A stretch of 64,000 nt of DNA from Isoetes taiwanensis (Eukaryota; Streptophyta; Lycopodiopsida; Isoetales; Isoetaceae). The notes beneath the pieces were generated by a model. That model did no database searches and had not been told where the DNA came from. It saw only the letters and a program-made list of their open reading frames with translations. Shown here one piece after another: positions 1 to 64,000 of this stretch. A program made the translations under genes and the position numbers. Position 1 is the first letter of the stretch. Every line of letters begins with the position of its first letter. The DNA lies in assembly GCA_021234155.1 (NCBI GenBank), contig JAJEKV010000004.1:12030109-12094108 (forward strand). The letters run 5' to 3'.

Positions 1-740
1 TAGTTTCGTAGCATGTCCTCTAAAATCCCGTTGGTCCGCCTCGTCCCGCCATCCGTCTCGAGGATGATATGCCGTGCTCATGGATAGCTTCGCCGGATTG
101 TCGCAAAGAGGTCTTGCCAAAAGGCGCCATGAACTTCGGATCCCCGTCGGAGATGATCTCCCTTGGCATGCCATGAAGCCCTGAAGATCTCTTTGGTGAA
201 GAGCTTTGCTGTGATCCATAGTCAGACTGTGGGTGGTCCCGCAAGGCACAAAATGTGCCATCTTAGACAACTTGTCGCACCACTACCATCAAGGCATCCT
301 TCCTCTTGCCGTCCTTGGGAGTCCCGTGATGAAGTCCATGCCGATTACCTCCCACTTAGCGTTTGGCACCGCTAATGGCTCTAATGCCCCGGGATTCAAG
401 TTGCCCGCCTTCGCCTCATTGGCATAGCCGACATTCCTTGATGTAGCGAGCTATTTGCTTCTTCATTCACGGCCAATAATAGGCCGCAAGACCTTGAAAT
501 ATGTTTTCATGAATCCCGCATGGCCGGCTATTGGGTCAAGCAGCGGTCGTGGAGGATCAACTTCCTTACACCCGATGATTCGTGTACGCACAACTTGTTC
601 TTATGGTATATGATTTCCTTCCTTCTTATAATGCTTGAAGGCCTCCGCTCTTTATCCGTTTCTAGCTTCCTTAGAAAGGCTTGCCCATACTTCCCCGAAA
701 TCCACATCCGCTGGCAAGGACTCTTCAATCCTCTTACCAA
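1..740 (-). pseudogene. Integrase, N-terminal and core, broken and cut by window edge
   Basis: The zinc-binding N-terminal region is seen as HKNKLCV (528-740) and an HAGF/ECRLC-type stretch in a shifted frame around 430-520. The catalytic core appears at 20-244 as LHGMPREIISDGDPKF, where the usual DRD is DGD. Stops and indels are frequent. The element continues left of position 1. Confidence 0.8.
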
Positions 741-861
741 AATCGCGGATATCGCCGAAATTGCGTTTGCAACGCACTCTAGTTGTCGGGGATGCCTTGA
801 AAGCGCGATCCGCTACCACATTGAGCTTCCCCGCTTGTAGACTATATCAAAGTCGTACTCT

Positions 862-2070
862 TCAAGGAACTCCATCCACCTTCTCTCGCCTCGGGTTGAG
901 GTGTGGTTCGCGGAATACATATTGAGGCTCACGGTGGTTCAGATCCAACTGGAACTTCCTTCCCAAAAGGTAGTGCCTCCATATTCTTAATGCCCCGACA
1001 ACCGCAAGCAATTCCTGATCGTGCGTGGGGTAGCGTCCTCTGCCGTCGCTCATCTTCCCGGAATCATACGCTACCACACGCTCTTCTTGCATAAGCACCG
1101 CACTGTAGCTATCTTACTCAAGCGCCTGTTGCTACAAGCTTATCTTTTTCCGGTCCCGGTAGGTTAGGACTGGGGCTGTTGTTAAAGCTTCCTTCAACAA
1201 TTCAAACCCCGCGGGCTTTCTTGTGCCAATGTTCGCGCCCAATCTTTCACTTTCTCCGCGTCCAAGTCCGTTAGCGGGGCTGCTATCTTGGCAAAGTTCT
1301 TTACGAACTTCGTAGTACCGCTAGGCCGAGGAAACTTCCGACTTCATGCACATTCTTCGGCGCCGCCACCGAATCACCGCTTCAATCTTGGCGGGTCCGC
1401 TGAGATGCCTTCGCCGAGATCACATGACCAAGATATTCCACCTTCTGCGATTTGCGGCGGCGGCACTTTGACAACTTGGCATAACCGGTGCCTCTTCAAC
1501 TTCTCTAGCACTCTTCTCAAGTGTTGTATGCGTGCTCTTCAAGGGATCTGCTATACACCAAAATGTCATCAAAGAAAACAATCGAAGGTGTCCAGAACTC
1601 CCTCGAAGATATCGTTCATGAGCCTCATGAACGTTCGCTATGGGGCATTTGATAAGCCCGAAAGGCATTACCGTGAACTCATAATGCCCATACCGCGGCT
1701 CAAGGCGGTCTTATGAATATCTTCTTCCTTTATCCTGATCCGATGATAACCTGACCTTAAGTCGATTTTGAGAAGATCTTTGCACCTTGAAGCCGATCCA
1801 TCAAGTCGTCCGATCTTGGAAGCGCATATTTGTTCTTAATGGTGTGCTTGTTCAACCGCCTATAGTCTATGCACATCCTTAGACTACCATCCTTCTTCTT
1901 AACAAAGAGAATGGGCGCCTCCAAATGGCGTAAACACTAGGTCTAATAAAACCTAGGTCAAGCAGCTCCCAAGAATCGGGTTCTTTAGCTCCCGACAATT
2001 CCCGCGTTGTCATTCTATATGGAGCCTTGCTCGTTGGCTTTGTTCCTGGCTCGAAAGTGCAATCTCGCAC
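862..2070 (-). pseudogene. Reverse transcriptase and RNase H, broken
   Basis: Fragments in successive minus-strand frames match Ty3/gypsy RT: GTKPTSKAPYRMT (1879-2070), MPFGL (1668), and the catalytic FFDD box, which is intact in one frame around 1560-1580. RNase H follows (862-1098) with RYPTHDQELLAVV and RIWRHYLLGRKF. Many one- or two-base indels split the frame. Most amino-acid signatures remain readable, so the decay is moderate. Confidence 0.85.
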
Positions 2071-2236
2071 TCAACTCCCCTATATGGAGGGAGCCGCTTG
2101 ATCTCATCGGAAAGAGATCATGGAATTCCGTGATCAGCTTAGCTACTTGTTTCGCAACTTGTCGAGCACCTTGTCTTCTTTTGCTTCCTTCCGATTCGTG
2201 CTCGCTAATCTCAAGCTTGAAGATGTATGCCACCGC

Positions 2237-2582
2237 TCACTCTTGATGCACTTGAACAGCCGTTTGGAAGACATACATCGCATGATGGGGACAACTTCCT
2301 TTTGTTATCTCAATGATCTTGCCGCCGGGCGTTGGGAAGGTCACTTTCCGCTTCCACACGTCGATAATGGCCCTCGGCCGCCCAAGGTACTCCATTCCTA
2401 TGATCAAGTCGTACTTGCCAATGCCCATTACTTCTGCTCCCATCGGATATTAATCCTCGCAAGTCGATGTCGGTTAATTCTCTTGCCCGTCCCGCCTTTA
2501 CCGCACCACTTGCTAAGACAACGGTCTTGACTTTGACTTTAGCGGCTTCAACTTCAACATTTGAACCATTCCGGGGATGCAA
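2237..2582 (-). pseudogene. Retropepsin-like protease region, broken
   Basis: The frame 2237-2443 contains YDLIIGMEYLGRPRAIIDVWKRK, trimmed here to the signature IIGMEYLG...IIDV that ends Ty3/gypsy proteases. The catalytic DSG-type triad should lie in 2500-2650, where only a degraded FGSDHNF-like stretch is seen in another frame. It is therefore not functional. Confidence 0.7.
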
Positions 2583-2652
2583 AGTTATGGTCGCTTCCCG
2601 AAGTCTATCAAGACTATGAAGGACTTGGCCTTGGCCTTCCCTACCGCGGAAA

Positions 2653-2932
2653 TTACCTTTTATTGGCTCTCTTGCTCAGATCTATTAGTGCAAAGATATG
2701 ACACTCACCCCGAATGTAGTCAAGGGCCTCTTCGCCGTCGTCGTCGGACAGGGCATCCCACTCTCCCAACTCCGCTAGAGCTGCACTCATGACGTAGGGG
2801 CAGTTTGCTGTCCTATGGCCTGGCTGGAAGCACCTGAAGCACAGTTGCTTTTCTATGCATTCCTGCCTCTTTTCCTTGGGCATTGCCTGCAAAAAGGATC
2901 GCACTGCTTTGGAGTAGTTTGACCCCTCGCAT
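2653..2932 (-). pseudogene. gag nucleocapsid zinc knuckle
   Basis: The frame contains CFRCFQPGHRTANC, a C-x2-C-x4-H-x4-C zinc knuckle, preceded by a basic stretch (KEKRQECIEKQL). After it comes an acidic linker (SDDDGEEALDYI) typical between nucleocapsid and protease in this group. It is separated from capsid by the MITE. It binds the element RNA in related retroelements. Confidence 0.85.
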
Positions 2933-2934
2933 TA

Positions 2935-3479
2935 GAGGTAATTTGAGATCTCATTTTGTCCCATTAAGGGATGCTTAAAAAGCCACATCAGCTTTTTAAA
3001 CTGTCCAATAAGAGAAGAGCTCCAGTGTATTTTATTCCAGTATTATGTGGCAGCAGTAATTAATGCAGTTCTAACTAACTTTTGCAGTGTCATCTTTCTA
3101 CTATAACTTTTGATCAAAAACTCCGATTCGAACACTATTTGTGGCAATGGATTCGTCTCCTCAAGATCTTTCTAATGACAACCCATTGTTATATCTTTTG
3201 GGATGCAAATATATAAGAAAAGAGCAAAAAACCATATTTTTTAAGGTTAACACATATGGCTTGTATTGAAATACATCATAACCATATATCACTTGAAAGA
3301 TATTTTCATTCTGCATCTAATGCAACAAACGCCGCAGCATTTTCATGAGTAAATCAAAAGTTATAGGGAAAAAACGACAGCAATGAAGTTGTTAATGCCG
3401 CATTAATTGCAGCTTGATGTAGAGTACTCATTCTATTGGAGGATTCTTATGGGGACAAAAGGAGATCTCAAATTACCTC
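2935..3479. mobile_element. 545 bp MITE inserted in gag (TA target duplication)
   Basis: The ends are inverted repeats of about 33 bp: GAGGTAATTTGAGATCTC at the left and its complement at the right, followed on both sides by TTTTGTCCC-like bases. Dinucleotide TA flanks both sides (2933-2934, 3480-3481). Removing the element and one TA rejoins gag sequence before the zinc knuckle. There is no ORF of note inside. The TA duplication suggests a Tc1/mariner-type mobiliser, but the terminal bases are not the usual Stowaway ones. Confidence 0.8.
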
Positions 3480-3481
3480 TA

Positions 3482-4424
3482 ATGTGCTTGTCCTTGAAGG
3501 ACACCTGCTTCTTCTCCTGCTGTTTGCCTTGGTTCCCACCATATGGGGTTCTAGCTGGACCTGGACTGGCTGCCCTGGGGCTATGGCTTCCTGTGGCCTT
3601 GCCTTTATCCTGGAAATACTGCTGCTTCTGCCCGCTATTCTGAGGTCCCGACCCCTGCAAGCTTATAGCCTTGGATTCCGCTTCTGATACTGTCCTAGGG
3701 TTTATTGCCCTCACAAGCTTATGGATCTCCTCATTCACCCCTCAATATAGCTTTCTCTTTTGCATGCTTCTCTCCTAACTTCGCACATACTGAGCCTTAG
3801 CCTCATGAATTCCTCTGTATATTTTTCGACTGATTTGTTGCCTTGCCGCAACCTCAGAAAACCGCCGTGATCATCTTTGGACTTATGTTCCCTTGGGATA
3901 ATGGCGCTTGAAGGCTTTTGCAAACTTCTTGAACTTACAAGCATCCTGCTCAAGCCGTGTGCCTTTGCATAACCCTTCCACCAAATCCTTTGCGGCTCCT
4001 TTCAAGTTGGTACATTTGCAACTCGCCTTTGTCTTTATCTTTCATGCTATAAGCGTTTAAGGCATTTCGCCATTTCGTCCAGCCCATGCCTCTCGCTTCC
4101 AATCCCGACTGTTCTCCCCCGAGAACATTCCGGTTCCGCCTTCCATACATTGCCCGGTCGCGGAATCTACCTTCTTCCGGTAGTCGAGGCCCCGGTGTCT
4201 CTTTGTCGTTCATCCGGGGTGTTCCTCGCCTTCCATCTGTTCGATTTCGAAATTTTGTTCTTCCTCTTCCTCGAGTCGGAAATCCAGTCCGAGCTTGAGT
4301 CGGAAGATTCCGGCTGGAGGATCTCCTTCTCTTGCTCCTCTTCTTGTCTTTTCTCGCCTTCCGAAGTTGATGCTTGCGGCAACCGAAGCGTTGCCCACCG
4401 AACCCACTCCTGCTCAGCGGACAA
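3482..4424 (-). pseudogene. gag capsid region, broken
   Basis: Minus-strand frames 4167-4424, 3950-4213, 3735-3953 and 3482-3738 give gag-like sequence: an acidic/Ser-rich N-terminus, then a retrotransposon-gag signature around KSVEKYTEEFMRLR, then a Gln/Gly/Lys-rich linker. Several frameshifts break it. Its C-terminal part is cut by the MITE at 2935-3479, and the nucleocapsid zinc knuckle lies beyond that insertion. Confidence 0.75.
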
Positions 4425-5936
4425 GAATGCCTTTTATCCGCCTCCAGTCCGCCCTCATCTGGGCTATCTCCTCCTCCTCGGGGTCATGGGTTCCATATTC
4501 TCAAATAGGTTCCCCGGGGTGGTCTGGGTGGGGTTTGCTCTTCTATAAGATCTCGCAGTTGTCGTTCCCCTGCGTTTAGGCCTCTAGCTGCATGCACAAG
4601 CAATTCATGGTTATATGATTAGTTCCTTTCTTCTCTTGCATTGATTATGCTTGTTGGTATGATTGTGGGGCAAAATACATCAACAAAACATTTAAAGTGC
4701 AATAGGATTTATATTCATATATCATATAATATTTTAGATACAAAAAAAAGTCTCCGGGATCAAGAGTCTGACTATTCTTGAAATTGCCGGTAAGGCGGGT
4801 TGTCCTCGAAACTTCTTTTACTTGGGCTGTACCTCACTTGTACTTCCCAAGTTCCCGAAGTATATCCCAGCATTCCCCCTCGGATGGCGGATGCTAGCTC
4901 TTCCACCCGTCTATGGGAGGTATGAGGCTTATTACGGCCAACCTACCAGTTTGAAGGTGGGGTACCGCTAAGTCGAAGATGCCCAAGGCTGTTTTCCGCT
5001 TCACTAAAATGACATGGTCCACCTTTTTCTCGATAGGCGGCGTGCATGCCAAATCACGAAAGTGCTACAAAGATCTGCATGCTTCCTTCTCCGCGTGGGC
5101 TAAGCGCCAGGAAATATTATTACTCTACCGCCTGTTAGGAGCGGAAGGTAATATTTGAGTGCTGCTCCGGTGCTCTCCACGTGCCCCCTGAGGTGCCCCC
5201 GTGGTGCCTTGATGCATACCGTCCACGGGTACTTGAACTAATTCCTTGTAATCTTGGAAGAGCGCTCAGACACTTGTCGTTTGTGGCTCTCCCTTGGAAT
5301 TTTGCTATCTGTTTTTGTGAGGAAGAAGACTCCCCTTGAAGTACTCTTTGTTGTCTTCCCCCTTATTCCCATCTCTCCTGAAGTGCTATAAACTCCTCCT
5401 CCAGTAGGAAGTTCCTCGACATCATACTTCCGATAGTGCCGTAGCTTCCGATGTCCGGAGATGGTGTGTCCCGTGTAAGTAGTCGCCTCTCGTATTTTGT
5501 ACCGAAAGTCTTAGTTTCTTGGTCGATGAAGTCTTTCTAGATCCGGCTGTTGCCGTAGGGAGGTGAAGGAGTTCATCGACACCGGTAGCCTCCGGCCCCC
5601 GCGATTCGGGGAGGTTTTGATGTCGTTTAGCAAGCAAGTATTCTTGTCCTTCGACTATGACCGGTGCTAGGCTTGTTATTCCCGGCCGATTGGTTGTGCA
5701 ATCCTCGGTGGTGGTCTGTCACTTCAAGGCGGGTGATGTCTTGTTCCGCCTTCCTACGTTCCTCCTCTGGGTCCACCTCTATGTCATCCTCGCTTTCCCG
5801 CCGGAGTCTTCACTCTCTTGGGATGCTTTCGCTATGGTCTCTTCATTATTCAAGCAGGGGCGTTCGTAAAACTCGCTGCGCCCAAGGGTGTGATTTCTAG
5901 AGGCTGAATTGATGGTTCACCTATTACGGTTTCGCC
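4425..5936 (-). other. Gypsy internal region without recognisable gene
   Basis: Only short broken frames are present (for example 5422-5637 on the minus strand). 4620-4745 is AT-rich and could be a terminator for the leader module. From position and strand it is assigned to the retroelement. Confidence 0.4.
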
Positions 5937-6308
5937 CTATATACTAGATATAGCGCTAAAGGTCGTGTTGTAGGAGAAGAAGACTTTGCCATTGCTTGTT
6001 AAGGTCATGTAGGTTGGTAAGCGGTTGGTTCTGTTCCTCAATGCCTTGGCAATATTGGGTACATGATCGAGGGTCGTTTGCAATGCGGTCCTTGGTACAA
6101 AGTACCCTATGCATGGCGGTATCTTCTCGTAAGCTAGGGACAACTTTCTCTTGGAATTCTCGCAGACTTGACGGGCAAGAAAAGGATTGGAGTTCGTGGT
6201 TCTTTGCAAGGTCAAATTCTTTTGAAATACTTGGAATCTTGTATTGACATCTACTTCCGATTGATGTGGGGAGGCGCTATACCAACCGATGAAGGCTTCA
6301 GTAGCCAT
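5937..6308 (-). CDS. Unrecognised 123-residue ORF in the gypsy leader
   Basis: The ORF starts MATEAFIGWYSASPHQ and runs uninterrupted to a stop at 5937. I see no signal peptide, membrane segment or known motif. The start is supported by a TATA box 113 bp upstream and an ATGGCT context. It is the second hairpin/TATA/ORF module on the same strand. Sequence to about 5420 stays partly open in shifted frames, so the original protein may have been longer. It could be an accessory gene of the retroelement or a captured host exon; I cannot decide. Confidence 0.45.
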   Translation of the reverse strand: MATEAFIGWYSASPHQSEVDVNTRFQVFQKNLTLQRTTNSNPFLARQVCENSKRKLSLAYEKIPPCIGYFVPRTALQTTLDHVPNIAKALRNRTNRLPTYMTLTSNGKVFFSYNTTFSAISSI

Positions 6309-6420
6309 GGCTTAAGAGCGTCTTTGCCGATGTCAAACTAAACCGAAGCGCCGGTGAAGCTGAAAGATCGCCTCAATTGCGTGAGCGATTCGTGGGGTTG
6401 AGGCTTGGGGTTGTGGGGGA

Positions 6421-6428
6421 TATATATA
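6421..6428 (-). promoter_or_regulatory. TATA box of second leader module
   Basis: The minus strand reads CCCTATATATATCCCCC about 113 bp before the ATG at 6308, preceded by AAACCCTAAAAAT and, further up, AAATCGACCAAA. This copies the arrangement before the ORF at 8018. Confidence 0.55.
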
Positions 6429-6608
6429 GGGAATTTATGCCCTAAAATTTTTAGGGTTTCTAAAAAGTCCGACATTTGGGATGAGGCTAATGTTTCTTGG
6501 TTAATTTGAGGCTCAAAGTGGCTTGCCTATAGTCTTAGGGTTCTAATGCAACAAATTTTGGTCGATTTGGGTATGTCTAGCTCAAGTTATGAACTTGGGA
6601 AGTTCTAA

Positions 6609-6682
6609 GGCTCTAAGAGTGCTTGTGGGAGGGGTGTTAGGTTGGGACCTAACTAGGCTCTGGCGCACTCTTGGAGTCACCG
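6609..6682 (-). repeat. Fourth copy of the gypsy leader hairpin
   Basis: The same imperfect palindrome as the array at 8241-8741 (inner GTTAGGTTGGGACCTAAC, outer CTCTAAGAGTGC and GCGCACTCTTGGAG). It lies upstream, on the minus strand, of a TATA box (6421-6428) and an ORF starting at 6308. The same order, hairpin then TATA then ORF, occurs in the 8 kb module, suggesting that a promoter module was duplicated. Confidence 0.8.
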
Positions 6683-6854
6683 GTGAAATTACTCCAATTG
6701 TTGCCAAAAGTAATACTGTGCCTAATGAATATACACTCTTAAACAACTATATATTTTATTATTCAAAATTTTTGTACATCAGATATAATCCTGTTAGTTA
6801 CAAAAAGTTAATTTCCCGTCTATCAGTCCCTCCGCTTGATGTACTTAGCCAGCC

Positions 6855-7715
6855 TCATATCCTTTGGCTCAGCGGGGTGACTCTTTTTCCATGGAGAGTG
6901 CATGCTAATGAATCTTCAAAGTGCTGTACAACCTCCATCTCTCGCTTGCTTCTTGTAAAAGTAACATGTCGTTGGTTACCGCTTGTTGGGGTCGAACTCC
7001 CACAAAATTTCTCGGACAAACCTGGAATGAATGCCCTCGGAATGAGGAACTGTGAGCTCCTTTGAAGTGCTTGATTTCCCGCAAGGCTCGCAAAAGGGGA
7101 GTCTTGGGATCTCTTCATAGGCTTCTTGGGGGTTAGAGGCAGCTCTGCGGGGTTTGAGCTGGAATGCTTCCGAAGTTGGCCTCCCTCCTTCACGCTTTGA
7201 CCTTGTTTTCTTCGTAGGTAAGTGCGTAGTCTTCGCGGCATCTTCTTGTATATTTTGTAATCTGCTAGCTTTTTCTTGTACCTCCTCTCTCGGTCCTAAG
7301 GTGTACGAGTCTCGGGAAGGTTTTGGTTGCTTTCTTCCTGCCTGCCTTCTCGCCGCATCTAGCTTCTTTGCTTCTTGCCATACCGAATGGTGGGGAACTT
7401 GGCGGGGGTAAGTTAATCTGTGTTTCAGGCTGTGCTTGGAGTTGGGATCGGCTCTTCCTCGGCGGATTTCCTCTGTTTGAGGGTTGAGGGTTAAGCTGCT
7501 GCTTTGTGAGGATTCTCCGTTCAGAAGGGTTGCCTCCAAGAATCTTTGCTATATCGCCGATCTCCTCCGACGAGGTTGGGGATCGTTCGCCTTCCGGTTG
7601 GCTCGTTTATAGATCGCCCGTAGGGTTCTTCTCTTCTTTTTGGGGTTCTTGGGTCATTACCCTTTTTTCCTTTGGGGTCGGGGTCCTCTCTGTTCTTAGT
7701 TCTTTGTTCCGCCAT
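6855..7715 (-). pseudogene. Decayed ORFs following the H3-like ORF (gag-leader-like)
   Basis: Overlapping open frames (7521-7715, 6976-7539, 6855-7241) carry one Lys/Arg/Pro/Ser-rich protein broken by frameshifts. Most of it looks disordered. Near the end are RFVRE and LHGKRVTPLSQRI, which loosely resemble the plant transposon-associated domain found in Athila-type elements (FVREFY... RGKRV-type motifs). That family link is weak. The segment continues the H3-like ORF on the same strand and may once have been one protein with it. AT-rich sequence near 6720-6800 could hold the poly(A) signals of this unit. Confidence 0.4.
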
Positions 7716-7724
7716 TGGTGGTCT

Positions 7725-8018
7725 TCAGTTACGCAACCTCCTCTTACATACATTCTCGCTTTCTCCTCCTTCCTCTTGGCTCGTTCTTCTCTTCTTCTTG
7801 CCTTTTCCTCTTTCTTCTTGGCCTTTTCTTCTTTCCTCTTTGCCTTTTCTTCTTTCCTCCTCCCTCCTCCAAATTCTGTAATACCTAGGCCGCCTCTCCA
7901 TGTCGACCTTCCGGTTTTTCGTCGGCATCTTTGAGCTTACGTTGGTTTTGCGAAAGCACTTGGTATTTGGGCCTACCTTCTTTCTTTGGGCTTGGGCGGT
8001 TTGTTTGGTCCTAGCCAT
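7725..8018 (-). CDS. Small basic protein with histone H3-like N-terminus (MARTKQTA)
   Basis: A 97-residue ORF with a good plant start context (ATGGCT). After the initiator Met the first seven residues ARTKQTA equal residues 1-7 of histone H3. The sequence then diverges (QAQRKK instead of RKSTGG). Residues 12-45 are rich in Lys and Arg. Residues 48-85 are repeats of the type EERRKGKEERRKGQ, probably helical and nucleic-acid binding. No known fold is visible. It lies about 0.9 kb inside the 5' LTR, behind the hairpin array and a TATA-like box, so it belongs to the gypsy element as an accessory or leader protein. Mimicry of the H3 tail to reach chromatin readers is inference. Chance similarity of a short basic stretch is the alternative. 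Confidence 0.6.
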   Translation of the reverse strand: MARTKQTAQAQRKKVGPNTKCFRKTNVSSKMPTKNRKVDMERRPRYYRIWRREEERRKGKEERRKGQEERGKGKKKRRTSQEEGGESENVCKRRLRN

Positions 8019-8122
8019 TGTACGACAAATACCGATTTGGGAGCAGGCCAAAAGATCGGCTAATGAGAAGGAGCTCGTGGGAACCACGGGAGAAACCTAA
8101 AAAATGAGCTTATGTCCCAGTA

Positions 8123-8130
8123 ATTTATAG
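8123..8130 (-). promoter_or_regulatory. TATA-like box before the H3-tail-like ORF
   Basis: The minus strand reads CCCTATAAATTAC about 105 bp before the ATG at 8018. Just upstream are AACCCTAAAAAT (telo-box-like) and AAATCGACCAAA, both also found before the TATA box of the neighbouring module. Promoter activity is inferred from motif spacing. Confidence 0.5.
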
Positions 8131-8240
8131 GGTTGGATTTTTAGGGTTTGGTCGATTTAGCCTTGTGGTGGTTTTGCTTGGCAAAAGTCTCCCCTGTCTT
8201 GGGCGAAATTGGGGTCTTGTTTGGTCTTTGCTTCTTGAAT

Positions 8241-8741
8241 GGCTCTAAAGTCTTGCGGGGAGGGGGGTGTGTTAGGTTGGGACCTAACTAGGCTCGGGCG
8301 CACTCTTTGAGTCGCCGGCCTTCTTCGCCCAACGCACCCAATTTACACAATTTACATCTTTGTTACTCCCTAATTTAAGCATTTTAAGCAGGATCCTATC
8401 ATTACTTTGACCCTTTTTATTAATTTACGTTTAATTTTAAGGGTCACTTTTGGGGATGACTCTAAGAGTCTTGGAGGGAGGGGTGTTAGGTTGGGACCTA
8501 ACTATGCTCAAGCACTCTTGGAGTCGCTGTTCCAAAAGTGACTTGTACTTAATGTTTTTCGATGTTTTAACATACAATTCTAGCTATTTCGAACTCCTTT
8601 GATCGGGATTTCATCTTTTATCTTACCATTTGGAGTTCCTAAGGTCAAGTTCTAGGGTTTATATGGGGTGACGACTCTAAGAGTGCGCGAAAGGGCCATT
8701 AGGTCTGAACCTAACATGCTCCGGGCGCACTCTTGGAGTCA
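8241..8741 (-). repeat. Three hairpin-bearing tandem repeats in the gypsy leader
   Basis: Three copies (about 8241-8316, 8457-8526, 8673-8741) have centres at roughly 214 bp spacing. Each has outer arms like GACTCTAAGAGTGCG and CGCACTCTTGGAGTC and an inner pair GTTAGGTT/GACCTAAC, so each can fold into a long stem. The copies lie between the primer site and the first ORF, where packaging or translation signals of retroelements usually sit. A fourth copy is at 6609-6682. Function is not known. Confidence 0.8.
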
Positions 8742-8928
8742 CTGGCCAAAAGTGCTATTTCGATTGTTTATTCTATCCTACCTGTGTTCTCTACTTATCT
8801 TAATCTTAGATAATTACTATCTCTACCCCGGGAAAAAAATTTTCCCGCTACTCGAGGTTTGAGGGTCCTATCAAGTTAGTACTACTGGGAGCATGGTCAG
8901 TGCTTTGCTCTTGGTCTCCAAGAACATT

Positions 8929-8940
8929 GCTCTGATACCA
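8929..8940 (-). promoter_or_regulatory. Primer binding site (initiator tRNA-Met)
   Basis: On the minus strand the bases read TGGTATCAGAGC, complementary to the 3' end of plant initiator tRNA-Met. It sits one base inside the 5' LTR, the standard place where minus-strand DNA synthesis is primed. Confidence 0.9.
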
Positions 8941-8941
8941 C

Positions 8942-10607
8942 TGTGACGTCCCCTACTCGCATACGGTGCACTCACCGTACACAAACAGGAGTTCATCCCC
9001 CATACCAGCTCCATGCTAATACAGGGCCCTCCACATAACACTGCAACCGTGACGGGTTCCAGTGGGAAGAGTGGAAGGGTCATTGCACCCCGTCTCCCTC
9101 AGGGCCTACCTAGCTGCGGAAGCGTAAACATACATGTCAGTAGCACATACATCAATATCATATGACCATCACGAAGGATGGTCCTCCACATATCTGCATA
9201 GACAAAGATCAGCACATCACATAGGGAATCCTACCCAAGGCTCAGACTCAAGGGATGATGGACGGACTTGGGTCTCTCGAGTTCATTGCGCATGTAATTC
9301 ATGGCAATGGATTTGGCTGGCATATGAACATAGCTTAGGGTGGTCCACTCCATCCGCCCCTCCTGTGCACACTTTGCAGAGTGGTCTGAAAAGTGTCGGG
9401 ACCTGACTGTAGCCCGCCGGATGCATAGCCAAGAGGGCTACTCCTGGGCTCATCCTCCCAGTTCCGATGGGGCAGGTAGGGATCACTCCCTCCAGAGATC
9501 TACATGCTGACTCAAGGTGACTAGAGGGCCACTGCCCGTGATTCCGTGAACCCATCGGAAAGTGAACACCACTTCACGGGTGTCGAGCCCATGCCTGCCC
9601 ACACGCAGCGGGCAAGCCATTGGACCTAGTCGCAATGATCCCCGTAGGCTTTTTACACACCGTAGGGATCGCTCATGAGTCGGGACATGAACCTCCTTCT
9701 CTGCCCGGCCCGGCCCCTTCACCCACATCCCGGTGTGGCTCTTGTGCACAGGCCGAATCTACAGTGTGCTAGAGAGGCTACTCTAGGAGCATCAACTACA
9801 AAGCTTTAGGTCTCTACCCCCCTTCCCAATACAAGGAGTTCATAGAGATACATCATCCATATACATCACAGAAGAACTAAAGAACAAGATCTAACCTACA
9901 ACATAGGGTTAGGTTCTTTAGTTAGAATCTGCTATCTAGAGATCTGAATGGCCAATCTAATAGGCTAAACCTACTGATTCAATGACTAAAATAGGGTTTA
10001 GACTATCTAATTGGCCAAATACCTGATCCTTGAGAGGCTCCCCCTGATCTGAGCTCGACCATCCTGCTGAAACGCTCGAATCTAGAGAAACTAAGGATGC
10101 AACTCTCCTAATCCGAGTCTGGGATGCGGTTTTGGCTGTTGAGGCAGCCAAAACAGAGTCCTGAAGCCCTAAAATCGAAAATTGGGCTAGTTAGGGTTTC
10201 CTACCCTAAATAGACAAGGGAGTTGGCTAGGGTTTCCAATTATCCCCTTTTGGCATGTGGGATAATTGGAGCATGGGCCCACTTGCCTTTAAGGGCTAGG
10301 TGGCCAAATGTGCACACATGGAAATGTGTGCCCACATTAATGTGTACATTGGAAAATGTGCACATTAATTGCACCTATGGGTGTGGCCCACTTGGCATGA
10401 AGTGTCCACTTGGAAATGTGTGCCCACATTAATGTGTACATTGGAAAATGTGCACATTAATAGTTGCACATATTTCTGGCAAGTTGCCCCCTAGGCTACT
10501 CACCTGGCTAGCACGCCAGCGCGTCACGCCACCGGAGTGGGCGGTACGCATGACGAGGCAAAGACGGTATACGCCCCGGGGTCAGATAATCGCGGCCGAA
10601 CGTCACA
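8942..10607 (-). repeat. 5' LTR of the gypsy element (1666 bp)
   Basis: Read on the plus strand the segment begins TGTGACGT and ends ACGTCACA, the short inverted termini (TG...CA) expected of an LTR. The inner edge lies one base from a tRNA-Met primer site, and the outer edge cuts LINE coding sequence. The second LTR is outside the window, so direct LTR-LTR comparison is not possible here. The ends are called from the terminal inverted bases and the LINE junction. Confidence 0.8.
10319..10461. repeat. 51 bp direct repeat inside the LTR
   Basis: Two identical 51 bp copies, 10319-10369 and 10411-10461, lie 41 bp apart. Each begins TGGAAATGTGTGCCCACATT. The unit is rich in short inverted words (TGTGCACA-like). 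It sits in the upstream (U3-side) part of the minus-oriented LTR, where retroelement enhancers often occur. A regulatory role is inference only. Confidence 0.85.
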
Positions 10608-11033
10608 ATTGAGAGCATAGTTGATGAAGTTCCAGTGGACAGTATCAAATGCTTTCGAGAAATCCAACTTAAGGAGAACACAGTTTTGGCCAGAATGCTT
10701 ATTCCAGTGGAGACCCTCAACAACAGCAATATAATTATCTAAAATATATCTATTTGGGAGAAATGCTGACTGAGAGGGATTGATAACTTTTTGGAGGTAG
10801 CTCTTAATCCTATTGGCAATGATTTTAGCACACACTTTATAAGAAGTATTGGTCAAAGAGATTGGTCTCCAATCAGTGAAAGTTGAGGGATCCTCTTTCT
10901 TAGGAATCAGAGAAATAAGCCCAGCTGAAATAGCAGGATGCAGATGATTGGAGTTCCAAAAACCATGGATCATTCTAGAGAAATCAACTGGAAAATATCC
11001 CAAAATGAATGTAGAAATCTGGTTGGAAGCCAT
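10608..11033 (-). pseudogene. LINE ORF2 reverse transcriptase, truncated
   Basis: The frame holds DWRPISLTN, ANRIK, QSAFLPNR and LLKLDFSKAFDTVHW, which are RT motifs 1 to A of plant LINEs including the first catalytic Asp. It ends in LTR sequence of the gypsy element after FINYAL. Motif C and the C-terminal zinc domain are outside the window. Confidence 0.85.
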
Positions 11034-11115
11034 CGGGGACTGTGGCTTTTCCCTTTGGCAAGAGAAGATAAGATTCTAAAAATTTCCTCAACACTAGGCG
11101 TGATTGGAAAGATTA

Positions 11116-12483
11116 TCATTCATGGTTTCGGTCTCCTCTGTTGCCGATTAATTGGGATATTTTGGACCATATCATAGAAGATATTAGCCCATCGACAAAG
11201 ATTGGGAAGAAAGGATTGTTGAGAAAAAGCTCAAAGATACTTGGAGTTGAAGAACCTTGAGATTTCAAGCAGTGATTTACAAGACTAGAATTGTCATCTG
11301 CAGTGACTTTGGTGATGCTGGATTTGAGCAGCTTGTTTTTGGCAACCCTGAAGAAAAATTTTGAATTGCCCTTGTCTAGATTGGCATGATATTTTAGTTT
11401 GCAAGATATAGCAGCACCTTTAGCTTCAAATTCTTCAATCACTTTTATAGAGTTTTCCAGATTCCCTTCCAAGATATGAAGATTAGGATTTAAGGGGTCA
11501 TTTTGAAGCTGCATCCTCACATTCTTAATATTCTGCAAGTATTTATTTTTTTCAGCATTCTTCTGAGTGAGATGATTTTTAGCCCATTTCTTAATCCAAT
11601 CTTTTGCAGCCTTGACATTGGCATAGAATTCTTTCATTGTGGAGGAATTGTTTAGGCTGACTCTTGGAAGATTAGAATAGAAGGATATGAAATCAGAACA
11701 AAAGGCCTCAGATTTTAGAAGAGAGCAATTGAATTTGAATGGAATATTGCCCTGTCTTTTTGGAGAGATCTCGTGCCTAATGGTTAAAAATTGGGGCTGA
11801 TGGTCTGAGATGGAGGTACACTCATCACTGGTTACAAGACAGTTATCCCAGAAGCCATTGGTCAGATTAGTGATATAGAATCTATCAAGAGCACAAAAAA
11901 CTCTCTTGTTGCCTTCTTGCTTATTACTCCAGGTGAATTTAGCAGTAGATGAAGGAATGTGGTGCAGAAGATGGTTATCAATAAGATTATCCCAAGAAGT
12001 CTTTTCATTAGAGGATAAATTTAATTGTTTCCCAACCTTTAAGTCCCAAGATGGGGTATTGTTAAAATCTCCCCCTAAAATCCAGGTCGAAATAGCTTGA
12101 TTTTGCAACCACCTGTTTATAGACTGCCATTGTGAATCTCTCTCCCTGGAGTCAGTTGAAGCATAAATATTTATAATACCAAAATCATTACCAGCAGAGG
12201 AGAAGGTGACAGCTTGCCATCTGTTACATGGACTATTGAAAATGGACGAGTGTTTGATATTATTCCATATAATACATAAGCCACCCGAGGTACCAGTGGC
12301 TTCAATCCAGATAGATGCACTCCCTGGGGAAATCCAGTCAGCCAAATTTGAACATTCAAATTGAGGCAATCTCAATTCTTGGAGCATGATTATGTCAGCA
12401 TTATAATGCTTGATTTGTGCTATTGTTCTTCTCCTTTTAAGAGGCCCTTTAATGCCTCTTAAATTCCAAGACAAAATCTTCAT
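11116..12483 (-). CDS. LINE ORF2: AP-like endonuclease and linker
   Basis: 455 residues starting MKILSWNLRG. The endonuclease signature is complete: SWNLRG (5-10), catalytic LQEL (34-37), GGDFN (137-141) and SDHQP (226-230). It nicks the target DNA to prime reverse transcription. Residues 250-440 are the linker before RT. The frame is lost at about 11116, and RT goes on in another frame. Confidence 0.85.
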   Translation of the reverse strand: MKILSWNLRGIKGPLKRRRTIAQIKHYNADIIMLQELRLPQFECSNLADWISPGSASIWIEATGTSGGLCIIWNNIKHSSIFNSPCNRWQAVTFSSAGNDFGIINIYASTDSRERDSQWQSINRWLQNQAISTWILGGDFNNTPSWDLKVGKQLNLSSNEKTSWDNLIDNHLLHHIPSSTAKFTWSNKQEGNKRVFCALDRFYITNLTNGFWDNCLVTSDECTSISDHQPQFLTIRHEISPKRQGNIPFKFNCSLLKSEAFCSDFISFYSNLPRVSLNNSSTMKEFYANVKAAKDWIKKWAKNHLTQKNAEKNKYLQNIKNVRMQLQNDPLNPNLHILEGNLENSIKVIEEFEAKGAAISCKLKYHANLDKGNSKFFFRVAKNKLLKSSITKVTADDNSSLVNHCLKSQGSSTPSIFELFLNNPFFPIFVDGLISSMIWSKISQLIGNRGDRNHE

Positions 12484-12514
12484 GGCAAGGGTCTAAGAGC
12501 AAGAACAGTTGAGC

Positions 12515-14203
12515 TTAATGATTTCTCAATTTTTTTTTTTGTCTAGTATTGGCTGCAGGAGTTTCAGATGAGGCTTGACCTTTCTTATGCTTTGTCTTTT
12601 TTCCCCCCTTATATTTCTCTGACCTAGAGGAGTTGGATTTATCAATCATATTATCAGAGGGGTTTTGGAGAAATGAGTCATCTTCCCAATTGACTACATT
12701 GAAGGTATTGGGATCAGAGTTTTCCTTTAAGTCAATGAGATCAGCTGAAGAATGTTGACACTCCCAAAACTTAGATTTACAACACTCAGGATTTAATAAA
12801 GGACTAGAAATGAAATTATCTGGAGTAAGAGGGACTTGCCTGGAAGAGAGTTGCTCCAATTCCTTATTGTTTGAGTTCTGCTTTTGATTCTCTTGGCCTA
12901 GTAGAACTTGCATATTACTGACCTCTGGATTATTTTCAGATTCTGCTCTGGGACCATTTCCATTTATTTTGAGAAAATCTTGGCTCAAATCCTCTTTGTT
13001 ACATAATTTACCTATGTCTCCATCTCCTTCTGTATAAACCCCTTTTTTGCTGACTGTATTTTCAGTTTGCTTGATATTCTGTTTTCCAAGATCCCTATTT
13101 TCTGGTAAATTTTCTTGTGAATCCATAACCACCAAAGAATTCAATGACATGTCATGTTGAAGATCTGCCAGCTGGTTTGCAATGACTGGGGAAAGACCAC
13201 CAAATTTATCTGGAAGTGGTGGCTGAGTATCAATATTTGGAGAGAGGTCAATGAGATCAGGTTCATTGGGGGCTAGGTTTGTATGATTTAAAGATGAAGG
13301 GACAAAGGTAATTGGCTCCAATGTGTCTGCACAAAAATCTTCAGGTAAATCAGTTAGAATGTTAAAAGTATTAGAGCAGATAACCTTTGAAGCAGAATTA
13401 TCAGAAGAGGTGTCTTTAGAAGAGTTGGCGTCCATCTCCTGAAGTACTGGTGAGGAAATAACTCGAGTTGGTGATGCTGAAGAAATAGAGGCTATGATTT
13501 TTTCATTGGCCTGCTTAAATTCCCTGTTTGCTTCAGTATAACTCATATCCTTCAGTTTGGGGCCAATAGGCTCAGTTTCTCTATTTTGCTCAGTATTTTC
13601 AATATGTATAATTAATGGAACCTCATTTCCATTGATTATTGATTTGTTTGCTTTGACTGAATTCTTGTCTCTGCAATTTCTGTCAATAATACCATTGATG
13701 TCATGCTTGTCATGAAGCTTCCTTTTATCATTTGCATTTGTTTTCAAGGCTGAATGTATAACAATTCCTTTGTTATACTGTTTATTCTGCAGCTTATTGG
13801 CAGCAATGTCCTTACTAGATTTCATAATAGCACTCAAAGTATTATTGAGGTCCACTGTGCTGTGTGTCATGGGAGCCTTTCCCTTTAGAAGAACTCTGTC
13901 TTGAATTTTGTCTTGTTTTGACCTTTCTTCTTGAAACTGATCTTGCAGTGAATTTTTCTGAATGGAAGCTTTACTTTTATTGAATGTATCCATGTTGCCT
14001 CTGATTAAGACATTCACTTTGGCAATAGGCTGAGATAAACTTGAGAATCTAGATAGAGATGAAAATCCAGATAGTTGGCTCCCAGTTTGAACATGGTCAG
14101 CTGCCATTTTTGATTGAGCCATATCTCTTTTCTTTTGTATTCTTCTGTAACTACCATTGGTATTCCAGGAGCTGATTTTTTCCCATTTGTTATCCACATT
14201 CAA
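12515..14203 (-). CDS. LINE ORF1, C-terminal part (long low-complexity tail)
   Basis: About 560 codons open, in a frame offset by one from ORF1. The first in-frame ATG is about 14122; the frame is open a little further up, past the ORF1 stop. The protein is Asn/Ser/Lys/Glu-rich with no domain and ends in a very basic stretch (KGGKKTKHKKGQ). The size and position suggest it is the tail of ORF1, separated by one frameshift or by programmed shifting near 14200-14225. It ends 31 bp before the ORF2 start. Confidence 0.6.
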   Translation of the reverse strand: MNVDNKWEKISSWNTNGSYRRIQKKRDMAQSKMAADHVQTGSQLSGFSSLSRFSSLSQPIAKVNVLIRGNMDTFNKSKASIQKNSLQDQFQEERSKQDKIQDRVLLKGKAPMTHSTVDLNNTLSAIMKSSKDIAANKLQNKQYNKGIVIHSALKTNANDKRKLHDKHDINGIIDRNCRDKNSVKANKSIINGNEVPLIIHIENTEQNRETEPIGPKLKDMSYTEANREFKQANEKIIASISSASPTRVISSPVLQEMDANSSKDTSSDNSASKVICSNTFNILTDLPEDFCADTLEPITFVPSSLNHTNLAPNEPDLIDLSPNIDTQPPLPDKFGGLSPVIANQLADLQHDMSLNSLVVMDSQENLPENRDLGKQNIKQTENTVSKKGVYTEGDGDIGKLCNKEDLSQDFLKINGNGPRAESENNPEVSNMQVLLGQENQKQNSNNKELEQLSSRQVPLTPDNFISSPLLNPECCKSKFWECQHSSADLIDLKENSDPNTFNVVNWEDDSFLQNPSDNMIDKSNSSRSEKYKGGKKTKHKKGQASSETPAANTRQKKKLRNH

Positions 14204-15315
14204 ATTATGTTTACCTTTTCGACGGGTTCCCGAACTTTAAACCCCCTGCTTGATGAGTCAGGAGCAGATCCCCGCTTTCCATTTTCTGATGAGCTTGCTT
14301 TTCCTGAATAGTCTGAGCATTTTGAGCAAGATAGATGCCTACAATTACAATTATGGCAGAAATTTGGTAGGCCAACCCATCTTAATTGAATAGAAGCATT
14401 AGAGCCAAAGAAGTCAATGAAAGGAATTGAGGTGGGGATTGGCTTGGAGAAGTAAACTTGCACATAGCATCTTGGAGGCTGAGTTGAAAAGAATTCAGTT
14501 GCTATGTATGTTCCAATAGAATTGAAAATTTTTGAGAAACATTCTTCATGCCAGTAGATAGGACTCAGATCATTCATTTGAACATGAGCAATACATAGTT
14601 TTTCAAAGTCAGAAAGAGAGAGCTTGGGAGTCCATTTGAGAAAATGCAGTTGAAAGGTATCACAGGTGACTCGACCAGTTTTAAGAAGGAAATCAGCAGT
14701 TCTGGAGGAGCCAGCCTCAATCATGATGTAAGGGAAATTAAGCCAGAATATAGAGTTAATGACAATTCCTTTATGAAGTCTAAGCAACTGATCCCATAAT
14801 CTCTCAATTTTGAGTCCAACTTTATCCACCCTAACCAAAACAGCAGTATTTTGTAGGGATTGAATTCTAGAAGCTATAACATTGGAGTGAAGATCAATAC
14901 CTTTGAATGAAAGAACTGATGGCGGTATTTGAGCTTTCATATTTTCCAAATGATTTGCCAGTTCTTGATCAGAGAGAATTTCTTGTGTTGGCCTAGGAGG
15001 TCCAGTTCTGATGGGAATGCCGTTTGCATCAAGAGATGGGACGCCATTATAGCCTGGATCTTTGGAGAGGTCATCCCAGATTGGAGTGGATCTATCAAGA
15101 TGATGCATTCCTTTGGATTGCAAACCTGGGTCAGAGAAATCCCCAAATTTTATGAAAGAAGAGGGTTGCTCATGGAGTTTACCTAACTGTGAAAGCAGCT
15201 CGGCTCGATCACTGGCGGACAGGAGCATAAACTTGTGAATGAACGAAATGGAACTGGTGTTTAGGGATTTTGCAGGGGGAAATTTTATTTTTTTGGGAAT
15301 TTCAGCCGGAGCCAT
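14200..15315 (-). CDS. LINE ORF1, N-terminal part (nucleic-acid binding)
   Basis: 371 residues starting MAPAEIPKK. Residues about 150-330 have the spacing of the DUF4283-type domain of plant LINE ORF1 proteins, ending in WVGLPN. A Cys/His cluster CHNCNCRHLSCSKC follows, close to a C-x2-C-x4-H-x4-C knuckle but shifted by one residue. The tail is basic. The frame ends at TGA (14202-14200), where the next open frame overlaps. It probably coats the LINE RNA with the downstream half. Confidence 0.75.
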   Translation of the reverse strand: MAPAEIPKKIKFPPAKSLNTSSISFIHKFMLLSASDRAELLSQLGKLHEQPSSFIKFGDFSDPGLQSKGMHHLDRSTPIWDDLSKDPGYNGVPSLDANGIPIRTGPPRPTQEILSDQELANHLENMKAQIPPSVLSFKGIDLHSNVIASRIQSLQNTAVLVRVDKVGLKIERLWDQLLRLHKGIVINSIFWLNFPYIMIEAGSSRTADFLLKTGRVTCDTFQLHFLKWTPKLSLSDFEKLCIAHVQMNDLSPIYWHEECFSKIFNSIGTYIATEFFSTQPPRCYVQVYFSKPIPTSIPFIDFFGSNASIQLRWVGLPNFCHNCNCRHLSCSKCSDYSGKASSSENGKRGSAPDSSSRGFKVREPVEKVNII

Positions 15316-15498
15316 TTAAAGTTTGAAAGAATGCAGGGGAAACCAACAAGAGGGAACGAGAAAAAGAAGGATAAATGGAAAATGGAGGGTAACTGTTACA
15401 GAGGGAAAAGAAGCAAAGCAGAGATGCTAACTATCAATTAGAAGGATCGAAATACCAAAGATTTGCCATAAATTGCAAAAAAGGCACAGAATTGAAAT

Positions 15499-17671
15499 TC
15501 ATTGCTCAGAGTAAACTTTCACTATTATCTTTTCCTCCATCCAATCACAATTGACTCTAAAGATACCTGTTGCCGATTTGTGCTTGCTGCCAACGAATTC
15601 CTCTAACCAAGAATCAAGCATTTGGACTTCAAATTCTGTGCAACTCGGAACAAAGGAGTATTCTTTCTGGAAAAGATGATCTGGAAACCACTGATCTACA
15701 ATTAAGGAGTTCCACAATTCAGATGGTGAGCCCCTAAGAAAACCACATGTAAATCTTGCACCCTGTTTGACAATTGCAAAGATTTTAGTTTCCATAGAAA
15801 GCTAGAATTTAGATGAATCCGAATTTGCTGACCCTCTACAGGGCCAGCTAGTAGATCCCCCTGAAATCTCTGTCAAACTGGAATCAATTCAGAGATGGAG
15901 GTCGAAATTCTGCCAAGAAATGATTTGTAACAGAAAAGGAGGGAAAAGACAAATAAAACAAGATTTTAGGCGCACGTCCCCCATTTATGCATGCTAAGTT
16001 ATCATTATAAGCTAGTTTTCAAATGATGAAATTTACAGTGCAATTGATCGTACATTAACTTCATCTTTGATTTGTGCATAAACAATGGACATTGACATAT
16101 TTAACACACATCAAATGTTTAAGTTGTCAAGGTTTAACTTCAACTATTGCAATGTGAAAGTGTAGAGTTGGGGCATATGGGGATATAGAAACAGTAAACA
16201 GATGTTTCAAAATAGAAACTCGAAATTGTGAAAGTGTTCTGCTCTGTAATTTTCATCTAGCTAAGAAACCCTTTGCTGACCATTTTGGGATCCCCCAATA
16301 AGTTACTGCAGTATGTGTAGCAACATGTCAGCTCATTCTCCATCAATTTGGGTAGAATAAGTGCCAATACATGGTTATTATGAACATTTTCTACCTAGTA
16401 CATAGGAGCACTTATTTGCATTATGTACCAGTACTTGCGCAAAGGATTTGATGACCCTTGTCTTGGCATATATACCCGCGAGTTTAACAGAAGAATCACA
16501 AGCATTCATATAAGGCATGCTCCATATTCTGAAAATCTGTTACACCAAGCATTACTCATAGTCTTGACTAAAAGAGTTTTATGTTATCGGATACAGCACA
16601 CACGACCTTATACTTACAAAAGCAAATAGATCTGATAACCCACGAGCAGGATAAAAGCAATGATCATTTTGAAAAATCTGAGCTGCAAGAAGACGGATTA
16701 TGTAAGAGCGCTTTAAAACAACGCTCTTAAGCCAGCCTACCAAACTTTCTCAATGCTTCTCTTGGCCTGCCATTAGTAGATGATAAATAAATAGTCGTAG
16801 CATTCCGTAGGTCTTTCATTCATGCAGATGTTAACATATGCAGTTTAGTTAACCTGCAATGTGTAAGATAATATACAGGGAGGACCAATTCTTACTTGCG
16901 TGATACAAATGACTAATTCTTACTTGCATGATGCAAATGATTTATTCTGGAACACAACATCCTATTTTATAAAATTCATGATATGATGCACAGAATAGAC
17001 ATCTATAAGTAACAAATGGCATGACAGAGAGCAAAATAGCATGCAGAAAAATATCAATAGCAAATATTTTACGTGTCTTAACTCAAGCCAATATGATTCC
17101 ACCATCACTCATATAAGAAACGTTTGATAGATACCTATGAGAATAAAACTTCCAGGATCAAATCCAATCATTCCCTTTCCATTGGCATCTTGACATACGG
17201 CAAGACCTGCAAGACAACAAAGAGTGCATTATTCATAGCATGTAGAGAACGAATTTAAATACCTGTCCCTATGCTTAGGGGCATAAAAGCAATGCATGAA
17301 CTTCAGAGAACTAAAACAGTAAAGCTACTTATAAAACAGAACATTTGAGATGAATGCAAATTGATATGAGGCACCTCTAGAAAATGTTCATTCGCATAAC
17401 AATGCTCTATATGTTGTTGCAGATCCTAACCTGGCCAACCTCATCCATAGCCATTATCAACATAGCCAGGCTTCTGAGACTTCTGAGATTCACTGTAAGG
17501 AACTAAAGAACAAAAGAACATGAGCTATTTGTTACCTGGAAAAGCAAGCGGTTTGCAGTCGCCCAGATCTGTGGCAAATAGCAGAGCTTGTATTTGTATA
17601 GTACCCAGGGCAAAATCCGATTCTGCTGGGTGTGCACATCCCCCAAGTTCCAGCCAGAACCTTTCCAAAAG
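15499..17671 (-). CDS. Split gene of unknown function (four phased exons)
   Basis: Minus-strand exons 17671-17536, 17206-17135, 16682-16618 and 15801-15499 each have AG acceptors and GT donors and join in one open frame of about 190 residues ending at a stop at 15499. Landmarks: FWLELGGCAHPAESDF in exon 1, GMIGFDPGSF in exon 2, NDHCFYPARGLSDLF in exon 3, CGFLRGSPSELWNSL and GIFRVNCDW in exon 4. The fit of all phases argues for a real gene. The first coding exon is not found; it may be upstream of 17671 or lost. I do not recognise the family. The last exon is clearly related to the ORF at 45308-45652 (ungapped match around CGF/CGW and GIFRV/GIFKV). The last exon alone could instead be read as an upstream ORF of the adjoining LINE. 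Confidence 0.55.
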
Positions 17672-17736
17672 CTTTTAGAGTTTTGCAAACGGCTACTACC
17701 AAAGGTTGAGTTGCTCAAATCACGCTCAGCGTGCAT

Positions 17737-18179
17737 TATCTCCTTCGGCTAAAACACACCTCGGTTTTTCAAGTAATCAAGATATGCATTTGATAAAAGA
17801 CATCCCGAACCTACAACCGTAACTCCAATTACACAGAATCAAAGAAATCGAAGTCTTCTGTATGAATAACTTAGCAGCCTTCTTCGCCCTTGAATCCAAC
17901 CCGTAGTTAAAGGAAGCTATTTATGCATGTCACAACCCATTCCGAAGCTGCCAACTATTGCACAGATGTCTCCGTAGCAGACACACAGATATCTGCTTCA
18001 ACCTTATCCGTTATCCGGTTTGCCTGTCGATAATTCCGTGGTCGCGGTTTACCTGTCGCTAATTCCGTGGTCGTGACGAAGAAGCAGGCCCCTAGCTTTT
18101 GCGGGACCAAAGATTCCTCCCGCTAATAATTATCCTTCCTATTATAAGGCAGTTACATTTTTGTGTTCGCACGTAATTT
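17737..18179. other. No gene seen
   Basis: Upstream of the split gene. A short duplicated word (about 20 bp, around 18020-18075, ending AATTCCGTGGTCG) is the only structure noticed. Confidence 0.4.
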
Positions 18180-18541
18180 CTTCCTTACAAATTAGGAGCA
18201 TGACACGTTGCATTGAGGCATTTATGGCATTAATTTCAGATTTGAGGCATTTATGAGCATTTATGGCGGAGGAAGATATGAGCATTACCATAGAATGACA
18301 CGTTGCATTCATCGCATTTAAGGCAGATTTGTGCACTTTGCATTTATTGCGGCCATTAATACACTTTGCATTTTTTTGTGGCCATCAATACGCTTTGAAT
18401 TTATTGCGAATTATCAAAGCACGACATGTGTGCAGCCATTAATACCTTTTGCATTTATTGCGACCATTAATATGCTTTGCATTTATTGCGGCCATTAATA
18501 CGCTTTGCATTTATTGCGAATTATCAAAGCACGACATGTGT
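18180..18541. repeat. AT-rich satellite-like array, left block
   Basis: Tandem words of the type GCATTTATTGCGGCCATTAA, TACGCTTTGCATTTATTGCG and AATTATCAAAGCACGACATG recur with variations. The same units resume at 22259-22460. The two blocks were one array before the element at 18542-22258 inserted, as the join ACAT-GTGT-GCAC matches the intact unit. Confidence 0.85.
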
Positions 18542-18784
18542 AAGTCGTATTTAATTAAAGTGGGACTCATTCCATTCCCATTTTTTTTCGGAACCCTGTT
18601 AATTTACATGAAAAAGAGCACCCCGACCCGAAAACTATCCTTAATTCGATTTTTTGTCTAGAACTCTGCATCGAAGCTTTCCTCCAGTTTTCCCTGATTA
18701 GCGAGTCGAGAACAAGAACAATGCAACTGAAACAAAGGAAATTCATTAAAGATTGAAATCAAAGTTCTAGATTGAAACCAAAGT

Positions 18785-19063
18785 TTACAATGGTTGAAGA
18801 TACCATGATGGTCGGGCTGACACAAATATTACATCATCTTCGCACACAGACCACCTACTGGGAACAACATACAGAGCAAGGTCTGAGGCGTTCCAAGCCA
18901 CAAGAGCAACTTGAAGAGAATAGAAATCTGAACACGCTAGCCTGACATGGCTCCCGATCATGTCCTTTCTGTTCGCGATTTGTACTGGGAAAGGCAAAAT
19001 CAAGTTAGTGCAAGTGATGCTACAGACAATACAAATAAGAGAACAACCAGTTCTAAGGGCCAT
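18785..19063 (-). other. Weak 92-residue ORF inside the inverted-repeat element
   Basis: Open frame with an N-terminal hydrophobic stretch (SLICIVCSITCTNLILPF). No family is recognised. It may be a fragment captured by the element or a chance frame. Confidence 0.2.
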
Positions 19064-19182
19064 TTCTGAAGAATGTAGGTATGAGGCCTTTCTCGACTAG
19101 AGCCCAAAAAAACAAAAAAACAAGGGAAAAAAAATTCCTTCTTTTTCTAAGTAGGCAAAAAAAAAAAACATTTTGAGGGCCG

Positions 19183-19687
19183 TTCTCGACTCGCGAGTCG
19201 AGAAAGACCCTCAAGGCCCCTCTAATGGCCTTTCTCGACTCGCGAGTCGAGAAACGTAGCTCAGAGTAAAAAAAATTTTTTTTCCTTTTTTTTTTACTAG
19301 GAAAAAAAAAGTTTTTTTTTCAAGAAATTTTTTTTTAAGGGCCTTTCTCGACTCGTGGGTCGAGAAAAGCATCTGAGAGTAAAAAAACGCAGTTTTGGGG
19401 GGTTGAGAAAGGAAGCTCGAAGTGAAAAACAGAGTTCTGAGGTCGAGAAACGCAGTCCTGAGGACCTTTCTCGACTCGCGAGTCGAGAAAGGCAGCTCAA
19501 AGGAAAAACGCAGGTTTTAAGGGTTAGAAGGCCTTTCTCGACTCGCGAGTCGAGAAAGGCAGCTCAAAGCGAAAAACGCAGGTTTTAGGGGTCAAAAGAC
19601 CTTTCTCGACTCGCGAGTCGAGAAAGGCAGCTCAAAGCGAAAAAACACAGGTTTGAGGGTCTTTCTCAACTCGCGAGTCGAGAAAGG
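19183..19687. repeat. Array of seven 22-28 bp palindromes
   Basis: Core half-site CTTTCTCGACTCG is followed directly by its reverse complement. Copies lie at 19183-19204, 19229-19254, 19342-19369 (one arm altered), 19465-19492, 19532-19559, 19600-19627 and 19661-19687. The last four are spaced 67-68 bp and are joined by similar GGCAGCTCAAAG...CGCAGGTTT spacers. Half-sites occur near 18700, 19090 and 19442. Such arrays can form cruciforms or bind a dimeric protein. No function is known. Confidence 0.9.
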
Positions 19688-19884
19688 CAGTTCTAAGGCC
19701 CTTCAAAGTAAAAAATATAGGTCTGAGTGGAAAACATAGTTCTAAGGCCATTTGGAGTGAAAAACACAACAAGTCCGAGAAGGTCGAAAATGAATAACCT
19801 TCAAACATCATATCATATTACTATACCTTTGTTCACATGTGATCAAACATACAACAAATGTGGCGAACCTACTTGCCTACTTGT

Positions 19885-20515
19885 CTCCCTTTTTTAATAT
19901 GTCAATGTTTATCTATAGCTTTATTCAAAGATAGCTTTCTTAAATGAAACAGTATATACTATGTATTTTCTAATAAGACAATATCTAATTTTCTAATTGG
20001 ACCATATTCTATATATTTTCTAATGCACGCCATATCCTATGCACTTTCTACGTATAGTAATACAAAAAATAGACGCTCTCCCCTTTTTAATATGTCAATA
20101 TTTACCCATAACTTTTTTCAAACATAGCTTTTTTAAATGGGACGCTATATACTATGTATTTTCTAATTTCTAATAAACACAATATCCTATGTATTTTCTA
20201 TGAAAAAAAATACACTCCTTATATATTTTCTATGACAACATAGACCATCACAAACTCTAAACGAGCCTACAAAGAATGCTTGAAAGAATGCCAAATAAAA
20301 CTTGCCAAATAAAACTTGAACTTTTAAAATTTGAAGCTTCAAAAAAACAAATACTCTATTTCTTTTTTAACTTTTATTGTTCTTTTTACTCTACCCACGT
20401 TTTTTTAGCTTCATTTTCGAAATTCGAATTTGGTACATATTTATTGTTCTTTTTACTCTACCCCGCTTTTTTTTCCCCCTCATTTTCGAAATTTGAATTT
20501 GGTACATACCTTTTG
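19885..20515. repeat. Local duplications in the inverted-repeat element
   Basis: A stretch of about 150 bp around CCTTTTTTAATATGTCAAT and CTATATACTATGTATTTTCT occurs at 19887-20050 and again at 20080-20225. A second pair of about 70 bp (ATTGTTCTTTTTACTCTACC, then TTCGAAATTCGAATTTGGTA) lies at 20376-20440 and 20440-20510. No gene is seen. Confidence 0.7.
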
Positions 20516-21780
20516 GTCCTGCTCTTTCCCACGATGGCTCTAATCCCTATTTTGAAGACCCGGCTATGGCGATGGCTATGGCGATGGCAGCCTCTCTTTA
20601 CTCCTTTTCGAAGCTATTTTCCGGCACTAACATATGCTATTTTGATGCTGTGCAAAGCCCGGATTCGCCAAACCCATCATCAATGCTGCCAATAACAAAA
20701 TATATGAGCGCCCCATTCCGGTTCTTTTCAAGAAAAGAAAGGGCCGAATGTGTTTTTGAAGAAAGCAGATTGAAGATTTCTGATCCGGGCAGTCGGATCG
20801 TGCTTCGGTCGGATCTATGTGAATGATGGCAAGGTCGGATCAGAGAAAGGCGAGTCGGATCCGCAAGGTCGGATGCTGCAAACACGGTTCTTCTTCTCTT
20901 TATTCTGCCGGATCCAGATCTTGCCGTTTACCTTTATCTGTAGGTTAAATCCCTGACCTCTCAAGAATGTAGCAAATAGAAAAGCAAGAAGAAGACGAAG
21001 ACAGATCAAACACGAAGCAGATGAGGATGCAAGATGCAGGGGATGAAAGTCGGATCTGTGCTCCGGCGCTAGTTCTGTCGCCTCTGCTGGTGAATAACCT
21101 AATAAGCTGGCGGCTAAAGGCAAAGAATTGCGATCCTCTGCAACACCGTAGAATCTCTCTTTTTCGCGGTCATCTGAGAAAGGCGTAATGCATGGTTTTA
21201 CGGATAAGGAACCTTCTTTGTTCCAATAGCTCGAGATGTCTCAAGCGCTTCCTCAAGCAAGCTCTGTTCACAGAGTCCTGGGAGATCTTTAAAATTCCTG
21301 TTATTGCACAATAATAATTGTGAGACACCTGAATACATGTTTATCGAATGTGAAAATGGAATGGAATGTGGTGCTGGGCTCCATCTTAGCGTTCTTCGTT
21401 GCGGCCACTTGGCCCTTGCCTCTTACTCAACGCCCCCTTTCCTCTTTCCAGACTCCCCCTTTCCTCTTGGCTCTTGCCTCTTACTCAACGCCCCTCTTGG
21501 AGTATGGATCTTGCCTTTCCAGACTCCGCCCATACCCGCGGCTTCAAGCCCGTTCCCATCCCTAACCACTTCTGCACTCAGTATTTTTACCATCTGCAAG
21601 TTTCTTTTGTTCCGGTTTTACTCATTCATTCGTTCACATTTCCTCACATTTGGGCATCGTTCACATCTCATCATGCTGAGCCCATTCTCGCCACGCGGGG
21701 CGAGAAAGAAAGAAAAAGAAATTATCTAATTAATTATGTTTATTTGTATTTATTAAATAATTTATTGAATTTTAATTGTA
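20516..21780. other. Interior of inverted-repeat element, no clear gene
   Basis: Short frames on both strands give no recognised protein. A small duplication (CTCTTACTCAACGCCCC) occurs at about 21420 and 21480. Confidence 0.4.
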
Positions 21781-21799
21781 TTATTTATTATATTGTATA

Positions 21800-22145
21800 T
21801 TATTATTCATCCCCTCTCCCTCTTTTTCCCTCCCCTTGCCATCTCCTCTTTGCCATCTCCTCTTCGACTTTGCTCCTCCCCTTGCCCCTCCTCTTGCCCC
21901 CTTGCCCCTTGCCCCTTGCCCCTCCTCTTGCCCCCTTGCCCCTTGCCCTTGCCCCTCCTCTTGCCCCCTTACCCCTTCCCCCTTGGCCCCCTCCTCTTGC
22001 CCCTTGCCCCCTACCCACCCACCCTTTGCCCCCTCTTCTCGCCCCCCTTTCCGAACTTCCTCCCTCCCTCCTTCTAACTTACCCCTTCCATGACTTCTCT
22101 CAACTTCTCCCCCAACTTCTCCCCTTCCCCTCCCCCTTTCGGTCT
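21800..22145. repeat. Pyrimidine-rich (CCCCTT)n tract
   Basis: About 340 bp almost without purines on the plus strand, made of CCCTTGCCCC and CTCCTCTTG words. Long frames across it (Pro/Leu-rich) are products of composition, not genes. The tract ends shortly before the right inverted repeat. Confidence 0.9.
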
Positions 22146-22258
22146 CACCCCACTCTAGATTTTTGTAAACTTTCTCAACTATTTATTTGGAAATGTGTCT
22201 CATTTTCAGTCTGAGTCCCAAAATTCGAGATTTGTCCCACTTTAATTAAATACGACTT

Positions 22259-22455
22259 GTGTGCACTTTGCATTTATTGCGGCTATTAATACCCTTTGCA
22301 TTTATTGCGGCCATTAATACGCTTTGCATTTATTGCGAATTATCAAAGCACGACATGTGTGCACTTTGCATTTATTGCGGCCATTAATACGCTTTGCATT
22401 TATTGCGAATTATCAAAGCACGACATGTGTGCACTTTGCATTTATTGCGGCCATT
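22259..22455. repeat. AT-rich satellite-like array, right block
   Basis: Continuation of the array at 18180-18541: two to three units of TTTGCATTTATTGCGGCCAT with AATTATCAAAGCACGACATG spacers. Confidence 0.85.
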
Positions 22456-22487
22456 GGCAAATTTGTTAGAAGATATCAATCCCAATA

Positions 22488-22537
22488 TATACAAGAAATT
22501 TATCGCGGCGGCCAAGGCCGCCGCGAACATTTCTCTT
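22488..22537. repeat. GC hairpin motif, copy 1
   Basis: TACAAGAAATTTATCG is followed by the palindrome GCGGCGGCCAAGGCCGCCGC and GAACATTTCTCT. An almost identical block, with a 6 bp shorter loop, is at 63548-63587. It looks like the end of a small dispersed repeat or a Helitron-like terminus; no second end was found. Confidence 0.7.
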
Positions 22538-22539
22538 AT

Positions 22540-25190
22540 TCTAACCCTGTGAAGTTAGATTTACCATAAGTTTCAGACCTTTGAGCCTCACCTCTTCCGA
22601 AATGGTGCTTAGCTTTAACCTTTCTCATCCATAAACAATTCATTAAATGCAAGCACATTCATCCGGAGCCCATTTATGTTAGATTAGTGTAGTAAGGGAT
22701 CATACATTTGATTTTAATTTAGGGAAGTGTAGGATCATGCATTTGGTTTCATATTAACAATGTCGATAGACATAGGCAGGCTTACTTTTGGCTGCATCCC
22801 ATATGTGAATCTTTGATTACTCTCAATAACTTCCACCGTGCATACAATGGAGCCATTATTTACGTAATCCATGTGGCCTTCACTACATAGTAGGGTCTTT
22901 GTGCCTGCCTTATAACTGGTCATCTAATCGTGATCATGATGATAATAGTGTGATCAGAGACTGCAACTGCAGCTTGTTCAATTGAAGCTTGTTTCGCATT
23001 TGTTCCGTCTAGTTTATATTAGAAAGATATTGAAGAAATCTGTTTCTTAATTGTTTTGTATGCTCATGAATGAGAGAGTTTTATTAACAATTAATAAAAA
23101 TGCATTCTATGCAGGGTATACACCCTAGAGATATGTATTTATTAGCCAGTAGCTCCTTTATACCACAGCGATCAACAATTGCAGTCCAAAATGATCTTGG
23201 AGTAAAGCAGAGTAATTCCAGACCATCTAAGCATAAGAAAAACCGTATTGTTCCTTCCTTCCTTCCTTCCTCTAGAAATTCCTTTCTACAGGACAATTTG
23301 AATATTAATATACTGCACATCATTTTGGATAATGCATTCCCATTTTTTTTTATCGTTCGAACTTTCAGCACATGCGCTCCATTTACAAATTTACAAAAAT
23401 TTATCACGTACACTTTTAGCCCTGCGAAACCAACCCTGTGCAACAATAAAACTCAACATTAACTTCCAAAAATAAAGTACTCACTAAGATTTCTTTTACT
23501 TTGCCAGTCATACCGCTTAGAACAACATCTACTGCTGAACTTGGAATATGAATGGAATATGAAGGCCCACTATTCTCCGTTTTTCTTCTGTGGTTTCTAA
23601 TCTCACAACACGCAACCTTGTGTGTCCCTTTTTATTTTTTGACATAAGGTTGCAATAATGATTAAATTCCTTTGTTTTTTTTAACAAATTAAAAAACCCT
23701 TGGATTTTTAGATCTCGGAGCTTCATCTGAGCCATCGATAAATGGCTAGCTGACCAACATCAATAGCTTTCTGTAACGTGGCATAGACATTAGTAGCACA
23801 AATTTTAATGTCACCTACCTATTGGATGTAGATTTTAATCCTGGCTGTTGGTGCGTGAAACCGACGGTCTACAACAAAAGCCCCTTTTATTGTTTTGAAG
23901 CAGAGAATGGAGCGACTGCTTGGTTCGACCGGATCTGTATCTGCTTCTGAGCTTCTCAAATTTGCCTCATATTTTTCCCGCATTTCTTAGCTTTCTGCTT
24001 GGTTTCTTCATGCGATCTTTTGCCTGCCATTACCCATTTTGCTAACAAGGGGCCAGCTCCAAATGCGGATTCTAAAGGGCCAGGTTTAGATTTCTGAGCT
24101 GAATAGGCAGAAGGCAAGTCTAAATCTTAAATTTTCCACATCTTTTTCTACTCGGCTCTGGAATAGGGCCGATGTGCATCCCTTTGAATATTTAAGTGGT
24201 TCGTTCCGCCTTTTCATCTTCTTAAATAGGGGCTGCTTTGTTTTGGCCAAATTTTGGATGTTTCAAAGAAAAAAAATAGATGGCACTCTAGTCGGTTTGG
24301 ATCACGCCAGTTGTGGATGCGATCTTGAGAAAATGCCTGGGAGCACAAAGGCGGGCACAGAATCGGCCGTTTTATTATGTGCATTCTGCTCTATTTGCAC
24401 CTCTGGAGCTCTGGATTGAGCTTTCGGGAGTTGCCCAGGTGAGGAAAGAAGAGGAAATGCTTGGAGCCGCTCTAGCTATGCTTAGAGTTGTGAGTGCTAA
24501 TTTCGCGTAACAGGGGAAGCCTGGTTCAACATAAAAGCAATTTTAGCAAACCATCTCTGATAATCCAAATGTTGCAAAAAATGCTGGCTCTGGTAACTTT
24601 GAACACTCTGGCCATGCAGAGCACGGCTTCTGTCACTATTGTGTTTCTCGAAAAAAGAAAGCAAAGTTACAGAATATAAGATTTGTGTAGTGCGAGCTTA
24701 AACCTGGATGTTTGATGTTCGATATCCTTTCTTAATTCTCTTTGCTTGATAGATTAGTTTGATCCAGTCTAGAGTGCCCAAAAGGTCTAGAAAACATGGC
24801 ATCTTTTCCGCAAAATCTAGTTCAACTCCTGGCAGCTCCCTGCAATATGAGATTGTCGCCTTCTTGAATTTTCAAAGAATGGGTTTTAGCATAAATGGCT
24901 GCTGGAGAAAATGGTTAGAGACGCTTCGGTTTTGCTTTCATGGGCTATGGCTATGGCCCTGTAGGCTATGGTCTCGAAGGGCGCACAGTATAAAATGTCT
25001 TTGATCTGTGGCCACCTTGTTTGATCGCCAATGCTTCATCGTCAGTATCCTTCAAAGTAAGTGTGGTTGAGTCTAATATGTTTAGTGTTCACTACTGGAT
25101 TCTGCTGCATTCGACCGGATTTGATGCCCAGGCTATAGTTCTTGGTTGCTTTTGAAGGAGAGCAGGTCTCGGCCCTCGGGGCGTGATGCC
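22540..25190. other. No recognisable gene
   Basis: Short frames on both strands (for example 22735-22923, 23084-23446 and 23529-23735 on minus, 24174-24419 on plus) show no known motif. Small CCTTCC and T-run tracts are present near 23250 and 23345. Confidence 0.4.
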
Positions 25191-25275
25191 CACCATAAAT
25201 GCCATAAATGCACCCATGTCATATATATGCTCATAATTAATGCCTGCCATAAATGCCATAAATGTAACGTGTCGT
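25190..25275. repeat. Inverted copy of the satellite-edge words
   Basis: CCATAAATGCCATAAATG words and AACGTGTCGTG are the reverse complement of words at 18195-18260 (CACGTTGCAT, CATTTATGGCATT). The two could be ends of a larger, roughly 7 kb inverted structure, but the match is patchy. Confidence 0.4.
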
Positions 25276-26040
25276 GAGATGGTAATTTTGAAGAAACAAA
25301 TTCGATGAGAACAGAAATGCGATACTGCTTTACATAGGTAGGATAAAGTTATATAAGGTGAAATAGCAAGGCTTAAATCAATAGGTTATGCATGATATAA
25401 TTAACATCACGATAGGTGAGATATGTTAAGCCTATAAAATAATATATATCATTATCATTATATTTATAAAATTATTCTATGTGTCCCAGGGAAACGATGC
25501 ACCCATGGTTTATATAATGTGCTAAAAATATGTGACATGCTTCTTTGCCGTCAGATTTGGGCACTGGTTGTGTGGCGAAACCTGGGCCATTGGATTATGG
25601 ATGGGTCATGCATGGGGCATGCATGGCCATGCATGAGGGCATACAACACATCCCTGGACCATTGGATCAAAAAGGGAAGGCGAAATCATGGCCCTTGATT
25701 TTTGCCAGGAAGGTGCAAGGAAGTTTCCTCTCAAAGTGAATTTAGTGTAACCAATCTCCACCGTTAGATCAAAGGGGGGAGAAAAAATCCTAGCCATTCA
25801 TTTTCTTATTAAATTAGAGTTTTTTATATTAAAGAAGGTGAGGTGTCACCCTTATTTAATGAAAAGGTAATGAGGTGGCATCCCATTAAATTATGAAGCT
25901 TTATGGAAGCTTCCTTCCTTTGTGTTGCATTCAAACGACTTTACCTTGCGATCAAGATCTCGGATCAAAGTGGGACCCAGACCCTTAGATTCCTCTCATC
26001 GAATGCTTTTCAATGAGTAGTGGTTTGGTATCATTCCGTG
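25276..26040. other. No gene; short palindromic stretch
   Basis: A cluster of GCATG words lies near 25605-25640 (GCATGGGGCATGCATGGCCA). CCACCGTTAGATC near 25760 is common in plant LTRs and promoters. No coding sequence is seen. Confidence 0.35.
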
Positions 26041-26044
26041 CAAC

Positions 26045-27275
26045 CTCGGATAATCTTGGGGAATCTTCATAGAACCTAAGGGAATCTAAAAGAACCTATG
26101 TAGAAACTTGGGGAACTTAGAGGAATCTTGGGATAATATTTGGGAATCAAGAAAATCTCAAGAGAATCTTAAGGAATCTATGGGAATCTCAAAAGAATCT
26201 AGGGGAATCTAAGAGAATCTTCAAAAAATGCTTAAGAATCTAGGGAAATTTTGATGGAATCCTTGAGAATCTAAGGGGATTTTCATAGAATTTAAGGGAA
26301 TCTAGGAGAATCTACATAGAATCTTGGGGAATCTAGATGAATCTTCAATATATTTGAAAATCTAGGGGAATCTTTATATAGAACCTTAAGAATCTAAGGG
26401 GATCTAAGTGAAATCTTAGGGAATCTAGGGAGAATCCAAGGGTTTTAGGGGAATCTTTGACAATAGGTGTGTTCTATAGGGAAATCTTTATAGAATCTAG
26501 GAGAATCTAGAAGAATCTACATGGAATCTTAGGGAGTCTGGAGGAATCTAGGGGAATCTCAAGAGAATCTTCGAGAATCTAAAGGAATCTAAAGGAATCT
26601 TGGAATAACCTTTGGAAATCGAGGAAATATGAAGAGAATCTTAAGAAATCTATAGGAATATCAAAAGAATACAGGGGATCTTAGAGAATCTTCAAAAAAT
26701 GTTTGAGAATCTAGCAGAATCTTGATGGAATCTTAGAGAATCTAGTGGAATCTTCATAGAATCTAAGGAAATTTAGAAGAATCTACATAGAATCTTGGGG
26801 AACCTAAAGGAATCTTTAGATAATCTTTGAAAATCTAGGGGAATCTTTGTAAAAACCTTAAGAATCTGGGGATCTTTGTGGAATCTTTAGGAATCTAGGG
26901 GGAATCGAAGGGGATCTAGAAAAATCTTTGTATCTAGGTGTGGTCTACAGGGGAATCTGCAGAGAATCTAAGGGAATCTAAAAGAATCTCCATGAATCTT
27001 GGGGAATCTATAGAAATTTTAGGATAATTTTTGGAAATCTAGGGGAATCTCAAAAGAATCCTTAAGAATCTAATGGAATCTTCATAAATTTTTTGAGTAT
27101 CTAGAGAATGTTGATGGGATTTTGGAGAATCTCTATAGAATCTTCATTGCATGACTTTAAGTTTGACTTCTAGTCAAATTTGTACAATCCCTCCAAGAAT
27201 CATCAATGGATCTTGGGGAATATAAGCGAACATTGATGGAATCTCAAAGAATATAGGAGAATCTTAATAGAATCT
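26045..27275. repeat. GAATCT higher-order tandem repeat
   Basis: About 1.2 kb built almost wholly of 10-12 bp words like GGAATCTAGGGGAATCTTAA. A higher-order period of about 470 bp is visible: TTCAAAAAATG plus AATCTAG at 26220 and 26691, GGTGTGTTCTATAGG at 26466 and GGTGTGGTCTACAGG at 26936. A third, shorter and weaker copy follows to about 27120. No ORF. Confidence 0.85.
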
Positions 27276-27299
27276 GTGTTGGATGGCACTGCATTTTGC

Positions 27300-29576
27300 T
27301 TCTAGTCGAATTTATACAGTCCCTCATAGTGCAACCGCTCATAGTACAAAACTTGTTTAATATATATAATTATTAGATTAAGGTTCGTGGCTTATAATAT
27401 ATTATAATATCTATCTATAATATACAATAAATAATAATTATTTAATATTAAATACAATATTATATATTTAATTTCTTAAATATATAATTCAAATATATTA
27501 TTTTATATTTAAACAAGTTTTTTAATCGATCCTATGGTGCATGTTGTAGTTTGTGTATGTTCTAGTTTTTTAAGGATTTACGGAGCTTGTTTCCTTTTAT
27601 GGATTCCATTAGATGCTCGTAGGTTTTATTACATTTTGTGAGATTTTTTTTGTAGATTCTATGAAAATGTGTTTCGATTCTATATAATGTCAAGTTTTGT
27701 GAACATTCCCTCATACTCCTAAGGTTCCTTCAAAATTTCCGTCATCATTATCTTCCTAGATTCTCTTAAATCTCCCTAAGTTGCAAAAGTTAACCTCAAG
27801 ATCTCAAATTTATGTGAAGATTCACTTAGATTTCCTAAGTTGATGCGCATAAAATGGTGCATCTTATGAAGTTTAGATTGTGTGAAATCGACTGCATGAG
27901 TTAACATTCTATAGGATTTCCTCAAGGTTCGTTTGAGATGTCATTACGGGAACTATGTGAAGTCTACCTCATGTAAAAGACACGAGGCTAGCTAAAGTGT
28001 TTTCCAATATCTAAGTTCAAATGCACTTTCAATAAACATTTTTATCGCTTCTATAAATTAGAAACAAATCCTAACATGGTATCTTATTTGATAAAGAACG
28101 AATCAGAAACACATGAGATATAAATTCCCTATGTATTAACCTTTGTTTATTAAAGATCCAATGAGCTTTCAATAAATAGTTGCATTGCTTTGATAAAATT
28201 GTAAATGAATCACAAGTGAATAAGATATGAGCTTCTTGTTGTGCATTCCATCCCTATGCCTCAACATTTGTCTATTAAAGATCCAGGGAAGGCAAATACA
28301 CATTAACTTCGATACTCCTTTGCCTCAATGCGAAGGACTCTTCTAGAATCTTGACTGAGATATTTTATGTTTGCATATGCAAGAATTGAACCTGATGCCT
28401 CTTATGCAAGATTGCACTGCCACAAGTTTCTGCAATGAAAGGAGAATGGAGTTGCGGCTGGAAATTGATTCATGAAGGGTAATAGAAACATGTTGATATT
28501 CTTTCCATATCTTTTTCTCTCTTGATTTTTAGTAATTTAAGAAAGTACATTTAAAATATCATCAGAAGCTCAAACAACTATCAACGTTCCATATTTTTTG
28601 CCCTTGCACTTATATCTGCCTTACACAATAGCACAAATTCAAATTCTGGCAACTTATAAAGGCTTGTGGTTGATAAATAAGCAAGTCTTTCAAACCCTTA
28701 GAACCAATTTAATTAAACATCATTTATTCACTTGTTTGCTGGTTACTTGGAACTAGAATTTCTCTCTTTTGCTTTTTATAATAAGATTAAAATACTATAC
28801 CCCATTTTTACTACATATATAATTTACAGAATGTTGTGATTATTGTTGGCTTATGGCTCTATCAATATAGAGGAGCAATTTAGGACTTTAGAAATTGCAT
28901 TTGGAAATACCCTTATCCATGCATAAACGTTTGCGATGTTTATTTGAAATTCACAATTAAAGAAACAAAGACTAAAATGCTAAGTTATCACTGCAAAATA
29001 TTCAACTGGAAAGACTATGAATGAGCTACAATTCTTTCATAAATAACTAGAGTACTAAGGTTTAATCCGTCCAAACCTGCCTGAATCAATGACTCGGCTA
29101 CAATGAAGGATGCAGATTTCAAGTAGCTGGTTCCTTAGAAGGTTGAATGCAGACGTGTAACAGCAAAAAGTGATGCCATACTCACTATAGGTCCTCTCAT
29201 TTTTGTAAAGTCTGGATAACAATCTGTTCCACATCAAACAAAATGCATCTATGTTTGTCTTGCTAGGACAAACTTTCTGGCCGCTATCTCAAGCAATCTC
29301 AAGAAGCAAATTTGCTCATTGCCATATTTCCATAGATTGAGAAGCCTTTCCCAGCATAAGCTAAGCAACCCAGTAAACCTCTCTGAAATAATGCAAGACC
29401 TAACTGATTTTGACTCACATTTGCATTTCCCAAAGAGAGCAGCACACTAAAAGACTGCTGTGCAAGTTAGAAGTCTGCAGTGCAAAACCCACAAAGTCTA
29501 TGCAACAGAAATTTGCTTGCAATGTATCTGCTCATTGTATAGTTAAATCCTATTTTTGCAATCTGCTTATCCAAGT
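27300..29576. other. No gene; AT-rich block and anonymous sequence
   Basis: 27340-27530 is nearly pure A/T. The rest shows no coding signal I can support. Confidence 0.35.
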
Positions 29577-29577
29577 G

Positions 29578-29940
29578 TTTTTTTTTGAAGAACTGTGTCA
29601 TCAATATATTAAAAGAATGGTAATGTTACAAAGCAAGTGAGGAGGAAGGAGACACTCCACAACAAACTCACAAAAAACTGCAACTCTACTGCTGTACAAA
29701 TCGACCATCACCATCTACAACACCCAAGAAGTCCCGCCAAATGGCAAACTTCCGCTCTACTAATCCCGGGAACACCAGAAAGCTTTGAAATAGCTTGTAC
29801 CTGAGTCGAGGAATCAGAGAGGCTGCAGGCTGCTGAATCCCCTGAAAGATCCACAACCGCCGCCGCTTCCAAATCAACCACACCAACCAAGCCACGCACA
29901 GATGCCACATGACATAAGGAGCCATGCAATAACTAGTCAC
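29578..29940 (-). mobile_element. LINE 3' end fragment, 5'-truncated
   Basis: The minus-strand frame 29686-29940 contains WLVWLIWKRRRLWIF and LRYKLFQ, the C-terminal tail of plant LINE ORF2. A 3' untranslated region ends GTTCTTC followed by a run of A (seen as T on the plus strand at 29579). The same GTTCTTC(A)n tail ends the LINE at 61253. The 5' break lies near 29940. No clear target duplication was found. Confidence 0.7.
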
Positions 29941-29945
29941 AATAA

Positions 29946-30890
29946 CCAGTAATCTAACAAATAATTCAATTTTCCTAAATAGAAATCTGAATGCTTTTTA
30001 CAGCAAAATGAGAGTTTGTAAATTCCAAATCATCACCTTTAGCAGCATGCAGATAAGCTTAGAAATACGCATGTCCTAACAGCAACTCTCCGTGGATTCT
30101 TCCAACCACCAAACATCACAAGGACGATGGCCCTGCATAATGAAGCAAAGTGTGGATGCATACATTCCGAGACTATTCCCCTACAGCAAACCAAATCATC
30201 ACATTAAATAGGGTGCAAGCAAGCTCCAGAATATTGTGTATTGTCAAAGCATGTAGACAGATTAAAATGCTATAGTCACATTTCAATTTGAATTTGAAAA
30301 AAATCAGATTAGAAATGCCTCGTGTTCAAACCATATCCAAGCACAAGGTGCGCCAAACCCTGAATAAGTTACAAAGAATGGTATCTCTGCCCATGTAGTA
30401 GTTCATAGCAGATGCAAGCAATTTTAACTACGAAAATCTGAAATAAATCAGATTAGGAAGGGGTTGACAATGCACAGCATAGCGACAAATCTGGAAAATA
30501 GAAACATGCCACTGCGATGCAAATTTGACATGCCCAAACAAATCAATGTAGACAAATAGAGCATTTTATTTCTACTAGTATAATAATTCGGAAGTTTATA
30601 GTGTCAAAGGGGGCTCAGCAAGAAAACCACATTAATCGAAAGGCCTCATGCTCAAACTGTGTCCAGACACAAAAGCATATCCATTCTTGAAGAAATATGA
30701 GTTGGATCACTAGATTGTATGCAAGGAAATAACCCATCTGCATAAATCGATCCCTAGCTTGCATCCTTTATTTCCCTCACAAGCCCGAACTCTGTAAATC
30801 TGTCCTATCTATACAGGTTGATTTGTTTGAAGCAGGCGCCAAGTTAAAAGCTTGCACCAAATGATTACCTATCCATATAACCAGCATAGA
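29946..30890. other. No gene seen
   Basis: Anonymous AT-rich sequence; no frame or motif to support a feature. Confidence 0.35.
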
Positions 30891-30944
30891 CGCACCTGGG
30901 GAAGCACAGTGCAGTCTTTCAATCCACCAAGCACGTCCCGCTAG

Positions 30945-31272
30945 ATGTTAGATTATTTTTCCAGCAGAAGGATCTCAAGGTCCCTGCTCTAAGTCCACAC
31001 ATAGAACCCCAGCCTCCTGAAATACCTGCAAGAGCCATGGCTGAAGCCGAAGTGGAATCTAGCATCATTGTGGCAGTGCTGTTTATCCACCAGCACTGTG
31101 TTTCTTGACCCTGGATAGCCTGGATCGAACAGAACATTGGTTCTTCTTCAAATGATGCAGCTATGGAGGACATGTGGCCAAGTGTAAGAGCCTTCGCTAA
31201 AAATGAAAAGAACGTAACAACCAAGACGAGAGCTGGACAAAAGGGTGATATTCCCATTTGTTGTGATGCCAA
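30945..31272 (-). pseudogene. CRINKLY4-related receptor kinase ectodomain, truncated
   Basis: About 100 residues open. An N-terminal hydrophobic signal (FCPALVLVVTFFSFLAKAL, residues 11-29) is followed by a repeat with MSSIAASF, MFCSIQAIQGQETQCWW and ISGGWGSMCGLRAGTLRSFCW. Paired Cys and SGG...CGLR...CW are the pattern of crinkly4-type (RCC1-like) repeats of ACR4/CCR plant receptor-like kinases. After FCW the sequence changes to a local repeat and stops. Further repeats, membrane span and kinase are absent, so it is a fragment: a first exon cut by rearrangement, or a captured piece. Confidence 0.6.
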
Positions 31273-31521
31273 GAATTGCTGATCTAATGTTAATCTGCCG
31301 CATCACACCAGACCTCGGAAAATTCTCTCCAGGGCAAAGAATCCTTTGATCTTATTTCGTATCTTTTCAATCTGCTCAACAATCGTACATGCCAAAGCAA
31401 ATCGCTAAAGATATTGAAGAAAATCCAAAACATCTACTCACATTCCTGTGGAAGAAAAAATCCCTTATCGGTCTCTGCGTCTCTTAGGCTCCAACGACCA
31501 GCACAGGAGTTTGAAGTTGTA

Positions 31522-31773
31522 TTAGAGCAAGTAAACAGGTCCATTCTCGGATCCAAACCCTCGAATAGTCGGCATAAAAAGACAAAGTAAATTTGTTAAT
31601 GCAAGGACGAATGAAGGGAAGTAAGAGTTAGAAACTAGACATTTTTTTTTCTGCAGAGAATGTACAGTCGATGCATTTGATTCTTTGTGAGTTTTGATCT
31701 TCGATAGCCCATTTGGAATGCCATCCACACCATTTCCAAATCCAAAAACTAACTCCGAATTCTCACTCGCCAT
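31522..31773 (-). other. Possible first exon, unrecognised
   Basis: The frame starts MASENSELVFGFGNGVDG with a good start context, in the direction of the CRINKLY4-like fragment. The first 45 residues look coding; the rest is hydrophobic. No family recognised. Confidence 0.25.
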
Positions 31774-32239
31774 TTTCTACTCAAAGCTTTGATGCTTTGG
31801 TAGTGCCGCAATGGGCACAGGTTCGGCCGGCATAGCCAGGCCTTGAGCAAAGAAAGGGTAAAGATGAGAGAATTTGGGGGGCTGGGTTTCGATCCACTAA
31901 ACACGTCTTGCTGAGCCGAAATCCACTGCAGGCAGGTACATAGCAGCATCTGGAGAAGCACCACACAATCCTCCAATCCGCCAAACATGTCCCGCTCAGC
32001 CGGAATCGCGAGCAAGCAAAATCCAATCCAAGAGGGAAAAATGAGAGTAAGGAGACGCCATCCACACACCCAATCACAACCGTCCAATATGCCATGTGGC
32101 AGTTTAGAAGGCCTAGATGGCCCCAATTATCAGTGTTAGGCAGCCCTCTATAAGGCCCAGATTCCACCGAACGGCCGTCTCTTACCTCTGGAGTTTCGAT
32201 CTTCCACCCTAAATACCAGGGCAATTCCGTCAATTCTTT

Positions 32240-32690
32240 AGCAATGCACAGCTACATCCAGATGGCAGGTTTTTATCAAAGTACCAGCAAACTCCCGGGG
32301 GATCTTGCCCGGGAGTAAAATCTCTGATAATTGCCGCCACATCAGGAACTGCCGGGGTATGATGGAATCGCAAAACTTAGAAAAAATGCTACTTGGACTT
32401 CTGCAATTCGTCCAGATATGAACTTCCGGCTCAGTGGAATCTGGGCCTAAGAATATATATAGGTTAGATAGATATTATTTTATGTTATATAATATATTAA
32501 TTATTATATTTATGTTATTATATAATAATAATGGTGAGTTTATATTAAATACATTTACATATATATTTTTTTTTATTAATTAAATAAATATTACATAATT
32601 TATGGTTTTAATCTTGGAGTAAAGAATTTCTCATATTCACCTCATACGATTTTGGAGAAGAGCAATTCTAATCACTACATCATACATATG
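32240..32690. other. No gene; AT-rich
   Basis: 32450-32600 is very AT-rich. No coding or repeat signal supported. Confidence 0.35.
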
Positions 32691-32696
32691 TGTTAG

Positions 32697-33075
32697 AACA
32701 TGCAGGATTTGAACCTGCATTCCTACGTTCTAGTGCTTGTACAATAGAAGGATGCTGATCATTGTGACTATATGATTCCCACTATGTAGTTCCATTTATT
32801 ATTTTAACCATGTCACGCAATGATAACCAATGGGTTTTGAACCTAGGCGGGGCACACCCGTATCCAATGGTCTAACCACTCGATTATGATCACCGTGAAT
32901 AGAGATCATTCACGCCATCCAATGATAGCCAGTGGGATTTGAGCTTGGGCGGGGCACACCCGTAACCAATAGCCTAACCACTAGACTATCACTGCGATAA
33001 GCTTTTCTTCCAAACTGCATGTAAGGGGAATCATATAGTAACCATATATAGCATACCATCTATTGCACGGGCTTG
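32697..33075 (-). repeat. tRNA-like dimeric repeat (SINE-like), left copy
   Basis: The minus strand shows two tRNA-like units, 32821-32894 and 32921-32994. Each has an A-box-like TAGTGGTTAG stretch, GGGTGTGCCCCG in the anticodon-arm position and a B-box-like word (AGGTTCAAACCC; AGCTCAAATCCC). The second closes with pairing ends AGTGATAG and CTATCATT. A third T-arm, GCAGGTTCAAATCCTGC, is at 32705-32721. They are not functional tRNAs. A copy with about 85-90 percent identity by eye lies at 38985-39318. Confidence 0.65.
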
Positions 33076-33091
33076 GAGGATATGTACATAT

Positions 33092-33096
33092 ATATG
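33092..33096. other. Target site duplication ATATG (left)
   Basis: ATATG precedes the copia left LTR and is repeated at 38930-38934 after the right LTR. Confidence 0.9.
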
Positions 33097-33802
33097 TGTT
33101 AGAAATATGGTCATGTAAATCTTTCTGCTTACAGTGGAACTTAGAGATGGATAACCTAAGGTCAGAGGTGTTGGATAACTTGCTTAAAGAGCATTGAATG
33201 ATAAGGTTGAATCTTATAGTGACATGAAACCAAGAAACACTTAAGATTGAAAGGGAGTTTTTTTTAAAGGGTTTAAAGGTTCAATGGTCGTAAGTCGAAA
33301 TTATCTGTGCACGTATGTGGGATAATTCGTAAGTGTCGGATTTTGGCTAGTAATGCCTGTGGGATATCTCAGAGCCACCGCAATCTAAACTTAGAACTTC
33401 TATCCTAACTAAACCGACGGAGTACAGCATATGAGCTCACTGCAGATCGTATGCATTGAATAAGTATTCGCGTTCAAAGGTTTGTGTTTGGAGCAGAAAC
33501 GAGATTGCTACAGTGTTTAAAGCAATCTCATAGCTACAGTAAACCTGGAGCATAAATGACTATGATTATGTATTAAGGTTGAAATTGTTGATATATTGCA
33601 AGGGATTAGGGACCATATTGTGGCTCCCTTGCATTCATAGATTTCCTTAGGAAATTTGTGCTTTACTTCAACCAAGTACTTGTGGCATAGATCATAGATC
33701 ATTTAAAGTTATTAATTGACTCAATTTCTCTAGTGTGCTTCAGGCAGTAAATTTGCAGTGTTTTCTCAAGTTCAAATATCTAGTTAACTTATACTTTCAA
33801 CA
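33097..33802 (+). repeat. Copia 5' LTR (706 bp)
   Basis: Starts TGTTAGAAATATGG and ends CTTTCAACA. Compared with the right LTR it lacks a 17 bp stretch (right LTR about 38231-38247), and the segment after AACTAAACCGAC is shorter. Confidence 0.95.
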
Positions 33803-33803
33803 T

Positions 33804-33816
33804 TGGTATCAGAGCC
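33804..33816 (+). promoter_or_regulatory. Copia primer binding site
   Basis: TGGTATCAGAGCC, complementary to initiator tRNA-Met, one base after the 5' LTR. Confidence 0.95.
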
Positions 33817-33834
33817 AGGTTGGCTTAAGGAACA

Positions 33835-34551
33835 ATGTCTACTAGATTTGCAGTAAATTTGTTAAATCAAATTGAAGTCTTCAAGGGAGACACTGGATTC
33901 CAAGTCTGGAAGGAATCTATTAAATCTGTTTTGGAATTTGAACATTTGTGGCATCTTGTAGATGGCAGTCAAGCTGGAGTGACTAGATCTGCTAGTTCTG
34001 CCAGTTATGCAAGTCCAGGTACCAGCTCAAATAATCCAGGGGGAGGGAGTGGAACTCCAGAAGGTCCTAGAGCATCTTCAACTCCTGTTGTTGCTGTGGC
34101 AGATGGCACTAAAATTATGGAAGCTCAGCAGATAATTCTGAGTAAGGTAGGAACTGCTCTTAAGTTGAGATTAAGAGGACTAAAGCCACATGAAATGTGG
34201 CAGTACCTTATAAGTCAATATGAGGTAAAGAGTTCATCCCAAATAGATTTGTTGGAAAAGCAACTAAGGAAACTAAAATTATTTGATAAGGATGATCTAA
34301 CAGATTTTTTGGAGAAATTTGATTCTATTGTGGCAGATCTTGAAGGAGCTGGAAATGTTTTAAGTGAGCAATACCAAATATTAGCACTGTCTAGGGCTGT
34401 CTCTCACAACACTCAGCTTGCAACATTAGTGAGAAATATAGCCACTTCAAAGGAGCATGCCTTGAGGATCATTCGTACTGAATTTGAGCAGTCCAGAGGT
34501 ATTCAAGATGATGATCAATCTCCAGAGGTGCCGCTTTGCAAAGGAAGGTAA
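33835..34551 (+). pseudogene. Copia gag, frameshifted at its end
   Basis: 238 residues starting MSTRFAVNLLNQIEVF. It has the copia gag (UBN2-type) pattern: FKGDTGFQVWKESI near 18-31, LWHLVDG, then LRKLKLFDKDDLTDFLEKFDSI. The frame stops at 34551 although nucleocapsid sequence continues in other frames, with a broken first knuckle (CNQYGH-type, 34610-34640) before the good knuckle in the next frame. Confidence 0.85.
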
Positions 34552-34572
34552 AAGAGGAGGCAGTTCCAGGCT

Positions 34573-37095
34573 TTGCAAAAGATAGATTGGGGCCCCTCGC
34601 TACACTTGCAATCAATATGGACACTTAAAAAAAATGAATGTCCAAGTGAAGGTAAGCAATTTAAATGCTTTAATTGTGATGGTAAAGGTCACATATCTGC
34701 AAATTGTCCAAGTCCCAAGGGTATTGGGGGAAAAGGGAGAGGTCGAGGTAGAACTCAAATGGACTCAAAAAGGGGAAGGGGGAGATTTAGAAGAAACACT
34801 AGTGTGAACATCATGGAAGAGGCAAATGAAGAAAATCCTGATGACATTGAGGTAATACATGCACTTAATTTTTCTCAAGAGTTTAATAAAAATGATAACA
34901 AGTTTCTCATTATAGATTCAGGAGCAGAAAGATCAGTAGTACATGATGTGAAGATATTAAAAGAATGTAAGAAAGAGAATGGTCAAGTTCAGCTTGGAGA
35001 TGGTGGGGTGCAGAAAATTAGAGACTCTGGGATTTTGGAGTTGTTTGATTTAAATGGAAAAAGTGTGATACTTAAAGAAGTTTTGTGTGTTCCAAATCTT
35101 GTGAGAAATTTAATCTCTGTTTGCCAACTTGTGGATCTTGGGTACAAAGTTGTTTTTGAAAAGCTTGAATGCAAAATATATCTTCATAACATTTTGAAGT
35201 TTATTGGAAGGAGAGTAGGAAATTTGTTTGGCTTTGACAAAGATCATATCTTGTCTATCAATCTTGTTGAATGTCCATCAAAGACAACTTGGCACAATAG
35301 ATTATGCCATACTCATTATGTCAACATTGATTTGCTTATCAAAAACAAGTTTATAACAGCAAAGGATGATGGAAAATTGCTATGTGCTGGCTGCCAACTT
35401 GGTAAGCAATCAAGACTTGCATTTAAAGCAAATGGTAAAAGGGCTAAAAGAATTTTAGATCTTATACACACAGACCTATGTGGACCTATCAATGTCACAG
35501 GAATAGAAGGACATAGGTATTTTTTGACCTTCATTGATGATTTCAGCAGAAGGACAAGATGTTATCTGCTTAAGAAAAAAAGTCAAGCTTTTGAAGCCTT
35601 GAAATTATTTATAGCTGAAGTAGAGCTAGAAACTGAAAGAAAAGTTAAATGTATAAGATCAGACAGGGGGGGAAAATATTTATCAAAGGAATTTAAGTGG
35701 TATTGTGCTAACCGTGGTATTAAAAGACAGTTGACTTGCAGATATTCTCCACAACAAAATGGAGTAGCTGAAAGAAAAAATAGGACTTTGCTCAATGCTG
35801 TTCGTTCAATGTTAAAATACTCTGGCTTACCAAATTTCTTATGGAGTGAAGCTTTGAAAGCAGCAGTACTTATTCAAAATATATTGCCCTCTGTAAGTAC
35901 AAAAGGTACAGTTCCTGAAATGATGTGGTCAGGTAAAATTCCTGCTTATGAACATTTAAGATCATTTGGTTGTTTAGGTTTTGTTCATACCCCTGAAGAA
36001 ACTAGAAAAAAACTTGATGAGCGAGCATGTATTGCATATATGGTGGGCTATGATTTGCATTCAAAAGCTTACAGATTATATGATCCTGCTCATAGAAAAA
36101 TTCTAATTAGCAGAGATGTAGTGTTCAATGAAAGCAAATTCTATCGAGCAATTCCTAATATTAATGATGATAATAATTTGGAAGCTACTAATGTGAAAGA
36201 AACAGTTGAGCATACTGCTCGGACTGAGGTTGGAATGCAGGATACAAGAGGAATTCTTGACAGTGATAATGAAGATGGAGATGAAGGTACAAGTGAACCA
36301 CAAGATGCTGAGAGTTTGTCAGAGTTTGAACCTGCAGTTGAACCTGCATTGCCTGAAGAAGAGATAGCAGAACCTGAACCTGCTGACCCTGCTGTGACAA
36401 TGGCAGAACCTGAACCTGCTGTACCCATGACAAGACCAAAAAGAAAAGCCAGGAGGACTGAAGCACAAATCTTGGCAGATGAAAGTAAACTTCAACTAGA
36501 GTTGCATGGGAGAACTGAAGAAGGTAGAAGTAAAAGGCATCAGGGCAGCAAAGGTGAAATCCATTCTATATTTGATATTCTTATCTTAGAAACTGATAAG
36601 CTACCTAGTAATTTTGAAGATGCTATTAAAGGTAGTGATTCAGAAAATTGGAGGAAAGCTATGGAGAATGAAATGCAATCTTTCAAAAGAACAGAGACCT
36701 ATACAGTAGTTGACAAGCCACCAGGTAAAAATGTTGTTGGCAATAAATGGATCTTCAGAATAAAACCAGGTATTGATGGAAAATCAAAGAAATTTAAGGC
36801 AAGACTTGTGGCACAAGGTTTTACTCAGAAGAAAGGATTAGATTTCGATGAAACATTCTTACCATTGGTCAAAATTAATAGTTTGAGAATGCTATTAGCT
36901 ATTGCAAACTCATATGACATGGAAATTCATCATATGGATGTAAGTACAGCGTTTCTTAATGCAAAACTTGAAGAAGAAATCTATTTGAAACCCCGCTCCG
37001 GATTTGAGGAGGAAAAAAGGGAAAGTGTGGAAATTGAACAGGGCAGTTTATGGATTGAAACAAGCACCAAGGGAGTGGTACAAATGTATGGATAA
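34573..37095 (+). CDS. Copia pol: knuckle, protease, integrase, N-terminal RT
   Basis: 840 residues. In order: zinc knuckle CFNCDGKGHISANC (about 32-45); protease LIIDSGAERSV (about 113-123) with the active DSGA; pre-integrase HNRLCH...CAGCQLGKQ; integrase core with HTDLCGP and ERKNRTLLNAVRSML; and RT from WRKAMENEM to MDVSTAFLNAKLEEEIYL, which includes the first catalytic Asp. The frame is lost in an A/G run near 37010-37020; RT continues in the frame of 37004-37447. Confidence 0.9.
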   Translation: MQKIDWGPSLHLQSIWTLKKNECPSEGKQFKCFNCDGKGHISANCPSPKGIGGKGRGRGRTQMDSKRGRGRFRRNTSVNIMEEANEENPDDIEVIHALNFSQEFNKNDNKFLIIDSGAERSVVHDVKILKECKKENGQVQLGDGGVQKIRDSGILELFDLNGKSVILKEVLCVPNLVRNLISVCQLVDLGYKVVFEKLECKIYLHNILKFIGRRVGNLFGFDKDHILSINLVECPSKTTWHNRLCHTHYVNIDLLIKNKFITAKDDGKLLCAGCQLGKQSRLAFKANGKRAKRILDLIHTDLCGPINVTGIEGHRYFLTFIDDFSRRTRCYLLKKKSQAFEALKLFIAEVELETERKVKCIRSDRGGKYLSKEFKWYCANRGIKRQLTCRYSPQQNGVAERKNRTLLNAVRSMLKYSGLPNFLWSEALKAAVLIQNILPSVSTKGTVPEMMWSGKIPAYEHLRSFGCLGFVHTPEETRKKLDERACIAYMVGYDLHSKAYRLYDPAHRKILISRDVVFNESKFYRAIPNINDDNNLEATNVKETVEHTARTEVGMQDTRGILDSDNEDGDEGTSEPQDAESLSEFEPAVEPALPEEEIAEPEPADPAVTMAEPEPAVPMTRPKRKARRTEAQILADESKLQLELHGRTEEGRSKRHQGSKGEIHSIFDILILETDKLPSNFEDAIKGSDSENWRKAMENEMQSFKRTETYTVVDKPPGKNVVGNKWIFRIKPGIDGKSKKFKARLVAQGFTQKKGLDFDETFLPLVKINSLRMLLAIANSYDMEIHHMDVSTAFLNAKLEEEIYLKPRSGFEEEKRESVEIEQGSLWIETSTKGVVQMYG

Positions 37096-37447
37096 TTATC
37101 TTCTAGAACAAGGCTTTGAAAAATTAAAATGTGATGGAAACTTGTACAGATATAATGATGGGAAGCAGTGGTGCATTATAGCTCTCTATGTTGATGACAA
37201 TATCATGGTTGCAAATGACAAATATGTCTTGGCTAAATGCAAACATCTGCTCAATAAACGTTTCCAAATGACAGATTTAGGTGAACTAAAAAGGTTTCTT
37301 GGGATTGAAGTATACAGGGACAGGGAAAATAAACTGCTGACATTGAGCCAGCAAACTCATATTTTGAATATGTTGAAGAAATTTAATATGAGTGATTGCA
37401 ACATAGCACAAACTCCTTTAGTACCAGGCGTAAGATCTCAAATTTAA
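37004..37447 (+). pseudogene. Copia RT, C-terminal part
   Basis: Contains NRAVYGLKQAPREWY and the catalytic YVDD (37187-37198), then FQMTDLGELKRFLGIEV. It follows the upstream pol frame by a single frameshift and ends at a stop at 37445, again a frame change. Confidence 0.9.
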
Positions 37448-37448
37448 T

Positions 37449-38160
37449 ATGTCTCTAAGTTCAGAGAAAGAGAGAAAGCAAATGGAGAATGTTCCTTATA
37501 GGTCACTGATTGGCTGTTTGTCTTATGTAGCAAATTGCACAAGACCAGATATAGCTTTTGGAGTAAACTTGTTGAGCAGGTACAACAATAGCCCTGGTTT
37601 AGAACATTGGACAGCTGCCAAAAGAATCCTGAGATATTTAAAGGGTACCTTAGATATTGGCATTAGGTATAACTCAGATGAGCTTAAATTAAAGGCCTAT
37701 TGTGACTCTGATTGGGCAGGTGACCTAGACCAAAGGAAATCAACATCAGGTTATGTGGTTTTGCTAGGAGGTGCCTCTGTAGCTTGGAAGTGCAAAAAAC
37801 AAGGAAGTATAGCCCTATCTAGTGCGTTTGAGTATAATGTCGCAACTTTGCTTACTAAAGAAGTGGTATGGGAAAGAAGACTACTTGTCTGAGCTAGGGC
37901 TAGAGCAAAACGGAACCTACAATGATCTTACGTGATAGCACAAGTCGCATAGCCATGTCCAGAAATCTGTGTTGCATGAAAGATGCAAACATATAGAAAT
38001 GGAAGTCCATTTTATAATGAGATATGGTTGAAAGAAAACAGTACACCTTGCATATGTCGGTCAAGACAAGAAATCAAATGGCGATCTTCTAACAAAAGCT
38101 TTACCACTTGGAAGATTTAAAATTTCGAGAGATGTCAGACAAGATAATCACGTGAAAGAT
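37449..38160 (+). pseudogene. Copia RNase H region
   Basis: YRSLIGCLSYVANCTRPDIAF is followed by RNase H motifs AYCDSDWAGD and KSTSGYVVLLGG. The frame stops at 37892; the usual C-terminal tail (ending LLTKALPLGRF) is readable in other frames up to about 38130. The usual SS-AEAEY is altered to SSAFEYN. Confidence 0.85.
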
Positions 38161-38166
38161 TACATG

Positions 38167-38175
38167 AAGGGGGAA
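38167..38175 (+). promoter_or_regulatory. Copia polypurine tract
   Basis: AAGGGGGAA directly before the 3' LTR, the primer for plus-strand DNA synthesis. Confidence 0.9.
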
Positions 38176-38929
38176 TGTTAGAAATATGGTCATGTAAATC
38201 TTTCTGCTTACAGTGGAACTTAGAGATGGAAGTCAAATGCATATGGTTAACCTAAGGTCAGAGGTGTTGGATAACTTGCTTAAAGAGCATTGAATGATAA
38301 GGTTGAATCTTATGGTGACATGAAACCAAGAAACACTTAAGATTGAAAGGGAGTTTTTTTTAAAGGGTTTAAAGGTTCAATGGTCGTAAGTCGAAATTAT
38401 CTGTGCACGTATGTGGGATAATTCGTAAGTGTCGGATTTTGGCTAGTAATGCCTGTGGGATATCTCAGAGCCACCGCAATCTAAACTTAGAACTTCTATC
38501 CTAACTAAACCGACCCTGAGTACAAAGATAAATACGATGATTTGTGTCGAATCCGGTGAGCTCACCGGGCAGATCGTATGCATTGAATAAGTATTCGCGT
38601 TCAAAGGTTTGTGTTTGGAGCAGAAACGAGATTGCTACAGTGTTTAAAGCAATCTCATAGCTACAGTAAACCTGGAGCATTAATGACTATGATTATGTAT
38701 TAAGGTTGAAATTGTTGATATATTGCAAGGGATTAGGGACCATATTGTGGCTCCCTTGCATTCATAGATTTCCTTAGGAAATTTGTGCTTTACTTCAACC
38801 AAGTACTTGTGGCATAGATCATAGATCATTTAAAGTTATTAATTGACTCAATTTCTCTAGTGTGCTTCAGGCAGTAAATTTGCAGTGTTTGCTCAAGTTC
38901 AAATATCTAGTTAACTTATACTTTCAACA
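38176..38929 (+). repeat. Copia 3' LTR (754 bp)
   Basis: Starts TGTTAGAAATATGG and ends TTTCAACA, followed by target duplication ATATG (38930-38934). Confidence 0.95.
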
Positions 38930-38984
38930 ATATGTGCATATATTTGTTTGAATAGCAAAGATAACGTACCTCAGTGAACTTTCT

Positions 38985-39318
38985 AGTGCCTGTACAATAG
39001 AAAGATACTGATCATAGTGACTATATGATTCCCACTTTGTAGTCCCATTTATTTTTTTGACCATGTCACGCAATGATAACTAGTGGGGTTTGAACCTGGG
39101 CGGGGCACACCCGTATCCAATGGTCTAACCACTCGATTATGATCACCATGAACAGAGATCATTCATGCCATCCAATGATAGTCAGTGGGATTTGAGCTTG
39201 GGCGGGGCACACCCCTAACCAATAGCCTAACCACTAGACTATCACTGCGATAAGCTTTTCTTCCAAATTGCATATAAGGGGAATCATATAGCATCCATAC
39301 AGCATACCATCTATTGCA
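38985..39318 (-). repeat. tRNA-like dimeric repeat, right copy
   Basis: Second copy of the repeat at 32730-33075 in the same orientation, with tRNA-like units at 39073-39147 and 39173-39246. The copia element inserted between the two copies. Confidence 0.65.
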
Positions 39319-40235
39319 CACGCTTGAAATGGAATAAGCCCAATGCATAAATCATGGAGAAGATTAAGACTGCAGAACAACAATTGAAGTTTCAAATGTT
39401 TGTAATACCTTCGAGTAGCAAGCCAGACCGTATGGCTGGAGGGTACGTTAATTCCATTCCAGACATTTTATAGAGGGATGATCAATGTGCTGCGAATATA
39501 GATTCAATTAGAATGAATATACGTGTTAACTCTTCTGTTGGTGATATGACACAACAGGAAATTAATACAATACATTGGTTGAGAATAAATGCTTCAGATG
39601 ACCAGCGTATGCTAACCTAATACCTGCATGCAAGCGGCACAAAAGCACTTACGTAGGCCATATGACACTGAAAGTCATCAAACAAAAAGTAAGGCCATGT
39701 CTTTGAATATAGCACATGGATACTGGTGGCCACATAACATATTTTAATTAATTGACGTTCATTAGTAAAGTCTTCACGCAATGATAATAAGTGGGGTGAA
39801 GGGAATAACATAGCAAATAAGTAAGATGTCATCCATCACAGATGTTAGAGGCTGTTTAATCTTGGAACGAAAATAGTACATCAAACAAAAAAGGAAACTG
39901 GCTTATACACGCACACAATTGTGTCAAAAGCAAAGATAACATACTTTATCGATATATCATCGTACTGGTGGCCACACGATATCCCTTAAAGATCTTATAA
40001 TTTATTGATGTTACTTAGTGAAGTTCTATGAATCAAAGACAATGCACCTTAGCGATAAACACCATTTGGTGCAGTGGTGCCAGTGGCCACATGCTATCTA
40101 CTGAGGACTATTGATTTCTTTCCACAAAGAAAGGATAATGTAGCTCGGTAGTACTCCCACCTAAGAGTAGATATAACATACCTATATTACATCCAAGTAT
40201 ATGTTACATTTCGTGATATTTGATTTCATGAGTAA
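39319..40235. other. No gene; short dispersed words
   Basis: The word GTGGCCACA recurs near 39728, 39970 and 40085, and AAAGCAAAGATAAC near 39930 also occurs near 38950. Possibly the 3' untranslated end of the Helitron, but I found no terminal hairpin plus CTRR. Confidence 0.35.
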
Positions 40236-42177
40236 TCAGGAGAGAACGTACCTTAATGTTAGAGCAGTTCTTTGTAGACGATGTTCACCGTGCTTCTCGT
40301 CATATTCTCTCGGGAGAGGAGTATCAACACGTCTTGCCTGTTTCATACACGAGTAAAGGCTGTATACAATTGACCATGCGCAAAGACATTCGTGCACAGA
40401 TCAATAACCACTCGATCCAATGTTAAACCTTGGCAGCTATTAAATGTGGTCGAGTATGATAGACGAAGCGGTAGTTGCCGTCTATGAATAGTCCATGGGC
40501 GATTTTCTGGTTGATAGAAGAAATCTGTCCTGGAAATTGGGTAAGTGTTCCCTTCTGGATCACCTAAGACTCTCTTTCTCCATATCTAATCGTTTCATCA
40601 CGTCGCATATTGCCCCCACTTTAAGCCTAAGATCATGGTTAGGAATCCCAGAGTGTGTGAAATTGTTTAAAAAATCCGAAGTTGCATATAGATGATCATG
40701 GATAAGTTCATCTTGCTCGGTGATATGGTCATGGCTATAGTAGGGCTTATCTTGGTTAGGAACCCTGTTTAATATACGACCATTAAAATCATCGACATGC
40801 TTGTTGATTGGAGCGAGGGAAATTCGTTTGTTACATTCAGGTGGGTAGCGAAGAATCTCCGGTGGATAAAGAAAGTCGAGTGTATCTGCGATGTTAGTAG
40901 TTATGTTAAATAAATCCAACGACACCGTGGTTTGTTTCCAATTCTCCCCAATGTTATCAACAAAATGCATGAGTTCTGAATCTCCTGCATTTCGTATCGG
41001 TTGATGCAGCCTCAACACGCGAAAAACTCTCCATAACGATGATGATTTTATAGATGCATTGAATGCTGCAATTCTCCCTCCTCCCTTCACAACAGGCGCA
41101 ACTTGCCTAAAATCGCCAGTGGCTATGAAATGTTTTCCACCAAAAGGAAGGTTGTTTCCAACAACTGTTGGAGGAGGTAGTTCACGCTTTCTATAATAGC
41201 CTTGTTGGCCATTGGAAACTCATCCCAAATAATGACCTTGGCTTCAATGATGAGATGTGTTGCTCCTGAATCATGTTCTAACATTGAATGAAGTCCGACG
41301 TTGTTTTCGACCACAGGGATTGGGAACAGGGAATGTGCTGTTCGCCCGCCTACATATAAGCGGGCAGCTAGAGCTGTCGTACCACATGGAAGGACTATAC
41401 CTCTATTACTGTGTATGAGAAAACATATACAGTTCAAGAGAAACGTTTTTCCTGTACCCGCTTTTCCATCTACGAAGATAGGTTCAGTGCTTTGGGAAGA
41501 TTCTAACAATTGTTGTATAAAATGATATAATTCTAACTGGTTGTCATTCATTTTACATGCCATTTGCAGTGCAGAATTTAAATATGATATATGGTCAAAA
41601 AAAATTTCAAGCTCATGCATCACATCTCTTCCAATACGATGGTGCAATTGAATACCAAATGTCGTGATATCAGTGCCGTGTTGGAGTAGAATATTATTAA
41701 CCAAATGAAGAGATTTGTTGAAAGCAATCACATCATCATTTGGATATTCATCCAATAGGTCAAGACTCATAGGCATTTGAAACCTAGTCCATAAATCGAT
41801 TGCTGGTCCTTGGTCGAGCAATAACCTGGCAAAAAAAAACGTAGTTGACTAGGACTCAATGATAGAGAAACTGCCTCCTCCATTACTAACATCGCTTCAT
41901 TGTGTGCTGCGAGCAAACCTTCTGCTTCTGCAGCCTGTTGGTATGTTTCATAAGGTTGATCATTAACGATCTTTAGTTCACCCCATGTTCTTGCAGGACG
42001 GCGCAAGAAGATTTGTCTTAGGTAAAATGCCTCACCGACCTTAGGTAACAATAGACGTATTTTACATACCAATGGTTGTCTCGTCCTTTTTCTCACGATG
42101 TTTTGTGTAAATCCGTCTCGCTCCTGTTCCAAATAAGACCCAGGTTCAAATAATAATGATGGATTATATGACGTCAA
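40236..42177 (-). pseudogene. Helitron helicase domain (PIF1-like), broken
   Basis: Frame 41123-41821 carries Walker A GKAGTGKT and Walker B IIWDEFPM. Upstream 41767-42177 holds the Rep-helicase linker. 40560-41090 carries LAPINKHVDDFN and, in shifted frames down to 40236, GLTLD and HGQLYTAFTRV, the last helicase motifs. The helicase would unwind DNA for rolling-circle transposition. Several frameshifts and stops make it inactive. Confidence 0.85.
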
Positions 42178-42183
42178 AGTGTA

Positions 42184-43376
42184 TTATTCATAGTATTGGA
42201 TATACGTAAGTGCATCAAATACACGATCAAGAGGTCTTAAGAAGTATCGATCTAACAATGACCTCGTATTCGGTCGCAACAAATGCAGAGGTAGATATTT
42301 AACAGCAGGGGACTTGTTTGTTATGTCGTATGACATTATTCTCCAAGACGCCTCCATGGCTGAAAGATAACATGCCTTCAAGTACTCATGTATCTCATTC
42401 CTTTGACCTGCTCTAGTAGCATACCCTTGTGAAGCGTGTCCAGAACCTTGATCTGTGTCATGATTTGTATTCTCGCCACTCACATGTTTAGCTTGTGTAG
42501 TCTGAGCTCGCTGTCGGTTAGGACCTAAAGTTGCTCCTACACGTGTATGTATCCCTTGGTCTGCTCCAGTAGTTTGCCCTCGAATAATCGGATCACTTGG
42601 TAGTTCTGTAGATATAATCTCATCAACACATTCTATTGGTATGTGGGGTCAGTACGTAACACAAGATGTGCATGTGGAAGACCTCGTTTTTGAAACTCTA
42701 CTACCGTAATTATGTATGACACGCACTGAAAAAACTTATGTAACAATTCCTTTAATCGCTGCAATCTCCCATGAAAACACCGCACAACAGCCATAGGATT
42801 ATCAGATGCATTTTGTCCAGGTCTAAGGGCAGACCAATCCGTATTCGTCATCATCGTAATAAATAAAGTTGGACGACCCTTCGACCTAGAAAGTGCTAAG
42901 GCATCTGCAACCTGTACAGAACACCACCGTTGACACCCTAGAAATGATGAAGGCAAGATAACATCATTCTATCCATCGTTTTCGCGCTCAGAATAATCCT
43001 CATCATATTGAATTCTCCTATTTTGAAAGGTGGATGTTCTAAAGTAATTTAGATGCGCATCCTCAATCCTTGAATACATGTCAACTAGGTATTCTCCACA
43101 TAAACGATCTAGTCGAAGGAATCTATCCTCATGCAAGAGCCTTGCCCTATACCATTGTAACTGCGTGAAACCATATTCATTCTTAGGACCCCACCCTGGT
43201 GTACCATGTGGGAAAAATAGTGGATATTGCAAAGGTTCATACATGGGATCAAGAATATTCATGAAGGTCGGTTCACCTTCATCTCGAGCCCAGAACCCCG
43301 CAACTCGGGATACAATATCAGTCGTGTTGTTGACCTCTGCAATTGCTGCTATCATCACTCCCAATAATTCCTTCAA
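42184..43376 (-). pseudogene. Helitron Rep (HUH nuclease) region, broken
   Basis: 42969-43376 holds the Helitron-like N domain (YPLFFPHGTPGWGP, RARLLHEDRFLRLDRL). 42633-42956 contains the HUH motif in RGLPHAHLVL. 42184-42483 contains YLSAMEASWRIMSYDI, the end of the Rep domain with conserved Tyr and EA-WR. Rep would nick and join the element ends. Frames are separated by stops. Confidence 0.85.
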
Positions 43377-44370
43377 TCGTAATATATGCTAAAGGCATAT
43401 GCATACTTCCCATCGTCCGAAGACTTTTAATAAATGGATTCACCTGATCAAGAATTGACCCAATACAATCAATCCATTGGAATGGTACTCCTTGGAGCTC
43501 CGCTTGTGCATAACGTTGTGAATCGTCATATATGTACCAATGTATGGGATTTCCTGTCTCTCTTGTTGGAAGCAAATGATGGCCGAAACCCGGCATGTCG
43601 TATAAATTTACCAGCAAGTCCGGCAAAGGAGGTAGCTGTGGCAGTAACCACCTACCTTTATTACAACAAAACCCATCGTTTTCGACGTTCAATAAAGGAA
43701 TCTGACAATACGTGCATCGCTTACTCCAAGTACACATCGTGAATGTTCGGTTGATTGATAGTCTCATGTGCTGTGCACGAGCTTGCCAATGTGCCCGCAT
43801 CCTCGACACTGAGTCGCCGTCCACATTACCTACCTCCACATCAGTATAGGTAGATGATGTATCTACAGCCTCCATGTTTGCATATCGTTCTCTTCTCATT
43901 AGTCGTATACGGTCCCTATCCTCAGAAGATAAATTCGTATAACGCTCCCTTTGCATACGACGCACTCTCTCCCTATCTTCCTCACTTTATATGTAGTATG
44001 CTCGCCTGCAACTGTCGACAACCCATCATTTAACTCACTTCCACTAGTCGATGGCACACTTGGGGTTGGGACATCCACATCTATTCTAGTTCCAATTGTG
44101 TTCGTCGACCTAGATCGACGTTGTCTTGATCATTGCCTTGCTCTCTCATGCACTACCTCTCGAGCATTCTCACTTAGACTTGCATATCGTTCTCTATCCC
44201 TCTGTCGTCTCCTCTCCCTAAAATCTACTACTGGTGCAAAACGGGGTACTTCCCCTATCCGCCCAGATGGGCGTTGTCTAGCACGCTTGCCATTGCTCCA
44301 AAGTTGTATAACGTCTCATCTCTCTCGCCTCCATATGACTTTTGGTGGAGTTTGATGCATTATCGTCCAT
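43318..44370 (-). pseudogene. Helitron protein N-terminus with Cys cluster
   Basis: A likely start is at 44370 (MDDNASNSTK), soon broken by a stop. Repeats of the RRERYANM / RERYTNLS type (43880-43965 and 44160-44215) and a Cys cluster (CTYCQIPLL...FCCNKG) are typical of plant Helitron proteins. Confidence 0.75.
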
Positions 44371-44499
44371 GTTTAATTAACTCTGGTGCAATCAAGCAAA
44401 CTTTTTGAGCACGACGATGTAGAAGAATAACTTACATGGTTTAGTTTCCCCCGAAAATGCCTTCCCTCGTACGATATGAACTAGCCTTGAGATTGGGTG

Positions 44500-44640
44500 T
44501 CTGTTGTTGAAATTAGAGAAATAATAACACCATTAGCACAATTCATCATTCATTCAATAGACGTAACATTAGCATAATTCATCAATCACTCAATAGATGT
44601 ACCATTAGAATAATTCATAATTCAATGGATCTATAGTGGT
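44500..44640. repeat. Short tandem repeat before Helitron gene
   Basis: Three degenerate copies of CATTAGCATAATTCAT plus CAATAGA-type words, about 45 bp each, between the Helitron start and the zipper-like ORF. Confidence 0.6.
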
Positions 44641-44755
44641 AGCAGGTTTATTATATCACAAATACATGTAACTTATAATAGGTCAATAGTCATAGTGTGA
44701 TTATCTAAATAAGGAGCCATTATTGGTTTATAGATGTTCGAAGTGACCAAGACAT

Positions 44756-45157
44756 CTACATCTCTCCTCCTAAAATTGCCTTCACGACAGCATCATTTGC
44801 CTCGACAATTTGTAGTAGTCGGTGAAGACGGCTTAACTGTGTGACGAGCCTTTTAATATTGATTGAAAGAGTCACATTATCCTTAGACATTTTATCTAAC
44901 TCGTCAGATAGCTTATCCACTTGCAACTGCAATTTCTTTGTCATTGTTGAAGGAGCGCGCTTTCTATAGGATGCTATATGTAAGGCAATCTGATTTCGTC
45001 TGTACTTTCGTGATTTTCCATCTCTGGCAGACACTCCAAATCCCTTGCGACGTCTCTGAGTATTGGTCAAACTCACATCGATGTCATGAACGGTCGAAGG
45101 TTCACCAACCCCATTATTTACGTTAGCATCAATTGTATTTTCAACCATCTCCGCCAT
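44756..45157 (-). CDS. Basic leucine-zipper-like protein near Helitron
   Basis: 133 residues starting MAEMVENTID. A basic stretch (RKYRRNQIALHIASYRKR, about 49-66) is followed by a heptad series with Leu/Met every seven residues (from about 73 to 108). The layout recalls bZIP proteins, but the conserved Asn-Arg spacing of the basic region does not fit. Intact frame. It lies between the unknown ORF at 45308 and the Helitron protein, all on one strand. It could be an accessory DNA-binding protein of the element or a captured host gene. Confidence 0.5.
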   Translation of the reverse strand: MAEMVENTIDANVNNGVGEPSTVHDIDVSLTNTQRRRKGFGVSARDGKSRKYRRNQIALHIASYRKRAPSTMTKKLQLQVDKLSDELDKMSKDNVTLSINIKRLVTQLSRLHRLLQIVEANDAVVKAILGGEM

Positions 45158-45307
45158 TTACTACAATGCAAAAAACAAACATCAAATTAAAATAGTTTCA
45201 AACACACTCATATTCATTCCCAGTTCTTTTTCCAACAACGTTCATACGTTAAACTTAATAAAAAGGTACATTTGATGATCCAAACTTGACACCTAACCAT
45301 TATGCAT

Positions 45308-45652
45308 TTAGGTGTCACTAAATATCCCAACTTCAATCCTACCATCCACCTTTTCAGTCTCCACCTTGAAAATACCTATAGGGCCAAGAGAGCCACAACC
45401 CATGTATTTCTCAAGATAGTAGGATATGGCACCTGATGAATAATTTGTTTCTATTAATTCTAGTTTATTGAGAATGGAGTTAGGGAGAAAGTGCACCACA
45501 GCTAATGTGTCGAAAAGAATCTCCGAGGAATCTTGAATCCAACCACATTCAACGTGGTATAATTCATCTCCATGCACTTTAATTTTTATGTATAGGAACT
45601 TTTTTATATTAGATGTCACCATGACAATGGACTTCGGCAATGGCATGCCCAT
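45308..45652 (-). CDS. Unknown ORF related to last exon of the 15.5-17.7 kb gene
   Basis: 114 residues starting MGMPLPKSIV. From about residue 22 it aligns with the last exon at 15499-15801: CGW...S..LFDTL against CGF...S..LWNSL without gaps, then YLEKYMG and GIFKV...IEVGIFSD against WLEEFVG and GIFRV...IVKVYSE. An AG acceptor (TTTCAG) directly precedes the ATG, so it may be a terminal exon too. No known family recognised. Confidence 0.55.
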   Translation of the reverse strand: MGMPLPKSIVMVTSNIKKFLYIKIKVHGDELYHVECGWIQDSSEILFDTLAVVHFLPNSILNKLELIETNYSSGAISYYLEKYMGCGSLGPIGIFKVETEKVDGRIEVGIFSDT

Positions 45653-45699
45653 CTGAAATTAGGGACACTAGATCTATTCAATAAAGTCACGGAAAAAAC

Positions 45700-46080
45700 A
45701 ACACCTATAGATCAACAATGTAGAAATAAGAAAAATTTTAGATAGTTAAAGGAAAACTTGGAAGTGGAACAAATACCCTAGGAATGAGAATCATACAACA
45801 CTATAGACCAACAATGCAACAGGAGGAAAAATTCTAGATAGTCTAAGAGAAACTTAAAAATGCAATAAATGTCGCAATTATGAAGAAAATACACCATTAT
45901 AGACCAACAATAGAAATTTTTTACGTATTAAAAATAGGAACTTTAGAAGTATAGTGAAAGGGAAACTTATAAGTAGAATGAATACCCCAAGAATTAGAAT
46001 CAAACAACATTATGGACCAACAATTCAATAAGAGGAAAAATAGGTGATAGAAGAGAAACTCAGAAGTGCATAGACACCTT
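45700..46080. repeat. Degenerate tandem repeat, about 100 bp period
   Basis: Four copies of a unit marked by CACTATAGACCAACAATG (about 45705, 45810, 45895, 46010), followed by GAGGAAAAAT and GAGAAACTT words. It lies just upstream of the small ORFs on the Helitron strand and may be part of the element. Confidence 0.65.
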
Positions 46081-46389
46081 AAGAGATTAGAAGAGCAAGC
46101 GGAAGGCGAGCGCCCAGAAGAGTAGTTCGAACGGTGGTAGAATCACAAGAAAATACCTATATTTATATGCGTACAATATGGCCACGTTTTTCAAATCTAA
46201 AAAAAACCTAAGGCATGTGTTAATATAATCGGATTCGAAAATCTCATATGACGCTATAAGAATAAGGGCGGAACGTCACGCATCTATCTGAATCTGATCC
46301 TCTACGGACACCACGAGACAAAATAAGACTGCCTATCTACGTCTTAGAATAGAAATGATTGCATTTAACATGTCAGCCAGCGTTATTTA

Positions 46390-46579
46390 ATGCTCCGTTT
46401 AAAGGTTACTGCATTTAATGAAGGGTCATATATGCCATTCTTAGATAGATTCTTAGGAAGATTTCGATGCCATTTCCACTGGATAACTGATCTATCAGCC
46501 ATAGGACCTGTTCTGGCTCACCATCGTATAGCAGCAGCTATAGCAGAGACAAATAAAGGAGCTCTTCATATGGCAATTA
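46390..46579 (+). pseudogene. Unrecognised internal exon
   Basis: The plus-strand frame ends at a strong donor (AGCAG|GTAAGTG, 46585). It reads PFLDRFLGRFRCHFHW and IGPVLAHHRIAAAIAE, with a coding-like composition. No family recognised and no matching exon found nearby. Confidence 0.35.
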
Positions 46580-46589
46580 GCAGGTAAGT

Positions 46590-48060
46590 GTTGTAACCCG
46601 ATCCTTTAGATTTCATTCAGATTGAGAGATATACAAATTGCAAGAGAGCGGAAATCAGGTGAGAACTAGACCGAATACTTGAACTATACTTCACTGCAGC
46701 CAGTTTATCTGTTTGTTGTTAAAGGGCCAAACGTTATTAGATTCATGATTATTCCAGAATCTGGTAACCATGCACTATATCCAACACTTTGAGGACTTTA
46801 AGGGTTGCTCCAATGTGGTGGAATAAAGAAGGCCAAGCCGTCTGATGCCTATGGACTCCTTAGAGAGGGAATTCAAGTGGTTGAATATTGATGGTGCTGT
46901 AAATTTTACATAGGATGTAAATAGAGGTACATAAATGAATACAGTTAGAAGTCATTCTGAAGAGGCAGTGCTCTATTGCCTGTTCACCAAGTTGCTGGGT
47001 AAAGTGAATTTTATTTCGAATTTAATGGAATTCATTTGTATATATGGAATTTTGAGAATTTGAATTGTGTGTTCATGAGGGAAATTGAGCTTAGATTGTC
47101 ATTTGGACGGAAATGTGCCTTGATCCTCTTTGTTTTCTCCATGCCTACCAAGGGATGACATGGTACTTCAAGTGGAGAATACACATCACCATGATTTCTT
47201 AGCTCATTGTTGATGTCATCAGCTGCAACAATTATCTTGAAGATATGAGTTAATAATGACGCTGCCTTCAATATCCTCACTAAACCAGTCCTTGGATTGT
47301 TGTTTGCATGTTTTATCAAGTCCATACAATGGGAGTCATGCTTGAAACCTCGTACTTGGAAACACAATTGGGCATTATTCATTTGTTAACTTAATAGCAT
47401 TCGAAACACGGTTTGTCAAAAAGCAAAGATTCTGAGATCAAAAGAATCTAAATGTGCTGAAGCACAACAAATTGGGAAACATGAGCAGGTTTGATAAGTG
47501 ACAATGTCACAACAGTGAGAATTGTTCCAGTAGCCCTCACGCATAAGCAGCATTCTTCCTGTTCCAGGGCACTAAGCTTGGTCATTAACATCATCTTCTG
47601 AAGAGTCATAACAGTCCAGCTTCTGGATGGCCGTTGGTGTTGCAGCTGCAGCTGCAGCATGCATAATAATGCCTCTTAGTTTCCTAGCAAAGCACCATCA
47701 TGAACAGAAACTGTATCTAGATTAATTTTGGTAAAGTTCTTACCTCTATTCCTATTATAACATTTGGCTTATATTTTAAAGGTTTTACTCAGTTCACAAT
47801 CTTTTTTTTCATGGTTATATTTTATATGCTGCACCTATACAACATGCCTAGTTTCTGATTCGGCAGTGCTGCACGATTCTCTTAAGATCCTTGTTTACTT
47901 CAAGGAAGCAAATCTGTCAAACCCAATATGCAGAGGTTGAAATGCTTAGGCTTAAGCATGCTGGATGTCATTGCAACTCTAAGTCCATTGTGCACAATAG
48001 ATGTTAAATTTGCACTCTAACTTACAGTTGGAGTTTGTAAAAGAAAGAATCAGTGCAAAA
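46590..48060. other. No clear gene
   Basis: A 116-residue minus frame (47032-47382) and a 70-residue one (47448-47660, Cys-rich) are the longest. Neither shows a known motif. They may be old gene fragments. Confidence 0.3.
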
Positions 48061-48064
48061 GAAA

Positions 48065-48101
48065 GGAGGCCGCCCACCCTAACGGGCGGCCTCTTTTCTA
48101 G
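48065..48101 (+). mobile_element. Helitron-type 3' terminus (hairpin plus CTAG)
   Basis: A 10 bp perfect GC stem (GAGGCCGCCC 48066-48075, GGGCGGCCTC 48084-48093) is followed by TTTT and CTAG (48098-48101), then T. Helitrons end in a hairpin a few bases before CTRR and insert between A and T. The matching 5' TC end to the left was not located, so the element's content is unknown. Confidence 0.55.
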
Positions 48102-48104
48102 TTA

Positions 48105-48273
<169 letters not shown>

Positions 48274-48763
48274 CACGTTTGCACAAACGAGGGTGGAGAC
48301 TTTGGAGCGATTTGAATTTGAAGGCATCCACGTTGCAGACAGCTGGGATTATTGTGCACGTGGAAAGCCTTATAGTCGTTAGATTTGATCTAAGGCGGAG
48401 AAAAATGATGGAAATTCCAGCGTGTCCATGGGGAGCGTAGCGTTGGAAGTTATGTCCGGGCTTTCAGAATTCGATTTGGGATTACGGCATTACTGGCAAG
48501 TTCTAACCTTTGAGGGATTTTTGGGATTACGGCATTACTGGAATTGGAATTGGCATTACGGCCAATTGAATTGTAATTTTAATTATATACCTGGATTATG
48601 GGAATTCTTGGTGTTTGCATCCTTGTCCATTCTGGTTTCTTGTTCCGAAGTTATCTTGTTCCAAAGGTAAAAGCTAGGTCACTTGCTCTATTTTTCCAAA
48701 AGATAAGCTCTTTTGCATTGGCGTTGTGGGCAATGGTTTCCAATCGATCTCATTTTTGACGAC

Positions 48764-49132
48764 CTATTCATGTTTCTTCCCATTTCTTTTTAGGGCAAAA
48801 TGCAAAGCTGGCTTGGGCATTTCACTTACTTCGTTGGCTCTTTTGCAAAAGGTAAACTCTATGGCTTTGACCTTGGTGAGCAAGCATCGATTGTATCTAC
48901 TAGGCTTTTTTCTACACAAGTATCTCATTTTGTTTCCATCGATTTTGGTTTTTGCATCGACCAACATTTCCTCTAGGCAAGCTGTTTCTGTTTTTTCCCT
49001 TTGCATTTCCTTGTTTTGATGGCTCTTGCCCATATAGTATATTCCTACTAGTTCATCTAATGAAGCAGTACCTTCTGTTGCATAGTCTAATAGTTGTCCA
49101 TAACAACTGGATGTTTTTTGTGCTAGTGCCAA
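48764..49132 (-). other. Uninterrupted 122-residue ORF, unrecognised
   Basis: Starts MALAQKTSSCYGQLLDYATEG and is Lys/Glu/Arg-rich in the middle (QNKEMQREKTETACLEEML). No domain recognised. It runs opposite to the UPL fragment that follows. Could be a chance frame. Confidence 0.25.
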
Positions 49133-49160
49133 AAGAGCAATGTCTTAGCCGTCTCTACTG

Positions 49161-49788
49161 TTGGCTGTGATTCTCCCATTAGGGGAAGTGAGTAGTTCAA
49201 CCAGTGCTTCAGAAGGCAGAAGTTCGGGTAGGAAAGGACATGACAGTTCAAGCAATAGATCGGAAGTACCTTCTAATTTTGATATTTCACCACGAGAGAA
49301 GTTCTTATTAGACCACCCCGAGCTGCTGCTTCAGCTTGGAGCAGACTTATTCTCTGTGTTGGTTCAGATTTGCAGCGGATTTTATTGGATTCGTTTTTAG
49401 GTTAGGCATCTGAATGCTAATTGTGGTAAACAATATCTAGGTATATGGTTCAAGTGTCAGCTCTTCCGTGCAGCATAAGTTTCTTGTTGCCATCAACAAA
49501 TTGATGCATTTTAGCACTGCAGAGATGTTAAGTACACTGTCAAAAGAGTCCAACATATCTAGGTACTTGTTTAATATGATTTGAACATTAACAATGTTAA
49601 CTGAACACTATATGATTCTATGTTTGATGTATTTTGCAGTTTTTTGGCAAGTGTTCTGGCATCCAAAGATCCATCAGTTCTTATGATGTCACTAAGCATA
49701 GCTGGTCTGCTTATGCAGAAGCTTCCAGCTCTATTTTCAAAATTATTTTTCAACGAGGGTCTTGTGCATGCACTTGATTTTAACTAGC
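49161..49788 (+). pseudogene. HECT E3 ligase UPL3/UPL4-like fragment (ARM region)
   Basis: Three exon-like pieces: 49161-49385, 49441-49562 (AG acceptor, AG|GTACTT donor) and 49640-49788 (TTTTGCAG acceptor). They read LLDHPELLLQLGADLFSVLVQ, then YGSSVSSSVQHKFLVAINKL and STLSKESNIS, then SFLASVLASKDPSVLMMSL and LFFNEGLVHAL. This matches the armadillo part of plant UPL3/UPL4 (KAKTUS-type) ubiquitin ligases. The first donor is not canonical, and the gene stops with no HECT domain, so it is a fragment. Confidence 0.7.
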
Positions 49789-49853
49789 CATTGAAGCACA
49801 ACAGGTTTTTGACAGGCTTTTAGTCCTTGATGTTGCTTGCTAGACTGCACTAA

Positions 49854-50165
49854 TTGCAGCATATGTTGAAAATGAATTTGGTAGTCACATTAGTGTGTTG
49901 TTTGAATGCATGTTGCAGCATAGGTGCAAGAGATAAGGTTAGGGAAATACATATGGAAATTGCACGTAAGGGTTTGGAAGGTGGTCCTTTCATGGGTAGC
50001 ACTCTAGTTGATATGTGTGCCAAATGTGGCTCACTTCTAGAGGCACGACATGTATTAGACAAGCTATCAATTCGTAATGTTATGACCTGGAACTCATTAA
50101 TATCTGGATATGCTGAGAATGGATCCAGTAAGGATTCATGGAAATGCTTTCAAAAAATGCAATAA
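49854..50165 (+). pseudogene. PPR protein fragment (PLS type)
   Basis: Reads STLVDMCAKCGSLLEARHVL, then RNVMTWNSLISGYAENG and SWKCFQKMQ: one and a half PPR repeats of the plant PLS class (organelle RNA-binding and editing factors). The normal VDMYAKCGS is VDMCAKCGS. It is cut at both ends and lies directly after the UPL-like fragment on the same strand. Confidence 0.75.
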
Positions 50166-50289
50166 GAAGAATATGTCATTGAGAATGGTGCAACTTCAAA
50201 GATCTCTGTTGCAAAAGAAAGATGGCCTGGAATTAGATTCCCTGAGTAATTGTAGATCCAAAAGGTGCGTTATCCAGACTTGATATATA

Positions 50290-50549
50290 TTTTTATTCCA
50301 AACTGGATTCCAACTGGTGTAATGGAGGTATTCAGAGTTTTGGTACTGGCAGCAGCATACTGTCTCTGCTTAATACTTCTTGCAGTGCAAAGAACTAATG
50401 AAGGAGAAGACACCAATCAATGTATTGGTCTGCATAATGAAGTTGTTGGTGGTGGCGCAGAACCTATGGCATTTGTTGCTTCAATTAGTTATGCAGGTGA
50501 AAGTTTTTCTTACACAGGAGGCGTTAATGATAAAGCTTCACAGCTTTGA
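50290..50549 (+). other. Open frame in the fragment cluster, unrecognised
   Basis: Hydrophobic start (VFRVLVLAAAYCLCLILLAV) then a polar tail ending SYTGGVNDKASQL. It may be another gene fragment in the row. No family recognised. Confidence 0.25.
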
Positions 50550-50890
50550 TTAATATGTCATGTAGCTATGTAGAATTGCAAAATAGCAATGTTGGGGAAT
50601 CCAATGCGCGATGTGCTAAAGCAATTAATTGCTTAAAGTAAATCATAAAGTTTCCACTTGTCTTATTTTAAATAAATGTATATATGGTCTGAGATAATAG
50701 GTTACAGCTCTTTCCCTCTCTCTCTTTTAGTTTTGTTCAATTAAAGTGATCTGAAAATTTTTGTTTCCAAGGCTTAAATAGGCGCATGATGCTGATATCC
50801 AAGTATGTCACACGAAAGCATGTTACATAAATTTGATTCAGTGTGACTTCACCCTGAAATATGTGACCCCGATGGAAAAGCAAGGCTGCT

Positions 50891-51260
50891 ATGCAGAAGG
50901 CTCTGGAAGATCCCATATCCAAACTGTATGAAGAAATGGGAACATGGAAAGATGCACCCTTAAAAGCGGTACTTGTAGACAAGGGATCCATTGTGGAATT
51001 GACTGCTGAAAGATCTTGCATTTTAGACCGAGCAAGCTTCGGGCTGCCTATAATCGATATGCCATATGATGTTCAAGGTTTGTCCAAATTTGTTTTATTG
51101 ATAGAGGATTGAAGTATATAAATTCTTGTAAATGTTTTCTTGTACAAAAGAACAAGAGGAAGAGGAGGCTGGTCTGAGAATTCTTCACCTTTCTCTGGAG
51201 GAGACATATTATCTCAGTGATGCATTGGGTTGTTTAGACATTTATCAGCAAGCTCTGAAT
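50891..51260 (+). pseudogene. tRNA-splicing endonuclease Sen2-type N-terminal fragment
   Basis: Exons 50891-51077 (donor AAG|GTTTGT) and 51151-51260 (acceptor AAAAG, donor GTAAGT) join in phase. Reads ALEDPISKLYEEM, ERSCILDRASFGLPI and LRILHLSLEETYYLSDALGC, matching the N-terminal region of plant Sen2 subunits (ALAEPIS, LLDRCCFGR, LSFEEAFFL-type pattern). The nuclease domain is missing downstream, so this is a fragment or the gene was interrupted here. The first Met may not be the true start. Confidence 0.65.
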
Positions 51261-51843
51261 GTAAGTCATTTTTTGTGTGCTTGCTTTGTATTCCATAAAA
51301 GGGTTTCTTGAAGTATCTTGCCTAAATCTGTAGCTTCTGTAGCTTCTATATATCTGTTATCTGTGCCTAAATCTATAGCTTCTGTATATCTTTTATCTGT
51401 GCTTGTTGCCTTCGACAAAATCTCAAAGAATCTCCAAAAACTTGTTGCCTTTGGCTCAATCTCCAAGAACTTGTTGCATTTGAACCCCTGCTCACTGAAG
51501 GGGGAAAGAATTCTGAGCCTGGAATGCTGTATTGCAGGATGGGAAGGGGTTAGGGCATCTATTCACTACGCGGCAGAAGATAAAGCAGCCATAGCCACAG
51601 CTTCCAAAGGTCGACTAAAAAAGGGCATTCTTAGAAAAACATAATATCTTGTTCTCTATGGTTCTGCAGTTTGACATCTATTCTGCAGTTAGATTGAAGC
51701 TTAGGCCATCTATTCACAGCGCTGCATAAGATAAAGCCACCATAGCCATAGCCATGCGGCTCTGTGCAAAGATTTGATGCTGGAACAGAGCTTGCCGCCC
51801 AAAACAGAGTAAGGAACGTAATTCGCAACTGTGCATTACGTCC
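51261..51843. other. No gene; short duplicated words
   Basis: CTAAATCTATAGCTTCTGTA and related words are repeated at 51325-51395, and ATCTATTCAC...GCAGAAGATAAAGC-like at 51557 and 51708. Confidence 0.4.
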
Positions 51844-51986
51844 GGTAATGCATGCTTCTCAAGATTCCGGCAATAATTTTCTCGGCGGCGCCACCAAACT
51901 CGCGGCTCCGCCGCTCATGCGCCGCAACGTTGGCGGTGCCGCCTCGAAAAATTATATGCCGGGATCTCTTCGAAGCGTGCATTACC
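51844..51986. repeat. Fold-back element with GC-rich core, copy 1
   Basis: Arms of about 55 bp: GGTAATGCATGCTTCT at the left and the complement GCGTGCATTACC at the right, then CCGGCA...ATAATTTTCTCGGCGGC matched by its inverted form. The core is rich in GCCGCC. The design matches the element at 56852-57008. Probably a small MITE. Confidence 0.7.
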
Positions 51987-52298
51987 TACTACCTAATACA
52001 TAGCCACTTCCACCAAGCCTTTCTCGCACTTTTTCCATAAATCTAGACCTTCAATATTAGCACATAGCCTCTCACAAGTTCCACCTATGGGCAGGAGCCA
52101 TTGCAAATTTTTTTCCGGTGCATAAAAATAAATTTAGGTATATATATTAGGTACGTAACGCAGATCTCATATGCATTTTGGCAAAAAGTGCATTTTGAGA
52201 AAATGGCACGTCTTTATCCATCAAAATATGAAAAATTAGAGCAAAGAGTATCAACATACTTGGCACATTTAGCCAGGTGTACTAGTGACCACATATTT

Positions 52299-55200
52299 TC
52301 ACTGAACTTCCATACTTGGACACTGTTCCACTTCCATGGAAGCTTCAAGTGAGATAACATCTTCAATCACACAGTCTTGTGCATCTTGAAACACTTCTTC
52401 AGCTTCAACAAAATCCTCGATGCTCGCTGCAATCTGCCAAAGATCTCTGTATGCCTGAGTACCCCAGATCATGGGCCTTGCAGCTTCCTTACCATCGGCC
52501 AAGGCAATACCCCTGGAGTATTCTTCCGTCTCCAGAGCAACTTTTCTTAAAATTTTCGTCTGAAGGTGCTTCCTAAATTCCTGTTCCTCCTCTATCCGTT
52601 CAAGTTGGTATTGAGGTATTTCTTCTGCTGAAACCCCAAGCATCTTTGTTACATCCATTTCAGTTGTATTGCCACAAGAAAGATTAAACGTAAGTAGGTC
52701 ATTTTCTGTTTCTATAATAGCTTCTGTAGAACGTGTGGCACAAATGTCGTTGTCAATAGACCCAGGATATGAACCCATTTCCACACAATCTCTTGTTGAT
52801 GCTTCGAGACGGTCAAGACAGGAAGCTTCCATGCATTTCATTTCAACTGATCTCTGATGTTCTGCATTTTCTATGCCATCATTTTTCATATTTTCTGTTG
52901 CGCATAGGTGCTCTAAGCTTTTATCTTTTCCTTCTCCCCTGCCAACAACGTCTTCCATTTCAACTTCAATATTTTGCATTTCATACTCTTCGCATATTGG
53001 TTGGGCTTGAGCTTCCAGCCTGCATTTCTCCTCTTCTTTGGCTGCTGCCTCTGCTTTGGCTCGTTCTATCATCTCATCAAATTCTGCAGCAAGGATTGTT
53101 TCATACTATTAGTTGTGGGAGTAGCTTCAAAATACACTGCTACATGAGAGATTAGAGTGGTAACTAATAATAATAACATAACCTGCCTCTGCGGTAGGAT
53201 TCCTTTTTTGCAGCTTCTTCTTTCTTTATAGTTTCCCGCATTTCCTTTTCAGCCTGGTATGAATATTACATGTTTGGAATAAATGTGTCTGGAACCCACA
53301 TATAAAAATGCAGAGACATTCTATACCTCCAGGCCTCCCTCTGCCCATGCATGAGCTAGTCTTCGTTCTTTATCAAACACAGGAGAGTCATCAAGATACT
53401 TCAACTGCAAACTTTAAGATTGAGCTGGTCATATTGCTATCTTTAATGGCATCACTTTTTACTTTAACAAAAGTCCATGGACAAGCTCTTATATAGACAC
53501 ATTGTACCAAAAAGTAGAATGCACTAGCAATATCATTTTCAATAACATGAACAATATATCCCAATAACACACCCGTTGCCTAAACATAAATATTCATGTT
53601 AGTACTTTCTGTCTGCATTCACAGGGATCAGAAACAATGGAAATCAATCCAAATACAATTTCAACAATAATCCTTTTATGGCTGGTGGCAGGGCAAACTT
53701 ACTGTAAGAATGCTTGTAATTGTCTTTTTTCTGTAGTCTCTTGTTTTGCTCACTATTGGATTCCCACTCAACCTGAGGAGATTAAGCTTCAAAGATCTTA
53801 TAACCTTAATCAAACATAATAGAAGCACAGTGATTAGTAAAAAGAGTTAACATTTTTGATATAATACAGCATTCTTGTAAGTAGAACTTTCCTAGCATAA
53901 AATATCATAAGGTATCTAGGACTTGAAAGCGTGGATTTTGATTGCTGATGATACATTTTAACGAGTTAAGTATAGCTATAAAAAAGAGAATAACTTAGCC
54001 CTAGCAAAGTTTAAGCTCCACAGTTACCTGTAACGCTTCTTCACTATCAATTTTATTCTTTGAAATATCCAAAGATATCAAGGCTTTGCATTCCTAGATG
54101 GAACAGGAACTAAATAAGTTTTCTTGGGTAAAGAAACTTACTAAGCATTACAAAAGTAAAAGATTTACCAGAAGATGTGCAACATCCTCTGCTGTGCATA
54201 TTCTGTTTCCAGAAAGATTAACTTGTCGTAATGATGGACAGCAAGCTAATCCCTGTATTCTCATTATCTAGAGAAGCAGCAAAAGTCAACAAGAGCTTCA
54301 CATTTACAATGAGTACTTGCTTTATTATACAGGTAAATAATATATACGAACTTTAGCTGGTTACATAGGTACCTGATTATCAGCCAGATCAAGAATCTCT
54401 AAAAGTACAAGATTTTGCAGCCCACCAACATTTTCAATCAAATTCTGTCCAAGTCATCCGAATATATGATGATTTATGTAAAAAGCCAGATAATAAGGGA
54501 TGAAAGGAACAAAATCCTACGCTGTATGGGTCAGGCTTACCTGATTCAAAAAAAGGCAGCGAAGGTCTGTTAAAGCATCAAAACCTTCAATCTTGGAAAT
54601 GGCTGCAGCAAATATCTTAAAATGAGTTTGGCTAAAAGATAATGCTACATCAGGACAAATTATACATCAGCGCCATTGAATAATACAACGTGGAAGAGGT
54701 TATATTTCTGAGTTGCACAGCTACAAAGCCAGCACTGTACCCATTAGAAGTACTCCAAACCAAGAGATATTTGGCATGTTACTCTGTACTCTCAAATGCT
54801 GAGTAATATACCGGAATTGGAACTGCTTGAATATAAGAAGTTCCCAATTTCGGAAGCATAACCATCTTATCCAAATGTAATAGCCAAAACAATCCCATGG
54901 AATTTAAGCTCCAAAAGGTAACATGATAAAATGATGAGAAGCTCATTGCATCACTTGCCCCTTAACCCCGTTGTCGATTGTGATACATCCAACTACAGTA
55001 CATATAATGTTTTGCTGCATGTTTATCTAAAGGAAGAGTTGCCTATGATGGCATTACATAAATCTCGAATTCTGCAACTGAAATAGCATCCAATTGTGCG
55101 AATACACGTTCAAGAAATAATGATTGTGGAACTCACTCCAAAGAAAAAGAAATGAAATTCACAGATGAATATGCAAACTTAAAAAAAAAAGGGAAGATCA

Positions 55201-55691
55201 TTCTTCATGTATAAAAACGAAAAAGAGAAGAACATTATTCTTCATGTATCAAAAACAAGGAACATACCATTGCACTCCAAATAGATTGTTCGTAAACCCT
55301 TATATGCTTCGAGGTTCTGTATTTTGACAATCCCCTACGAGCAACAAAAGGAAGCACGTCTTAAATTTAAAAAGGGAAAAAAAAAGGGGGCATAAAATCA
55401 AATTGAAATGCTATGAAAGCAACCTTCTGATGAAGATGAAGTACTTCATTTAATTCTGGACAATGGGAATATCTGCATAAAATTTTCTAATCATATATAG
55501 CAATAATACATGTACAAGCTGTTGAAACAGACCCTAAATCATGATGCTAGCATACTCTGGCTTTTTCGACAGCTACACTGACCTCTAAACGTTACATTCT
55601 CCTACTTGATTTTCAGATGATTAGGTGGCTCTTACAGCTTAAGCTGACGACAGAGTTGCTTTAGTGACTCCGGAGTCATTTGGAACCCCAT
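52299..55691 (-). CDS. DNAAF1: Dynein axonemal assembly factor 1 (ODA7/LRRC50) ortholog
   Basis: Eleven exons join to 501 codons including stop: 55691-55636, 55472-55424, 55334-55268, 54602-54541, 54444-54373, 54267-54169, 54093-54028, 53804-53703, 53404-53327, 53253-53187 and 53083-52299. All phases agree. The protein starts [19 protein letters not shown], followed by ELNEVLHLH, six SDS22-type leucine-rich repeats (for example [30 protein letters not shown]), the LRR cap with [20 protein letters not shown], a charged helix ([14 protein letters not shown]) and an acidic tail. This layout is that of DNAAF1, a cytoplasmic factor for preassembly of dynein arms of cilia. In a plant it should act only in motile sperm. 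ATG at 55679 is an alternative start; a 5' non-coding exon is possible. Confidence 0.85.
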
Positions 55692-55739
55692 TTTGGCTGG
55701 CAATCTCAACCTTGATGCACCTTGATCACCTGCGGATAC

Positions 55740-56851
55740 ATAGCAAATTGCATCCAAATAGAAAAAACAAATGCCAGTTAGGCAGCAGAGGCCCTGATTG
55801 TTCTCATATGCACAAGAAATAAGAAAGTGATTTACATTAAGTGGCTCAACCAACAATTCTGAACGAGTTCCGGGGATGTGTTGTATATGCATAGAGGTAG
55901 AATGCCTTTTAGCTGGAGGTTCTTCTACTTGTTTGAGAGTTGCGATGCTAGCAAGCCAAGCGGGGAGGGGCAAAACTGCATATGTCCTTGGTAGATGTGG
56001 TTCGGGCTAGTGAGCTGTGTAACAGGTGACTATCCAGCAGGATCCAGGGAGCATTAGTTTTGTAAAGCCCAGTCCGCTCCCATACCCACCACCTCAAAAG
56101 GTCTCCTTGCGTTAGCACCCTTTTTAGTACTGCCTGGGCATCACTAGCCCGTATACTAAATGTCATAACCAACAAAAAAGATGAAAGCTTGATACGAATT
56201 TATTTCCTTAGCACTTGGTTTCACTTGCTCTTGCACAACCTATATTAACACAGTCATGAATTTTCAACAGTAGAAACAGTGAACAAAGGGAATTGAACCC
56301 CAATAGCCCCCGTAAAAACCAGAGGATGGAACTTCATCCAATTGCAATGATTGTCATTTGAATTCACATAAACTATCTGGAGAAAAGCACGTCTCCCATT
56401 CATTGACTGCTATCATTGGCAATTTTAGGATAGGAATGAACAAAGCAGACACGTCTGACACTAGAATGGAACAAAAACATGCGGGACGAGGAACTCAGGC
56501 GTAAAGAAATAAACTTATCATCATTATATAAAGTATCTGATACGTACCCTAAACTGTTGCCTTGCTTCAGAAACTTCTGCTAATGCTGTTACATTACAAA
56601 ACTCGGCTTCAAAACCTGGAAACAAAAGCCTGACTGCCGGACTTTAAGAAAAACGTCAAGCGGAATGCAAGAAAAAAAAAAACACAGTGCTTACAAAACT
56701 TGGCGAATATTCAAACACCTACATCAAAAAGCGTTGTCCATCTCAGATGGATCGAGGGACCGGCTTGGTGAAACCGCCAGAATGTCGAAATATGTTTAAC
56801 GCTATTTCGTAAATCTTAGCCGCTAACCTTCCTTTGAAGGAAACTTTCGGA
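55740..56851. other. Upstream region of DNAAF1, no gene
   Basis: An open minus frame (55632-55973) runs through the first DNAAF1 exon and its upstream intron or leader. No other coding support. Confidence 0.4.
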
Positions 56852-57008
56852 CTACGTAATCGACGGTACGGCAGGGAGGGCATTCCGCCCCGTAGGGACT
56901 CCAGGCGGCGCAAAAGCGGCGGAGCCGCCAGTGCCGCCGAGGATGGTGCCACCGCCGAGAGGCCCTGCGAGGGCGGATTGCCCTCCTGCCGTCGATTATG
57001 GGACGTAA
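56852..57008. repeat. Fold-back element with GC-rich core, copy 2
   Basis: Left arm ACTACGTAATCGACGG...CAGGGAGGGCATTCCGCCCC; the right arm is its inverted match (GGGCGGATTGCCCTCCTGCC, GTCGATTATGGGACGTAAT). Core GCGGCGGAGCCGCC. Same design as 51844-51986 but different arm sequence. Confidence 0.7.
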
Positions 57009-57279
57009 TAAACTTAAGGTTCAGATTACGAACATGGATATTGAGAGATTGCTGGCTGCGGCTATGGCGGTCTTGCGAGATTCAGGTATAAGTTTCTTGC
57101 GAAATTCAACTGTCAGTTTGCCATCAAGAAATTTATGCAACTGCCGCACAGATAGCGGATAGCAGAGGGAAACAGAGGATAGCTCTGCCACAATGACAAA
57201 ACAGAGGCAGAAGAAGCTCGTTTTGCGCCGATATGATCTATGAAAGACAGATCTATGGAACTATCACTATGGAAATAGA

Positions 57280-57365
57280 GTCGAGCATAACAGAGCCGAG
57301 CGGAGCAGAACAGAACAGAGCCGAGTCGAGCAAAACAGAGCCGAGCGGAGCAGAACAGAGGACAT
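57280..57365. repeat. Purine-rich tandem repeat
   Basis: CAGAGCCGAGCGGAGCAGAA words repeated three times with variants. Further AACAGAGG words lie between 57160 and 57415. No ORF. Confidence 0.75.
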
Positions 57366-57369
57366 AGTG

Positions 57370-59060
57370 GAGCTATTATGTGCCGAACAGAGAGATCCCG
57401 CTATGGAAACAGAGGATAGCGGCGCCGCTTTGCGATAATGGCAGAGATATTCCGCAGTATAATTTAAGCTAAAAATGACAGTAATCTAAACCTTATCTAC
57501 TTACTTAAAAAGTTTTTGCCCTTTCTCGTTCGTGCCAGAGTGACGTCGGAAAAAGCGCGAGCAGCATGAGTTTTGGGAACCATTTTTTCTTCCCAGGTAA
57601 TTTTTAGCATTTTCCCCTTTCAGGCATTCTCTCCTCTCTGAAATGGCAGAGACGCTCGCTGTGATGATGGGCATCCTCCTCCAACTTCTATTATTGCTGG
57701 GAATTACTCACTGGAGTTTAAATTCTATTTTAAACTTTGCTCTAAATTGCAAGAGTAGTCGGTAGAGCATAGGGCTGTTGAAGCAAACAGGTATATACAA
57801 GTGCTAAAAAAAATTCCTTTGCATTTTGGGGTTAATCGGTCGTGGCATTCTAAAACACAAATTGTTTGTGTTGAAGCAGAGGTTGCTGGAGCAAAGGAGC
57901 CACTGATCAAATGAAGCAGAGGAGTCGGTGAAGATTAAGGAGTAGATTGGAACCGGTATACCCATATTTGACATTCTGGCATCTACTTCTTTTCTTATGT
58001 TTTGTGCTTTTTTCTTTTGTTTGTAGACAAGTTGTTGAAGCAAGCCAACCAAGCTTAAAAGGATCCGACTGCTCTGATTTTCGCCTGCATTGTATGACTT
58101 GCAAATAACAACGTAGTCATTTTTTGGAGTTTTCACACTTTGAAAAACCGTTGGAGGCAGTCGGATTATGCTTTCTGTCTACAGACGGGTTGTTGGGCAA
58201 GCCAAGCTTAAGGTACAATCTTTTCCTTTCTGGACTAGAAACGTGTGCCCGGCGATGCCGAGCATTAGTCATGAACATGTGGAATGGATAGACATAAGGG
58301 AGTCTGTAGGCGTAATTAAAAAATGCTAAATGTAATGGTGCCTATAGATGTAACGGAGTGGGGATGAGTAGGAATAATGGATTTTATGGGGTGAAATAGA
58401 ATGCTTAGATGTAATAGAGTCTGTATTGTTTAGGGTTTAGTGGCAAATCCAGATTTGTTACATGCATTCTGGCAATGACAAATGTTGATTTGTGTGATAG
58501 TTGATGTGATTTACCCCCTTTTTTTTTATCAAAGGGAATTCATTTGAATTTGTTGTTGCAGGCATTAGTAGTTGTGTTCAATGAGCCATTTAGAGATAGA
58601 AACCCTAGACTTGTAAGAAAAGTTCACTAAATAGTCATGACTCATGTTTAAGCACATGCAAATTTTGGTAAGAAAAATACGACTAATATCATATTTGTGA
58701 TGGTGATGGTATGGTTGCTATATACTCACTCATGGTCTTGTACTTTGGATGGATCGTGCCATTTATGCCAATTGTAGGGCATGTCTTGCAAATAAATGGT
58801 ATCATCAACCCTTCTTTCATATAGTATAAAAGGATTGCCATGACCTGAATCCTCTCTCACATAATTTTGGCTGAATGAAAATGTTGAATTTTAAATCGTT
58901 TCGAATACATCCTGGCACTTGAATTTTGAGATGTGCGGGAGACTGATGCTTTCCATGTCAAAATGCCTTTTCAGAAGATTAGTCTCATTCTTACCATGAT
59001 GAAGAAAATGCAGCTCTTGGTTTGCTTAGAAACATGACACTTGCAGGTTTTGCCCCTTCT
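57370..59060. other. No gene seen
   Basis: Short frames only (for example 57804-58136 minus). No motif recognised. Confidence 0.35.
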
Positions 59061-59062
59061 TT

Positions 59063-59330
59063 GCATCTTCTCAAAACACTAACGCAACTAAACCTTCATC
59101 CTATTGTACACAACCTGCGATCATTAGACCCCATAACATGGCATCATGCTTTGATGACTTGTCAAAAACAATCTATGCTTCGTCTAAACTTCCACATTTA
59201 ACATACATGTCAATAAGGCTTGATGTCATCACAACATCTAATAAAAGACCAATGCTGATAACCTCATTATGAATAAGCCTGCCTTGCAAAAGAGATGATA
59301 TCATCTTGCATGCTGTAAGAATGCCATTAG
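59063..59330 (-). pseudogene. PPR protein fragment with two stops
   Basis: The minus strand reads TSSLIDMYVKCGSLDEA, stop, IVFDKSSKHDAMLWGLMIAG, stop: one PPR (PLS class) repeat pair. Two in-frame stops and no extension show it is dead. Confidence 0.7.
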
Positions 59331-59805
59331 ATGCATTCTGTCACTTATCATCTGATTGTTTCATAATCTGAGTACTATTGCAGGCTTGATGAGAAATATT
59401 GAATGATCAGATTCGTCCTGATCTCGATTGGTTGCTGGATGCACCATTGTAGGCTGTCTAATTTAAAAACTTTCTTCATTCATAAGCTTTTGAATTGCCA
59501 AAACTTTTCCTCTGCAACCATAACTGCACAAAAGAAAGCTAGTGAAAATTAAGAATATTTTCCTTTGGGAAATTGAGTGGGAAATTGAGATATAGAAAAT
59601 GTAGAAGACCTATTTTGTCTAGAATTAAATTTACAATATAATGGCACAAATAAAATGCATAAGGAAGATTAGATGGTTCAGAGCTTGCAAACCTAATATG
59701 GAGATGGAACCATCATGCTCTTTATGTCTTTGGTGCATTGTATCTTTGTAATTGTAATTGCCGACTTGCACAGCAAATGCTTTTGCGTATTTGTTGGCGC
59801 TGCAA

Positions 59806-59817
59806 CAATTAACAGAA
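59806..59817. other. LINE target site duplication (left)
   Basis: CAATTAACAGAA here is repeated at 61254-61265 after the poly(A) of the LINE. Confidence 0.9.
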
Positions 59818-61253
59818 TTCAAGTAGCTAAGTCAGTATTGAACAATACACATATTTATTTGGTTTCGGTTCTATTGGCTCCAGCTTCTAAGTTTGCAGAG
59901 ATAAAAAAGATTGTAAGAGATTTTGTCTGGTGTACCGATCAAGGAGGCACTGTGAAGGTGGCGTGGAAGAAATGTATGTTGTTTAAACAACAAGGAGGAC
60001 TTGGTATATTGGATCTTTCTTTACAGGGTAAGGTCTTAGCTTCTAAGCTATTGTTCAGTTTGTTGAAAGATGATTGTGCATCACCAGGTATGAAGTTACT
60101 TAAACAATCAGTAAAGAAGTGTATGGTTTTTCATAAGCGAGGTGTGAGAATTGAGCTCCCTTGGGCATTGTTATATCCATTGAAAGCTTCTTCACATGCC
60201 TCTCCAGTACTGAAAGGCTTGCTTCGGGCCTGAAAGGTAGTCCAGCAGGTGATTACATTTGATTGGGAAGCTTGTCTCCAGGCATCTTCCCCCTTTCTGT
60301 GGTTGCCTTTGTATACTCATGGACAACTACACCCAGTTATAGAATTTATGCATGCGCATTCCCAAGCAAGGTGGAGAAGAGCAGGTATTATTTCTATTGA
60401 ACAGTGGTATTTTGGTATTGACATTGCTCCTTGGCAATGGTTTCAGGAGACATATGGGTTGTTGGATAAAGATATCAGTATATGGGCTTATGTAGCAAGT
60501 GCTCTTCCTCTAATTAAGAAGGTGGGTAACAAGAGATGCTGGAACTTTGTTCAAGGTATTAAAGAAGGCAAGAAGCTAGTAAGTTCATGCTACAGATTGC
60601 TTACCTCCTCAAATACTTTATCACCTTCTCGAAAATGGCACTTACAGACTTTGCCTTCTCAATGGCAATCCATCTGGAACCTTGTTTGGTCTAAATATAA
60701 TCCTCCAAAGGTAAATGTTCTACTTTGGCAGGTGATTCATCGCTCTTTGAGAGTTAATGAGATGGTTCATCGCTTTAAGCCGGGAGTAAGCCCACTTTGC
60801 CCAATGTGTGAGCGGTGCATTGAAACATTGGAGCCTTATTTTATATTTGTGTGCAGAGCTGGGTAGTCTTAGGTCCTGGCTGCATTCTCTTTTTGGAGTA
60901 TCTTTGGATAGTCAGCACTTTCTTTTGGGTATTTATCCAAATCAGTGGACTGCTTCTAAAAGGATTGCATTTCACATGGCAAAGTCTTGGCTAATATAGA
61001 GTGTATGGAAGCGAAGGCGAAGAAAGGTCTTTTATGATAAGCGTATTTCTTCTCAGGTGGTGCTTCAAGAAATTCGTAAGAAGTTGTATAATTGCTTTCA
61101 GATCTCCAATTGGCCTGATCGTATTAAAATTCCAATATGGAGTGATCATCTAAAAGTGATTGATGCTTCAGGAACATTTCTTACTTCTGGAAGTACTTTG
61201 TAATATTTTGAGTGTATAATATGAAGTAAAACATGTTCTTCAAAAAAAAAAAA
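59818..61253 (+). mobile_element. 5'-truncated LINE with poly(A) and target duplication
   Basis: A 12 bp duplication (CAATTAACAGAA) flanks the insert, which ends GTTCTTC(A)n. Coding pieces (59818-60233, 60249-60866, 60867-60997) are the C-terminal part of LINE ORF2: FVWCTDQGGTVKVAWKK, GGLGILDL, then the zinc-type domain WSKYNPPKVNVLLWQ...LCPMCERCIE, and finally VWKRRRRKVFYDK. Frameshifts and a stop break it. 5' truncation is usual for target-primed insertion. Confidence 0.9.
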
Positions 61254-61265
61254 CAATTAACAGAA

Positions 61266-62159
61266 CCACAAAAGTGCTTCTCTCATAGGTCGAATTACAA
61301 TTTTCATATGCAAACCCCCAATGCAACCATCAACAATGCAAGTATATGTAGAATCTCAAATTCACAACTACATCTTATAGAAAAAAAAAGGTCTTCATGA
61401 AAATACACAAACCTGCAAAATACAGAGCCCCCATAAATTTATCTCCTGCACCAAATAAAATTTGCATAAGCCAGTAGTGGTTGATGCTTCATTTTTAACA
61501 CAAATACACTGTGTTTGCGAAGTACTCTGCTAAGTTCTAGCTTACCAGCCTGATTGCAACTCACATTGAAACTTACGAATTTGATAAATGCAAAAGAATG
61601 TCTCTTTCCAGTCCCTGCTACTATCTCATGCTACTATCTCATAGTTTGTGTTTGTAAAAAACCTTCAGAACAGCATGATTATATCATATAGCTCACAACT
61701 TGCTTTGGTGATGGTGATGGCAAACAATTTTTAATGTTCGTAGCTCACTCCTATTGGACTTGTCGACCATGGATCTACATAAAAGCCATGAAGGTCAGTT
61801 TTTTGCACGATTAAAGCATTTACAAAAGAATCTATGTCTAAAATAAAGTTTACACTTCATGACATACATGATCAATGCCGAAATCATTTTGGCTTCCCAA
61901 AGAATGAAGACTCTCATCCTGCTTTATTCAATCAAGAAACAGGTAGGGCAGTATCTAGATTGCTTATCCTCATGATAAGAAATGACGATCTGTTGTAGTT
62001 CCAGTAAAGAATGGCTATAAGATGCTTCATCGAAGCTCCCACCTCCGACAATGGCTGGTTCCTTGCTCCATCAAACATCCCTGAGAAAAAAATATTAGGG
62101 TATACTTGTCCCTATTGAGAAGCAGACCTGCCAAATTGCCAAACATGACTTCAAAAACC
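61266..62159. other. No gene seen
   Basis: Anonymous sequence; no coding or repeat signal I can support. Confidence 0.35.
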
Positions 62160-62838
62160 TTAATGCTTGAAAAATACAGGAGGAGAAGGAGACGGCTCCT
62201 CATGCTCTTGCCATATCGCTAGCCATTTGGATAAGAAATTCCATAGAAATCGGGCCTGGCGTGAAGTTTGATGTTTAATGCCGGAAAGAGGTTTTTGGGT
62301 TCCAACAACTTGACTGGTTTTCTGCACCATCAAATGACTGAACTCTAGATTCAGGTTTTCATTTTCACCACGAAAAAAGCTGTGCAGAACATTAAGCAAA
62401 ATAAACAATGCCAGAAAACCCAAGGAAGAAGAAATAGGGTGTAAATCTATCGATCCATACCTCCCTTAAAAGCTCTAGACATCCTTCTTGATGCCACGAA
62501 TCTGGCCGGATGCAAAAGCTGAAACATTGATCTCTATTTGTGCATGAACAAAGCTTGATGTAGATCAATGCACGCCTCTCCACCGTCGAGCTCCATCCCA
62601 CAGGGACATAAGAAAAAAAGACATGCTGCTTGCAAAAGGCATGCAGAGCGGCTTCCCTTCTTGAATGGAAGGCAGAGAAGGATAACCATCCCTGCAGCCA
62701 GAGCACTAATGCAACGATAGCCACATTTGATATTCTCAGCCGATATATGCTTCCTGGAGTTAAAACATATAAATCAGTCGGGTTTCTAAAACTTGATCCA
62801 ACAGAAAAAATGACAAACGGGCTTAGATCGACCTCCAA
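62160..62838 (-). pseudogene. Possible membrane protein exons, unrecognised
   Basis: Two overlapping minus frames: 62392-62838 (MEVDLSPFVIFSVGSSF, then IVALVLWLQGWLSF) and 62160-62423 (LALFILLNVLHSFFRGENEN...). Hydrophobic segments suggest membrane spans. A possible intron, GAG|GTATGG to TTCTGCACAG, lies between them, but its phase gives a stop, so the model is not settled. No family recognised. Confidence 0.3.
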
Positions 62839-62839
62839 T

Positions 62840-63547
62840 GCTGGCCGTTGGAGCTCAAATGTAGTAGGACTAAAAGCTGAACATAAGCTCGAAAATCCGC
62901 TTGCTTCCTTCTTGTTAGAACCTTGACCGACGTACCTCGTTACCAGAAAGGAAAACGCAGAGAAGAGAACTGTAGCTTAAAAAAAACTCCCGCCCAAACG
63001 TAAGGAAAAACTCCCAGAAGTAGGAGAGGGAACACCGCATGCGTCTGCACTGCGGCGTTCCAGGCACAAAGTCCAACACGCTCCCATTTTAATAAAGAAG
63101 ATATTAACAGGTTATGGCAAGAATAGGACATAAACTTTTATAATTGCATCGTGCCCTTTTATCTCTATAACTGCATTTCGTGGCTTATAGCTGCAATTCA
63201 TGCTCTTAGGTCTTTTTATGCATGTCTCTTAATCCATATGCTCTGGTATACCAACTCTGTAAATCCGTAATAGATCTGTTGATACCTCTTTTTCACATAT
63301 TGAACATAGAAAACATTTCAGGAGATCTGAGCTTAATCCATATGCCTTGGTAAACCGACTCTGTAAATCCCTAATATATCACAATCGAACATAGCAAACA
63401 TTTCAGGGATGACCTGATTAGAGTAATAGCTTCAGATAGAGTAACACTTCATATACAATAAATAATAAGTCAAGATATTTTCTACCACTTCATATACAGT
63501 AATAACTCCAGACATTTTTTGGGATCTGATTACAGTCTGTTATATAT
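62840..63547. other. No gene; short duplicated words
   Basis: CTTAATCCATATGC...GTAAACCGACTCTGTAAATCC-like words recur near 63230 and 63333, and AACATAGAAAACATTTCAGG and variant near 63300 and 63385. Confidence 0.45.
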
Positions 63548-63587
63548 TACAAGAAATTTATCGTGGCGGCCGCCGCGAACATTTCTC
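63548..63587. repeat. GC hairpin motif, copy 2
   Basis: TACAAGAAATTTATCG, then TGGCGGCCGCCGCG and AACATTTCTCT: second copy of the motif at 22488-22537, lacking 6 bp in the loop. Confidence 0.7.
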
Positions 63588-64000
63588 TCTTCCCCCTAGA
63601 ACTCTGTTTGATCACAAAACATGCGGGATTGGAACACCCAACTATTGCCTTATGTTTTTGTGCCCTTAGAATAGATGAGGCGAGGTTTTTTTTTTTAATT
63701 TGTATGGCAATGGACCTTTTGTGCTCTTATGATAACATGACTCTATTTATTGAGCAATCTAGACAACAATGTTACGGTTGTATTTAGCAACATTAACCAC
63801 GAGTTATTTTGAATTTCACCGTTCCCCACCATCGGATCGAGATTGGGTTATATCCAAGACCTTCGAGATATTCGTATGTTTAAAGGATATTCCATGAACT
63901 ATTACAGTAATCTTCAGAATATCCATTTTTTAAACCCATATTACTACCGTAATCTTCTTCTAAACCTCCCTTTCTAGTAGGTTTCCCAATGAGTTTTTGG

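Follow-up and report, generated by a model that had tools for sequence, protein, structure and literature searches.

Ty3/gypsy Retrotransposons of Isoetes taiwanensis Carry a Histone H3-Family Gene ahead of gag

Introduction

Core histones are usually viewed as a property of the host, some DNA viruses aside. The closest described cases are the single histones of DNA viruses or virus-derived systems, namely H4 in bracoviruses, H3 in xenomaviruses and H2B in pandoraviruses; according to the available part of the source, these are likely host-derived, often have a longer tail, and are thought to enter host nucleosomes (PMC9145170). They resemble the case described here in that one histone resides in a mobile or viral genome, and differ from it in that the carrier here is a multi-copy LTR retrotransposon. 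The main text of the same article, as far as available, contains neither "retrotransposon" nor "retrovir" (0 occurrences each).

LTR retrotransposons with captured genes, described in rice and sorghum (PMC3726574) and in bdelloid rotifers (PMC5408684), likewise have a host or foreign ORF added. In the accessible portions of these articles, chromatin terms are over-represented among the captured sorghum genes (PMC3726574), and the added rotifer ORFs are env-like, esterase, exonuclease and dUTPase (PMC5408684). The available main text of the former article contains "histone" 0 times, as does that of a review on gene capture (PMC13317346).

Plant chromoviruses share with the elements described below the LTRs, an initiator-Met-type primer binding site (PBS), gag, protease, reverse transcriptase (RT), RNase H, integrase and a chromodomain. 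Unlike plant chromoviruses, the present elements have two extra ORFs ahead of gag, the first of which encodes a histone H3, and hairpin units before each. The Selaginella element SM-Tcn1 consists of gag and pol only, according to the part of the article available (PMC2864245). The main texts of PMC8566536 and PMC10541799, again as available, hold 0 occurrences of "histone", and the I. taiwanensis repeat library of the former could hide elements of this kind. Among the titles and abstract beginnings examined, which covered the top-ranked part of broad queries and largely the literature outside subscription, none described a histone encoded by a retrotransposon.

Here we analyze a 64,000-nucleotide stretch of I. 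taiwanensis DNA (contig JAJEKV010000004.1, positions 12,030,109–12,094,108), hereafter the window, together with related loci in the same genome. Coordinates without a locus name refer to the window.

Results

The Reported ORF Begins a Decayed H3-Family Gene

An earlier inspection of the letters alone (the sequence-only reading) had drawn attention to an ORF at 8018–7725 on the minus strand. As that reading stated, the ORF is initiated by ATG, encodes 97 residues (MARTKQTAQAQRKK... from 8018) and begins with MARTKQTA, residues 2–8 being equal to H3 residues 1–7. The rest had been described as unlike H3, which is correct for the ORF's own reading frame only; downstream, an H3 fold is found in other frames.

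When the ORF1 of an open relative (locus L009, see below) was used as a tblastn query, its residues 1–393 spanned 8018–6826 in several frames. This decayed gene of about 400 codons (ORF1; 6826–8018, minus strand) comprises a start, a long tail and a histone fold. By translation, the open frame at 7725–8018 (minus strand) accounts for the MARTKQTA start together with a portion of the tail. The sequence is strongly basic close to the start, and a 21-bp tandem repeat inside ORF1 (7770–7859, minus strand) codes for a K/E/R-rich stretch of the tail. The histone fold (6835–7087, minus strand), recognized by tblastn, by a frameshift-tolerant alignment and by a PDB search, covers H3.1 positions 48–132 (Met = 1) in shifted frames.

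The three best places of an H3 tblastn search over the whole 64-kb window (7214–6858, 7215–6835 and 8018–7944; E = 0.018, 0.024 and 0.81) all lie at the ORF1 locus, on the minus strand. Frameshift-tolerant alignment of the H3 core scored 140 at this locus, and the runner-up among 106 segments of both strands scored 46. For comparison, dinucleotide-shuffled versions of the segment (n = 300) gave a mean of 34.8 (sd 5.4, maximum 69), shuffled H3 queries (n = 300) reached at most 54 on the ORF1 segment, and H4, H2B and H2A queries scored 38, 31 and 45, respectively. The unaltered stop-free piece 6858–7295 matched eight PDB sequences at E ≤ 10, all eight belonging to the H3/CENP-A family (best E = 0.11); the piece 6908–7114 gave zero PDB matches. 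A single-frame Pfam search of the window copy found no strong domain behind the ORF, missing the H3 fold, which runs across several frames.

Given the H3 fold downstream in the locus, the reported ORF forms the beginning of a decayed H3-family gene whose other end lies near 6826. This histone H3-family gene is encoded by the element, and what had been noticed is the 5' end of a copy now dead. The idea of an H3-like tail mounted on an unrelated protein must accordingly be abandoned, since the gene encodes a member of the H3 family whose tail is very long. Searches with the 97-residue ORF against phages, bacterial and archaeal genomes and viral contigs returned no relative.

Architecture of the Element in the Window

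The ORF had also been assigned to the strand of a gypsy element, and this is borne out by an exact PBS at 8940–8929, by gag and RNase H pieces, and by collinear matches to other copies (ORF1 8018–6826, ORF2 6308–4787, gag 4521–2531 and pol 2790–3). All parts of the element lie on the minus strand.

The 5' LTR (TGTGACGTTCG...GGGACGTCACA, 8942–10607) sits in a LINE reverse transcriptase ORF. Its inner end is indicated by the motif adjoining the PBS and by an alignment, reaching 9830–9930, with the L013 LTR and the upstream part of L014; its outer end is inferred from a two-mismatch motif, matches to which are no commoner than chance, and from a break in the RVT_1 frame of the LINE. The LINE itself (10527–15315, minus strand; DUF4283, endonuclease and reverse transcriptase) is apparently interrupted by the LTR at about 10607. 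The PBS (TGGTATCAGAGC, an exact match at 8929–8940), which we take to be of the initiator Met tRNA type, lies 911 nt upstream of the ORF1 ATG.

Repeat analysis and folding identified hairpin units 1, 2 and 3 of the leader (8668–8752, 8450–8535 and 8232–8325) and a further unit ahead of ORF2 (6600–6690). These are four imperfect palindromes of about 75 bp, with fold z-scores of -2.9 to -5.5; L013 has three such units ahead of ORF1 and two behind. The leaders of ORF1 and ORF2 thus have the hairpin unit in common, and their likeness beyond it is weak (9 of 500 shuffles were as good). The units are possibly an RNA signal or a promoter module; positions 1–16000 of the window matched zero Rfam families.

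The decayed ORF2 (4787–6308) was recognized by its match to open relatives. It is followed by gag (2531–4521), with capsid, CCHC knuckle and the start of the protease, and by pol (3–2790), with protease, RT, RNase H and integrase, which continues past the window edge. Pfam searches of the element strand detected gag (E = 3.1e-4, below the Pfam cut-off), the CCHC knuckle, the protease and RNase H (8.7e-17). The window DNA stops within the integrase, ahead of the position of a chromodomain.

Elsewhere in the window, the stretch 32725–39326 contains repeats (32725–33802 and 38176–39326) that are about 92–93% identical and an exact PBS at 33804; we presume it to be a Copia-like element. The minus-strand ORFs at 40563–45157 resemble a Helitron-type helicase.

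Open Relatives in the Genome

The genome searched comprises 1,658,258,908 bases in 1,110 contigs. The 97-residue ORF gave at least 97 matches at E ≤ 1e-3 (150 scored of 275 candidates), and 20 loci of 10 kb were taken from the genome matches for close reading. We call the window's group A; group B is a second group with another N-terminal domain.

Two loci, L009 and L010, have open ORF1s of 394 residues, which start with MARTKQTARK and MARTKHTARK, respectively, and have an H3 fold at the C-terminal end (Pfam Histone, E = 5.6e-22 and 2.1e-22). A third long open ORF1, of 392 residues (L013), has a partly altered fold, its Histone match (1e-5) falling just below the curated cut-off. Against the PDB, the best match of L009 ORF1 had E = 8.5e-20, and among the matches listed (60 of 174) all were histone H3 or H3 variants. 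The open copy at L010:6316–7500 has MARTKHTA in place of MARTKQTA; plant CENH3, too, has MARTKH.

In its general layout, group A ORF1 starts with an N-terminus identical to H3 residues 1–8, frequently as far as K9, continues as a charged tail about 290 residues long and finishes with an H3-type fold at the C-terminus. The Pfam Histone match in L009 begins at residue 292, as against a tail of about 40 residues in ordinary H3, and the L009 tail has neither S10 nor the word ARKS. Canonical plant H3 thus has the fold type and residues 1–8 in common with group A, but differs in that group A has some 290 residues ahead of a fold that is identical at 45–46 of 95–96 positions, and in that group B bears an extra N-terminal domain.

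Relatives of the element carry the ORF at the same place, a check that the earlier note had proposed. On one strand, L010 shows the order PBS, ORF1, ORF2, gag and pol pieces, and an exact PBS precedes ORF1 at a similar spacing in 8 of 12 scanned group A loci (L010, L013, L014, L015, L016, L017, L023 and L028). L013 has LTRs at 1–1561 and 8176–9735 (93.0% identity over 1,585 columns), a PBS at 1558, ORF1 at 2501–3679 and a perfect 5-bp target-site duplication, ACGGT, at both ends; it is apparently internally deleted, its alignment to the window skipping from 6393 to 2250 (the ORF2–gag part). L018 starts with MARTKQTARK and has LTRs at 1–1528 and 7674–9197, without a long open ORF1. Its pol includes RT (5e-38), RNase H and integrase, and L014 has a Retrotrans_gag match (3.7e-16). 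The chromovirus hallmark, a chromodomain after the integrase, was found in L018 (6737–6946; PF00385, E = 2.3e-9), where the frame to the integrase is broken; the L013 stretch checked for a chromodomain gave no match.

The Ty3/gypsy hallmarks (paired LTRs, PBS, target-site duplication, gag, and the order PR–RT–RNase H–INT) are hence all present, distributed among different copies. As none of the 10-kb loci contains every part, the full plan is a purely descriptive composite of several copies. Elements with an H3-family ORF1 between the PBS and gag form a large Ty3/gypsy group in this genome. ORF2, situated between the histone ORF and gag, is open in two relatives (503 and 506 residues, MATESF...; L014:4387–5907 and L028:4382–5893) and gave no domain or structure match in Pfam and the PDB. 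A match of ORF2 to RSC8 was rejected as being at chance level.

A protein encoded alongside gag–pol (L010) and alongside a chromodomain (L018), and strongly basic near its start, might serve packaging or integration, by coating the cDNA or pre-integration complex or by steering it to chromatin assembly sites via H3 chaperones. To our knowledge, standard chromoviruses manage integration without any such protein, which argues against this role and leads us to regard it as improbable.

Conservation of the N-Terminus and Core Motifs

At 28 loci, two of which are repeats of the same place, we compared 26 distinct copies of group A, all picked by their match to the reported ORF. MARTKQTA is present in 22 of the 26 (exceptions L002, L006, L010 and L020), and MARTK in 25. 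ARTKQTA is thus retained among copies and the sequence behind it diverges, the outcome for which the sequence-only reading had suggested looking.

Genome-wide, DNA that could encode MARTKQTA occurs at 2,079 places (host H3 genes included) and a reversed control pattern at 0, so the match is not due to chance. The first 100 places listed use 44 different encodings and have Arg2 in 100 of 100, although the pattern permitted Ser. Among these 100, 29 are paired with an exact H3-core motif 1012–1281 nt downstream on the same strand (control pairs, 0), 2 are paired at the canonical spacing of 327 nt, and the remaining 69 lack an exact core motif at either distance. The core motifs themselves could be encoded at 2,001 (LCAIHAKRVT) and 1,257 places (ACTxHAKRVT) in the genome, host genes included, with 0 for the controls. 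Viewed from the motif side on the same contigs, MARTKQTA is the partner of 26 of 50 ACTxHAKRVT and of 5 of 90 LCAIHAKRVT motifs, two of these five being canonical; the other 85 of the 90 LCAIHAKRVT listed have no exact MARTKQTA at the ORF1 or canonical distance.

Twelve further places with other encodings (L046–L057) have tails that are mostly unrelated beyond about residue 10. At residues outside the search pattern, R8 is found in 12 of 12, K9 in 8 of 12 (the other four have V or I) and S10 in 0 of 12; farther downstream, 7 of the 12 places have an exact core word. The open frames of these copies all end early, so they look decayed.

Many N-terminal H3 readers have a footprint of about residues 1–8, and the conserved N-terminus of group A would seem to end about where this footprint ends.

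A Second Histone-Bearing Group

A genome search with Pfam Histone yielded 8,705 first-look candidates, from elements and other sources together; 150 were scored, all above the cut-off. The first 15 scored rows have the canonical H3 form, and many others lie in long open frames of up to 494 codons. Ten group B loci (L029–L037 and L040), selected for long frames, were fetched. In all ten, the C-terminal core is near-canonical, 79–85 of 96 residues being identical to host H3, and five group B ORF1s gave Pfam Histone matches with E from 2.9e-41 to 1.1e-43.

MARTKQTA begins none of the nine group B ORFs with a readable start among these ten loci, the nearest being MARTKGTK in L037. An N-terminal domain of about 200 residues (IPYPIFHFNERFL...) precedes the H3 core instead (L029, L032, L034, L035 and L037); it matched nothing above the cut-off in Pfam. 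Since group B keeps the H3 fold without the MARTKQTA start, the general feature is the H3 fold and not the exact tail. The survival of an H3 tail segment in the group B linker was considered and rejected, as the scores were no better than those of shuffles.

The flanks of two group B loci (L041–L042 and L043) contain a further ORF and a protease, with gag in L041, and so group B members are also retroelements. On contig C1037, an LTR pair (11864391 and 11872903) encloses a Histone match at 11867710. A scan of five group B loci revealed no exact PBS, and the likeness of the group B second ORF (L041) to ORF2 is marginal (best E = 0.015).

Selection on ORF1 and Its Bearing on Function

Pairwise dN/dS ratios (Nei–Gojobori) of open ORFs, a selection that excludes stops and not replacement changes, were about 0.1 overall, with smaller values in the fold; several of the dS estimates, being above 1, are imprecise. 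In group A (four ORFs, six pairs; L011 ends early and L014 begins at an internal Met), the ratios were 0.09–0.18 overall and 0.00–0.10 in the fold. In group B1 (five ORFs, ten pairs, one saturated), they were 0.06–0.18 and 0.01–0.08. The pair L032–L034 gave 0.09 overall and 0.01 in the fold; for L035–L037 the fold alone was measurable (0.04).

These data bear on two alternatives. A seven-residue match in a single window could be luck, or a host H3 pseudogene might have fallen into one element; such explanations, to which we attach virtually no probability, are refuted by the thousands of motif copies, the paired LTRs, the fixed position ahead of ORF2 and gag, and the purifying selection. The other alternative is a soluble decoy, in which the tail and fold of ORF1 would tie up H3 readers, methyltransferases or chaperones and thereby dampen silencing, with no need to enter nucleosomes. 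Conservation of residues 1–8, the reader footprint, ahead of a diverging tail is consistent with this, and EZHIP, an H3 K27M-like inhibitor protein, offers a precedent (PMC6513997, in the part available). A peptide-like decoy, though, needs no histone fold, yet the fold is under the strongest constraint and is near-canonical in group B; we therefore consider a decoy unlikely.

H3 or CENH3 Ancestry

Group A cores, with 45–46 of 95–96 residues identical to host H3, sit on a very long branch in the tree. They contain CENH3-like words (EIRHFQ or EIKHFQ, and LIPRA), and FastTree joined them with two plant CENH3s at a local support of 0.967 (0.322 with Arabidopsis CENH3 alone). IQ-TREE, applied to 21 sequences with identical rows dropped, likewise placed group A with CENH3 (bootstrap 84 and 63). 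Such features would suit a CENH3-like protein with a part in targeting or building centromeric chromatin. On the same set, however, a topology with CENH3/CENP-A together and group A on the H3 side was not rejected (AU p = 0.177), and loop 1 of group A has the length of H3 in the alignment, a longer loop 1 being expected of CENH3. Moreover, the window copy scores best with H3.1 (140 versus 122, 115 and 118 for CENH3/CENP-A queries), and the trees set a very long branch against CENH3 sequences other than the host's own. Group A may have a CENH3-like origin, towards which the trees lean; a CENH3-like role in centromeric chromatin appears quite improbable.

Host H3 branches inside the set of group B cores, weakly supported, so that either a single capture or more than one may have taken place.

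Discussion

The reading we favor, at only just short of an even chance, is that the ORF1 protein is an H3 variant that would enter chromatin together with H4 and alter the silencing of element chromatin. While the elements were active, the protein would have paired with host H4 like any H3 and entered nucleosomes. There it would have presented an authentic H3 N-terminus (A1, R2, K4, R8 and often K9) to host readers and writers, and the altered tail (no S10 and, in L009, no ARKS word) would change the silencing of ORF1-bearing chromatin. The likeliest use, in our view, would be anti-silencing at the element's own chromatin.

Because the fold is the most constrained part, H4 partnership and nucleosome entry are the simplest reading, and the presence of a chromodomain in the same elements makes a role in the element's chromatin state plausible. 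Conversely, the divergence of the group A folds (45–46 of 95–96) means that assembly with H4 is not assured, the trees tend to group these folds with plant CENH3 instead of canonical H3, and the protein could act off chromatin. Moreover, showing a free H3 N-terminus cannot serve as the function common to all these elements, since group B is without the MARTKQTA start.

More tentatively, an active retrotransposon lineage may have made its own H3 variants, placed them in host nucleosomes with either the N-terminus of native H3 or a substitute N-terminal domain, and thereby written its own chromatin state at its copies. The chance of such a histone code, encoded by retroelements, maintained by selection and surviving in thousands of copies, is one that we would put somewhat below even.

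In this vascular plant, core histone H3 belongs to the conserved accessory genes of retrotransposons. Whether a mobile element can gain protection or targeting from a nucleosome subunit that it provides itself thereby becomes directly testable.
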